From Odiellus spinosus (lineage: Eukaryota; Arthropoda; Arachnida; Opiliones; Phalangiidae), in assembly GCA_963920705.1 (NCBI GenBank), contig OY987225.1:10636158-10700157 (forward strand): 64,000 nucleotides of DNA, given 5' to 3'. The position numbers and the translations under genes are program-made. A model generated the notes under the pieces. The model did not search any database, was not told where the DNA came from, and saw nothing but the letters and a program-made list of their open reading frames with translations. Of the stretch, positions 1 to 64,000 are shown one piece after another (the stretch's first letter is position 1; each line of letters opens with the position of its first letter).

Positions 1-516
1 GTTATTTTCCAAACCGGCTGACAAGACGTTAGTTTCTACTCCTACGATAAAAAAAAATCTTAAAGACTGAAAGTAGACTAATTTCCATACCGTTAATATT
101 TAAACTTGAATAGATCCTTTTATGTTTAGAATAACGAGGCCGTATGAAGAACTGTTGAGCTTTTACTGACTGTAAGAATCTCATATGTCGAGTCCGAAAA
201 CACTCACTGCTTGCATGTTTCAATTCTTCGTAGCCAGGCCGTCTCTTTCTGGTGATAAATGAAAGCCGTGTCGCTGCTCTGTTGACTTCAAATGGTGATG
301 ACATTCTGCGCTGGTTGATTTTCTCACTTAAGTCTCTATAGCTCTCTTTCGTCTGGTCTCGTCTCCTGGTCTGCTAACGAAGTTCACTCTACACGGCTTC
401 TTTTGATTATGAAAATAATCGGAAATGTTTCTTGGTTTTATAGTGGGGAAATCTGAAGCCTATTTTTTTTTCCAACATCAGATAACCATTTTTTATTCAA
501 AACTGTTTTTTTTAAA
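1..516. other. Unassigned left-edge sequence
   Basis: No gene, RNA or element end could be supported here. A 91-codon minus-strand ORF (29-304) has no recognisable motif, and T-rich runs are common. The sequence becomes recognisable only near 517, where similarity to the inverted repeat copy at 12227-13440 begins. Confidence 0.5.
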
Positions 517-1588
517 CACGGGAAACCTACTGTACTTCTGTCCAAGGGGAGTTTTCACGACTATAATTTTTCTTAAGAGGTTTAACATTTTGTATCAATC
601 CGCCTCAGCTTTAAATCTTATGTCGTTTCTATCTTGGATGCCCGTGTAAACGTACCTTTATTTAGATTCTTCAATCCACCCCAAGTTTGCAGCAAGCCTT
701 AGCTTATACTGCCCGTTATACCTTTGCTTTTGGGACTAAATGATATATGGAAAACAGCTTAGCGCGTGTTGCCAACTCAAGCTGGTATTAAACGGTCACA
801 TTTCATTAAATTTTTGGGAAATTTCTTAAATATCTTCTAAACTATTTCGAATTTTTAATTGATTTTTCAGCTTCTTTATTAATTAGATTCAGTTTAACAA
901 TATTATTATACTAAATTAAAATTTAAATGCATTATACGCTTCAATTCACTAAAAGATATCGCGGCATAAGGCCAAAATAATTAGGGCATGAAAAAGGGGT
1001 ATATATAGCTTTCGCTAACCTTTATTCACCGAGCGAGTAACCGAGAAGAGTTCGGGAAAACCCCCCCTTCTCAACGCCTAGACGTTTATCGTAACCCTAG
1101 GCATTCGGTAACTGCACCACAAAGACCCGTAGAGGGAGGAGATGACTGGAGTGGAAGGTTGATGTGGACTATATTAGTGAGGGACGCCTCGCTAATATGG
1201 CCCGCTGAGATCGGACACTAGAGGTTGGACCTTGGTGTGGGGATGGTCGGAGGTGATTATAACAGTGGGAGACGTCCCATTGCGTATAATCACCTTCAAC
1301 TGTCCAGCATCGAGATTTGACCGTAAAGTGGATGGTGAAAGGCGATAATATGCAATTGGAGACGTCCTGTTGCATATAATTGCACGACACCTGAAACTCA
1401 AATGTGGCAGCCACGCTTAAAGGAGGTAATTCCCGTTAAACGGAATTGAACGATAGCTCCACGAGCTAGGTCACGTGATTTCCGCTTACACAGGATATCC
1501 GCTTACACAGGAAGTGACACACACACACACAGACAGGACCAGTGTAAAACCTCCCCCTGAACTAAAGTTCAGTCGGGGAGGTAAAAAG
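517..1588 (+). repeat. Hairpin-ended interspersed repeat, copy A
   Basis: This ~1.07-kb sequence recurs in inverted orientation at 12227-13440. Shared landmarks in order are GGAAACCTACT near 522, a CCACCCCAAGTTTGCA stretch near 680, a C-run near 1062, GGAAGGTTGATGTG near 1154, TGGCAGCCACGCTTAAAGGA near 1403, GGATATCC near 1493, a CA-rich microsatellite, and a terminal near-perfect palindrome at 1549-1582. It encodes no recognisable protein; short ORFs on both strands are repeat-borne. The palindrome plus adjacent microsatellite suggests a non-autonomous mobile element of unknown class. No CTRR end typical of Helitrons is seen. Confidence 0.75.
1549..1582. other. 34-bp terminal palindrome (hairpin) of repeat copy A
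   Basis: The arms ACCTCCCCCTGAACT and AGTTCAGTCGGGGAGGT fold on each other with one or two mismatches. The same palindrome ends copy C (12227-12260), and a degenerate version ends copy B (4908-4940). It marks a shared terminus of the family. Confidence 0.7.
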
Positions 1589-1616
1589 TATTGAACTCCC
1601 ATTCTTGAAAAAACAG

Positions 1617-2289
1617 GTGTTCATTTATGTTAGTAATGTGCAATCCTTAAATGCTCATTTGGAAGATATTCTAGAGGACAAAGTTATATTAGGTAGTCAA
1701 TTATTATGTTTCGTCGAAACGTGGAAAAAAGAGAGATAATTTTGATGTGCCATCCTACAGGGAAGTAGGGAGTATTTTCTTACCGAGAACAGCACGAAGA
1801 ATTGCTTTTGGCTCATCGATTTATTTGAAAAATAATGTGGAAAATACAGTTAAGGACCTGGATAACAGGGTTTTACTTAGGGACAGGCCGTTTAAAAACG
1901 CTCATGTAGAACGTTGTTGGCTTAATGTTTGCATTGGAAATGAACTTGTATCTGTAGTACTGATGTACAAGTCTCCAGGAGCAAGTTTGAAAACTGTTTT
2001 TGAAGATTTTAACCCATTGTTTGATGCAAAATATGAATCTTCTATCCCGACAGTTGTTATTGGAGATTTCAATATAAATTTTTTGAAAAGTAAAACGGCT
2101 CTAATGAAGTTCTATCAACCATACGATATATCTCTTTTACCAGGTCTCGAAGAAAAATATTCTACTGACTATCACTCTCAGTTAGATTTGGCTTTTGGAA
2201 ATAAAGAATTTCGAGACCGATATGAAGCGTGTTATAGGGAAACGTATTATTCATATCACAACGGTATATGTATTTTTAAAGAAGTGTAG
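1617..2289 (+). pseudogene. Broken endonuclease/exonuclease/phosphatase-fold fragment, Helitron/PIF1-associated type
   Basis: The intact part (1747-2289, 180 codons) has YKSP at residues 74-77, the metal-binding GDFN at 106-109, LDLAF at 146-150 and a terminal YSYH at 168-171 in the place of the SDH motif. This layout matches the EEP domain that follows PIF1-type helicases in Helitron-like transposons of arthropods; a LINE endonuclease is the alternative. Upstream, 1620-1722 encodes a plausible continuation (SLNAHLEDI, then a VETW motif equivalent to LINE TETW) in another frame. The frame changes inside the A-run at about 1722-1730. No helicase, Rep or reverse transcriptase sequence is attached, so this is a decayed fragment. 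It follows the terminal hairpin of repeat copy A by about 35 bp. Confidence 0.6.
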
Positions 2290-2349
2290 TTTCAAAGAAA
2301 ACTTTGTTTTGAAGAATTCTTAATAGTGAGAAATTTGAAATGACGTTTG

Positions 2350-2566
2350 TTAGGTTTGAACATCACTAGGGCTAGTAGTTTTGGTTTGACCGCCCCTGAA
2401 GGCTGGTAATTTTGGTTTAACCGGTTTTAGGGCTGGTACTCTTGGTATGACCGCCAGCGAGGGCTGCTATTTTTCACTCGTGAGGGTTGGTAGTTTTGGT
2501 ATACCCACCAGTGACCGTGAGTAGTTTTGTTATATCCTCCCATGAGGGTTGGAAATTTTGATAAAA
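2350..2566 (+). repeat. 31-bp minisatellite, left block
   Basis: These are diverged tandem units around GAGGGTTGGTAGTTTTGGTA followed by a TAACCACC-type end. The same units resume at 3188 after the insertion at 2567-3187, so the two blocks were probably once continuous. Confidence 0.75.
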
Positions 2567-3187
2567 CAGGGCTTCCAGCCAATTTCCCCCTAAAAAAATA
2601 GGAATAATAGGATTTTTGACTTTAAATGATAGGATTTTATAGGATGCAATTTTTGAATTAATTCGCTTTCTTATTGGTAACCAATATTATACATTGGAGA
2701 TCTAGAGGTACGTTATTCCCAACTCGCTGGCAGTCGTCACGACCTTGGGTATAATGTAGTACAGTAGAGTATGTAGAATAGATTGGAACAGAGACTTTAA
2801 GGCCATTTACAACAATAAACAGAAGCAACCAACAAGATTTTTTTTCCATTGACAAATGTATTCATTTGTTTTTAGTTTTGGAATTTCATTTGTCAACAAC
2901 TTAAGACTAAAACCAAACTGGGTGAAAATATAAGAATTATTAGAAAAAAACAGGACATTAAAGGGTCATCTTCAAACTATACGATATTATAGGATAATAT
3001 AGGTATTTTAGGATATTATAGGATCTATAGGATATTATAGGATCTATAGAATATTATAGGATCTATAGAATATTATAGGATATATAGGATATTATAGGAT
3101 ATATAGGATATTATAGGATCTATAGGATAATATAGGATCTATAGGATATTATAGGAATTATGAATTATAGGATCACTGGAAGCCCTG
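2567..3187. mobile_element. hAT-like MITE inserted in the 31-bp minisatellite
   Basis: Perfect 12-bp terminal inverted repeats CAGGGCTTCCAG (2567-2578) and its complement (3176-3187) bound 621 bp of non-coding AT-rich DNA. Ends starting CAGGG are typical of hAT transposons. The flanking 8-mers TGATAAAA and TGGTATAG overlap the minisatellite and agree at only 5 of 8 positions, so a target duplication is not convincing. No transposase is present. The 19-bp AT-rich repeats at 2981-3160 lie inside. Confidence 0.5.
2981..3160. repeat. 19-bp AT-rich tandem repeat
   Basis: Units follow ATAGGATATTATAGGATCT with small substitutions, about nine in a row. They sit at the right end of the hAT-like MITE and resemble looser ATAGGAT motifs near 2606-2645 inside the same element. 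Confidence 0.8.
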
Positions 3188-3378
3188 GTATAGCCACCCA
3201 TGAGGGTTGGTAGTTTTGGTAAAACCACCAGTGAGGGTTGGTACTTTTCGTAAAACCTCCCGTGAGGGCTGGTAGTTTTGGTAAAACCTCCCGTGAGGGT
3301 TGGTAGTTTTGGTATAACCACCCATGTGGGTTGGTAGTCTTGGTAAAACGACCCGTGAGGGTTGGTAGTTTTGGTATA
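3188..3378 (+). repeat. 31-bp minisatellite, right block
   Basis: Six units of GGTAAAACCWCCCGTGAGGG plus TTGGTAGTTTT occur at a 31-bp period. Because 31 is not divisible by three, translation gives a 31-residue repeat in the minus-strand ORF 3139-3381, which is therefore not a gene. Confidence 0.85.
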
Positions 3379-3942
3379 CACTAGAACTATATCGTTAAGA
3401 ATACATCAAAAGCGACAGCGTCCAGTGTACTTCAATGGAGATCAGACCAGACCACATCAAAGGAGAGAAGTTGAAATAGAGTTAACAAGATTTGAAGTGA
3501 ACATTTCATTGGATTAGAAAAGTAAGAATTATAAAGATAGACGGTGAAGTAATTGAGTGGAAATGTTTTGAACTTTTCTTCTTTGTTTATAATATTCTTA
3601 TTTTGTTAGATTAATTTTATAAATCGGAGGATTAGGATTACTAAAGATCAGTTAAAATCCACGAAGATCATGTCAATATTGAACAAGATGAATAGAATGT
3701 CATCACTATTAGAATTCAACGGAGTAACGACACAACTGAAAAGTAAACGCCATTTCATTTATTATAAGGGAGAGATGGATCGGCACGAAAAATCAGAACA
3801 TAAAAGCCTCAAGTGTCTTCCAGATCCAATCTACAGTCTTTTCAAGCTGAAAATATTCTTTAAACGACCTCGTAGACACAAACATTAAGGAGCTATTCAA
3901 GTAGAAATACGATATGGAATTTCGTCTAATTTCAAGATAAAA
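3379..3942. other. Unassigned sequence with a small ORF
   Basis: A 72-codon plus-strand ORF (3670-3888) is lysine- and histidine-rich and ends RPRRHKH. No domain is recognised and no promoter or splice signals support it. The rest is AT-rich with nothing identifiable. Confidence 0.4.
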
Positions 3943-4041
3943 TTGTATTTTTTTATTTTAGGAATATACATAAACGTGTATTTTTTTATTTTTGGAATAT
4001 ACATAAACGTGTATTTTTTTATTTTAGGAATATACATAAAC
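3943..4041. repeat. Three 33-bp tandem copies
   Basis: Three consecutive near-identical units consist of GTGTATTTTTTTATTT followed by TAGGAATATACATAAAC. They differ by one or two bases. Confidence 0.9.
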
Positions 4042-4074
4042 GTCTTATCAACTGGTATTCATAACAGAGCCCTC

Positions 4075-4535
4075 TCGACCTTGGATTCTTCCAACGATTC
4101 GGCGATAGTCGCCTATTAGGAAATAACTTTTGAGCAGAACTTTCTACAGATTTCACTCCGTTTTAATTCCTTCTCTACCGTGCCACTCCGACTGATTCAT
4201 TCATCAGTGGATTGTAAAAGAGAGACGTGCCAAGAACCAACTGATTGCCGGGAGTAGTGACGTGCTCCTGTAATCCGGTGTCTCGGAGGTAGTCTGGTTG
4301 TTGTCCCGTCGACCTTGGATTCTTCCAAGCTATTGTCTATTGTCGAAGCGGAATAATCTACAGAATTCAGGTAGTTTTAATTCCTTCTCTACCTGCCACC
4401 CCGACTGGTTCATTCATCTTTATCAAATCAGTGGAGTCAATTGATGGACGCAAGTGGTGGCGCGCTCCTGTAATCCTGCGTTTTAGAGGCAGTTCGGCTG
4501 TTGTTCCATCAGTCCTTCCTCTCCCCACTCCCTTC
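4075..4535 (+). ncRNA. Two tandem diverged copies containing 7SL/SRP RNA Alu-domain-like sequence
   Basis: Two ~225-bp copies (about 4075-4308 and 4309-4535) each start CGACCTTGGATTCTTCCA and share TTTTAATTCCTTCTCTACC and CGACTG-TTCATTCATC. Each ends in a segment resembling the 5' Alu domain of metazoan SRP RNA: 4241-4295 has GCCGGGAGTAGTGACGTG, then CTCCTGTAATCC and CTCGGAGG; 4451-4520 has GTGGTGGCGCGCTCCTGTAA. In 7SL RNA the corresponding order is GTGGCGCG, TGCCTGTAATCC, then CTCGGGAGG. Only the first ~55 nt match and no S domain follows, so these are at most truncated pseudogenes or a 7SL-derived SINE. Confidence 0.4.
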
Positions 4536-4907
4536 TCCGCTCGTTGCGGGGCCAACTGACTGTACTCATCTCAGTTGTCACATATAACTACATAATCGCA
4601 ACCGTTGAGGTCTGAATGCGACCGCTATAACGTGTAAGATTGTAAAAACAGAACCGACTGATTCAATTGTATTTATATTGCGAAGATTTGTATTTCAAAA
4701 AAATAAATCTATATTATTATTGTGTTTCCTGACAAATAAAATAATGGTAAAATTCTATGACACCCTTTTAGATTTCCTGATCACTTAAGGTTAGTGATAA
4801 AAGTTTAACTTCAATTTGACAACGTTGACATCTATGTATAACACTGAAGTGCGAAACATGCTAGAAAGAAAGGTATCATGTTACCGCCAAACTTGACACT
4901 CCTTTTT
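4536..4907. other. Unassigned AT-rich sequence
   Basis: No ORF, RNA or repeat end is recognisable between the 7SL-like copies and the hairpin at 4908. Confidence 0.5.
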
Positions 4908-5625
4908 ACCTCCCCGAGTGAACTTGTTCACGGGTGGGTTACTATCTTCGAGTCTGTCTGAAACCTTTTCTAGTGTAACCGGATATCACGTGAACTATAG
5001 TACTTCCAGAATCCAGGCGGAATCAACGACGGATGTTCATGCAGCAGAGGATAACTTCGAACCAACATTGATCCGAAAACGCCCACCACACAATCCATTA
5101 TTCCATTCATCTTCCACTCTAGGAGGATGAAGGGGGACCTCTGGAGAAGAACAAGGTTTGCATGAACGGCTTACTGAAAAGTGCGTGACATAACTATAGA
5201 GTGCCATCTAACGGAAAAATTGAGAAACTCTTTTACTATTTTCGTCCAGGTTTTGAAACTGAATGAAAAGTTAAATTCTTCTGGTAGTGAAAATCGCTAC
5301 GACAATTATCGAAACAGCAATATCTCCGAATTTGAAATGCTATATAGCAGACTAATTTTATTACATATTATATATTTTATTATATATTTCGAACTTCTTA
5401 CGCCTATCACATGATGGCGCTAACTACTATATCCGTCGATTTTGGCTGGCCGAGGCAGCCGAAGATGAAGCACGCCACTATATAGCGGATTTTTTTACTA
5501 ACCTTGGAATCAAGCAGCTTGTGTTGGGAATACAATTTTCTGTTCCAGTGGCACGAGTATTATATTCCTAGTTCTACTCAACTCCTCCCTCTACGGATCT
5601 TGTGGGGTAGTTACCGAATCCCTAG
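4908..5625 (-). repeat. Hairpin-ended repeat, degenerate copy B
   Basis: It begins with a palindrome at 4908-4940 (ACCTCCCCGAGTGAAC with GTTCACGGGTGGGTT) like those of copies A and C. A GTCTGTCTG remnant and CCGGATATCACGTGAAC follow, matching the order in copy C (GTCTGTCTG, GCGGATATCC, TCACGTGAC). Near the other end, 5580-5625 is the reverse complement of 1090-1140 in copy A (CTCCTCCCTCTACGGATCTT, then GGTAGTTACCGAATCCCTAG). The middle is not alignable by eye. The 70-codon ORF at 4918-5130 and the 77-codon ORF at 5181-5414 lie inside and are not supported as genes. Confidence 0.55.
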
Positions 5626-6002
5626 TTAAAGGGAGAATGAAAAGCCAAAACAACATATTTTTAATCGATTAAGAATGCTAAAATAATTAGAAAAACAATA
5701 ATATAACTCACCAAAAATATTTCGTTATTTTATAATCAATTTCCAAAGTTCCGAAAATTGAAGATGCTAAGTCTTGGCTGCCCAGCTCCGCGAACTAGGT
5801 GAGCACGAACCTTTTTTTTAATATTCCCGTAAGAACTGGTCGCCAATCACGAGCGAGTACGCGTATTTTTAAAATACGCGTACTCGCTCGTTATTAGCGA
5901 CCAGTTCTTACAGGAATATAAAAAAAAATACAGCTCGTGCTCGCCTAGTTCGCGGAGCTAGGCAGCCAAGGCTTAGCATCTTCAAGTATTGGAACTTTGG
6001 AA

Positions 6003-7173
6003 TCTTATATATAAAAACCACGACGTTCGTTCGTTCGTCGTTCGTTCGTTGGTTGGTTTTTTCGCGGGGGAATTTATTCCGAGCCGTTCCGGCCCCCCAC
6101 GAGTTCGCTAATTTTATTGCTCTTGGAGAAACACGCCGTCTACGGAACAAAATTTAATCTGGGTTCGTAGTTCGTTTTAAATTAAAATTAGAATTAATTG
6201 AAAAATTAAATCTTCGATTTGGTATCGTTACAAACGTTTCAGTGTTTCGTTAATTTTCTTCCTGTTAGGCCTCCGCTCAGTTTAAATTATAAAATTTAAT
6301 CGGGGTTCGTACCGCTTTTTACTCTTTTTAAATTAAAATTAAAGTTAAAAATTCCAGTTCGATAAAGGCTTCCGTTCGTTAACACGATAATCTGTCGTTT
6401 CAGGAGGATCCCGTTGCGGGATGCCTCGCCTTAACGCCGGCGTCCCATTGGTTGATAATGATTTGTATAGTGTAGGGTCTTTTTTTTTCCCCACGGAGGA
6501 TTGTTAGACGCGGAGTAGTAGTCTTATATATTTAAACCCCGCTTAGCATTACAGGGAGCATTTAAAAATGGAGTGGTACTAAATTTTAAACGGAACCTTT
6601 TAAACTAACGGAAAAAGATGAACATCAAGATGGCCCCCTGCAAAAAGATGAGAGTTAGATGGACGCCTGAAAAAAGATGAAAAGCAAGATGGCCGCCTGA
6701 AAAAAAAGATGAAAATTAAGATGGAAGCATGAAAAAAGATGAAAAGCAAGATGGCCGCCTTAAAAAAGATGAAAAGTAAGATGGCCGCATGAAAAAAGAT
6801 GAAAAGTAAGATGGCCGCATGAAAAAAGATGAAAAGTAAGATGGCCGCATGAAAAAAAAGATGAAAAGTAAGATGGCCGCATGAAAAGCAAGATGGCCGC
6901 CGAAAAAAAGGTGGAAAGGAAGAGGACCGCCCTTAAAAAGATGAAAATAAAAATTAGAATTAAGTGAAAAATTAAATCTTCTTAAAATTAGAATTAAGTG
7001 AAAAATTAAATCTTCGATTTGGTATCGTTACATGCTGTTACTAATTATAACACTGTTCAATCCTTTTCACCTCTTTTCATATGGCAGGCGCGTGGAAACT
7101 CAGATTTTAATACAATTTCATTAGGCCCGAAGCAACTGGATGAAACCCGCCCGTAGGGCGGGCTTTCAGCTAG
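6003..7173 (+). mobile_element. Non-autonomous Helitron with precise A/T insertion
   Basis: The element starts TCTTATATATAAAAACC at 6003 and ends CTAG at 7170-7173. A GC-rich hairpin CCCGCCC-GTA-GGGCGGG (7146-7162) lies seven bases before the CTAG. It is flanked by A on the left and T on the right with no target duplication. These are the defining structural marks of Helitrons (5' TC, 3' hairpin, CTRR, insertion between A and T). Removing it joins the two parts of the foldback arm exactly as in the uninterrupted copy at 21101-21550. No Rep/helicase gene is present. It contains a CGTT-rich run (6020-6055), duplicated AAATTAGAATTAAGTGAAAA segments near 6180 and 6950-7035, and a 30-bp minisatellite. 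Confidence 0.9.
6619..6955 (+). repeat. 30-bp minisatellite inside the Helitron
   Basis: About ten units of ATGGCCGCATGAAAAAAGAT plus GAAAAGTAAG occur, with small length changes in the A-run. The GATGGCCGCC motif recurs at 30-32-bp spacing. Minisatellites inside the body are common in non-autonomous Helitrons. Confidence 0.85.
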
Positions 7174-7287
7174 TTTCATTATAAAATACCGAAATATTTT
7201 TGGTGTGTTATATTATTGTTTTTCTCATTATTTATCATTCTTAATCGATTAAAAATAGGTTGTTTCGGCCTTCCATTCTCCCTTTAA

Positions 7288-7556
7288 GCGCCCTCTTTAC
7301 GATTACGAACAGCGTTGCCAGCCCTTGAACAAGGGCTCGAAACTATCGCATTTTTGCTAAAGTTATCGCACGCGTTAAAGTGCTAGAAAAAAGTAAATTA
7401 TTTACGGATCTCTAAGCGTTTTATATGCATGGAGCAATACAAGCTGGAGCTATAAGTCTGTCTCAGCCCACAAACAAAAAAAACAAGAATTTTATCTCTC
7501 TCTCTTTCCCCGTAGGGCCCGCACTACGTCACGTGACGTCTAGTAGCGTTCAATGC
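7288..7556. other. Unassigned sequence
   Basis: No gene is recognised between the foldback element and the next MITE. The sequence includes a TCTC run near 7490 and GTCACGTGAC near 7529. Confidence 0.5.
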
Positions 7557-7822
7557 TACCATAGAGGGTAGAAAGAAGAGGAGTAGAAGGCCTGGCTTTG
7601 GCAAGGCAATTTTAGAATTCTCGCTTTTTTTGTGTTATTCCTTTGAAAATTTTGTCTCTTTACATCCGGTTCATCGCCATTGACTGGTTTTCAACCAATC
7701 AGAGTCTCTATGATGTCATAGAAAACGTCGCGCGTTTACTGGAAGTTGATATGTAAATTTTCAAGCGAGAAACCTCCAATCCAAGCCTTCTACTCCTTTT
7801 CTTTCCACCCTCTATGTTGGTA
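7557..7822. mobile_element. 262-bp MITE with TA target duplication
   Basis: Terminal inverted repeats of about 38 bp start CCATAGAGGGTAGAAAGAAG on the left (7559) and, read inward from 7820, CCAACATAGAGGGTGGAAAG on the right. They are bounded by TA at 7557-7558 and 7821-7822. Inner sequence also pairs partly (GAATTCTCGC against GCGAGAAACC). TA duplication and size fit a Tc1/mariner-derived MITE. No coding sequence is present. Confidence 0.65.
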
Positions 7823-8660
7823 CCGCTTAGATACCGCGTGAATCCTATCTTCCGGTCCTCCCATTCATCCCCCCTTTTTTTGGCGTTTCTCCCTACCCTA
7901 GGTAGTATCTTTCGTGTACGAAATTGACTAAAAAATCTTCATAAATTATTTGTTTTCCCGACTGAATAGGCTGTCACCCAGAAGTACACGCAAGAACAGG
8001 TATGATTAATTCGATAAACTTATTCTAATTCTCTGCAGATTGAGCCAGTATAATAATTTCGTTAATAAAGGCAGGTTTTTAAATATTTCATTATAGCTTA
8101 TTTTTATCTTTAACAAGGAAGATCCAGCTAATTAATAAGGTGTGAGAACTAAATAAAATTATTTTCAAAAATTTAAGGTCATTTGAAGGCAGTCTTGTCT
8201 TTAGTGACTCATTCTCTAAGCGCTATTCAAGATAGAGCCGGTAGGTAGGACTAGGACTTGTCTGAACTATAAAAGAATTAATAGACGCTAAGACGAGTGA
8301 TTGTTTTAATACAAAGCCTTAATTAAATTCGACTTTTTTTAAATTGTATAAAGACGTTCTTCTACTTTGATATAGAGGAAAATATATTTAAATTTATTTA
8401 ATTATTATTATACTAACCCAATCTGGAGAGAATTAGATGAAGACTGTGTATTTTTTCGTCGTCTTTTCTAACTTTTTTCTATCTTTTAGATTTATCTAGC
8501 CCTAATTTTATTTAAATTTTGGATTGTGGAAAAGATTAATCTAACTGCCATGTCAAGAATTATAAGGTATGGAAGCTTTAAAATTGATTTAATGCCCGAA
8601 GATTTGACCTATTTAAGGAAGAATGCAAACTTATAACAAGTGATTTTTTCTTTATCGTTT
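7823..8660. other. Unassigned AT-rich sequence
   Basis: No ORF over about 60 codons, RNA gene or repeat structure is recognised in this stretch. Confidence 0.5.
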
Positions 8661-8871
8661 AATTAGGCCTAATCGAGGGGTCGGTCATTCAACGAAATCC
8701 CGTACGCTAGCCGCGAAATCAAACTTTAGAATTTTTTTTTTTTATTATTATTACCATCACAATTACAAAATTCAGGTGATATACTACCCACCAAAATAAA
8801 CCAAAGGCTTGTGTTATGTTGAGATTAATTATTGTAATATTAGTTAATATCAAAATCAGAAATCCAGCATG

Positions 8872-9034
8872 AAATCAAAAGAAATTTCGCTGATTTTGAA
8901 ATCAGAAACGAAATCGCGATATCAGAAACGAAATCGCGAAATCAGAAACGAAATCGCGAAATCCGAAACGAAATCACGAAATCAAAAACAAAATCACAAA
9001 ATCAGTAGAAAATTTCACGAAATCAATTTCAAAT
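8872..9034 (+). repeat. 20-bp GAAATC minisatellite
   Basis: Units follow GAAATCAGAAACGAAATCGC, about seven copies decaying toward the right. The 97-codon ORF 8869-9162 is this repeat translated and is not supported as a gene. Confidence 0.85.
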
Positions 9035-9211
9035 TACAAAAATTAATGTTCTTCGATATGAAGCGGGCGGGGTTAAAACGGGAACCCGTGTTAAAACCAA
9101 GTTTACGCTGCTTAGAAAGGCCTGGGCATCGCTTCGACTATCCAATGTTTATACACACTTAAGGTGATATGAATACCTCTCACTTTTTTCCTTTGTAAAA
9201 CAGTAGGGTAA

Positions 9212-9516
9212 GCTGTATCAAGAAGGATCAGACAAGGAGAGGAAAAGTGGGAACGGCGCGGTTCCTACTGCGTCAGCCTAAACTCCCACTCTGGGAGAAC
9301 GGGGGTAGAGATGTTTCGTGGTAAATTGTTGTCACGTGAGTAAAATGGATCCTTTATGAGACGCGTAATTGCCGACGACGCTAGCGACCACGTGACAACA
9401 GTTTACCTCGAGAATTTCCTATCCCCCTTTCCACCCGAGTGGGAGGTTGGCTCTTCTCTCTCTAAATTAACGCAGCCCTACTTTTCCTCTCCTTGTCTGA
9501 TCCTTCTTGGCTGTAT
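9212..9516. mobile_element. 291-bp MITE with perfect 30-bp inverted repeats and 7-bp target duplication
   Basis: The element spans 9219-9509. Its first 30 bases, starting CAAGAAGGATCAGACAAGGA, are perfectly repeated in inverse at 9480-9509. GCTGTAT flanks it directly on both sides (9212-9218 and 9510-9516). Inner sequence pairs further (GTAAATTGTTGTCACGTG against CACGTGACAACAGTTTAC). It has no ORF. The CA...TG ends and the 7- or 8-bp duplication suggest a P-, hAT- or similar superfamily, unresolved here. Confidence 0.85.
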
Positions 9517-10133
9517 CGTGGGAATTTAGTGAGAATTCTCTTCTCAGAAATTTCCCACGGATCCCCTTACTCTTTCCTTCCCCTGAAATAGAGTTAAAAT
9601 ATGAATATGATCATAAAATTATGAGGTTTGTTCCATAAGTGTAGTACTGGTTACTGAGACCTAATCGTGGAGTGACGTATGTAGGTAAAACGTCCAAGAT
9701 TCTTGTAAAGCAACGCCTGATGAGGCATTATCAAGGGTTTAATTAGGGCAGACTTAATTGGGGGACGGACTGCGAGGCACTTGTAGTCAATTCTCGCGTC
9801 GTTCTCGAACAAGCTCTTGGTAGCGATGTCATACTTATAGAATATATCTTAAATGCTAACGCTTTGAGTAAGGTACACTAGCCAAACAAAAGCATGCGCT
9901 TTTGTAGCGCTAGCATTGTGTATTCACGTGCCTGTTTCCCCATTTCATTCCTTTTTCTAGTGCTATGTACGTTTTTTATCGTCTACAAGGTTTGAAACTA
10001 AAAATGCAACTTTGGTTTACGACGAAATCACGGTAAAAATTCCGAAATCCGACGAAATCAGGAGAATTTTTTTCAAAAGCTGACAAAATCAACTGGAAAA
10101 TTTAAAAATCCGAAATCAAACGAAACCCACGCT

Positions 10134-10256
10134 ATGATTTCGAAATCACACGAAATCAACGGAATGATTTCGAAATTACACGAAATCAACGGAATGATTT
10201 CGAAATTACACGAAATCAACGGAATGATTTCGAAATCACACGAAATCCAATTTGAT
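10134..10256 (+). repeat. 30-bp GAAATC minisatellite
   Basis: Four units of ATGATTTCGAAATCACACGA plus AATCAACGGA occur. They translate to a MISKSHEING decapeptide in the 60-codon ORF 10134-10316. The GAAATC core is shared with the 20-bp array at 8872. Confidence 0.85.
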
Positions 10257-10310
10257 TTCGAAATCCCGTACGTTTTTTTAGAAATGTCCTACCCCTCGGG
10301 CCTAATCCAC

Positions 10311-10893
10311 CTATAAGAAAATTTAAAAATGAATATTTAACTAGAAATAAATGAAAAACTTACCACGAAAATCCATAAATTTTTTATTGGTGGATTTAAA
10401 AGATAAGGAATCAATGAAAAAATCACTTATTAGGTTGTATTCTACCTTTTATTATTATAGACTTGTTTTAACTTTGTCGGTTTTTTAAAATAGGCCTGAA
10501 AAACCACCATTTCTTGTTAAGGTCATAGTGGGTCCTGCAGGATCTGTGTGTGATAGTGTTATTAGATCTGACCGATATCTATCAAGAAGGCACTTTACCA
10601 TTTGATACCATCATATTTGAAATTTGAGACTATCAACGATGAACTAAAAAGTGTGGAGGAAATAAGCCCATGTACTGGGGTGGTACTTGTGGATGTAGAA
10701 GTAGATGGGCGAAAGTTATTTAATCACAAAGTTTAGGTATGCGTGGACGAGCATCTTTTTTCTCTCGGATCAATAGCCCTGTTTGGCCTAGGTGCAACAC
10801 TAAGCTTCCGCACTAAACGTATATATTTCGGTGGACCATTATTACAAGAATTTCAGTTAAAAAGGATTTTCAAAACTGAGTAAGGAGTTTATA
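10311..10893. other. Unassigned AT-rich sequence
   Basis: No gene or element end is recognised. Confidence 0.5.
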
Positions 10894-10894
10894 C

Positions 10895-11330
10895 CTTACA
10901 CCAGAGGTATATAATAACCCCCTTCGGGGGGAAGTGTGAAAGGTAGGCAAAATCGACGAACAACAAGTGCCCGGCGTAAATCGCGGCGGATCGGCACACC
11001 GCTTTACTCCCAAAAAATAGTTACACCATTTTGAACCTCACAAAATTTTCCCTACGCACACTTCCGGAACTTGCGAGCTGAAGTCAACCTTCCACTCCAA
11101 TTTAACAGACAGCCTGACTCCTGAGACAGGAAGTTCTAAACACAAACCGAGCCGTCTTTATTGTTTATACAAAGACCATTTACTAGAGTAGCGACATTGA
11201 GAAGTCCAGCGCGAGCTAGTGGCCTAGATAGTCAGCAGCGGGCTCTTGTTGTTCGTGATTTTTAGCATTGGTAGTATAGGGGCTTTCATACTTCCGCCCG
11301 AAGGGGGTTATTATACACCTCTGCTTACAC
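10895..11330. mobile_element. 422-bp foldback MITE with 7-bp target duplication CTTACAC
   Basis: The element spans 10902-11323. The left end CAGAGGTATATAATAACCCC and the right end, read inward, CAGAGGTGTATAATAACCCC share most of about 40 bp. Similarity resumes at ACGAACAACAAG (10957 and 11245). CTTACAC lies directly outside both ends (10895-10901 and 11324-11330). CAGAGGTG-type ends are common in hAT MITEs, although those usually make 8-bp duplications. No coding sequence is present; the ORF at 11246-11428 is incidental. Confidence 0.75.
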
Positions 11331-11559
11331 CAATACTTTATTTTAAAATTTCTTTAATGTATTCTTTTCCAATAATGAAAATCATACAAGGAAGATACAC
11401 ATGGCAAAGAAATCTAAAAACTTTTTAATAAAGTTTAGTTAATACATAGTGGGATGTAAAGGATCCCGACCCAGTGAGAGCTTTCGGTTACGTATAACCT
11501 TTATCAATCGAATAGTTTAAAATCCTAAAAACCTTATCTTTATATACAGTGGACAAGTG
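11331..11559. other. Unassigned sequence
   Basis: AT-rich DNA between the MITE and the Penelope-like fragment. It may include the 3' untranslated end of that minus-strand fragment. Confidence 0.4.
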
Positions 11560-11583
11560 TAAAGGTCGCGACACAAGATTTTC

Positions 11584-12225
11584 TCAAATAACCCCCCATA
11601 ATTTTGATTCCGCGCACCCTTCATCTAAATTTAAATTGTCGAATTTTTTAATAAAAACCCCTTCAATGAATTTTCTTTTATACCAGTTTTTTTCCTTATA
11701 CAAAATACTCGTATCGTCCCACTTAATTTTATGCGCATCTTCCCTCTTATGTTTTAAGATATGAAATGCTAACCCATTTTCTTTATCACCCTTATCAACA
11801 CATTTTTTATGCTCATTAATTCTATCTCGGAATCTACGTTTTGTCTCCCCAATATATGATTTTTTACAACTACAATCTATCTTATATACTATTCCAGAAT
11901 TTTCTATGACAGGTACGTTTTTTGTTTGTTTACATTGAAAGAGATTTTTTAGAGTACCGTTGTTGTTACTTACTAATTTAATATTGAACTGGGAATCAAG
12001 AATTCTGGCTAATTTTTCAGTTTTTTCTTTAACATAGGGTAATACTAGTGGTTTGGGTTTTTGTTCAATTGTAATATTATTTTTAACATTGTTAAAATTA
12101 AAGATATTATCAATACAGTTTGGAGGGTAGTTTGAATTAATTAACTGTTTTTTAAGCAAGTTTTTATCAGCGATAGGGTTGTATGATTTTCATTATTCAT
12201 CTGTTCCATGGCTTTTTCAAATTTT
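11584..12225 (-). pseudogene. Penelope-like element fragment: linker plus GIY-YIG endonuclease
   Basis: The 191-residue frame (12159-11584) encodes LPYVKEKTEKLARIL at residues 40-54, a linker typical of Penelope-like retroelements. A GIY-YIG nuclease domain follows, with GIVYKI at 89-94, a CSC pair, YIGET at 102-106 and the RRFRDRINEH helix ending near 117. In these elements the nuclease nicks the target for reverse transcription. The frame is open upstream only to about 12200 and no reverse transcriptase is present, so this is a 5'-truncated copy. Its truncated side abuts the terminal hairpin of repeat copy C at 12227. The C-terminus ends with a normal stop. The sequence could still encode a standalone nuclease fragment, but no promoter or other supporting signal is visible. 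Confidence 0.8.
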
Positions 12226-12226
12226 T

Positions 12227-12260
12227 ACCTCCCCGACTGAACTTTAGTTCAGGGGGAGGT
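12227..12260. other. 34-bp terminal palindrome of repeat copy C
   Basis: ACCTCCCCGACTGAACT faces AGTTCAGGGGGAGGT. It is the reverse complement of the hairpin at 1549-1582 with almost no changes, much better conserved than the bodies of the repeats. Confidence 0.75.
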
Positions 12261-13440
12261 GTTACACTGGTCGTATCTGTGTGTCTGTCTGTGTGTCTGT
12301 CTGTGTGTCTGTCTGTGTGTGTAAGCGGATATCCTGTGTAAACGGAAGTCACGTGACCTAGCTCGTGGAGCCAAAAGTCTAGAGACGTAATCATACCAGC
12401 TTATCGTTCAATTCCGGGGAATTACCTCCTTTAAGCGTGGCTGCCACATTGAGTTTCAAGTGTCGTGCAAAGACATACAACAGGACGTCTCCCATTGCAC
12501 ATCATCGCATTCCACCATCCACTTTACGGTCGAACCTCGATGCTGAACAGCCGAAGGCGATAACAAGCAATGGGACGTCTCCCACTGTCATAATCACTTC
12601 CGACCATCCCCGCACCAAGGTCCAACCTCCAGTTTCCGATCTCAGCGTTCCATACTAGCGAGGCGTCCCCCACTAGTACAGTTCACATCAACCTTCCACT
12701 GACTCCAAACATCGCCCCACCAATGGGTAAATTGCGTCGCCAAGCGCCTAGAGATCAAGAATCAGCAAGACATTGAAAGGGGGGGGGGGGTTTTCCCCCT
12801 AACTTCATGGCCATCACGCACGGTTACTTCGATTAATATAGCCCTTCGAAAGGTTTATATAGTATCTTTTTGGAACGTATGCAAATTAGCCTCATGGGGT
12901 GATTTTGTTTGATATTGTTTAGGGAAATGAAACGCAATATTAATTTATATTATAATTAAAAATATTAAAATGGTTCATCTTAATCTAATTAATTAGAAAG
13001 TCGAAAAATTAATTTAAAATTCGAGATAGTTTAGAAGTTATTTGAGAATTTATGCAAAAATTTAAAGAAATTTGACCGATTAATGGCAGTTTTAGTTGGC
13101 AGCATGCGCCTAAGCTATTTTCCATATATATCATTTACTCGAAAAAGCAAAGGTATAACGGGCAGTATAGGCTTATCTCTGGTGCAAACTTGGGGTGGAT
13201 TGAAGAACTTAAATAACGGTGCGTTTACACGGGTATGGAAGATTGAAACAACATAATTTAGATAAGAGATAAGACAATAATAACTTCGATTATACTCGGT
13301 GAATTTTTAACCAGTTCAAGGGGAATTGGTGTATAAGATTTGAAGCTGAGGCGGATTTATGCATAATGTTAAACCACTTAAGAAAAATGATAGTCGTGAA
13401 AACTCTCCTCGAACAGAAGTAGAGTAGGTTTCCAGTGTAT
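12227..13440 (-). repeat. Hairpin-ended interspersed repeat, copy C
   Basis: This is the longest copy, inverted relative to copy A. It starts with the 34-bp palindrome (12227-12260). A GTCTGTCTGTGT microsatellite, GCGGATATCC, TTTAAGCGTGGCTGCCAC, the CATCAACCTTCCACT block, a G-run at 12780 and the GGGGTGGATTGAAGAA block follow. It ends at TAGGTTTCCAGTG near 13436. It carries about 75 bp between 13240 and 13330 that copy A lacks. The ORFs at 12437-12658 and 13290-13604 are repeat sequence, mirrored by the ORFs at 1192-1401 and 425-649. Confidence 0.75.
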
Positions 13441-13738
13441 TTGTGACACGTGTAAAATCGAGTTCGCCAGCACGCGAGTATGTGTAGACCACTAAATTTG
13501 AAGTCGGAAACCTCTTTACGCATGGAAAATATCAATGTGATTTTTTTTGATATTCTTGGGAGAATCAGCTTCATGTATGGGGAAATATCGTAATCTTCTG
13601 GCAAACTTGCAAACAGTGGCGTATTTGGTTTTAATTACTGGCACGGATTTTCAAATTAATTTTTTTATAATTTTCGCGCGTTTCGCAAATGTATTTCGTG
13701 CGAAATTGTGTACATGCGCAGAGCGAACCAGGTTAACG
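13441..13738. other. Unassigned sequence
   Basis: A 77-codon plus-strand ORF (13547-13780) is present without a recognisable motif. No other feature is seen. Confidence 0.4.
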
Positions 13739-14240
13739 CGGATACACACAGACCTGTTTTTACGCGTTTCACGCTCGTGAACTCATAGAAGTACCATTAG
13801 CACGCGCGAGCGAGGTGCAAACCACTCTAGAAAAATTTTGTACACCTGATTCCAGATTCATTTGATTGTCAGTGATTCCGAATCAATTCGCGTGATTCCG
13901 AATTGATTCGTGATTCCGAATCGATTCTCGTGATTCCGAATCGATTCGCGTGATTCCGAATCGATTCGCGTGATTCCGTATCGATTCGCGTGATTCCGTA
14001 TCGATTCTCGTGATTCCGAATCGATTCGCGTGATTCCGAATCGATTCGCGTGATTCCGTATCGATTCTCCTGATTCCGAATCGATTCGCGTGATTCCGAA
14101 TCGATTCGCGTGATTCCGTATCGATTCTCCTGATTCCGAATCGATTCGCGTGATTCCATTTAGTTTGTACACCTGATTCCAAGAGTGGTTTGCCCATTGC
14201 CCCTCGCGCGTGACCGTGAAAATAGGTCTGTGTGAATCCG
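13739..14240. mobile_element. Foldback element with a minisatellite core
   Basis: The left arm (CGGATACACACAGACCTGTT at 13739, then TTTCACGCTCG and GCAAACCACTCT) is mirrored on the right (CAAGAGTGGTTTGCCC, CGCGCGTGACCGTGAAAATA, GGTCTGTGTGAATCCG to 14240). Inside the arms the 17-mer TTGTACACCTGATTCCA occurs in direct orientation near 13843 and 14166, bracketing the 20-bp tandem array. No target duplication is convincing. Confidence 0.6.
13873..14158. repeat. 20-bp GATTCCGAATCGATTCGCGT minisatellite
   Basis: There are about 14 tandem units with A/T and G/C variants (CGTATCGATTC, TCTCGT, TCTCCT). Twenty is not divisible by three, so all minus-strand frames translate to the same 20-residue repeat. 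The three overlapping minus ORFs (13858-14251) are artefacts. Confidence 0.9.
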
Positions 14241-16075
14241 GCTTTAGTCATGCCACAATTAACAATTGACGAACTTTCTTAAACCGGATTGACATTGAAA
14301 TTTCTCGTGTTTTAATAGTCATGTATGATATGGTTGACCCAAGAGTGAAATGTAGACAGAGTGAGGAAAAGAATCACGTGATTGGATCTCGTGATGACTG
14401 CTAGTTTTAGTTTCACACTTTTTCATACATGAATTTAATGTTAATCCCAATTAAGTATAATAGAATCAGGCTTTTAATGCCTACTGTCGTGTATTTCCGG
14501 TAACATTTTAGCTAGTGTGGAGTCACGTAAAATGACGTTTGTTTCACAACTTGGTATATTTTTACTCAGGCCTGCCCTGTCAGAAAAAAAAAATATAAAA
14601 AATTTATGGTAGGGCCAAAAGAGAAACATCTATTCTTTACTCACAGCATTATCACCAAAAAACGTGTTTTTAGACGTAGGCTTATAAGGTATCTGTAGGT
14701 CGTGTAGCACCAAAAAGCGAAATTGTACGTCACAGTTCGTAGTTTAGCGTGTTATGCGGAAAGCTTATTCGTTAATTGTTTATTGAATATGTTTATTTAC
14801 GGTTATATGACGATACCGAGGTCATAACTTGATTTTGATGAAATATTTTGCCTAATGACGTTACTTGGTCTACAAATACTCTAGTTTTCTTAACGCCGAT
14901 ATTATTTTACTGAGGGACCTTGACCTTGCTTATCAAAATTTTAATTTATTGAACGTAAAATCGTTTCATTTCTTTTGAAATCTTCGACGAAGTTTGTTCT
15001 CTAGAGATTTGACTCGTTGAAATTTTAAATTAAGTTTCATTCGTTTGAATACAATTTATTGGTAAGGAAGTAATTTTGAATTTGAATCATTTATTTGATG
15101 CGTTTATTATTTGTTTGGACATTTTTGGTATATTTTCATTGACCTGAACTCTAATTTTTATTACTGAGTTGTGACTGAAATATTAGTTTGGAAATCAAAA
15201 GGTTTTTTTTTTTCTGACTCATTTTTCTCTGTAGTAATTTTTTGTTTTCGTAAAAGAGTTATTAATGCCTACTGTCGTTTATTTTCGGTGATGTTTTAGC
15301 TAGTGTGTAGTCACGTAAAATAACGTTTGTTTCACAACTTGTGTTGTATACTGAAGCCATGTATAGGTTCAATTTGATATAACATTTTGCCTTTTCACGT
15401 TACTTGGTCTACAAATACTCTACAACCGTCAAAATTCTGATATGGTTTTAAAAGAAGAACCTTGACCTTGTGTATTTAATCTCATATCGAGATTAAATGT
15501 TTTTCGCATCTAATTTTAATTGGTTTATCAATATGTTATTTGTATAGATATTTTTTTTAAGATTTTATATTTTTTAGATTAAAATAAATTTATTATTCCA
15601 GAAGATTTTGTAGAATCTAGTTCTCAGGATTACCGGTGTTGAAAATTTATTTTGCTAATGTTATCTTGATGTCTGTGTTTTCTGCCCGCTATTTGGTAGT
15701 GGTAAGATTAATATTTTTAATTTTAATTAATTGACTTATTTGGCGTTTATTTGATAATTTGCTTTACTTAAATTGTTCGTGTAAGGGCTATTTTACATAT
15801 TACCAAAGATTGCTAATTTCAGTTGTCTTAATTCTGATTTTTTTGTTTTAATACTGAATTATGGACTGGATTATTTATCTTGAAATCTATGTGGTTATAT
15901 CTTATTTATTTTCCTTTTTTTCTCTAGTTAGGTTTGGTTTTAAGTAGAGAATTATTTAGGGTTGTGTTGGTATACTGAAGAAATGCATATAGGTTCAATG
16001 TGATATAATATTTTGCCTATTTCGCTGTTTCTTCTACTCATCCAATACTCTACATTTCTTTTCATCTTTTATTTT
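14241..16075. repeat. AT-rich region with three diverged direct copies of one segment
   Basis: TAATGCCTACTGTCGT, GCTAGTGTG-AGTCACGTAAAA and GACGTTTGTTTCACAACTTG at 14475-14560 recur at 15268-15342. TTTTGCCT followed by TTACTTGGTCTACAAATACTCTA occurs near 14848-14884 and 15387-15422, with a weaker version at 16010-16055. ACCTTGACCTTG follows at 14920 and 15459. There are no ORFs. The stretch may be intronic or upstream DNA of the exon at 16171. Confidence 0.6.
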
Positions 16076-16152
16076 AGGTAGGGTTAGGTTAGGTTAGATT
16101 ACCTTAACGTCGGGGTCGGGGAGGTTATATTTTGGTTTCCCAACTTGTAATA
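16076..16152 (+). repeat. Direct repeat left of the hexapeptide exon
   Basis: The sequence ATTTTAGGTAGGGTTAGGTT, then GTCGGGGAGGT and TATTTTGGTTTCCCAACTTGT recurs at 21568-21636. A weaker copy lies at 20920-20975 (GGTTAGGTGGGG, then ATATTTTGGTTTCCCC). It lies immediately upstream of the open frame containing the zinc knuckle. Confidence 0.7.
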
Positions 16153-16170
16153 TTTATATTCTTTTCCAAG

Positions 16171-19100
16171 TTACGGTGAATCAGCTGTTACATCCACACG
16201 GAAATTCTCTTCAAAGATACAGTGCTTTGCTTGCCGCCAATTTGGTCACATGAGGGCTGAGTGTAGAGTTGGGAGTGCCTCGAAACAAAAATCTATCGGC
16301 CAAACAAATTGTAGTTTGCCATCTCGAACAACCGTGCCAGTTTCAAGTTTGCCATCTCAAATAACTGTGCCGGTTTCTAGTCTGCCATGTCAAATAACCG
16401 TGCCGGTTTCTAGTTTGCCGTCTCAAATAACCGTGCCGGTTTTTAGTTTTCCATCTCAAATAACTGCGCCGGTTTCTAGATTACCGTCTGAAATAACCGT
16501 ACCAGTTTCTAGTTTGCCGTATCAAAGAACAGTGCCAGTTTCTACTTTGCCATCTCAAACTACTGTACCGGCATTGAAATCAAACCCATCAAACAACGAC
16601 CAATATATCATGGAACTAGATGATGATATTGAAATTGATGAAGACGTACTAATTGCAATTGAAAATAAGTCTATGGCCGAAAGTCAGGCGTCTCATCTAT
16701 CTCAATTATCCCAAGATATTCAGTTTTCGCAAGATGTCATGGTTACCCTAGAAATCGAGTCGTCGCAAAAAATCGAGTCGTCGCAAGAAATCGAGTTGCT
16801 GCAAGAAATTGAATCATCGCAAAAGATGGAATCGTCGCAAAAGATGGAATCGTCGCAAAAGATGGAATCGTCGCAAAAGATGGAATCGTCGCAAAAGATG
16901 GAATCGTCGCAAAAGATGGAATCGTCGCCAAAGATGGAATCGTCGCCAAAGATGGAATCGTCGCAAAAGATGGAATCGTCGCCAAAGATGGAATCGTCGC
17001 CAAAGATGGAATCGTCGCCAAAGATGGAATCGTCGCCAAAGATGGAATCGTCGCCAAAGATGGAATCGTCGCCAAAGATGGAATCGTCGCCAAAGATGGA
17101 ATCGTCGCCAAAGATGGAATCGTCGCCAAAGATGGAATCGTCGCCAAAGATGGAATCGTCGCCAAAGATGGAATCGTCGCCAAAGATGGAATCGTCGCCA
17201 AAGATGGAATCGTCGCCAAAGATGGAATCGTCGCCAAAGATGGAATCGTCGCCAAAGATGGAATCGTCGCCAAAGATGGAATCGTCGCCAAAGATGGAAT
17301 CGTCGCCAAAGATGGAATCGTCGCCAAAGATGGAATCGTCGCCAAAGATGGAATCGTCGCCAAAGATGGAATCGTCGCCAAAGATGGAATCGTCGCCAAA
17401 GATGGAATCGTCGCCAAAGATGGAATCGTCGCCAAAGATGGAATCGTCGCCAAAGATGGAATCGTCGCCAAAGATGGAATCGTCGCCAAAGATGGAATCG
17501 TCGCCAAAGATGGAATCGTCGCCAAAGATGGAATCGTCGCCAAAGATGGAATCGTCGCCAAAGATGGAATCGTCGCCAAAGATGGAATCGTCGCCAAAGA
17601 TGGAATCGTCGCCAAAGATGGAATCGTCGCCAAGGATGGAATCGTCGCCAAGGATGGAATCGTCGCCAAGGATGGAATCGTCGCCAAGGATGGAATCGTC
17701 GCCAAAGATGGAATCGTCGCCAAAGATGGAATCGTCGCCAAAGATGGAATCGTCGCCAAAGATGGAATCGTCGCCAAAGATGGAATCGTCGCCAAAGATG
17801 GAATCGTCGCCAAAGATGGAATCGTCGCCAAAGATGGAATCGTCGCCAAAGATGGAATCGTCGCCAAAGATGGAATCGTCGCCAAAGATGGAATCGTCGC
17901 CAAAGATGGAATCGTCGCCAAAGATGGAATCGTCGCCAAAGATGGAATCGTCGCCAAAGATGGAATCGTCGCCAAAGATGGAATCGTCGCCAAAGATGGA
18001 ATCGTCGCCAAAGATGGAATCGTCGCCAAAGATGGAATCGTCGCCAAAGATGGAATCGTCGCCAAAGATGGAATCGTCGCCAAAGATGGAATCGTCGCCA
18101 AAGATGGAATCGTCGCCAAAGATGGAATCGTCGCCAAAGATGGAATCGTCGCCAAAGATGGAATCGTGGCCAAAGATGGAATCGTGGCCAAAGATGGAAT
18201 CGTGGCCAAAGATGGAATCGTGGCCAAAGATGGAATCGTGGCCAAAGATGGAATCGTGGCCAAAGATGGAATCGTGGCCAAAGATGGAATCGTGGCCAAA
18301 GATGGAATCGTGGCCAAAGATGGAATCGTGGCCAAAGATGGAATCGTGGCCAAAGATGGAATCGTGGCCAAAGATGGAATCGTGGCCAAAGATGGAATCG
18401 TCGCCAAAGATGGAATCGTCGCCAAAGATGGAATCGTCGCCAAAGATGGAATCGTCGCCAAAGATGGAATCGTCGCCAAAGATGGAATCGTCGCCAAAGA
18501 TGGAATCGTCGCCAAAGATGGAATCGTCGCCAAAGATGGAATCGTCGCCAAAGATGGAATCGTCGCCAAAGATGGAATCGTCGCCAAAGATGGAATCGTC
18601 GCCAAAGATGGAATCGTCGCCAAAGATGGAATCGTCGCCAAAGATGGAATCGTCGCCAAAGATGGAATCGTCGCCAAAGATGGAATCGTCGCCAAAGATG
18701 GAATCGTCGCCAAAGATGGAATCGTCGCCAAAGATGGAATCGTCGCCAAAGATGGAATCGTCGCCAAAGATGGAATCGTCGCCAAAGATGGAATCGTCGC
18801 CAAAGATGGAATCGTCGCCAAAGATGGAATCGTCGCCAAAGATGGAATCGTCGCCAAAGATGGAATCGTCGCCAAAGATGGAATCGTCGCCAAAGATGGA
18901 ATCGTCGCCAAAGATGGAATCGTCGCCAAAGATGGAATCGTCGCCAAAGATGGAATCGTCGCCAAAGATGGAATCGTCGCCAAAGATGGAATCGTCGCCA
19001 AAGATGGAATCGTCGCCAAAGATGGAATCGTCGCCAAAGATGGAATCGTCGCCAAAGATGGAATCGTCGCCAAAGATGGAATCGTCGCCAAAGATGGAAT

Positions 19101-20749
19101 CGTCGCCAAAGATGGAATCGTCGCCAAAGATGGAATCGTCGCCAAAGATGGAATCGTCGCCAAAGATGGAATCGTCGCCAAAGATGGAATCGTCGCCAAA
19201 GATGGAATCGTCGCCAAAGATGGAATCGTCGCCAAAGATGGAATCGTCGCCAAAGATGGAATCGTCGCCAAAGATGGAATCGTCGCCAAAGATGGAATCG
19301 TCGCCAAAGATGGAATCGTCGCCAAAGATGGAATCGTCGCCAAAGATGGAATCGTCGCCAAAGATGGAATCGTCGCCAAAGATGGAATCGTCGCCAAAGA
19401 TGGAATCGTCGCCAAAGATGGAATCGTCGCCAAAGATGGAATCGTCGCCAAAGATGGAATCGTCGCCAAAGATGGAATCGTCGCCAAAGATGGAATCGTC
19501 GCCAAAGATGGAATCGTCGCCAAAGATGGAATCGTCGCCAAAGATGGAATCGTCGCCAAAGATGGAATCGTCGCCAAAGATGGAATCGTCGCCAAAGATG
19601 GAATCGTCGCCAAAGATGGAATCGTCGCCAAAGATGGAATCGTCGCCAAAGATGGAATCGTCGCCAAAGATGGAATCGTCGCCAAAGATGGAATCGTCGC
19701 CAAAGATGGAATCGTCGCCAAAGATGGAATCGTCGCCAAAGATGGAATCGTCGCCAAAGATGGAATCGTCGCCAAAGATGGAATCGTCGCCAAAGATGGA
19801 ATCGTCGCCAAAGATGGAATCGTCGCCAAAGATGGAATCGTCGCCAAAGATGGAATCGTCGCCAAAGATGGAATCGTCGCCAAAGATGGAATCGTCGCCA
19901 AAGATGGAATCGTCGCCAAAGATGGAATCGTCGCCAAAGATGGAATCGTCGCCAAAGATGGAATCGTCGCCAAAGATGGAATCGTCGCCAAAGATGGAAT
20001 CGTCGCCAAAGATGGAATCGTCGCCAAAGATGGAATCGTCGCCAAAGATGGAATCGTCGCCAAAGATGGAATCGTCGCCAAAGATGGAATCGTCGCCAAA
20101 GATGGAATCGTCGCCAAAGATGGAATCGTCGCCAAAGATGGAATCGTCGCCAAAGATGGAATCGTCGCCAAAGATGGAATCGTCGCCAAAGATGGAATCG
20201 TCGCCAAAGATGGAATCGTCGCCAAAGATGGAATCGTCGCCAAAGATGGAATCGTCGCCAAAGATGGAATCGTCGCCAAAGATGGAATCGTCGCCAAAGA
20301 TGGAATCGTCGCCAAAGATGGAATCGTCGCCAAAGATGGAATCGTCGCCAAAGATGGAATCGTCGCCAAAGATGGAATCGTCGCCAAAGATGGAATCGTC
20401 GCCAAAGATGGAATCGTCGCCAAAGATGGAATCGTCGCCAAAGATGGAATCGTCGCCAAAGATGGAATCGTCGCCAAAGATGGAATCGTCGCCAAAGATG
20501 GAATCGTCGCCAAAGATGGAATCGTCGCCAAAGATGGAATCGTCGCCAAAGATGGAATCGTCGCCAAAGATGGAATCGTCGCCAAAGATGGAATCGTCGC
20601 CAAAGATGGAATCGTCGCCAAAGATGGAATCGTCGCCAAAGATGGAATCGTCGCCAAAGATGGAATCGTCGCCAAAGATGGAATCGTCGCCAAAGATGGA
20701 ATCGTCGCAAAAAATCGACTCGTCACAAATTCAGTCTTCTCAAATTTGA
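16171..20749 (+). CDS. CCHC zinc-knuckle protein with 216 tandem MESSPK-type hexapeptides (probable 3' exon)
   Basis: The frame is open from 16151 to the TAA at 20747. The first ATG (16250) lies inside a CX2CX4HX4C zinc knuckle (codons at 16223-16264, CFACRQFGHMRAEC), so the true start must be in an upstream exon. TTCTTTTCCAAG at 16159-16170 is a plausible splice acceptor. Counting residues from 16250: residues ~24-111 hold eight copies of an 11-residue repeat (SLPSQITVPVS type). Residues ~120-145 are an acidic linker (MELDDDIEIDEDVLIAIENK), and ~150-192 are degenerate S/Q repeats. Residues 193-1488 are 216 hexads: MESSPK mostly, MESSQK at copies 1-6 and 9, four MESSPR and thirteen MESWPK. 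The tail is IDSSQIQSSQI. CCHC knuckles bind nucleic acid; each hexad gives a Ser-Pro site and is charge-neutral. The function is unknown. It could be a host gene or a domesticated gag-like gene. Confidence 0.6.
16310..16575 (+). repeat. 33-bp repeat within the exon (11-residue units)
   Basis: Eight consecutive in-frame units of TTTGCCATCTCAAATAACCG plus TGCCGGTTTCTAG encode the SLPSQITVPVS type. They differ by scattered substitutions, some silent (ACT/ACC, GTG/GTA, CCG/CCA). This makes them older than, or under different pressure from, the downstream 18-bp array. Confidence 0.85.
16817..20713 (+). repeat. 18-bp coding minisatellite, 216 units
   Basis: The unit is AAGATGGAATCGTCGCCA, almost invariant over 3.9 kb. 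Variants are contiguous: CAA for CCA in the first copies, four AGG units near 17634-17695 and thirteen TGG units at 18167-18390. Contiguous variants indicate growth by local duplication. The unit has no stop codon in any of five further frames, so the long shadow ORFs on both strands at 16.7-20.8 kb have no independent support. Confidence 0.95.
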
Positions 20750-20761
20750 CTGATTTGATTG

Positions 20762-20811
20762 AATAAAATTTAATGGCAATTGAATGCCATTTTCATGGAA
20801 AAATAAATAAA
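20762..20811 (+). promoter_or_regulatory. Candidate polyadenylation signals
   Basis: AATAAA occurs at 20762-20767, 13 bases after the stop codon of the hexapeptide exon, and again at 20802-20807 and 20806-20811. In AT-rich DNA these are weak evidence alone, but their position fits a 3' end. Confidence 0.4.
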
Positions 20812-21100
20812 ATCAGATTATGCATATATTGGTGTTAATATTTTCAAGACTATGAATTTAGAAAAAATAGTTTTATATATACAAAACCTTCAATGCAATG
20901 ACACACTTTGAAGTAAATTAGGTGAGGGTAGGTTAGGTGGGGTACGAAAAAGGGTAATATTTTGGTTTCCCCATTTTATTATTTCGTAACTCCGAAACTT
21001 TTATAAAAATTTATTTCTCGTATTTGATAATAAATACGTATCGAGACATTATTCTTTTATAACATTTAATTATCTTTAAAAAGTTAAACGGTTGATGATG
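20812..21100. other. Short intergenic stretch with a weak copy of the flanking repeat
   Basis: At 20920-20975 it holds GGTGAGGGTAGGTTAGGTGG followed by ATATTTTGGTTTCCCC, related to the repeats at 16076 and 21568. Nothing else is recognised. Confidence 0.5.
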
Positions 21101-21550
21101 TTAAAGGGAGAATGAAAGGCTGAAACAACCTATTTTTAATCAATTAAGAATGCTAAAATAATTAGAAAAACAATAATATAACTCACCAAAAATATTTCGG
21201 TATTTTAAAATCAAATTCCAAAGTTCCGAAACTTGAAGGTGCCCAGCTCCGCGAACTAGACGAGCACGAACCGTTTTTTTTTTTTTTTTTTTTTAATATT
21301 TCCGTAAGAACTGGTCGCCCATCACGAGCAAGTACGCGTATTTTTAAAATACGCAAATTCACTCGTGATTAGCGACCAGTTCTTACAAAAAAAAAAAAAA
21401 AAATACGGCTCGTGCTCGCCTAGTTCGCGGAGCTGGGCACCTTCAAGTTTCGGAACTTTGGAATTTGATTTTAAAATACCGAAATATTTTTGGTGAAGTT
21501 ATATTATTGTTTTTCTCATTATTTTAGCATTCTTAATCGATTAAAAATAG
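21101..21550. mobile_element. TTAA-flanked palindromic foldback element, copy 2
   Basis: It starts with TTAA at 21101-21104 and AGGGAGAATG. It runs through the same near-palindrome as copy 1 (CCCAGCTCCGCGAACTAG, AAGAACTGGTCGCC, a centre around 21340, then the mirror image) to AATCGATTAAAAATAG at 21549. The last ~37 bp of the right arm, present in copy 1, are missing. Homopolymers flank the inner arms (a T-run near 21272 and an A-run near 21387). This copy supplies the unoccupied site for the Helitron in copy 1. Confidence 0.8.
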
Positions 21551-21567
21551 AGGGATAATTCTAATAT

Positions 21568-21648
21568 TTTAGGTAAGGTTAGGTTAGGTGTAATTACGTA
21601 GTTGTCGGGGAGGTACTATTTTGGTTTCCCAACTTGTTTCAGATTCAA
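21568..21648 (+). repeat. Direct repeat right of the hexapeptide exon
   Basis: TTTTAGGTAAGGTTAGGTTA, GTCGGGGAGGT and ATTTTGGTTTCCCAACTTGT match 16078-16147 in order and spacing. Confidence 0.7.
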
Positions 21649-23157
21649 ATCCCCTGAATTTTCCATCGATTTTCCCTGACCGTTTCAGCTATACTACAGA
21701 ATTTTTAAATTTTTTTTTATATTATTTTGTAATTGCGTTCCCCAGACTTTTTGCACGCATATCATTGTTCTAATCTATACAACTGACACGGTCAGCTTCA
21801 AATCATTTCCGCAGATAATGATTGTAATTTCCTGGCTTCTTCAAAGATCTTTAAATTAGCTGATTTTTTAAAATATCCCTAACTTTTTTGGTTCATTTTC
21901 AAATTCCCTGACTTTTTTGGCAGCCCTGACCTATTTCAATATGATCTAAAGTAAAAACTCAGAGTTGTTCCTCGAGGGGTGGGAATCCCAGAGTCTGACC
22001 CCCAAATGACCCGTAGTTAAAAATTAACGAATAAAGATATTCGGATTCTACGCTACAAATACTCTATAAATGATAAATTTCATAAAATTATAAATACCCA
22101 AAGGTATGACTCAAATTTATGTTTAGGGGTACGAAAACGAACTTTCGCAGAAGTCGAAAACGTGGGGTACTTTCAAAATGCTATAATTCCTCAACCAATC
22201 AATATTTATCACTCAAAACCAACCAATTGGCCACAATTTGGTGTGTCTAAAATTTCATGATGATCAGTCGACCCATGGTGGGGACCATGCCTATCAGTCT
22301 TGTATTGATCCATACGTTAATTTAAACTTATATATAATCTTAACCTTTTCACACTCGTTCTTCCACGAGTTCTGACGAGCGACTGTTAGCTTTTTCAACT
22401 GGTTTTTAGTTAAGCGCAAAAGGTTTGTTCACGCACCGTGACGGTATGTACCAATACTGTATTAAATGTTGGATTAGGTTGTAACGGATTCGGGTGGAGA
22501 TTTTAATCCTTGCCTGGATGCTGATGGCATAGGGTTATTTTAACAAAAACGAGTGGGCTTACCGGCGCCGCTAAAGACATATTCAATTTTATACCGAAAA
22601 AGAAGCATTTAAACTTGAATAAAATTGTAACCTGAATAAAAAACGACTAGTATTGTAATGGGGACCCTTTTTAGCTAGACCCTATACTTGTATAGGTTCT
22701 ACCTAGTGTTTTGAGTCGTGCTGGTAGTCTGAAGTCTGAAGTCGGTGTCCCAGAAATGACGAAAAACGTCATCGTTTCGAAAAAACATTCGTTTCTTATC
22801 CACCAGACGTCACGACGTGATGTCCGAGACAAATTTAAAATTTCAATTTTTTTTTCAATATCGATTTTCCATCCAAGTGGTCTCCCTAAATACTGAATCG
22901 CGCCGAGTCGCGCTCGCCGCTGCATAGCTTTACGATCGAGTGTTAAACGCTCATCCCCGTAACCACTGGTACATGCTTAAACTTTGGCGAAAAACTCCTT
23001 ATATCTTCATAGATATACAATACAAATAAAAAGGTAGCTTATGAATGTTTCGGTTCTAGTCTGTCAGTAATGAAAACTCAAAAACAACAAACAAGTCGTC
23101 ACGAACGAGATAATAAGGGAGCTTATGCGTGTTGGGTTTGAGTATGTCAGTAATAAA
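21649..23157. other. Unassigned AT-rich sequence
   Basis: No supported gene. TCCCTGACTTTTTTGGCAGC near 21910 resembles interspersed-repeat debris. CTACAAATACTCTA at 22060 recalls the repeated segment near 14872 and 15411. Overlapping ORFs on both strands at 22671-22925 and 22711-22896 show no motif. Confidence 0.5.
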
Positions 23158-23258
23158 ATATTTGATTTGAAAAACCTGATTCGAAAAGCCTGATTCGAAA
23201 AGCCTGATTCGAAAAGCCTGATTCGAAAAGCCTGATTTGAAAAGCATGATTTGAAAAG
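23158..23258 (+). repeat. 14-bp satellite island, left part
   Basis: Seven units of GATTTGAAAAGCAT or GATTCGAAAAGCCT occur in the same orientation as the main array at 37.6 kb. The island is cut by the gypsy element after GAAAAG at 23258 and resumes at 29054. Confidence 0.9.
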
Positions 23259-23467
23259 TGTTGTAAAGATTTACTACACGTTTACTCGTTTTATCATTAC
23301 CGTGTTTATTTTAATGTCTTTACATTTACAGTGATTATTCATACTGATTAAGTCTTATCTCTGTCAGAGCTAAGGTCACCTCGTATCGGCTAGCCACCTA
23401 TCGGTAGCTTTCCTGCGGGTAGAGTACTTTGCCCCTATCAGTGACCCTTGCTCTAACATACACAACA
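23259..23467 (-). repeat. 3' LTR of the gypsy element
   Basis: It starts TGTTGTAAAG and ends CACAACA. It differs from the 5' LTR at six of 209 positions. The T-run at 23471-23489 just inside it is, on the coding strand, an A-rich tract in the position of the polypurine tract. Confidence 0.95.
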
Positions 23468-23551
23468 AGGTTTTTTTTTTTTTTTTTTTGATTAAAATGC
23501 AGAAAGAATTAATATAAAAATATTCAAAATTAAAATTGATGTCCTTAAAGT

Positions 23552-24889
23552 TCATGGTACCGGTGAGTATCGATCAGGTTTAGCTAGAAGGCGTCCATAC
23601 GATAATCTAATCGGAAACGGGGGTCTTGGTCGGCTCAGTGCCTGTGGCTGTTGAGGATCCAGTGGTCTCGTGCTGTCTTGGGGAAGTTGTTCTCGTGGAG
23701 AGGTTTCTCCTTGCAATGACCTGTGACCAGCTCCTTGTTTTCCGAGCTTTGTTTGATCATGTGAACTTGCTTCAGTTGTTTCTGACCATGGTTTAATGGA
23801 TGTGGTCCTTCGTGTTCCTGTGACAGTTCTGGCTTGTTGGAGAGAGTGTTGTGGTGGTTCTGGGTACTCTCCGTCTCTGTGTTGATGTGCCGTGGCCTTG
23901 ATGCCAGGTGGCTTCAGTGTGGATCCTGCTCCCAGTGTTTTGATTCGTGACGGTCTGCTTTGCGTTTGATGTGGTTGTACGGCGTGCTGTATGTTAACTC
24001 TATTTGTTGCGTTGGTGTTTTTGTCCTGGGTGGAACGTGGTAAGAGATTAAATGGTTCATATCTAGGTCGTATGTGGGTTCTGGTTCTACGGAAAGTCTT
24101 ATTGTCTTCATTTAGTTGTATGTACGAGTCTGGGGTGTGCTCGTGATTTGCAATTATCGCTGGTCTCCATTTCCAATACCAGACTTTGTCTCCTTTTTGA
24201 AGCCTAGTTAGTGGTTTGTTGGGACGGTTGCTGGCTTGGCGAATCATTTGGTGCTGCCGTGTCTTTAATGCCTTTGTGATCTCTCTTGTCGGATAGTTCG
24301 GTTTTAAGGTGTTTGCATGAGTAGTGATTGGAGTACGGAGTTTTCTGCCCATGAGCATTCCCGACGGTGTTAGCAAGTTTCCCAAGGGAGTGGAGCGGTA
24401 TTCCAGAAGAACATGATTTAAATCTTTCCCTTCCGTTTGCGCTTTTGTCAAAAGATTCTTGAGCGTCTGCACCATTCTTTCAGCAGGACCATTACTTTGG
24501 GGATGGTACGGGCTGGCGGTTACGTGGTTTACTCCCCAATTTTGTAGGAAAGTTGAAAACATGTACGACGAGAATGGGGGCCCATTATCGGAAATTAGCC
24601 GTTGGGGTATTCCATGTCGCGAAAATTGAGCGACCGTGAATTTTATCACCGCCTCGGCATTTGTTGATGACAGTTCTTGCACTTCTATGAATTTTGAGTA
24701 ATAATCTATCAGCAATATGAAGTTTCTTGAGTTCCATTTAAAAAGGTCCCTTCCTACGGTTTGCCACGGTAAGTGTGGGATCTCCATTGGCCGTAAGGGT
24801 ATGTTTATATTGGCGACATCTCGTTGTCGGCATGTAGCGCAGGTTTTTATGTAATTTGTAATATCCGACGTCATTCCCGGCCAATACAC
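23552..24889 (-). pseudogene. gypsy pol, integrase portion
   Basis: The 445-residue frame starts YWPGM, as in gypsy integrase zinc domains, with CATC at 17-20. The catalytic triad is D48 (VGRDLF), D101 (SDNG) and E137 (NGPAERM), giving 35 residues between the last two. A C-terminal SH3-like region (GDKVWYWKWRPAIIA) and a long proline- and glutamine-rich tail follow. Integrase joins the element's cDNA to host DNA in the nucleus. It is in the same frame as the preceding reverse transcriptase/RNase H segment, 12 codons after a TAG stop at 24926-24928. It was therefore part of one polyprotein, and the start at 24889 is not a real start. The integrase domain itself has no internal stop. Confidence 0.9.
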
Positions 24890-24925
24890 GTTTAGCCGTG
24901 CCTTCGCCAGACAAGCGGTTATGCC

Positions 24926-26068
24926 CTAATGTACTCCATGTATCTGCGCCATAGTGTCTATTCGTTGTGACCATGGGATTATTAGCCTCTCCCCTCTATA
25001 TAATAGTCCTCCGTGTTCAAATATTTCCTCTTGCAATGGCCAGTAAGTTTGAGTTGTTGGAGATCTGATCGATGATCTGTGCTTTGGCCAACCATTCCGG
25101 GAGTATGTCAGCACGTGTTGGAGATCATGATCCGATGCTGTGGCTTCCTGTAATTTCATAGTACGGTCCGTCGATAATGTGACCAATGAATAGACGGCTG
25201 CTGTCGGACCTTCCAAGAAGTCCGTGGACATTGTAACTTCAGTGTTCGGTGCCCGCGACAAGGTGTCCGCGATATATAGTTTACTGCCAGGTATATACAC
25301 GAGTGTTGGGTCGTAGCGGGCCAGTCTTAATGTCAGTCGCTGCAGTCGAGGCGATAGTAAGTGAAATGGTTTATTTATAATGGCCAGCAGCGGCTTATGA
25401 TCCGTTTGTATGGTTATATGTCCCGTGGCTATGAAGTACTTGAAGCACTCACATGCATAATATACTCCTAACAGCTCTTTTTCTATTTGCGCATAGCGTG
25501 TTTGAGTGGGGGAAAAAGTCATGGATGCGTACTCCACAGGTTTCCCCTCCTGCAGTAAAACTGCCCCTATGCCGTGTTGGCTGGCGTCCACTGATATGAC
25601 GTTTGCTGCGGTCGGATTGTAGAACGCCAAAACTGGAGCGGTTGATATGGCAAGCTTCAGGTCATCACATGCTGCTTGAAGGTTTGCATCCCATTGCAAT
25701 AGTACATTTTGCTTCATCAGAGATCTTAGGAGAGCTGATCTTTCGGAATAGGCAGGTATAAATCTGGCTAGAAAGTTTATCATGCCTAGGAATCTAAGTA
25801 GGGCTGGTTTGTCTGGTGGCGGTGGGAGCTCAGTGATTGCGCGTACCTTTGCCGGATCTGTCGCTATGCCTTTTGGGGTGATTATATTTCCCAGATAAAT
25901 TATGCGTTGAACTGCCAGCTGCATCTTTTTTGAATTGAATTTGAGTCCAGTTCTTCGCGCTCGCTCTAGAATTTGATAAAGGGTTTCTTTATGGTCGTCA
26001 TGGGTTTTCAGTTGTATCAAAAAGTCGTCGGTGGATGTGTTTATTCTGTATTCCTGCAAAGGTTTCAT
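24926..26068 (-). pseudogene. gypsy pol, second half of reverse transcriptase plus RNase H
   Basis: The frame begins at the catalytic box of the reverse transcriptase, where the two aspartates are present (TDD) but the upstream residues are disturbed. It continues with KTHDDHKETL, GLKFNSKKMQ and YLGNIITPKGI, then the thumb region with RFLGMINFLARFIP. RNase H follows: ISVDASQHGIGAVL with the first aspartate, the QIEKELLGV glutamate and TDHKPL. YIPGSKLYIADTLSRAP follows. The segment ends at an in-frame TAG (24926-24928) just before the integrase zinc domain. The frame differs from the protease/fingers segment, and the two overlap at 25998-26068. Confidence 0.9.
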
Positions 26069-27044
26069 TCATTATCCGTTCACAATATTCAGATGCGGTC
26101 GCAATGCCAAAGGGTAACCGTGTGAATCTGTATTTTCCAGCGGGAGTGGCAAAAGTACAGAGGAATGAGCTTGCGGTTGTTAATTCTATTTGCCAGAAGT
26201 CTGATTGAACGTCCAGGACCGAGAATACCGTAGAACCCGACAGTTCGGCGAATATTTCCTGCGCAGTTGGCATGGGGTAATTTTCCCTTTTAATTGCCTG
26301 ATTTAAGTTTCGTGGGTCTAGGCATATACTCAGTTTTGCATCTGATTTTCGGACTACCACCATTGGATGAACCCAGTCGGTTGGTTCTGTGACGGGTACT
26401 ATTACCCCTGCTGCTTGCATTCTTTGGATCTCGGCTTGGACTTGATTTTGAAGTTGAATCGGTATTTTCCTGGCGTTTGATATCGAAGGAATAGCGCCAG
26501 TTTTTAACTTTATTTCGTAGCGACCTGGTACTTTACCGACGGTGACAAAAACATCGGAGTGGTGAGTTACCAGTGCCTCGGGTGATAACTGACGTAGTGC
26601 TGGTGGTATTGTTATGGCATCAATTCTGTGACTATTGTGTTCCCCTTGTGTCGATCGGAGAGTCGTGCGTGGAGTTTCCTTTCCTGGAGTTGCTACGTAT
26701 AATGTATTAGGAAGTCGTGATATCAGTCCAAGTTGCAAAGATGCTGATCCACCAATTATTGGTATGTGGCTATTCGTCGTGACGTAAAATGTCAGTAATA
26801 GAGTTGTCTGGGCGGAGGAACATGGTATCTTGATCATTACTCTAATGTTGACTGTGTGTCCGGAATAAGCCCTTATTGTGTGCGTAGGTGCTTGGGTGAC
26901 TGGTGGATTGATGATCTGTTTGTACATGTATTCTGGTATTACATTCACTTGAGAACCAGTGTCAATTTTAAATGCGTATTTTTTTATTGCCGAGGGAGAG
27001 CGGGGCCATCCAGATTCTATCGCCCTGTCTCCTTGAGTTGTCAT
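25998..27044 (-). pseudogene. gypsy pol, protease and first half of reverse transcriptase
   Basis: An aspartic protease motif KIDTGSQVNVIP has its DTG at residues 28-30. The reverse transcriptase begins near residue 225 (DWVHPMVVVRK), with LDPRNLN at 242-248, the first catalytic aspartate in SVLDV (D278) and RLPFGIA at 309-315. The frame ends in unrelated residues at about 334-348 because of a small deletion or insertion around 26020-26035, exactly before the second catalytic aspartates. This inactivates the polymerase of this copy. The open frame begins after a TAA near 27080 and is in a different frame from gag, with about 77 bp between the gag stop and the first ATG. Confidence 0.9.
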
Positions 27045-27120
27045 CAGGTATCGTCGTATAGAGTGTTAGTGAACTAAGGTATAGGTACGTATCGTTGTCC
27101 TCACATGAATCTGCCATCCT

Positions 27121-28095
27121 TCAAGGCATTTCAGTGCAATTTGCTGGTTGGTCATACCCGTCGTCGTGTGGTAAATTGGCTTCTAGGGTATTAACTGAAC
27201 GGCATGCTTTGGCCCAGTGATTCAAACCACCGCACGAGCGACAGGTGGAACCCATGGCTGGGCATGGTCTTGACTGATGAGAATTTCTGCATCTGTTACA
27301 AGGTTGAGATGAGTTCGCATAGCGTGTTTGTGCCTTTGGAGTGTAGAGTGACCTAGTTCTAGGCCGATAGGTGTACTGAGAGGTGGTTGCTTGGTAGTGC
27401 GAGTTACGCGATCGGAATCTGTTCGGAAATCCACTCGATCTTTGGCTTACGCGCGGGTTTGGTTGTTCGTGACGTGGGCGTTGGTTGAAGTTCCTGGTTA
27501 GAGCGTGTAGCGTGGTAGTTGAAGTTTCCGCCGTCGTGAATGACGATCTAGTCGGGTGGATTACTTGAGCTTGTGCCACTGACGTCTCTTCGGATTGTGC
27601 GATTGTTATTGCTTCAGGTAGCTGTAGGTCGTTGATTTTGAGCAGCAGACGGCGAACCTCTGAATTGTTGGTGCCTACCGCTATTTGTGTGGCTATTAGA
27701 GAGTTTTTTAGCTCACCCAAGTTACATTCCGTTGCTATTGTTTGTAACTGTGTGAGGAATGAGTCGAATGAATGTTGTGGCGCTTGCTTGCTTGTGATCA
27801 GATTATACCGAGACATCGTGATGCTCCGATATGGTTTGTAGAACGCGTCAAATTGGTCATATATTGTTACGAGTGTGCGTTCGGGTTCCGGAATTGTGAA
27901 TGGTAATGTTTTGTAGATCCGTAAGCCCTCTGTGCCAATGACGTGCTTGAAGACGTTTATTTGATGTGCTGGATCGTCCTTAGTCAATTTGGACGCTGCA
28001 GCGTAGAGTTGAAATCGTTCCTTGTAAGCCTCCCAGGCCTCAGCTGGCTTTGATCCCGGTATGAAGACATCTGGACTCTTGAACGACGTTGTCAT
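27121..28095 (-). CDS. gag: gypsy gag (intact reading frame)
   Basis: 324 residues. The N-terminal ~180 residues resemble retrotransposon capsid (WEAYKERFQLYAAA near 21-34, then a helix-rich domain). The C-terminus is basic and holds two zinc knuckles: CNRCRNSHQSRPC (266-278, CX2CX3HX4C) and CRSCGGLNHWAKAC (285-298, CX2CX4HX4C). Gag forms the cytoplasmic particle and packages element RNA. The start ATG at 28095 is about 105 bp from the nearest primer-site copy. The same start region is repeated, truncated at about 58 codons, in 28323-28600. Confidence 0.9.
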   Translation of the reverse strand: MTTSFKSPDVFIPGSKPAEAWEAYKERFQLYAAASKLTKDDPAHQINVFKHVIGTEGLRIYKTLPFTIPEPERTLVTIYDQFDAFYKPYRSITMSRYNLITSKQAPQHSFDSFLTQLQTIATECNLGELKNSLIATQIAVGTNNSEVRRLLLKINDLQLPEAITIAQSEETSVAQAQVIHPTRSSFTTAETSTTTLHALTRNFNQRPRHEQPNPRVSQRSSGFPNRFRSRNSHYQATTSQYTYRPRTRSLYTPKAQTRYANSSQPCNRCRNSHQSRPCPAMGSTCRSCGGLNHWAKACRSVNTLEANLPHDDGYDQPANCTEMP

Positions 28096-28200
28096 TTTGC
28101 GGTGTTAATTTTTTTTTCTTTTCTATTATTTCACTAATTTTATTAAACCGCGACTAGGTTAAAAATGCATTTGCGTTCTTTTATCCCGCTTCTGTCACCA

Positions 28201-28844
28201 TGTTGTAAAGATTTACTACACGTTTACTCGTTTTATCATTACCGTGTTTATTTTAATGTCTTTACATTTACAGTGATTATTCATACTGATTAATTCTTAT
28301 CTCTGTCAGAGCTAAGGTCACCGTAAGCCCTCTGTGCCAATGACGTGCTTGAAGACGTTTATTTGATGTGCTGGATCGTCCTTAGTCAATTTGGACGCTG
28401 CAGCGTAGAGTTGAAATCGTTCCTTGTAAGCCTCCCAGGCCTCAGCTGGCTTTGATCCCGGTATGAAGACATCTGGACTCTTGAACGACGTTGTCATTTT
28501 GCGGTGTTGATTTTTTTCTTTTCTATTATTTCACTAATTTTATTAAATAGCGACTGGGTTAAAAATGCATTTGCGTTCTTTTATCCCGCTTCTGTCACCA
28601 TGTTGTAAAGATTTACTACACGTTTACTCGTTTTATCATTACCGTGTTTATTTTAATGTCTTTACATTTACAGTGATTATTCATACTGATTAATTCTTAT
28701 CTCTGTCAGAGCTAAGGTCACCTCGTATCGTTGTCATTTTGCGGTGTTATTTTTTTTTTTTCTTTTCTATTATTTCACTAATTTTATTAAACCGCGACTA
28801 GGTTAAAAATGCATTTGCGTTCTTTTATCCCGCTTCTGTCACCA
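28201..28844 (-). repeat. Rearranged 5' leader: two partial LTRs and three primer sites
   Basis: 28201-28322 is the first 122 bp of an LTR. 28323-28600 repeats 27921-28200 (leader and gag start). 28601-28730 is the first 130 bp of an LTR, and 28731-28844 repeats 28089-28200. Each LTR piece keeps the edge next to the primer site. Junctions share two bases (CC near 28322; CG near 28730), as in template switching or microhomology joining. The partial LTRs match the 3' LTR at three sites where the 5' LTR differs. Confidence 0.85.
28827..28844 (-). other. tRNA primer-binding site of the gypsy element
   Basis: On the coding strand, TGGTGACAGAAGCGGGAT directly follows the 5' LTR. It begins with TGG, the complement of a tRNA CCA end. 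The tRNA is not assigned with certainty. The same site occurs next to both partial LTRs (ending at 28200 and 28600). Confidence 0.75.
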
Positions 28845-29053
28845 TGTTGTAAAGATTTACTACACGTTTACTCTTTTTATCATTACAGTGTTTATTTTAA
28901 TGTCTTTACATTTACAATGATTATTCATACTGATTAATTCTTATCTCTGTCAGAGCTAAGGTCACCTCGTATCGGCTAGCCACCTATCGGTAGCTTTCCT
29001 GCGGGTAGTGTACTTTGCCCCTATCAGTGACCCTTGCTCTGACATACACAACA
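28845..29053 (-). repeat. 5' LTR of the gypsy element
   Basis: 209 bp, same ends as the 3' LTR, followed on the right by the duplicated target AAAAG and the resumed 14-bp satellite. Confidence 0.95.
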
Positions 29054-29058
29054 AAAAG

Positions 29059-29178
29059 CATGATTTGAAATTATGATTTGAAAAGAATGATTTGAAAAGC
29101 ATGATTTGAAAAGCATGATTTGAAAAGCATGATTAGAAAAGCATGATTTTAAAAGCATGATTTTAAAAGCATGATTTG
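29059..29178 (+). repeat. 14-bp satellite island, right part
   Basis: About eight degenerate units (GATTTGAAAAGCAT, GATTTTAAAAGCAT, GATTAGAAAAGCAT) continue the array split by the gypsy element. It ends near 29178 in unrelated DNA. Confidence 0.9.
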
Positions 29179-30410
29179 AACTAATGATAAATATATATAC
29201 ATTAAAGGAACTCCATCTTTAGCTAATTTTATTAGTGATACTGATAGAATTTAAAATAAACATCAATGGGAGAGGAAGGTTAACTAGGTCGTCTTTATCC
29301 GTTTTTTGGAAAATATATAATAGTAATAAAATCTTTGAAGTAGTAGACTAAATCTACTAACTATAATTTTAAAGATATGAAATTGCTCTTTCTCTAACAA
29401 ATAATTTCTGTCCCTTCACAGGGTTTGATTCGAGTTAGATAAAGAGTTTTGTTAAGGGTGCGAAGCAACCTCTTTTTTGTATAATTTCTGTCCTTTTTTT
29501 CTCCAAAAATATACACCTTTTCCACATTTCACTATTTTGCTTTATAGGTTTATTGAACCTTAATTCTTACTAATGCTGAATAAAAATTAAAGCGTTTAAT
29601 TGAGGCTTCAATCTATTCGTAATTGAGACCGTGGTACAAATGTCGAAAGGCAGAGATTAACTAACCTAACCTTACCTAAGTTGAAAAACAGTGACGGTTT
29701 AGTTCAATTGATTAACTAACCTAAACTAATCTTACCTAAAATACTACAAGAGGAACGGGTTAGCCCGAGTTATAGGGATTACCTAGTTGGAGGGATGGGC
29801 TATTTCCAGGGTTTAATTAACCTAATTTAACCTTAAAGATTACTTGATGGAATGGGTAACCCGAGGGATTAACTAGTTGGAGCGATGGGCTAATTAGAGG
29901 AATTAACTAACCTAACCTATTTTTTTACAGTGACTTAATATATTAAATTGGCCACATTTCTAGGTAATGCGATTTACATTCAATCGCCTCGGTTTATTCG
30001 AGTACTCTACCCAAAAGATCGTGAGAAATAGGTCTCTTATCACCGAAATATAGGTGAGAAACGATTGCCTAAACAAACGAAGACGTCACCATTGCACAAA
30101 CGAGAGGACTCGCCACAATTTTAAACGCTAACGTAAACCACGCATTGGTACAGTGCATCTGTGAGTACTGAATCTGTAAATCTCGTTTATATAGGCTGAG
30201 AAGAGATATAGTATTAAAGTTAAAAAATCAAATGATAAGAAAATCATGCCAACTTTTTAATTACGGTGAATTAGGGTGAATATAATGGGATACTCATGAT
30301 ATGACATAATAGTCAAAATTAGACGGCTGAAGAGGGCTACCCTAGTAAAAGAACCCAATAAATGCAATTTTCCGTTAACGATAAAAAATGCCATTAAAAA
30401 AAACTTATCA
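29179..30410. other. Unassigned AT-rich sequence
   Basis: No gene is recognised. Repeated AACTAACCTAACC stretches (29650-29930), and GGGATTA-CTAGTTGGAG-GATGGGCT at 29776 and 29870, indicate a local ~94-bp duplication. Confidence 0.5.
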
Positions 30411-30835
30411 ACTGTTTAATAAAATCAATTTTTGTTTATCAATTTAAAGCCAATTAATAAAGCTCGGCTAGTTATATGTTTTACCCTTTTCGTCACCCAT
30501 ACAGGCATCTGTCTCTCTATTAACTCGAATTCGATGGATATTCATTATCATTCTACTGTTTAAGAAATAAAATTTTGTTTACCATTTTGAAGCAATTAAT
30601 AAAGCTCGGCTAGGCTTATGATTTCACCCTTTTGTAACCCATTCAGGCACCTTACTTTCTATTAACTCGAATTCGATGGATATTCCTTATCATTCTACTG
30701 TTTAAGAAATAAAATTTTTGTTTATCATTTTGAAGCAATTAGTAAAGCTCGGCTAAGCTTAAGATTTCACCCTTTTGTAACCCATTCAGGCACCTTACTT
30801 TCTATTACTTCATATACTTAATCAACATTTCATTA
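30411..30835 (+). repeat. Three ~143-bp tandem copies
   Basis: ACTGTTTAA, TTAATAAAGCTCGGCTAG, CATTCAGGCACCT and ATTAACTCGAATTCGATGG recur with starts at 30411, 30555 and 30697. The last copy is truncated. No coding content. Confidence 0.85.
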
Positions 30836-31433
30836 TTGAAATCTGTGTTTAACTAGAGATACTCTTGTACCTGATCGAAGCCTTATCAAATTTTTTCAAA
30901 AGTACCTTTGTCTGTTTTAATTCGAATTCAGTGGACGGTGGGAAGAGGGAAACGACGACGACGACGATTTCAGTTATCAAGCGCCGCGGGTCCATTGGAA
31001 AAGACATTACGTTTTCTGATGAAATTCGAGTTTAGATAAAGGGATAAACACGAACGTGTTTATCCTAATAAACACGAACGTGTTTATCCTAATTTCTGGT
31101 TAATTATCTTAATCTAGCCTGGGTCAGACGAATCGCAACGTCAACTTGGAGCACTGGCGATATGATTTTCACCTCCAGACGATTTTCAGCTGATCCGGAA
31201 AGGAAGAGCATTGTTTACTGAGTGTCTGTATTCGACAGAACACTAGGTGATCCCAAAAAAAAGAAGAAAAAAATCAACGGAAACAACGGAACTTTAAAAA
31301 AAACACGCGAGGCCGTTATCACCATTTGTTATCAGTGCCACTCGACATACGAGTTTTGCTTATCGCCGAACATTCGAAGAAAATCCACAACTCTGGCAGA
31401 GTTTAAGATAGGCAGTAGCATCAAATAAGATTC
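30836..31433. other. Sequence upstream of the LINE with a 29-bp direct repeat
   Basis: CTAATTTCTGGTTAATTATC and its continuation occur at 31089-31117 and 31433-31461, flanking 315 bp. AAACACGAACGTGTTT palindromes occur twice at about 31047-31082. A 68-codon ORF (31222-31428) with a lysine run and CYQCH is not recognised. The block may be the LINE 5' region or an unrelated insertion. Confidence 0.4.
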
Positions 31434-31563
31434 TAATTTCTGGTTAATTATCTTAATCTAGGTGAGTTAAATTTGATTCTCATTTTTAAATTATTAGTAG
31501 AATAAAACCTACGAGCTCTGCCAGATAAGGATACGATATAAAACTGAGATTAATAATTTAGTC

Positions 31564-32357
31564 ATGGTCAGCGATAACAAACAAAAAACTATGGATCTAA
31601 TTTTAGAGGAGCTTAAAAAAATGAATGCAAAAATAGACAACAATCAAGCAGAAATGAATACAAAAATAGATAACAATCAAGCACAAACGAACACGAGACT
31701 AAACGTAGTAGTGACAAATCTAGCGGAGTTAAATACTAAGTTAACAGGGGTAGAATTTAAAATAGCAAATCTAGAAACCAGGACAATAGATCTGGAAAAC
31801 ACAATGGTACAATTAACGGGATTAGAATATGAAATGAACGAAGTTAAAGATCTGTTTAAAGAAGAAAAAATAAAGATGTCTAAGGAGATTAGTAATCTAA
31901 AGTTCAGGACCGAGAATCTCGAAGTCAGAGCTAGACGGGAAAACATAATAATTAAAGGAATTCTTGATAACGAAAATGAAACTCGTGAAGGTTTGGCTCA
32001 AAAATTAATCGACTTATTCCAAAATGTTCTAAAGCTAGAAATTCAGGTCAAACCGAGTCAAGCATATAGAAGGGGAGTATTTAAGAAGGGTAAAAATCGA
32101 TATATAGTGTTCCTGGCTGGCTCTTACGATTTAAAACTAAACATTTTAAAAAACGGGCCGAAATTTCATTGAAAGGGAAAAATATCTACATTGACCACGA
32201 CTATACACCAGACCAAGGAACAGCCAGGTACACTCTGCGTACCTTTGCCAAAACAAAACTCCCCGAAAAACATAAATTTATTAGTGTAAATCAAATGATC
32301 ATTGGGAATACAAAATACAAATATGACTTCGAGAAGCAAAAAATTATAACTATATAA
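31564..32357 (+). pseudogene. LINE ORF1: coiled-coil RNA-binding protein, frameshifted
   Basis: Residues 1-120 are a heptad-rich coiled coil with repeated KIDNNQAEMNTKIDNNQAQ units and leucine/isoleucine spacing. A conserved RRENIIIKGI-type motif near residue 128 and a basic domain follow, as in L1- and CR1-type ORF1 proteins that trimerise and coat element RNA. The first frame stops at 32170-32172; the second (32169-32357) continues the conserved C-terminal part (IYIDHDYTPDQGTARYTLR). One frameshift near 32160-32170 therefore breaks the gene. It stops just before the mariner insertion at 32382. Confidence 0.8.
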
Positions 32358-32835
32358 AACAAGTATACAAACCTTAATATACAGGGTGTTTTAGAAAGGT
32401 CTGGGAAAATGAAGGGGGTTCTTCGTGGGGTCAGACTGAGTGAAAAAGGTTTATGAACCTTTAGTCTAACGCGCTACGTTGCGTAGTTATGAGCCCTTGA
32501 AAATAGTCCTCAAAAATACGAAAAACGACCGAAAGGTGTAAGTAAGATTGTGCCTTTGACCATTATTGTTTTTCTTTTTAATTGTGCATAAGCTAATTAT
32601 CGAGAGATAAGTGAAACAAGGTGTTTGTTAACTAAAAAAAGCGTATCAACATGTTTAGGAGTGGGCAATCATTAACTTTGGTCAGAAGAACTTGAACTCA
32701 AACTGTGGTTTCGGGTGTTGAAAAGGGAATTTTACAAGACACCATTATTAATTACCATATTTATCAATTGTTAAATAATCGGAATCAGAAGTATTTACAA
32801 AAATTGTTCGAAATGCATTCCGTCAGCGTTGATAC

Positions 32836-33312
32836 ACCCCCAAAGAAAGAAATAACAAGGGTTTAGGTCCGGAGATCTGGCTGGTCACGCAACAGTTCCG
32901 CCACGACCAATCCACCTCAAAGGGAATGTTTCATTTAGGAGAGAAAAATGAGGTGGTGTACCGTCGTGCATAAACCACATGTATCGTCTCAAGGCCAATG
33001 GTACGTCTTCAAGAAGCTCGAACAGATTGTCTTGAAGAAACGGGAGATATGCCTCACCATTAAGCCTTGGCTGCAAAAAGAATGGTCTAATTAAATGGTC
33101 ACCAACAATTCCGCACCAGACGTTAAAGCTGAATTGAACTTGGTGAGCCTTAACACTTGTAGCGTGGGGTTTTGTTGCGCCCACTGATGCCCTTTGTGCA
33201 TGTTCAATATGCCGTCACGAGAAAAATGGCCTCATCAGTAACTAAAAGATTTTGGGGTAAGTTGATGTCTTGATGTTGAGCGATAAACCACCGACAAAAG
33301 TCCAGTCTTCTC
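32836..33312 (-). pseudogene. Transposase C-terminal half, left arm
   Basis: Contains TDEA (first catalytic aspartate, around 33236), QFSFNVWCGIVGDHL, LNGEAYLPFLQDNL, MWFMHDGTPPHFS (second aspartate), WIGRGGTVAWPARSPDLNP and FFLWG. This is a typical DDE transposase of the IS630/Tc1/mariner superfamily in arthropods. The position expected for the third aspartate, after SPDLNPC, reads Y. The copy has no N-terminal DNA-binding domain and stops at the inversion junction, so it cannot be active. Confidence 0.8.
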
Positions 33313-34249
33313 CGTAATCAACAAACTATCCAAACTGTCGACAGACGTTTGAGGGAAGGTGGACATATCCAACCGGCGGGACGAGGTGATGTAGCTCCTG
33401 ACGTTCCCGAAGAGGTGGAGGAACAAGTACTCACCATTTTCGACGAAGATCCAGGAACAAGCACTAGGCGAGTTGGACGCCAATTGGGAGTAAGTCACGT
33501 TCTTATCTGGTGAACACTCCGAGGACATCAGTTTCACCCTTACCATCTACAGAAGGTGCAAGCCCTTAACGAAACGGATTACCCGAGCAGACTGGACTTT
33601 TGTCGGTGGTTTATCGCTCAACATCAAGACATCAACTTACCCCAAAATCTTTTAGTTACGGATGAGGCCATTTTTCTCGTGACGGCATATTGAACATGCA
33701 CAACAGGCATCAATGGGCGAAACAAAACCCCCACGCTACAAGTGTTAGGGCTCACCAAGTTCAATTCAGCTTAAACGTCTGGTGCGGAATTGTTGGCGAC
33801 CATTTAATTGGACCATTCATTTTGCAGCCAAGGCTTAATGGTGAGGCATACCTCACGTCTCTTCAAGACAATCTGTTAGAGCTTCTTGAAGACGTACCAT
33901 TGGCCTTGAGACGAGACACCACCTTATGTTTCTCTCCTAGTCAGGGCCTTCCTTAATGAAACATTCAATTTGAGGTGGATTGGTTGTGGCGGAACGGTTG
34001 AGTGGCCAGCCAGATCTCCGAACCTAAACCCTTGTGATTTCTTTCTTTGGGGCCACCTTAAAGACTTTGTTTATGTTAGTGAAGTGCGTGACGTGTAAGA
34101 TCTACGTCAAAGGATTATTAATGCCTGCGAAACCATACGCAACACACCAGGGATCTTCGAACGAGTTAGATAATCATTTATTAGACGGGCTCAAGTGTGT
34201 ATCAACGCTGACGGAATGCATTTCGAAGAATTTTTGTAAATACTTCTGA
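33313..34249 (+). pseudogene. Transposase, right arm, nearly full length but degenerate
   Basis: It begins with helix-turn-helix sequence (RRLREGGHIQPAGRG, EEVEEQVLTIFDEDPGTSTR, RRVGRQLGVSHVLIW), then YHLQKVQALN and FCRWFIAQHQ, TDEAIF with the first catalytic aspartate, and HQVQFSLNVWCGIVGDHLIG. The second catalytic aspartate is lost in a short deletion after LALRR (near 33913). RSPNLNPCDFFLWGHLK keeps the third. A TGA interrupts it near 33511 and there are frameshifts. The left boundary is the junction with the inverted arm, so the native start and left terminal repeat of this copy are absent. Confidence 0.8.
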
Positions 34250-34682
34250 TTCAGATTATTAAACAATTGATAATTATGGTAATTAATGGCATCTCGTAAA
34301 ATTCCTTTTTCAACACCCGCAACATACGTAATAAACCACACTTTGAGTTCAAGTACTTCTGACCAAAGTTAATGATTGCACACTCCTAAACATGTTGATA
34401 CGCTTTTTTTAGTAAATAAACACCTTGTTTAACTTATCTCTCGATAATTAGCTTATGCACAATTAAATTGAAAAACAATAATGGTCAAAGGCACAATCTT
34501 ACCTACACCTTTCGGTCGTTTTTCGTATTTTTGAGGACTATTTTCAAGGGCTCATAACTACGCAACGCAGCGCGTGAGACTAAAGGTTCATAAACCTTTT
34601 TCACTCAGTCTGACCCCACGAAGAACCCCCTTCATTTTTTCCAGACCTTTCTAAAACACCCTGTATATATACATAAAATAAA

Positions 34683-37428
34683 ATGATTAGCATAATATAT
34701 CAGAATATACGAAGTGCCACAAAAAATCTTTCTTATCTTATCTGCAATGCATCTCTATACTATCAAGAAACTGTAGACGTCTTTGTTCTGACTGAAACAT
34801 GGTATAAAGAAAATTATTTTGAACACTTAAGTAATTATACCTACGTAGGGATTGGAAGGGAGGAAAGGAGGGGAGGAGGGGTAGGCTTTTACGTAAGGGA
34901 AGGGATAAAGTTTGAAGTTGTTAAAGAATTTTCTACTCTAAAGGAGAATTTTGAGTCTTACGGGATTAAAATAGATGACTACTATATAGGGGTGATCTAT
35001 AGGCCAGGGGGTGGCGATCTGGAATTCTTAGATAATCTTGGAGGAATACTACAAAAATTGGGCCCCCTGAGTGCGAAGAGAATACTAATGGGAGATTCTA
35101 ATTTAGATATAAATGAGGGGGTAAGAACCATTCAGGGGGATCAGCTTCGTGATGTAACGCTTAGCGTAGGACTTGTGCAATACGTTAAAGAACCCACCAG
35201 GGTCGTCGGGACTGCGGAGACCCTTATAGACCATTGTTACGCAAGTTTTGAACTACCGGTAAATGTTCTAAAATGGGATATAACAGATCACTACGCCCTG
35301 GCGTTGGAAATTAACCCACTGAACCCAACTGTACAACCCTATAAAAAAAGAAACTACTCAAATTTCAACTTAGAGAAATTCTTCCAAACTGTTCGAATAT
35401 ACAATTGGGATGACATTTACAAAACAGATGATGTCAATGAGGCCCTTTTCCTGTTTTTGGATAAAATAAACACTGCTCACAATGATAGTTGACCAATAAT
35501 TACGATAAAACCTAAAGCTAACACAAAGAAGTTTACAAGCTCTCAATGGTTAACAAATAATATAAAACAGCTCATACAAACCAAAAATCAGGCCGGGAAA
35601 AAGGCCAAAAGGACACCAAGTGAGGAGAATACTCGAATATTTAAAAATCTAAGAAATCAGTGTAATAACTTAATTAGAAACGAAAAAAAACTAATTTTTA
35701 AGGACGCAATTACTTAATCAATCTTCTCTAAGGAATACATGGAAGGTAATTAATAATCTTCTAGGTAAAAACAAAAACCGATCGACCTCCACCCCTGTTA
35801 CAATAGGACCAAACGAATTAAACTCATTTTTTACGGAAATCCCAGCAAAATTAGCTAGCGATGGTTCACTGGAATCGATCAAACATATTCCAAACTCAAT
35901 GGGCTTAATGCCAGCCGATGACAGGGAAGTTCTAAGTACTATAAACAAACTCAGGGAAGAAGCCGCACCAGGGGATGATGGATTCACACCTAGACTAATC
36001 AAAAGTATAAAAAACCATATATTAAAACCTTTAACTTTCATAATTAATTTATCCTTTACTAAAAGAATATATCCAAATCTGTTAAAAAAAATCAATTATT
36101 ATACCAATATTTAAACAAGGGGATCCCAACAGCCCATGTAACTATAGACCTATATCCGTCTCTCAGTGCTGGCAAAAATTATTGATCAAATATTCTATAA
36201 TAGGCTATTAAACTTCTAAAAAAAAATTTTAAATTTTATCACATAACCAATTTGGATTTCGGAAAAATTGTAGTGTAGAGAGTGCTGTGGCGAAGGAATA
36301 TAAAATAATTCTGGAAGGACTGGACAAAGGAAAGTATGCAGTCGGGGTCTTCTTGGACTTAAAAAAAGCTTTTGACTACGTGAATCATTCTAGACTATTA
36401 ATAAAGTTAAACAAGATGGGAGTGAGGGGTCTGGCAAAAGAGTGGATAGGCTCGTATTTAAAAGATAGAACTTGCCAAACAAGGCTAAGCAATAGCCTAT
36501 CCAATATAAATAGTATTAAATGTGGGGTTCCACAAGGATCAATTCTTTCACCCCTCCTTTTCAACCTATACATAGATGATATCACTAAGACTTTAGACGA
36601 GGATATTCTAAATTTATACGCGGATGACACCGCTTTAATGGACACAGACGCAAATTATAACGTACTTATAGACCGCACCAACTTCCAACTTCAACTTTTA
36701 CAAATGTGGTTGGTAGATAACGACCTCGAATTAAATCTGTCTAAGACAGTATATATCATATTTGCAAACACAAATAAACAAATCCCAACTGGCCCTGACT
36801 TGGAGATTTAAATAAGCGGGAAAGTAATCAAGAGAGTCCAAACCTGTAAATATTTGGGTATATGGCTTGATGAGAATTTAAACTGGAATACGCACATAGA
36901 CAAAATTTGTAGGAAAGTGGCATATAGTACATATATCATATCGAAAAATAAACAAGTTTTTACCGAAAAAATACGCTGTCAGTTATATTATGCAATGGTA
37001 TATTCCCATCTAACATATTGTGTTTCAATCTTAGGCAACACGACTAGAACAAACCTAAATAGACTATATCTCTTACAAAAACGAATTATACGAATAATTT
37101 TCAAAAAGTCTTATCAGGACCACACTAACCCTTATTTGAGAAACTTAATGCCCTAAATATATATCAAATTTACAGTTATTGCTCCTTGATATTCATACAT
37201 AAATCAATCCAGGATAAAAATCGAAATTTATTTAATATTATCCCGTGCTCAACACGTAATTTCAGAAATAAACCATGTATAACTTTACCGGCAGTAAAAA
37301 CATCCAAAAAACGCAACTCAATCTTCTATAACGGTGCGAAATTTTATAATGAATTCAGAGTACAAAATAATCCAATTACAATGCTTCAAGTTAAAAAATT
37401 GGCGAAAACGTTCGTTCTAAAGTCATAA
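34683..37428 (+). pseudogene. LINE ORF2: endonuclease and reverse transcriptase, multiply broken
   Basis: The endonuclease part (34683-35492) has YQNIRS at 6-11, TETW at 37-40, YRPGG at 106-110, MGDSNLD at 136-142 and TDHYAL at 201-206: an EEP-fold nuclease that nicks the target. A TGA at 35490-35492 interrupts an otherwise continuous frame. Reverse transcriptase pieces follow: EEAAPGDDGFTPRLIK (near 35960), NYRPIS (near 36140), FLDLKKAFD and GVPQGSILSPLLF, and the catalytic YADD (36617-36628). A TAA at 36809-36811 precedes CKYLGIWLDENLNW, and a further frameshift lies near 37140. The C-terminal part ends at 37428. The lesions are scattered, so this copy is dead; the family was a standard target-primed retrotransposon. 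Confidence 0.9.
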
Positions 37429-37587
37429 CATCTAGTAACATAATCTAATTGTTCAACTCTTTTGTAATGTTTACCCTGAAATCTGTACAGAGAAGGCCAA
37501 TAAGTCTGATAAGACTTGGCCAAGAACTATCGATATTGTATTGTATTGTAATATTACTCATTAATAAATAAATAATAAAAAAAAAAA
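37429..37587 (+). other. LINE 3' untranslated region and tail
   Basis: A short 3' region with TTGTATTGTATTG and a TAAATAAATAATAAAAAAAA tail. It passes directly into the A-tract of the first satellite unit, so the exact border is ambiguous. Confidence 0.7.
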
Positions 37588-38199
37588 CATGATTTGAAAA
37601 ACACGGATTTGAAAAACCCGATTTGAAAAAGCCGATTTGAAAAAGCCGATTTGAAAAAGCCGATTTGAAAAAGCCGATTTGAAAAAGCCGATTTGAAAAA
37701 GCCGATTTGAAAAACCCGATTTGAAAAAGCCGATTTGAAAAACCCGATTTGAAAAACGCGATTTGAAAAACCCGATTTGAAAAACCCGATTTGAAAAACC
37801 CGATTTGAGAAACCCGATTTGAAAAACCCGATTTGAAAAACCCGATTTGAAAAACCCGATTTGAAAAACCCGATTTGAAAAACCCGATTTAAAAAACCCG
37901 ATTTGAAAAGCCCGATTTGAAAAGCCCGATTTGAAAAGCCCGATTTGAAAAACCCGATTTGAAAAACCCGATTTGAAAAACCCGATTTGCAAAACTCGAT
38001 TTGAAAAACCCGATTTGAAAAACCCGATTTGAAAAACCCGATTTGAAAAACCCGATTTGAAAAACACGATTTGAAAAACACGATTTGAAAAACACGATTT
38101 GAAAAACACGATTTAAAAACACGATTTGAAAAACACGATTTTGAAAAACACGATTTGAAAAACACGATTTGAAAAACACGATTTTGAAAAACACGGATT

Positions 38200-41100
38200 T
38201 GAAAAACACGGATTTGAAAAACACGGATTTGAAAAACACGGATTTGAAAAACACGGATTTGAAAAACACGGATTTGAAAAACACGGATTTGAAAAACACG
38301 GATTTAAAAAACATGATTTGAAAAAAATGATTTGAAAAACATGATTTGAAAAACATGATTTTGAAAAACATGATTTGAAAAACATGATTTGAAAAACATG
38401 ATTTGAAAAACATGATTTGAAAAACATGATTTTGAAAAACATGATTTTGAAAAACATGATTTTGAAAAACATGATTTGAAAAACATGATTTGAAAAACAT
38501 GATTTGAAAAACATGATTTGAAAAACATGATTTGAAAAACATGATTTGAAAAACATGATTTTGAAAAACATGATTTGAAAAACATGATTTGAAAAACCTG
38601 ATTTGAAAAACATGATTTGAAAAACATGATTTTGAAAAACACGATTTTGAAAAACACGATTTGAAAAACACGATTTGAAAAACACGATTTGAAAAACACG
38701 ATTTGAAAAACACGATTTGAAAAACATGATTTGAAAAACATGATTTTGAAAAACATGATTTAAAAAACATGATTTGAAAAACATGATTTGAAAAACATGA
38801 TTTGAAAAACATGATTTGAAAAACATGATTTGAAAAACATGATTTGAAAAACATGATTTGAAAAACATGATTTTGAAAAGCATGATTTGAAAAACCCGAT
38901 TTGAAAAACCCGACTTGAAAAACCCGATTTGAAAAACACGATTTGAAAAACCCGATTTGAAAAACCCGATTTGAAAAACCCGATTTGAAAAGCCCGATTT
39001 GAAAAGCCCGATTTGAAAAGCCCGATTTGAAAAACCCGATTTGAAAAACCCGATTTGAAAAACCCGATTTGCAAAACCCGATTTGCAAAACCCGATTTGA
39101 AAAACCCGATTTGAAAAACCCGATTTGAAAAACCCGATTTGAAAAACCCGATTTGAAAAACCCGATTTGAAAAACACGATTTGAAAAACACGATTTGAAA
39201 AACACGATTTGAAAAACACGATTTGAAAAACACGATTCGAAAAACACGATTCGAAAAACCCGATTTGAAAAACACGATTTGAAAAACCCGATTTGAAAAA
39301 CCCGATTTGCAAAACCCGATTTGAAAAACCCGATTTGAAAAACATGATTTGAAAAACATGATTTGAAAAACATGATTTGAAAAACATGATTTGAAAAACA
39401 TGATTTGAAAAACATGATTTTGAAAAACATGATTTGAAAAGCATGATTTTGAAAAACGTGATTTGAAAAACCTGATTTGAAAATCCCGATTTGAAAAACA
39501 CGATTTGAAAAACACGATTTGAAAAACACGATTTGAAAAACACGATTTGAAAAACACGATTTGAAAAACACGATTTTGAAAAACACGATTTGAAAAACAC
39601 GATTTGAAAAACACGATTTGAAAAACACGATTTGAAAAACATGATTTTGAAAAACATGATTTTAAAAACATGATTTGAAAAACATGATTTGAAAAATATG
39701 ATTTGAAAAACATGATTTGAAAAACATGATTTGAAAAACATGATTTGAAAAACATGATTTGAAAAACATGATTTGAAAAACATGATTTGAAAAACATGAT
39801 TTGAAAAACATGATTTTGAAAAAAATGATTTGAAAAGCATGATTTTGAAAAGCATGATTTGAAAAACCCGATTTGAAAAACCCGACTTGAAAAACCCGAT
39901 TTGAAAAACCCGATTTGAAAAACCCGATTTGAAAAACCCGATTTGAAAAACCCGATTTGAAAAACCCGATTTGAAAAGCCCGATTTGAAAAGCCCGATTT
40001 GAAAAACACGATTTTGAAAAACACGATTTGAAAAACACGATTTGAAAAACACGATTTTGAAAAACACGGATTTGAAAAACACGGATTTGAAAAACACGGA
40101 TTTGAAAAACACGGATTTGAAAAACACGGATTTGAAAAACACGGATTTGAAAAACACGGATTTGAAAAACACGGATTTGAAAAACACGGATTTAAAAAAC
40201 ATGATTTGAAAAAAATGATTTGAAAAACATGATTTGAAAAACATGATTTTGAAAAACATGATTTGAAAAACATGATTTGAAAAACATGATTTGAAAAACA
40301 TGATTTGAAAAACATGATTTTGAAAAACATGATTTGAAAAACATGATTTGAAAAACATGATTTGAAAAACATGATTTGAAAAACATGATTTGAAAAACAT
40401 GATTTGAAAAACATGATTTTGAAAAACATGATTTGAAAAACATGATTTGAAAAACCTGATTTGAAAAACATGATTTGAAAAACATGATTTTGAAAAACAC
40501 GATTTTGAAAAACACGATTTGAAAAACACGATTTGAAAAACACGATTTGAAAAACACGATTTGAAAAACACGATTTGAAAAACATGATTTGAAAAACATG
40601 ATTTTGAAAAACATGATTTAAAAAACATGATTTGAAAAATATGATTTGAAAAACATGATTTGAAAAACATGATTTGAAAAACATGATTTGAAAAACATGA
40701 TTTGAAAAACATGATTTGAAAAACATGATTTGAAAAACATGATTTTGAAAAGCATGATTTGAAAAACCCGATTTGAAAAACCCGACTTGAAAAACCCGAT
40801 TTGAAAAACACGATTTGAAAAACCCGATTTGAAAAACCCGATTTGAAAAACCCGATTTGAAAAGCCCGATTTGAAAAGCCCGATTTGAAAAGCCCGATTT
40901 GAAAAACCCGATTTGAAAAACCCGATTTGAAAAACCCGATTTGCAAAACCCGATTTGCAAAACCCGATTTGAAAAACCCGATTTGAAAAACCCGATTTGA
41001 AAAACCCGATTTGAAAAACCCGATTTGAAAAACCCGATTTGAAAAACCCGATTTGAAAAACACGATTTGAAAAACACGATTTGAAAAACACGATTTGAAA

Positions 41101-42000
41101 AACACGATTTGAAAAACACGATTTGAAAAACCCGATTTGAAAAACACGATTCGAAAAACACGATTCGAAAAACACGATTTGAAAAACACGATTTGAAAAA
41201 CCCGATTTGAAAAACCCGATTTGCAAAACCCGATTTGAAAAACCCGATTTGAAAAACATGATTTGAAAAACATGATTTGAAAAACATGATTTGAAAAACA
41301 TGATTTGAAAAACATGATTTGAAAAACATGATTTTGAAAAACATGATTTGAAAAGCATGATTTTGAAAAACATGATTTGAAAAACCCGATTTGAAAATCC
41401 CGATTTGAAAAACACGATTTGAAAAACACGATTTGAAAAACACGATTTGAAAAACACGATTTGAAAAACACGATTTGAAAAACACGATTTGAAAAACACG
41501 ATTTGAAAAACACGATTTTGAAAAACACGATTTGAAAAACACGATTTGAAAAACACGATTTGAAAAACACGATTTGAAAAACATGATTTTGAAAAACATG
41601 ATTTTAAAAACATGATTTGAAAAACATGATTTGAAAAATATGATTTGAAAAACATGATTTGAAAAACATGATTTGAAAAACATGATTTGAAAAACATGAT
41701 TTGAAAAACATGATTTGAAAAACATGATTTGAAAAACATGATTTGAAAAACATGATTTTGAAAAAAATGATTTGAAAAGCATGATTTTGAAAAGCATGAT
41801 TTGAAAAACCCGATTTGAAAAACCCGACTTGAAAAACCCGATTTGAAAAACCCGATTTGAAAAACCCGATTTGAAAAACCCGATTTGAAAAACCCGATTT
41901 GAAAAACCCGATTTGAAAAGCCCGATTTGAAAAGCCCGATTTGAAAAACCCGATTTGAAAAACCCGATTTGAAAAACCCGATTTGAAAAACCCGATTTGC
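38200..42000. repeat. ~1.9-kb higher-order repeat, two copies
   Basis: Rare variant units recur at a constant offset: CGGATTTAAAAAAC at 38302 and 40192, CCTGATTTG at 38599 and 40456, GAAAATCCCG at 39479 and 41393. Offsets are 1,857-1,914 bp. Borders are approximate. Confidence 0.8.
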
Positions 42001-44800
42001 AAAACCCGATTTGCCAAACCCGATTTGAAAAACCCGATTTGAAAAACCCGATTTGAAAAACCCGATTTGAAAAACCCGATTTGAAAAACCCGATTTGAAA
42101 AACCCGATTTGAAAAACCCGATTTGAAAAACCCGATTTGAAAAACCCGATTTGAAAAACACGATTTGAAAAACACGATTTGAAAAACACGATTTGAAAAA
42201 CACGATTTGAAAAACCCGATTTGAAAAACACGATTCGAAAAACACGATTCGAAAAACCCGATTCGAAAAACCCGATTCGAAAAACACGATTTGAAAAACA
42301 CGATTTGAAAAACACGATTTGAAAAACACGATTTGAAAAACACTATTTGAAAAACACGATTTGAAAAACACGATTTGAAAAACACGATTTGAAAAACCCG
42401 ATTTGAAAAACCCGATTTGAAAAACACGATTTGAAAAACACGATTTGAAAAACACGATTTGAAAAACACGATTTGAAAAACACGATTTGAAAAACACGAT
42501 TTGAAAAACACGATTTGAAAAACACGATTTGAAAAACACGATTTTGAAAAACACGATTTGAAAAACACGATTTGAAAAACACGATTTGAAAAACACGATT
42601 TGAAAAACACGATTTGAAAAACACGATTTTGAAAAACACGATTTGAAAAACACGATTTGAAAAACACGATTTGAAAAACACGATTTGAAAAACATGATTT
42701 TGAAAAACATGATTTTAAAAACATGATTTGAAAAACATGATTTGAAAAATATGATTTGAAAAACATGATTTGAAAAACATGATTTGAAAAACATGATTTG
42801 AAAAACATGATTTGAAAAACATGATTTGAAAAACATGATTTGAAAAACATGATTTGAAAAACATGATTTTGAAAAAAATGATTTGAAAAGCATGATTTTG
42901 AAAAGCATGATTTGAAAAACCCGATTTGAAAAACCCGACTTGAAAAACCCGATTTGAAAAACCCGATTTGAAAAACCCGATTTGAAAAACCCGATTTGAA
43001 AAACCCGATTTGAAAAACCCGATTTGAAAAGCCCGATTTGAAAAGCCCGATTTGAAAAACCCGATTTGAAAAACCCGATTTGAAAAACCCGATTTGAAAA
43101 ACCCGATTTGCAAAACCCGATTTGCCAAACCCGATTTGCCAAACCCGATTTGAAAAACCCGATTTGAAAAACCCGATTTGAAAAACCCGATTTGAAAAAC
43201 CCGATTTGAAAAACCCGATTTGAAAAACCCGATTTGAAAAACCCGATTTGAAAAACCCGATTTGAAAAACCCGATTTGAAAAACACGATTTGAAAAACAC
43301 GATTTGAAAAACACGATTTGAAAAACACGATTTGAAAAACCCGATTTGAAAAACCCGATTCGAAAAACCCGATTCGAAAAACCCGATTCGAAAAACCCGA
43401 TTTGAAAAACACGATTTGAAAAACACGATTTGAAAAACACGATTTGAAAAACACGATTTGAAAAACACGATTTGAAAAACACGATTTGAAAAACACGATT
43501 TGAAAAACCCGATTTGAAAAACCCGATTTGAAAAACACGATTTGAAAAACACGATTTGAAAAACACGATTTGAAAAACACGATTTGAAAAACACGATTTG
43601 AAAAACACGATTTGAAAAACACGATTTGAAAAACACGATTTGAAAAACACGATTTTGAAAAACACGATTTGAAAAACACGATTTGAAAAACACGATTTGA
43701 AAAACATGATTTGAAAAACATGATTTGAAAAACATGATTTTGAAAAACATGATTTTAAAAACATGATTTGAAAAACATGATTTGAAAAATATGATTTGAA
43801 AAACATGATTTGAAAAACATGATTTGAAAAACATGACTTGAAAAACATGATTTGAAAAACATGATTTGAAAAACATGATTTTGAAAAAAATGATTTGAAA
43901 AGCATGATTTTGAAAAGCATGATTTGAAAAACCCGATTTGAAAAACCCGACTTGAAAAACCCGATTTGAAAAACCCGATTTGAAAAACCCGATTTGAAAA
44001 ACCCGATTTGAAAAACCCGATTTGAAAAACCCGATTTGAAAAGCCCGATTTGAAAAGCCCGATTTGAAAAACCCGATTTGAAAAACCCGATTTGAAAAAC
44101 CCGATTTGAAAAACCCGATTTGCCAAACCCGATTTGCCAAACCCGATTTGAAAAACCCGATTTGAAAAACCCGATTTGAAAAACCCGATTTGAAAAACCC
44201 GATTTGAAAAACCCGATTTGAAAAACCCGATTTGAAAAACCCGATTTGAAAAACCCGATTTGAAAAACCCGATTTGAAAAACCCGATTTGAAAAACCCGA
44301 TTTGAAAAACCCGATTTGAAAAACCCGATTTGAAAAACACGATTTGAAAAACACGATTTGAAAAACCCGATTTGAAAAACCCGATTTGAAAAACCCGATT
44401 CGAAAAACCCGATTCGAAAAACACGATTCGAAAAACCCGATTTGAAAAACCCGATTTGAAAAACCCGATTTGAAAAACACGATTTGAAAAACACGATTTG
44501 AAAAACACGATTTGAAAAACACGATTTGAAAAACACGATTTGAAAAACCCGATTTGAAAAACACGATTTGAAAAACACGATTCGAAAAACACGATTTGAA
44601 AAACACGATTTGAAAAACACGATTTGAAAAACACGATTTGAAAAACACGATTTGAAAAACACGATTTTGAAAAACACGATTTGAAAAACACGATTTGAAA
44701 AACACGGATTTGAAAAACATGATTTGAAAAACATGATTTGAAAAGCATGATTTTGAAAAACATGATTTGAAAAGCATGATTTTGAAAAACATGATTTTAA
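41600..44800. repeat. ~1.05-kb higher-order repeat, three copies
   Basis: The marker GATTTTAAAAACATG starts near 41603, 42713, 43753 and 44795, with the full dialect order between each pair. Spacing is 1,110, 1,040 and 1,042 bp. Confidence 0.75.
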
Positions 44801-46339
44801 AAACATGATTTGAAAAACATGATTTGAAAAATATGATTTGAAAAACATGATTTGAAAAACATGATTTGAAAAACATGATTTGAAAAACATGATTTTGAAA
44901 AAAATGATTTGAAAAGCATGATTTTGAAGAGCATGATTTGAAAAACCCGATTTGAAAAACCCGACTTGAAAAACCCGATTTGAAAAACCCGATTTGAAAA
45001 ACCCGATTTGAAAAACCCGATTTGAAAAACCCGATTTGAAAAACCCGATTTGAAAAGCCCGATTTGAAAAGCCCGATTTGAAAAACCCGATTTGAAAAAC
45101 CCGATTTGAAAAACCCGATTTGCAAAACCCGATTTGCAAAACCCGATTTGAAAAACACGATTTGAAAAACACGATTTGAAAAACACGATTTGAAAAACAC
45201 GATTTAAAAACACGATTTGAAAAACACGATTTGAAAAACACGATTCGAAAAACACGATTTGAAAAACACGATTTGAAAAACACGATTTGAAAAACACGAT
45301 TTGAAAAACACGATTTGAAAAACACGATTTTGAAAAACACGATTTGAAAAACACGATTTGAAAAACACGGATTTGAAAAACATGATTTGAAAAACATGAT
45401 TTGAAAAACATGATTTTGAAAAACATGATTTGAAAAGCATGATTTTGAAAAACATGATTTTAAAAACATGATTTGAAAAACATGATTTGAAAAATATGAT
45501 TTGAAAAACATGATTTGAAAAACATGATTTTGAAAAAAATGATTTGAAAAGCATGATTTTGAAAAGCATGATTTGAAAAACCCGATTTGAAAAACCCGAT
45601 TTGAAAAACCCGACTTGAAAAACCCGATTTGAAAAACCCGTTTTGAAAAACCCGATTTGAAAAACACGATTTGAAAAACCCGATTTGAAAAACCCGATTT
45701 GAAAAACACGATTTGAAAAACCCGATTTGAAAAACACGATTTGAAAAACCCGATTTGAAAAACCCGATTTGAAAAACCCGATTTGAAAAACCCGATTTGA
45801 AAAACACGATTTGAAAAACACGATTTGAAAAACACGATTTGAAAAACACGATTTGAAAAACCCGATTTGAAAAACACGATTCGAAAAACACGATTCGAAA
45901 AACCCGATTCGAAAAACCCGATTCGAAAAACCCGATTTGAAAAACACGATTTGAAAAACACGATTTGAAAAACACGATTTGAAAAACACGATTTGAAAAA
46001 CACGATTTGAAAAACACGATTTGAAAAACACGATTTGAAAAACACGATTTGAAAAACACGATTCGAAAAACACGATTCGAAAAACACGATTTGAAAAACA
46101 CGATTTGAAAAACACGATTTGAAAAACACGATTTGAAAAACACGATTTTGAAAAACACGATTTGAAAAACACGATTTGAAAAACACGATTTGAAAAACAC
46201 GGATTTGAAAAACACGGATTTGAAAAACACGGATTTGAAAAACATGATTTGAAAAACATGATTTGAAAAACATGATTTTGAAAAACATGATTTGAAAAGC
46301 ATGATTTTGAAAAACATGATTTTAAAAACATGATTTGAA

Positions 46340-49300
46340 AAACATGATTTGAAAAATATGATTTGAAAAACATGATTTGAAAAACATGATTTGAAAAACA
46401 TGATTTGAAAAACATGATTTTGAAAAAAATGATTTGAAAAGCATGATTTTGAAAAGCATGATTTGAAAAACCCGATTTGAAAAACCCGACTTGAAAAACC
46501 CGATTTGAAAAACCCGATTTGAAAAACCCGATTTGAAAAACCCGATTTGAAAAACCCGATTTGAAAAGCCCGATTTGAAAAGCCCGATTTGAAAAGCCCG
46601 ATTTGAAAAACCCGATTTGAAAAACCCGATTTGAAAAACCCGATTTGCAAAACCCGATTTGAAAAACCCGATTTGAAAAACCCGATTTGAAAAACCCGAT
46701 TTGAAAAACCCGATTTGAAAAACACGATTTGAAAAACCCGATTTGAAAAAACCGATTTGAAAAACCCGATTTGAAAAACCCGATTTGAAAAACCCGATTT
46801 GAAAAACCCGATTTGAAAAACACGATTTGAAAAACACGATTTGAAAAACACGATTTGAAAAACACGATTTGAAAAACCCGATTTGAAAAACACGATTCGA
46901 AAAACACGATTTGAAAAACACGATTTGAAAAACACGATTTGAAAAACACGATTTGAAAAACACGATTTTGAAAAACACGATTTGAAAAACACGATTTGAA
47001 AAACACGATTTGAAAAACACGGATTTGAAAAACACGGATTTGAAAAACACGGATTTGAAAAACATGATTTGAAAAACATGATTTGAAAAACATGATTTGA
47101 AAAACATGATTTGAAAAACATGATTTGAAAAACATGATTTGAAAAACATGATTTGAAAAACATGATTTGAAAAACATGATTTTGAAAAACATGATTTGAA
47201 AAACCCGATTTGAAAAACCCGATTTGAAAAACATGATTTGAAAAACATGATTTGAAAAACATGATTTTGAAAAACATGATTTGAAAAACATGATTTGAAA
47301 AACATGATTTGAAAAACATGATTTGAAAAACATGATTTTGAAAAACATGATTTGAAAAGCATGATTTTGAAAAACATGATTTGAAAAACCCGATTTGAAA
47401 AACCCGATTTGAAAAACCCGATTTGAAAAACCCGATTTGAAAAACACGATTTGAAAAACACGATTTGAAAAACACGATTTGAAAAACACGATTTGAAAAA
47501 CACGATTTGAAAAACACGATTTGAAAAACACGATTTGAAAAACACGATTTGAAAAACACGATTTGAAAAACACGATTTTGAAAAACACGATTTGAAAAAC
47601 ACGATTTGAAAAACACGATTTGAAATACACGATTTGAAAAACATGATTTGAAAAACATGATTTTGAAAAACATGATTTTAAAAACATGATTTGAAAAACA
47701 TGATTTGAAAAATATGATTTGAAAAACATGATTTGAAAAACATGATTTGAAAAATATGACTTGAAAAACATGATTTGAAAAACATGATTTGAAAAACATG
47801 ATTTTGAAAAAAATGATTTGAAAAGCATGATTTTGAAAAGCATGATTTGAAAAACCCGATTTGAAAAACCCGACTTGAAAAACCCGATTTGAAAAACCCG
47901 ATTTGAAAAACCCGATTTGAAAAACCCGATTTGAAAAACCCGATTTGAAAAACCCGATTTGAAAAGCCCGATTTGAAAAGCCCGATTTGAAAAACCCGAT
48001 TTGAAAAACCCGATTTGAAAAACCCGATTTGCAAAACCCGATTTGCAAAACCCGATTTGAAAAACCCGATTTGAAAAACCCGATTTGAAAATCCCGATTT
48101 GAAAAACACGATTTGAAAAACCCGATTTGAAAAACCGGATTTGAAAAACCCGATTTGAAAAACCCGATTTGAAAAACCCGATTTGAAAAACCCGATTTGA
48201 AAAACCCGATTTGAAAAACCCGATTTGAAAAACCCGATTTGAAAAACCCGATTTGAAAAACCCGATTTGAAAAACCCGATTTGAAAAACACGATTTGAAA
48301 AACACGATTTGAAAAACACGATTTGAAAAACACGATTTGAAAAACACGATTTGAAAAACCCGATTTGAAAAACCCGATTTGAAAAACACGATTCGAAAAA
48401 CACGATTCGAAAAACCCGATTTGAAAAACCCGATTTGAAAAACCCGATTTGAAAAACCCGATTTGAAAAACCCGATTTGAAAAACACGATTTGAAAAACA
48501 CGATTTGAAAAACAAGATTTGAAAAACACGATTTGAAAAACACGATTTGAAAAACCCGATTTGAAAAACACGATTTGAAAAACACGATTCGAAAAACACG
48601 ATTTGAAAAACACGATTTGAAAAACACGATTTGAAAAACACGATTTGAAAAACACGATTTGAAAAACACGATTTTGAAAAACACGATTTGAAAAACACGA
48701 TTTGAAAAACACGGATTTGAAAAACATGATTTGAAAAACATGATTTGAAAAACATGATTTTGAAAAACATGATTTGAAAAGCATGATTTTGAAAAACATG
48801 ATTTTAAAAACATGATTTGAAAAACATGATTTGAAAAATATGATTTGAAAAACATGATTTGAAAAACATGATTTGAAAAACATGATTTGAAAAACATGAT
48901 TTTGAAAAAAATGATTTGAAAAGCATGATTTTGAAAAGCATGATTTGAAAAACCCGATTTGAAAAACCCGATTTGAAAAACCCGATTTGAAAAACCCGAT
49001 TTGAAAAACCCGATTTGAAAAACCCGATTTGAAAAACCCGATTTGAAAAACCCGATTTGAAAAGCCCGATTTGAAAAGCCCGATTTGAAAAACCCGATTT
49101 GAAAAACCCGATTTGCAAAACCCGATTTGCAAAACCCGATTTGAAAAACCCGATTTGAAAAACCCGATTTGAAAAACCCGATTTGAAAAACACGATTTGA
49201 AAAACCCGATTTGAAAAACCGGATTTGAAAAACCCGATTTGAAAAACCCGATTTGAAAAACCCGATTTGAAAAACCCGATTTGAAAAACCCGATTTGAAA

Positions 49301-52300
49301 AACCCGATTTGAAAAACCCGATTTGAAAAACCCGATTTGAAAAACCCGATTTGAAAAACCCGATTTGAAAAACACGATTTGAAAAACCCGATTTGAAAAA
49401 CCCGATTTGAAAAACCCGATTTGAAAAACCCGATTTGAAAAACCCGATTTGAAAAACCCGATTTGAAAAACCCGATTTGAAAAACACGATTTGAAAAACA
49501 CGATTTGAAAAACACGATTTGAAAAACACGATTTGAAAAACACGATTTGAAAAACACGATTTGAAAAACACGATTTGAAAAACACGATTCGAAAAACACG
49601 ATTCGAAAAACACGATTCGAAAAACACGATTTGAAAAACACGATTTGAAAAACACGATTTGAAAAACACGATTTTGAAAAACACGATTTGAAAAACACGG
49701 ATTTGAAAAACACGGATTTGAAAAACACGGATTTGAAAAACACGGATTTGAAAAACATGATTTGAAAAACATGATTTGAAAAACATGATTTGAAAAACAT
49801 GATTTGAAAAACATGATTTGAAAAACATGATTTGAAAAACATGATTTGAAAAACATGATTTTGAAAAACATGATTTTGAAAAACATGATTTGAAAAACAT
49901 GATTTGAAAAACATGATTTTGAAAAACATGATTTTGAAAAACATGATTTGAAAAGCATGATTTTGAAAAACATGATTTGAAAAACATGATTTGAAAAACA
50001 CGATTTGAAAAACCCGATTTGAAAAACATGATTTGAAAAACACGGATTTGAAAAACATGATTTGAAAAACATGATTTGAAAAACATGATTTGAAAAACAT
50101 GATTTGAAAAACATGATTTGAAAAACATGATTTGAAAAACATGATTTGAAAAACATGATTTTGAAAAACATGATTTTGAAAAACATGATTTGAAAAACAT
50201 GATTTGAAAAACATGATTTTGAAAAACATGATTTTGAAAAACATGATTTGAAAAGCATGATTTTGAAAAACATGATTTGAAAAACCCGATTTGAAAAACC
50301 CGATTTGAAAAACCCGATTTGAAAAACATGATTTGAAAAAAATGATTTGAAAAACATGATTTGAAAAACATGATTTAAAAACATGATTTGAAAAACATGA
50401 TTTGAAAAACAGGATTTTGAAAAACATGATTTGAAAAGCATGATTTTGAAAAACATGATTTGAAAAACCCGATTTGAAAAACCCGACTTGAAAAACCCGA
50501 TTTGAAAAACCCGATTTGAAAAACCCGATTTGAAAAACCCGATTTGAAAAACCCGATTTGAAAAACCCGATTTGAAAAACCCGATTTGAAAAACCCGATT
50601 TGAAAAGCCCGATTTGAAAATCCCGATTTGAAAAACCCGATTTGAAAAACCCGATTTGAAAAACCCGATTTGCAAAACCCGATTTGCAAAACCCGGTTTG
50701 AAAAACCCGATTTGAAAAACCCGATTTGAAAAACCCGATTTGAAAAGCACGATTTGAAAAACCCGATTTGAAAAACCCGATTTGAAAAACACGATTTGAA
50801 AAACACGATTTGAAAAACACGATTTGAAAAACACGATTTGAAAAACACGATTTGAATAACACGATTTGAAAAACACGATTTGAAAAACACGATTTGAAAA
50901 ACACGATTTGAAAAACACGATTTGAAAAACACGATTTGAAAAACACGATTTGAAAAACACGATTTTGAAAAACACGATTTGAAAAACACGATTTGAAAAA
51001 CACGATTTTGAAAAACACGGATTTGAAAAACACGGATTTGAAAAACATGATTTGAAAAACATGATTTGAAAAACATGATTTGAAAAACATGATTTAAAAA
51101 ACATTATTTGAAAAACATGATTTGAAAAACATGATTTGAAAAATATGATTTGAAAAACATGATTTGAAAAACATGATTTGAAAAACATGATTTGAAAAAC
51201 ATGATTTTGAAAAAAATGATTTGAAAAGCATGATTTTGAAAAGCATGATTTGAAAAACCCGATTTGAAAAACCCGACTTGAAAAACCCGATTTGAAAAAC
51301 CCGATTTGAAAAACCCGATTTGAAAAACCCGATTTGAAAAACCCGATTTGAAAAGCCCGATTTGAAAAGCCCGATTTGAAAAGCCCGATTTGAAAAACCC
51401 GATTTGAAAAACCCGATTTGAAAAACCCGATTTGCAAAACCCGATTTGAAAAACCCGATTTGAAAAACCCGATTTGAAAAACCCGATTTGAAAAACCCGA
51501 TTTGAAAAACCCGATTTGAAAAACACGATTTGAAAAACCCGATTTGAAAAAACCGATTTGAAAAACCCGATTTGAAAAACCCGATTTGAAAAACCCGATT
51601 TGAAAAACCCGATTTGAAAAACACGATTTGAAAAACACGATTTGAAAAACACGATTTGAAAAACACGATTTGAAAAACCCGATTTGAAAAACACGATTCG
51701 AAAAACACGATTTGAAAAACACGATTTGAAAAACACGATTTGAAAAACACGATTTGAAAAACACGATTTTGAAAAACACGATTTGAAAAACACGATTTGA
51801 AAAACACGATTTGAAAAACACGGATTTGAAAAACACGGATTTGAAAAACACGGATTTGAAAAACATGATTTGAAAAACATGATTTGAAAAACATGATTTG
51901 AAAAACATGATTTGAAAAACATGATTTGAAAAACATGATTTGAAAAACATGATTTGAAAAACATGATTTGAAAAACATGATTTTGAAAAACATGATTTGA
52001 AAAACCCGATTTGAAAAACCCGATTTGAAAAACATGATTTGAAAAACATGATTTGAAAAACATGATTTTGAAAAACATGATTTGAAAAACATGATTTGAA
52101 AAACATGATTTGAAAAACATGATTTGAAAAACATGATTTTGAAAAACATGATTTGAAAAGCATGATTTTGAAAAACATGATTTGAAAAACCCGATTTGAA
52201 AAACCCGATTTGAAAAACCCGATTTGAAAAACCCGATTTGAAAAACACGATTTGAAAAACACGATTTGAAAAACACGATTTGAAAAACACGATTTGAAAA

Positions 52301-55300
52301 ACACGATTTGAAAAACACGATTTGAAAAACACGATTTGAAAAACACGATTTGAAAAACACGATTTGAAAAACACGATTTTGAAAAACACGATTTGAAAAA
52401 CACGATTTGAAAAACACGATTTGAAATACACGATTTGAAAAACATGATTTGAAAAACATGATTTTGAAAAACATGATTTTAAAAACATGATTTGAAAAAC
52501 ATGATTTGAAAAATATGATTTGAAAAACATGATTTGAAAAACATGATTTGAAAAATATGACTTGAAAAACATGATTTGAAAAACATGATTTGAAAAACAT
52601 GATTTTGAAAAAAATGATTTGAAAAGCATGATTTTGAAAAGCATGATTTGAAAAACCCGATTTGAAAAACCCGACTTGAAAAACCCGATTTGAAAAACCC
52701 GATTTGAAAAACCCGATTTGAAAAACCCGATTTGAAAAACCCGATTTGAAAAACCCGATTTGAAAAGCCCGATTTGAAAAGCCCGATTTGAAAAACCCGA
52801 TTTGAAAAACCCGATTTGAAAAACCCGATTTGCAAAACCCGATTTGCAAAACCCGATTTGAAAAACCCGATTTGAAAAACCCGATTTGAAAATCCCGATT
52901 TGAAAAACACGATTTGAAAAACCCGATTTGAAAAACCGGATTTGAAAAACCCGATTTGAAAAACCCGATTTGAAAAACCCGATTTGAAAAACCCGATTTG
53001 AAAAACCCGATTTGAAAAACCCGATTTGAAAAACCCGATTTGAAAAACCCGATTTGAAAAACCCGATTTGAAAAACCCGATTTGAAAAACACGATTTGAA
53101 AAACACGATTTGAAAAACACGATTTGAAAAACACGATTTGAAAAACACGATTTGAAAAACCCGATTTGAAAAACCCGATTTGAAAAACACGATTCGAAAA
53201 ACACGATTCGAAAAACCCGATTTGAAAAACCCGATTTGAAAAACCCGATTTGAAAAACCCGATTTGAAAAACACGATTTGAAAAACACGATTTGAAAAAC
53301 AAGATTTGAAAAACACGATTTGAAAAACACGATTTGAAAAACCCGATTTGAAAAACACGATTTGAAAAACACGATTCGAAAAACACGATTTGAAAAACAC
53401 GATTTGAAAAACACGATTTGAAAAACACAATTTGAAAAACACGATTTGAAAAACACGATTTTGAAAAACACGATTTGAAAAACACGATTTGAAAAACACG
53501 GATTTGAAAAACATGATTTGAAAAACATGATTTGAAAAACATGATTTTGAAAAACATGATTTGAAAAGCATGATTTTGAAAAACATGATTTTAAAAACAT
53601 GATTTGAAAAACATGATTTGAAAAATATGATTTGAAAAACATGATTTGAAAAACATGATTTGAAAAACATGATTTGAAAAACATGATTTTGAAAAAAATG
53701 ATTTGAAAAGCATGATTTTGAAAAGCATGATTTGAAAAACCCGATTTGAAAAACCCGATTTGAAAAACCCGATTTGAAAAACCCGATTTGAAAAACCCGA
53801 TTTGAAAAACCCGATTTGAAAAACCCGATTTGAAAAACCCGATTTGAAAAACCCGATTTGAAAAGCCCGATTTGAAAAGCCCGATTTGAAAAACCCGATT
53901 TGAAAAACCCGATTTGCAAAACCCGATTTGCAAAACCCGATTTGAAAAACCCGATTTGAAAAACCCGATTTGAAAAACCCGATTTGAAAAACACGATTTG
54001 AAAAACCCGATTTGAAAAACCGGATTTGAAAAACCCGATTTGAAAAACCCGATTTGAAAAACCCGATTTGAAAAACCCGATTTGAAAAACCCGATTTGAA
54101 AAACCCGATTTGAAAAACCCGATTTGAAAAACCCGATTTGAAAAACCCGATTTGAAAAACACGATTTGAAAAACCCGATTTGAAAAACCCGATTTGAAAA
54201 ACCCGATTTGAAAAACCCGATTTGAAAAACCCGATTTGAAAAACCCGATTTGAAAAACCCGATTTGAAAAACCCGATTTGAAAAACACGATTTGAAAAAC
54301 ACGATTTGAAAAACACGATTTGAAAAACACGATTTGAAAAACACGATTTGAAAAACACGATTTGAAAAACCCGATTTGAAAAACACGATTCGAAAAACAC
54401 GATTCGAAAAACACGATTCGAAAAACACGATTTGAAAAACACGATTTGAAAAACACGATTTGAAAAACACGATTTTGAAAAACACGATTTGAAAAACACG
54501 GATTTGAAAAACACGGATTTGAAAAACACGGATTTGAAAAACACGGATTTGAAAAACATGATTTGAAAAACATGATTTGAAAAACATGATTTGAAAAACA
54601 TGATTTGAAAAACATGATTTGAAAAACATGATTTGAAAAACATGATTTGAAAAACATGATTTTGAAAAACATGATTTTGAAAAACATGATTTGAAAAACA
54701 TGATTTGAAAAACATGATTTTGAAAAACATGATTTTGAAAAACATGATTTGAAAAGCATGATTTTGAAAAACATGATTTGAAAAACATGATTTGAAAAAC
54801 ACGATTTGAAAAACCCGATTTGAAAAACATGATTTGAAAAACACGGATTTGAAAAACATGATTTGAAAAACATGATTTGAAAAACATGATTTGAAAACAT
54901 GATTTGAAAAACATGATTTGAAAAACATGATTTGAAAAACATGATTTGAAAAACATGATTTTGAAAAACATGATTTTGAAAAACATGATTTGAAAAACAT
55001 GATTTGAAAAACATGATTTTGAAAAACATGATTTTGAAAAACATGATTTGAAAAGCATGATTTTGAAAAACATGATTTGAAAAACCCGATTTGAAAAACC
55101 CGATTTGAAAAACCCGATTTGAAAAACATGATTTGAAAAAAATGATTTGAAAAACATGATTTGAAAAACATGATTTAAAAACATGATTTGAAAAACATGA
55201 TTTGAAAAACAGGATTTTGAAAAACATGATTTGAAAAGCATGATTTTGAAAAACATGATTTGAAAAACCCGATTTGAAAAACCCGACTTGAAAAACCCGA

Positions 55301-55945
55301 TTTGAAAAACCCGATTTGAAAAACCCGATTTGAAAAACCCGATTTGAAAAACCCGATTTGAAAAACCCGATTTGAAAAACCCGATTTGAAAAACCCGATT
55401 TGAAAAGCCCGATTTGAAAATCCCGATTTGAAAACCCGATTTGAAAAACCCGATTTGAAAAACCCGATTTGCAAAACCCGATTTGCAAAACCCGGTTTGA
55501 AAAACCCGATTTGAAAAACCCGATTTGAAAAACCCGATTTGAAAAGCACGATTTGAAAAACCCGATTTGAAAAACCCGATTTGAAAAACCCGATTTGAAA
55601 AACCCGATTTGAAAAACACGATTTGAAAAACACGATTTGAAAAACACGATTTGAAAAACACGATTTGAAAAACACGATTTGAATAACACGATTTGAAAAA
55701 CACGATTTGAAAAACACGATTTGAAAAACACGATTTGAAAAACACGATTTGAAAAACACGATTTGAAAAACACGATTTGAAAAACACGATTTTGAAAAAC
55801 ACGATTTGAAAAACACGATTTGAAAAACACGATTTTGAAAAACACGGATTTGAAAAACACGGATTTGAAAAACATGATTTGAAAAACATGATTTGAAAAA
55901 CATGATTTGAAAAACATGATTTAAAAAACATTATTTGAAAAACAT
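46340..55945. repeat. ~4.8-kb tandem duplication within the satellite
   Basis: Single-unit variants match at a constant distance: AAAAAACCG 46748/51548, GAAATACACG 47622/52423, AAAATCCCG 48089/52889, ACCGGATTTG 48134/52934 and 49218/54018, AACAGGATTTTG 50407/55207, GAATAACACG 50855/55682. Offsets of 4,800-4,827 bp show two near-identical copies (about 46.34-51.11 and 51.12-55.94 kb) differing by a few unit gains or losses. Confidence 0.9.
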
Positions 55946-56339
55946 GATTTGAAAAACATGATTTGAAAAACATGATTTTGAAAAACATGATTTTGAAAAA
56001 CATGATTTGAAAAGCATGATTTTGAAAAACATGATTTGAAAAACCCGATTTGAAAAACCCGATTTCAAAAACCCGATTTGAAAAACCCGATTTGAAAAAC
56101 CCGATTTGAAAAACCCGATTTGAAAAGCCCGATTTGAAAAACCCGATTTGAAAAACCCGATTTGAAAAACCCGATTTGAAAAACCCGATTTGAAAAACCC
56201 GATTTGAAAAACATGATTTGAAAAACATGATTTGAAAAACATGATTTGAAAAACATGATTTGAAAAGCATGATTTTGAAAAACATGATTTTGAAAAACAT
56301 GATTTGAAAAGCATGATTTTGAAAAACATGATTTGAAAA

Positions 56340-58740
56340 ACCCGATTTGAAAAACCCGATTTTAAAAACCCGATTTGAAAAACCCGATTTGAAAAACATG
56401 ATTTGAAAAATATGATTTGAAAAACATGATTTGAAAAACATGATTTTGAAAAACATGATTTGAAAAACATGATTTGAAAAACATGATTTTGAAAAACATG
56501 ATTTGAAAAACATGATTTGAAAAACATAATTTGAAAAACATGATTTGAAAAACATGATTTGAAAAACATGATTTGAAAAACATGATTTTGAAAAACATGA
56601 TTTGAAAAGCATGATTTTGAAAAACATGATTTGAAAAACCCGATTTGAAAAACCCGATTTGAAAAACACGATTTGAAAAACCCGATTTGAAAAACCCGAT
56701 TTGAAAAACACGATTTGAAAAACACGATTTGAAAAACACGATTTGAAAAACACGATTTGAAAAACACGATTTGAAAAACACGATTTGAAAAACACGATTT
56801 GAAAAACACGATTTGAAAAACACGATTTGAAAAACATGATTTGAAAAACACGGATTTGAAAAACATGATTTGAAATACATGATTTGAAAAACCTGATTTG
56901 AAAAACATGATTTGAAAAACATAATTTGAAAAGCATGATTTGAAAAGCATGATTTTGAAAAACATGATTTTGAAAACAATGATTTGAAAAGCATGATTTT
57001 GAAAAACATGATTTGAAAAACCCGATTTGAAAAACCCGATTTTAAAAACCCGATTTGAAAAACCCGATTTGAAAAACATGATTTGAAAAATATGATTTGA
57101 AAAACATGATTTGAAAAATATGATTTGAAAAACATGATTTGAAAAACATGATTTTGAAAAACATGATTTGAAAAACATGATTTGAAAAACATGATTTGAA
57201 AAACATGATTTGAAAAACATGATTTGAAAAACATGATTTGAAAAACATGATTTTGAAAAGCATGATTTGAAAAGCATGATTTTGAAAAACATGATTTGAA
57301 TAACCCGATTTGAAAAACCCGATTTGAAAAACCCGATTTGAAAAACCCGATTTGAAAAACCCGATTTGAAAAACCCGATTTGAAAAACCCGATTTGAAAA
57401 ACATGATTTGAAAAACATGATTTGAAAAACATGATTTGAAAAACATGATTTGAAAAGCATGATTTTGAAAAACATGATTTTGAAAAACATGATTTGAAAA
57501 GCATGATTTTGAAAAACATGATTTGAAAAACCCGATTTGAAAAACCCGATTTTAAAAACCCGATTTGAAAAACCCGATTTGAAAAACATGATTTGAAAAA
57601 TATGATTTGAAAAACATGATTTGAAAAACATGATTTTGAAAAACATGATTTGAAAAACATGATTTGAAAAACATGATTTTGAAAAACATGATTTGAAAAA
57701 CATGATTTGAAAAACATAATTTGAAAAACATGATTTGAAAAACATGATTTGAAAAACATGATTTGAAAAACATGATTTTGAAAAACATGATTTGAAAAGC
57801 ATGATTTTGAAAAACATGATTTGAAAAACCCGATTTGAAAAACCCGATTTGAAAAACACGATTTGAAAAACCCGATTTGAAAAACCCGATTTGAAAAACA
57901 CGATTTGAAAAACACGATTTGAAAAACACGATTTGAAAAACACGATTTGAAAAACACGATTTGAAAAACACGATTTGAAAAACACGATTTGAAAAACACG
58001 ATTTGAAAAACACGATTTGAAAAACACGATTTGAAAAACATGATTTGAAAAACACGGATTTGAAAAACATGATTTGAAAAACATGATTTGAAAAACCTGA
58101 TTTGAAAAACATGATTTGAAAAACATAATTTGAAAAGCATGATTTGAAAAGCATGATTTTGAAAAACATGATTTTGAAAACAATGATTTGAAAAGCATGA
58201 TTTTGAAAAACATGATTTGAAAAACCCGATTTGAAAAACCCGATTTTAAAAACCCGATTTGAAAAACCCGATTTGAAAAACATGATTTGAAAAATATGAT
58301 TTGAAAAACATGATTTGAAAAATATGATTTGAAAAACATGATTTGAAAAACATGATTTTGAAAAACATGATTTGAAAAACATGATTTGAAAAACATGATT
58401 TGAAAAACATGATTTGAAAAACATGATTTGAAAAACATGATTTGAAAAACATGATTTTGAAAAGCATGATTTGAAAAGCATGATTTTGAAAAACATGATT
58501 TGAATAACCCGATTTGAAAAACCCGATTTGAAAAACCCGATTTGAAAAACCCGATTTGAAAAACCCGATTTGAAAAACCCGATTTGAAAAACACGATTTG
58601 AAAAACACGATTTGAAAAACACGATTTGAAAAACACGATTTGAAAAACACGATTTGAAAAACACGATTTGAAAAGCCCGATTTGAAAAGCCCGATTTGAA
58701 AAACCCGATTTGAGAAACCCGATTTGCGAAACCCGATTTG
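56340..58740. repeat. ~1.2-kb higher-order repeat, two copies
   Basis: Markers repeat at 1,193-1,205 bp: AACATAATTTG 56524/57717 and 56923/58126, GAAAACAATG 56975/58177, TGAATAACCCG 57299/58504. This section has shorter CCC runs and many GATTTTAAAAACCCG units, unlike the 38-56 kb part. Confidence 0.85.
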
Positions 58741-59639
58741 CGAAACCCGATTTGAAAAACCCGATTTGAAAAACCCGATTTGAAAAACCCGATTTGAAAA
58801 ACCCGATTTGAAAAACCCGATTTGAAAAACCCGATTTGAAAAACCCGATTTGAAAAACCCGATTTGAAAAACCCGATTTGAAAAACCCGATTTGAAAAGC
58901 CCGATTTGAAAAGCCCGATTTGAAAAGCCCGATTTGAAAAGCCCGATTTGAAAAACCCGATTTGAGAAACCCGATTTGCGAAACCCGATTTGGGAAACCC
59001 GATTTGAAAAACCCGATTTGAAAAACCCGATTTGAAAAACCCGATTTGAAAAACCCGATTTGAAAAACCCGATTTGAAAAACCCGATTTGAAAAACCCGA
59101 TTTGAAAAACCCGATTTGAAAAACACGGATTTGAAAAACACGGATTTGAAAAACATGATTTGAAAAACATGATTTGAAAAACATGATTTGAAAAACATGA
59201 TTTGAAAAACATGATTTGAAAAACAAGATTTGAAAAGCATGATTTTGAAAAACATGATTTTGAAAAACATGATTTGAAAAGCATGATTTTGAAAAACATG
59301 ATTTGAAAAACCCGATTTGAAAAACCCGATTTTAAAAACCCGATTTGAAAAACCCGATTTGAAAAACATGATTTGAAAAATATGATTTGAAAAACATGAT
59401 TTGAAAAACATGATTTTGAAAAACATGATTTGAAAAACATGATTTGAAAAACATGATTTTGAAAAACATGATTTTAAAAACATGATTTGAAAAACATGAT
59501 TTGAAAAACATGATTTGAAAAACATGATTTGAAAAACATGATTTGAAAAACATGATTTGAAAAACATGATTTGAAAAACATGATTTTGAAAAACATGATT
59601 TGAAAAGCATGATTTTGAAAAACATGATTTGAAAAACCC

Positions 59640-62600
59640 GATTTGAAAAACCCGATTTTAAAAACCCGATTTTAAAAACCCGATTTTAAAAACCCGATTT
59701 GAAAAACCCGATTTGAAAAACATGATTTGAAAAATATGATTTGAAAAACATGATTACAAAAACATGATTTTGAAAAACATGATTTGAAAAACATGATTTG
59801 AAAAATATGATTTTGAAAAACATGATTTGAAAAACATGATTTGAAAAACATGATTTGAAAAACATGATTTGAAAAACATGATTTGAAAAACATGATTTGA
59901 AAAACATGATTTGAAAAACATGATTTGAAAAACATGATTTGAAAAACATGATTTGAAAGGCATGATTTTGAAAAACATGATTTGAAAAACCCGATTTGAA
60001 AAACCCGATTTGAAAAACCCGATTTGAAAAACCCGATTTGAAAAACACGATTTGAAAAACACGATTTGAAAAACACGATTTGAAAAACACGATTTGAAAA
60101 ACACGATTTGAAAAACACGATTTGAAAAACACGATTTGAAAAACACGATTTGAAAAACACGATTTTGAAAAACACGATTTTGAAAAACACGATTTGAAAA
60201 ACATGATTTGAAAAACATGATTTGAAAAACATGATTTGAAAAACATGATTTTGAAAAACATGATTTTAAAAACATGATTTGAAAAACATGATTTGAAAAA
60301 CATGATTTGAAAAACATGATTTGAAAAACATGATTTGAAAAACATGATTTTGAAAAACATGATTTGAAAAGCATGATTTTGAAAAACATGATTTGAAAAA
60401 CCCGATTTGAAAAACCCGACTTGAAAAACCCGATTTGAAAAACCCGATTTGAAAAACCCGATTTGAAAAACCCGATTTGAAAAGCCCGATTTGAAAAGCC
60501 CGATTTGAAAAACCCGATTTGAAAAACCCGATTTGAAAAACCCGATTTGCAAAACCCGATTTGCAAAACCCGATTTGAAAAACCCGATTTGAAAAACCCG
60601 ATTTGAAAAACCCGATTTGAAAAACCCGATTTGAAAAACCCGATTTGAAAAACATGATTTGAAAAACATGATTTTGAAAAACATGATTTGAAAAACTTGG
60701 TTTGAAAAACATGATTTGAAAAACGTGATTTGAAAAACGTGATTTGAAAAACGTGATTTGAAAAACATGATTTGAAAAACATGATTTGAAAAACATGATT
60801 TGAAGAACATGATTTTGAAAAACATGATTTGAAAAGCATGATTTTGAAAAACATGATTTGAAAAACCCGATTTGAAAAACCCGATTTGAAAAACACGATT
60901 TGAAAAACACGATTTGAAAAACACGGATTTGAAAAACATGATTTGAAAAACATGATTTGAAAAACATGATTTGAAAAACATGATTTGAAAAACATGATTT
61001 GAAAAACATGATTTGAAAAACATGATTTGAAAAACATGATTTGAAAAGCATGATTTTGAAAAACATGATTTTAAAAACCCGATTTGAAAAACCCGATTTG
61101 AGAAACATGATTTGAAAAATATGATTTGAAAAACATGATTTGAAAAACATGATTTTGAAAAACATGATTTGAAAAACATGATTTGAAAAACATGATTTTG
61201 AAAAACATGATTTGAAAAACATGATTTGAAAACATGATTTGAAAAACATGATTTGAAAAACATGATTTGAAAAACATGATTTGAAAAACATGATTTGAAA
61301 AACGTGATTTGAAAAACATGATTTGAAAAACATGATTTTGAAAAACATGATTTGAAAAGCATGATTTTGAAAAACATGATTTGAAAAACCCGATTTGAAA
61401 AACCCGATTTTAAAAACCCGATTTTAAAAACCCGATTTGAAAAACCCGATTTGAAAAACATGATTTGAAAAATATGATTTGAAAAACATGATTACAAAAA
61501 AATGGTTTTGAAAAACATGATTTGAAAAACATGATTTGAAAAATATGATTTTGAAAAACATGATTTGAAAAACATGATTTGAAAAACATGATTTGAAAAA
61601 CATGATGTGAAAAACATGATTTGAAAAACATGATTTGAAAAACATGATTTGAAAAACATGATTTGAAAAACATGATTTGAAAAACATGATTTGAAAAGCA
61701 TGATTTTGAAAAACCCGATTTGAAAAACCCGATTTGAAAAACCCGATTTGAAAAACCCGATTTGAAAAACCCGATTTGAAAAACCCGATTTGAAAAACAC
61801 GATTTGAAAAACACGATTTGAAAAACACGATTTGAAAAACACGATTTGAAAAACACGATTTGAAAAACACGATTTGAAAAACACGATTTGAAAAACACGA
61901 TTTGAAAAACACGATTTGAAAAACACGATTTGAAAAACACGATTTTGAAAAACACGATTTTGAAAAACACGATTTGAAAAACATGATTTGAAAAACATGA
62001 TTTGAAAAACATGATTTGAAAAACATGATTTTGAAAAACATGATTTTAAAAACATGATTTGAAAAACATGATTTGAAAAACATGATTTGAAAAACATGAT
62101 TTGAAAAACATGATTTGAAAAACATGATTTTGAAAAACATGATTTGAAAAGCATGATTTTGAAAAACATGATTTGAAAAACCCGATTTGAAAAACCCGAC
62201 TTGAAAAACCCGATTTGAAAAACCCGATTTGAAAAACCCGATTTGAAAAATCCGATTTGAAAAACCCGATTTGAAAAGCCCGATTTGAAAAGCCCGATTT
62301 GAAAAACCCGATTTGAAAAACCCGATTTGAAAAACCCGATTTGCAAAACCCGATTTGCAAAACCCGATTTGAAAAACCCGATTTGAAAAACCCGATTTGA
62401 AAAACCCGATTTGAAAAACATGATTTGAAAAACATGATTTTGAAAAACATGATTTGAAAAACTTGGTTTGAAAAACATGATTTGAAAAACATGATTTGAA
62501 AAACATGATGTGAAAAACATGATTTGAAAAACATGATTTGAAAAACATGATTTGAAAAACATGATTTGAAGAACATGATTTTGAAAAACATGATTTGAAA

Positions 62601-64000
62601 AACATGATTTGAAAAACATGATTTGAAAAACATGATTTGAAAAACATGATTTGAAAAACATGATTTGAAAAACATGATTTGAAAAACATGATTTGAAAAA
62701 CATGATTTGAAAAACATGATTTGAAAGGCATGATTTTGAAAAACATGATTTGAAAAACCCGATTTGAAAAACACGATTTGAAAAACACGATTTGAAAAAC
62801 ACGATTTGAAAAACACGGATTTGAAAAACATGATTTGAAAAACATGATTTGAAAAACATGATTTGAAAAACATGATTTGAAAAACATGATTTGAAAAACA
62901 TGATTTGAAAAACATGATTTGAAAAACATGATTTGAAAAGCATGATTTTGAAAAACATGATTTTGAAAAACATGATTTGAAAAGCATGATTTTGAAAAAC
63001 ATGATTTGAAAAACCCGATTTGAAAAACCCGATTTTAAAAACCCGATTTGAAAAACCCGATTTGAAAAACATGATTTGAAAAATATGATTTGAAAAACAT
63101 GATTTGAAAAACATGATTTTGAAAAACATGATTTGAAAAACATGATTTGAAAAACATGATTTTGAAAAACATGATTTGAAAAACATGATTTGAAAACATG
63201 ATTTGAAAAACATGATTTGAAAAACATGATTTGAAAAACATGATTTGAAAAACATGATTTGAAAAACGTGATTTGAAAAACATGATTTGAAAAACATGAT
63301 TTTGAAAAACATGATTTGAAAAGCATGATTTTGAAAAACATGATTTGAAAAACCCGATTTGAAAAACCCGATTTTAAAAACCCGATTTTAAAAACCCGAT
63401 TTGAAAAACCCGATTTGAAAAACATGATTTGAAAAATATGATTTGAAAAACATGATTACAAAAAAATGGTTTTGAAAAACATGATTTGAAAAACATGATT
63501 TGAAAAATATGATTTTGAAAAACATGATTTGAAAAACATGATTTGAAAAACATGATTTGAAAAACATGATTTGAAAAACATGATTTGAAAAACATGATTT
63601 GAAAAACTTGATTTGAAAAACATGATTTGAAAAACATGATTTGAAAAACATGATTTGAAAAGCATGATTTTGAAAAACCCGATTTGAAAAACCCGATTTG
63701 AAAAACCCGATTTGAAAAACCCGATTTGAAAAACCCGATTTGAAAAACCCGATTTGAAAAACACGATTTGAAAAACACGATTTGAAAAACACGATTTGAA
63801 AAACACGATTTGAAAAACACGATTTGAAAAACACGATTTGAAAAACACGATTTGAAAAACACGATTTGAAAAACACGATTTGAAAAACACGATTTGAAAA
63901 ACACGATTTTGAAAAACACGATTTTGAAAAACACGATTTGAAAAACACGATTTGAAAAACATGATTTGAAAAACATGATTTGAAAAACATGATTTTGAAA
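59640..64000. repeat. ~1.75-1.96-kb higher-order repeat, two copies plus a partial third
   Basis: The unusual unit GATTACAAAAA occurs at 59753, 61489 and 63453, preceded each time by two to three GATTTTAAAAACCCG units. AACTTGGTTTG occurs at 60693 and 62461, and a 13-bp unit GATTTGAAAACAT at 61225 and 63187. The array runs off the window in the third copy. Confidence 0.85.

Follow-up and report, generated by a model that had tools for sequence, protein, structure and literature searches.

A 216-hexad array in Odiellus spinosus is probably the tail of a recently disabled member of a multi-copy zinc-knuckle gene family

Positions 16171-20749 of the window, a stretch of 64,000 nucleotides of the Odiellus spinosus assembly (C1:10636158-10700157), are likely the final exon of a gene that belongs to a multi-copy, protein-coding family of this genome and was disabled recently. 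Homology to other copies, a common intron point, purifying selection on the N-terminal domain, frame-keeping repeat arrays and the lesions of the window copy are directly supported by the comparisons described below.

Results

The ORF listing gives one open frame of 1532 aa over 16151-20749 on the plus strand. Frame and paralogue comparison place a last coding exon at 16171-20749 (+), which holds a knuckle, 11-residue repeats, an acidic motif, a hexad tail and the stop codon (TGA, 20747-20749). The CCHC zinc knuckle, CFACRQFGHMRAEC, was located at 16223-16264 (+) by motif match and Pfam profile; it fits CX2CX4HX4C, and zf-CCHC scored it at 18.4 bits (E 0.0023), below the curated cut-off of 20.8. 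Two profiles, also below their cut-offs, gave better E-values: Ribosomal_TL5_C on the 11-mers (E 0.00025) and zf-C2H2_10 on the knuckle (E 0.00071). TRF and translation revealed a 33-bp repeat at 16312-16559 (+), with 7.5 copies of the 11-residue unit ITVPVSSLPSQ; the first-pass annotation had counted eight units, of which seven are clear and the eighth is partial. The acidic motif, MELDDDIEIDEDVLIAIE, lies at 16610-16663 (+) and has look-alikes in the paralogues when compared by eye. An AATAAA follows the stop at 20762-20767 (+), and the earlier claim that knuckle, 11-mers, acidic linker, 216 hexads and stop share one frame with AATAAA directly after was confirmed (16151-20749). Ahead of the array the exon is open for 220 codons, a point against disablement of the copy. 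It contains no in-frame ATG 5' of the knuckle, the earliest being at 16250, inside the knuckle; thus, the last exon alone cannot yield the knuckle.

The 18-bp array at 16811-20724 (+) was defined by TRF (18 bp x 217.4, 99% matches, 0% indels) and by translation into 216 MESSPK-type hexads, i.e., 192 MESSPK, 13 MESWPK, 7 MESSQK and 4 MESSPR. Only 11 distinct 18-mers occur among 222 parsed units, the variants are grouped in blocks, and the S-Q hexads sit near both ends of the array. Five of the six frames over 16811-20724 are stop-free and the sixth has a single stop. Since a stop-free 18-bp unit stays open however often it is repeated, the openness of the array is no evidence for coding. The proposal that the frame is coding therefore holds insofar as the paralogues show that it is or was so, but the open array itself proves nothing. 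The window also holds 26 kb of a 14-bp satellite detected by TRF, and the fetched loci likewise carry other tandem arrays.

Based on splice signals and paralogue matches, 16171-20749 is the predicted last exon of a gene copy spanning about 8550-20749. A tentative first coding exon, ATGTCAAGAATTATAAG followed by GTATGG (M-S-R-I-I-R), was placed at 8550-8566 (+) from conservation with the sister copy L009 and by analogy; L035 and L039 members without this first intron begin MSSILTEKPPF. Paralogue matches define the exon for the N-terminal domain at 10494-10879 (+), which encodes a domain of ~130 residues and is broken in the window. The intron at 10880-16170 (+; GTAAGG...CCAAG, 5291 bp) was set by a donor/acceptor pair and the paralogue intron point. 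Its donor CTGA/GTAAGG (10879/10880) and acceptor CCAAG/TTACGG (16170/16171) join ...FKT-DYGES... in frame, at the intron point of the family between FKT and YGE. A transcript splicing into about 16171, as the annotation had envisaged, would thus agree with the predicted splice pair. The intron contains a minus-strand GIY-YIG ORF, which we take to be Penelope-like, and a high-copy repeat at about 16000-16156 ends the intron insert. The matching intron in sister copies L010 and L011 is only about 67 bp long, and in L009 and L011 the DNA directly 5' of the knuckle matches window positions 10498-10903, indicating that most of 10.9-16.1 kb of the window is extra DNA within the intron. An upstream block of L010 (2888-4544), considered as a missing exon, was rejected as a separate dispersed repeat.

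The N-terminal exon of the window, joined to the knuckle, was used as a family query against the 443-Mb assembly. It returned 65 matches with E<=1. Outside the window, 36 of these have 39-64% identity and extend over at least 75 residues of the N-domain region; two sister copies, L009 and L010, are among them. Twelve loci of 9.9 kb and two of 4.9 kb were fetched. Among 21 paralogue rows, the N-domain exon is stop-free in 17, with L041 an eighteenth when cut at the donor; N-domain stops were also found in L027, L028 and L040. A CCHC downstream of the N-domain is uninterrupted in 18/21 rows, has a stop inside in one and is absent from two, so the knuckle recurs across the family, and most paralogue knuckle exons open with [R]YGE. 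Common to the paralogues are the N-domain, the CCHC knuckle and an acidic motif, mostly with the same intron point and often with a tail of repeats. The acidic motif recurs as DDVEIDEKLLNSIE, DDGFEIDEEILSQIE and DEPLEVDEDVLSQIE, with DDDIEIDEDVLIAIE in the window (aligned by eye). Across 11 sequences of the N-domain, 23 alignment columns are invariant. NG86 dN/dS was calculated for 16 pairs: 0.09, 0.12, 0.12, 0.14, 0.16, 0.18, 0.22, 0.27 (four pairs), 0.40, 0.96 and 1.64, with two pairs of saturated dS. The values of 0.96 and 1.64 come from very recent pairs with few changes, and the nine pairs with dS >0.1 range from 0.09 to 0.40, which indicates that the family codes; its N-domain is under purifying selection. 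The window forms a separate branch in the protein tree, where its placement lacks support; the most divergent member is L032, which has an ORF that continues across the intron point.

The N-domain exon of the window carries two lesions, both identified by alignment. At the junction 10588/10589 (+), 7 bp that are present in L009 and in four intact paralogue rows are missing, which shifts the frame; at 10734-10736 (+), an in-frame TAG replaces what is a sense codon in L009, L010, L011 and the aligned paralogue rows. An intact N-domain reading frame is consequently absent from the window copy. Nevertheless, dN of the window N-domain to other subfamilies is 0.30-0.38, compared with 0.38-0.43 between intact copies, and against the broken sister L009 its dN/dS is 0.51 at dS 0.18. 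The domain is otherwise well kept, so that either the copy died recently or the lesions reflect errors of assembly.

Sister copies were sought in the assembly that contains the window (286 contigs, 443 Mb). The last exon occurs at six other loci (L009-L014), four of them on C1 and one each on C185 and C45, and all six have stops or frameshifts. Five were aligned; L013, nearly identical to L012, was left out. The aligned copies lack the hexad array, have two or three 11-mers each, and bear several S-Q in their tails. The knuckle is retained in three of them, L009, L010 and L011, all of which share a deletion of 1 bp and have TAA at the position equivalent to 16301. The annotation had stated that relatives with stops or frameshifts in the knuckle and 11-mer region would refute it; such lesions are present in these three copies. 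In more distant paralogues, knuckle and tail lie in one reading frame. Eight differences in the knuckle region set the window apart from the sisters, seven nonsynonymous and one synonymous; one of the seven is TAA/CAA at 16301, a change that may have gone in either direction. In the linker, four differences are nonsynonymous and four synonymous. These small numbers, from sisters that are themselves broken, give no sign of recent purifying selection. Matches to the 11-mers alone on C14 and C3 were also followed: L016 and L017 are unrelated repeats, and L015 gave no match.

The tails of the family differ widely in their repeat unit. TQLSSS/TPLSSS occurs in L030 and L031, SPVDPA/T in L035 and L039, SPDEPS in L023 and L039, TAQNA and GSQAS in L033 and L034, QTSES in L038, and QPSTS in the broken L040, and in L032 and L036/L037 a longer unit is present just two or three times. 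The minus strand of L035 (C274, about 993-998 kb) encodes a stop-free N-domain without a knuckle, and its 1540-aa exon holds 246 hexads (197 PVDPTS, 45 PVDPAS and 4 PVEPAS) before the C-terminus SSQEIF. The window array is thus not unique in scale. Given the missing knuckle of this member, and the frames of L020 and L041 that end soon after the knuckle, knuckle and long tail need not co-occur. The window tail itself has both a frame-keeping peptide repeat and the acidic motif. In ten family loci and the window (L040, L041 and one gene-edge array left out), TRF periods are divisible by three in 16/16 arrays inside family exons vs 16/56 outside (Fisher p 1.5e-7), a count in which related copies recur and which falls to about eleven by unit type. 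There is a weak enrichment of [ST][PQ], found in 10/11 hand-picked repeat units vs 6.2 expected from composition (P 0.009).

Searches for known relatives covered profile, protein and genome collections. The N-domain has no relative in Pfam, NCBIfam, PHROGs or PDB sequences, which gave a few chance-level matches. Against 5.8 billion proteins, in collections that may hold few insects, nothing was found for the last exon at E 10 or for the N-domain alignment A1 at E 1; the neighbouring repeat ORF likewise gave nothing at E 1. Viral contigs and prokaryote genomes yielded pattern matches, none of them a relative by tblastn. A single-sequence AlphaFold model of the window N-domain reached a pLDDT of 51.7, which did not suffice for a fold search. 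A literature search of titles and abstracts found no description of such a family. The annotation had known of no described family with this layout; none is in the libraries searched, but it can now be placed in a family within this genome.

Discussion

The comparison with paralogues suggests that the window copy is probably a recently disabled gene, with assembly error a possible source of its lesions. The giant phosphoprotein that the annotation had proposed from this copy is not supported, its N-terminal exon lacking 7 bp and carrying the TAG. A living gene for such a protein, perhaps with another first exon or with lesions that are artefacts of assembly, appears improbable: the open last exon, the splice signals, the stop and the AATAAA would suit it, and the 246 hexads of the paralogue whose N-domain is stop-free show that an open gene can tolerate an array of this kind, but the two N-exon lesions, the lack of an in-frame ATG ahead of the knuckle, the stops or frameshifts of all six sisters and the predominance of nonsynonymous knuckle differences (7/8) argue against it. 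Considerably less credible still is an ordinary non-coding minisatellite, open by chance in a genome full of such arrays. Other arrays do abound, the 26-kb satellite included, and nearly all frames of the hexad array are open; however, its position, frame and flanking motifs match the coding tail of the paralogues, and every one of the 16 arrays inside family exons keeps frame, so that on these sequence grounds the minisatellite is already disfavoured.

The family as a whole could also be the coding gene of a mobile element, with the N-domain and nucleocapsid-type knuckle of a gag-like protein, rather than a set of host genes, which we consider unlikely although clearly less so than the two preceding alternatives. 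Tens of dispersed copies exist, and selection among copies would fit a transposon gene as well. A 4.28-kb unit is found in six copies whose right ends are 96-100% identical (a seventh match has 81%), and its ORFs of at least 115 aa are solely the exons of this gene and an antisense overlap. Against this, no polymerase, integrase or transposase ORF was seen to be common to the 12 long loci, BLAST found no terminal repeats on the 4.28-kb unit, and Pfam, NCBIfam, PHROGs and PDB sequences gave no gag or capsid match beyond weak matches to the knuckle. The annotation had itself named a decayed retrotransposon gag as an origin of the knuckle that would undo its reading, and at the level of Pfam and PDB sequences this origin found no match. 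The flanks of the unit are common to several copies beyond its apparent ends; a clean transposon boundary was accordingly dropped, and the flanks appear to fit segmental duplication more than clean transposition. Most copies keep the intron and are therefore not retrocopies.

Comparison with known systems revealed partial likenesses. With CCHC knuckle proteins (PF00098) the window shares CX2CX4HX4C and the Gly before His, at 18.4 and 18.8 bits, although it stays under the cut-off and its N-domain has no Pfam match. As in retroviral and retrotransposon Gag, an N-domain is followed by one knuckle in many copies, and all four matches among PDB sequences are to nucleocapsid knuckles (E 0.49 or worse); in contrast to Gag, the family has no capsid match at the sequence level, and an intron separates domain and knuckle in most copies. 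The RNA polymerase II CTD consists of YSPTSPS heptads, and the window array is likewise long with regularly spaced Ser-Pro, but its hexad is not this heptad and there is no polymerase body, so the likeness is one of composition only. SQ/TQ cluster domains, known from DNA-damage proteins, have at least three SQ/TQ in a stretch of about 100 residues. The window ORF (20 S-Q and 196 S-P) reaches this density, with many S-Q in the segment that leads from the acidic motif to the first SP hexads; dense S-Q at the array edges and in the sister tails adds to the likeness, although P replaces Q inside the array. The zinc-finger array of PRDM9 is a fast-evolving coding minisatellite (PMC8925151) and similarly changes by whole in-frame units; the window array differs in being a low-complexity tail.

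A working member would have a short start, an N-terminal domain of ~130 aa of no matched type, mostly an intron before 'YGE', one CCHC knuckle, and then a tail with the acidic motif; in many members the tail would contain a short tandem peptide, mostly with [ST]-P or [ST]-Q. Judging by this anatomy, the knuckle may bind single-stranded RNA or DNA, and the tail may be a multivalent disordered scaffold with phosphorylatable SP/SQ sites, tuned by proline-directed or ATM/ATR-type kinases. The acidic motif could be a docking site. Slippage or unequal exchange would lengthen the tail, and growth would be free because whole-codon units keep the frame; the window array would have outlived its gene. 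We tentatively suggest, as a reading with somewhat less than even support, a new nucleic-acid-binding family with an undescribed N-terminal domain, whose branches each invented in-frame pentad, hexad or 11-mer tails with regular S/T-P or S/T-Q, and whose L035 minus-strand member (C274) lost the knuckle and grew to 246 hexads.

If this suggestion is true, the tails would keep their spacing, disorder and phosphorylatability, whereas their sequence would be unconstrained. The tails form a natural series, in which one conserved front domain is combined with many unrelated repeats. These vary in age, in unit and in length, the shortest tails being almost absent (L032 and L036) and the longest having about 250 hexads, allowing one to ask what low-complexity tails conserve and by what steps coding minisatellites arise, expand and decay. 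The last stage, in which the array remains and the gene is broken, is probably represented by the window copy, which cautions that a long open array should not be read as a working protein. Among the long loci, a dUTPase ORF (PF00692) and further ORFs, reminiscent of Maverick-type elements, were seen in L034 alone.

Repeats and mobile elements around the gene copies

The window's gene copy is adjoined by the ends of two high-copy repeats, at 16000-16156 on one side and at 21098-21200 on the other, each with at least 30 copies among the scored candidates, at 94–100% identity. A separate dispersed repeat with a 257-aa ORF, matched at at least 30 places, lies at 2888-4544 in L010, the locus of one of the sister copies. 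Inside the gene-copy intron there is a GIY-YIG-like ORF (11584-12189, minus strand), presumably of the Penelope type, for which the Pfam search returned no GIY-YIG match.

The minus-strand element at 23552-28104, which we take to be Gypsy-like, has a gag-like ORF, whose knuckle scored 18 bits against PF00098, below the Pfam cut-off, and pol-like ORFs spread over several frames. Tandem duplications of 400 bp and 244 bp lie at 27919-28974. Broken pieces of a non-LTR element (31501-36811) include an endonuclease matching PF03372 in Pfam, a coiled-coil-like ORF and one that we assume to be reverse-transcriptase-like. A 14-bp satellite with the unit AAAAACACGATTTG (37583-64000; ~1870 copies, 95% matches) reaches the window end and spans at least 26.4 kb.

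Paired family members

Family members form head-to-head pairs spaced 1–2 kb apart in two loci with paralogues, L035 (6016-8932) and L039 (4260-7060). Similar pairs occur twice on contig C183 and once on C264.
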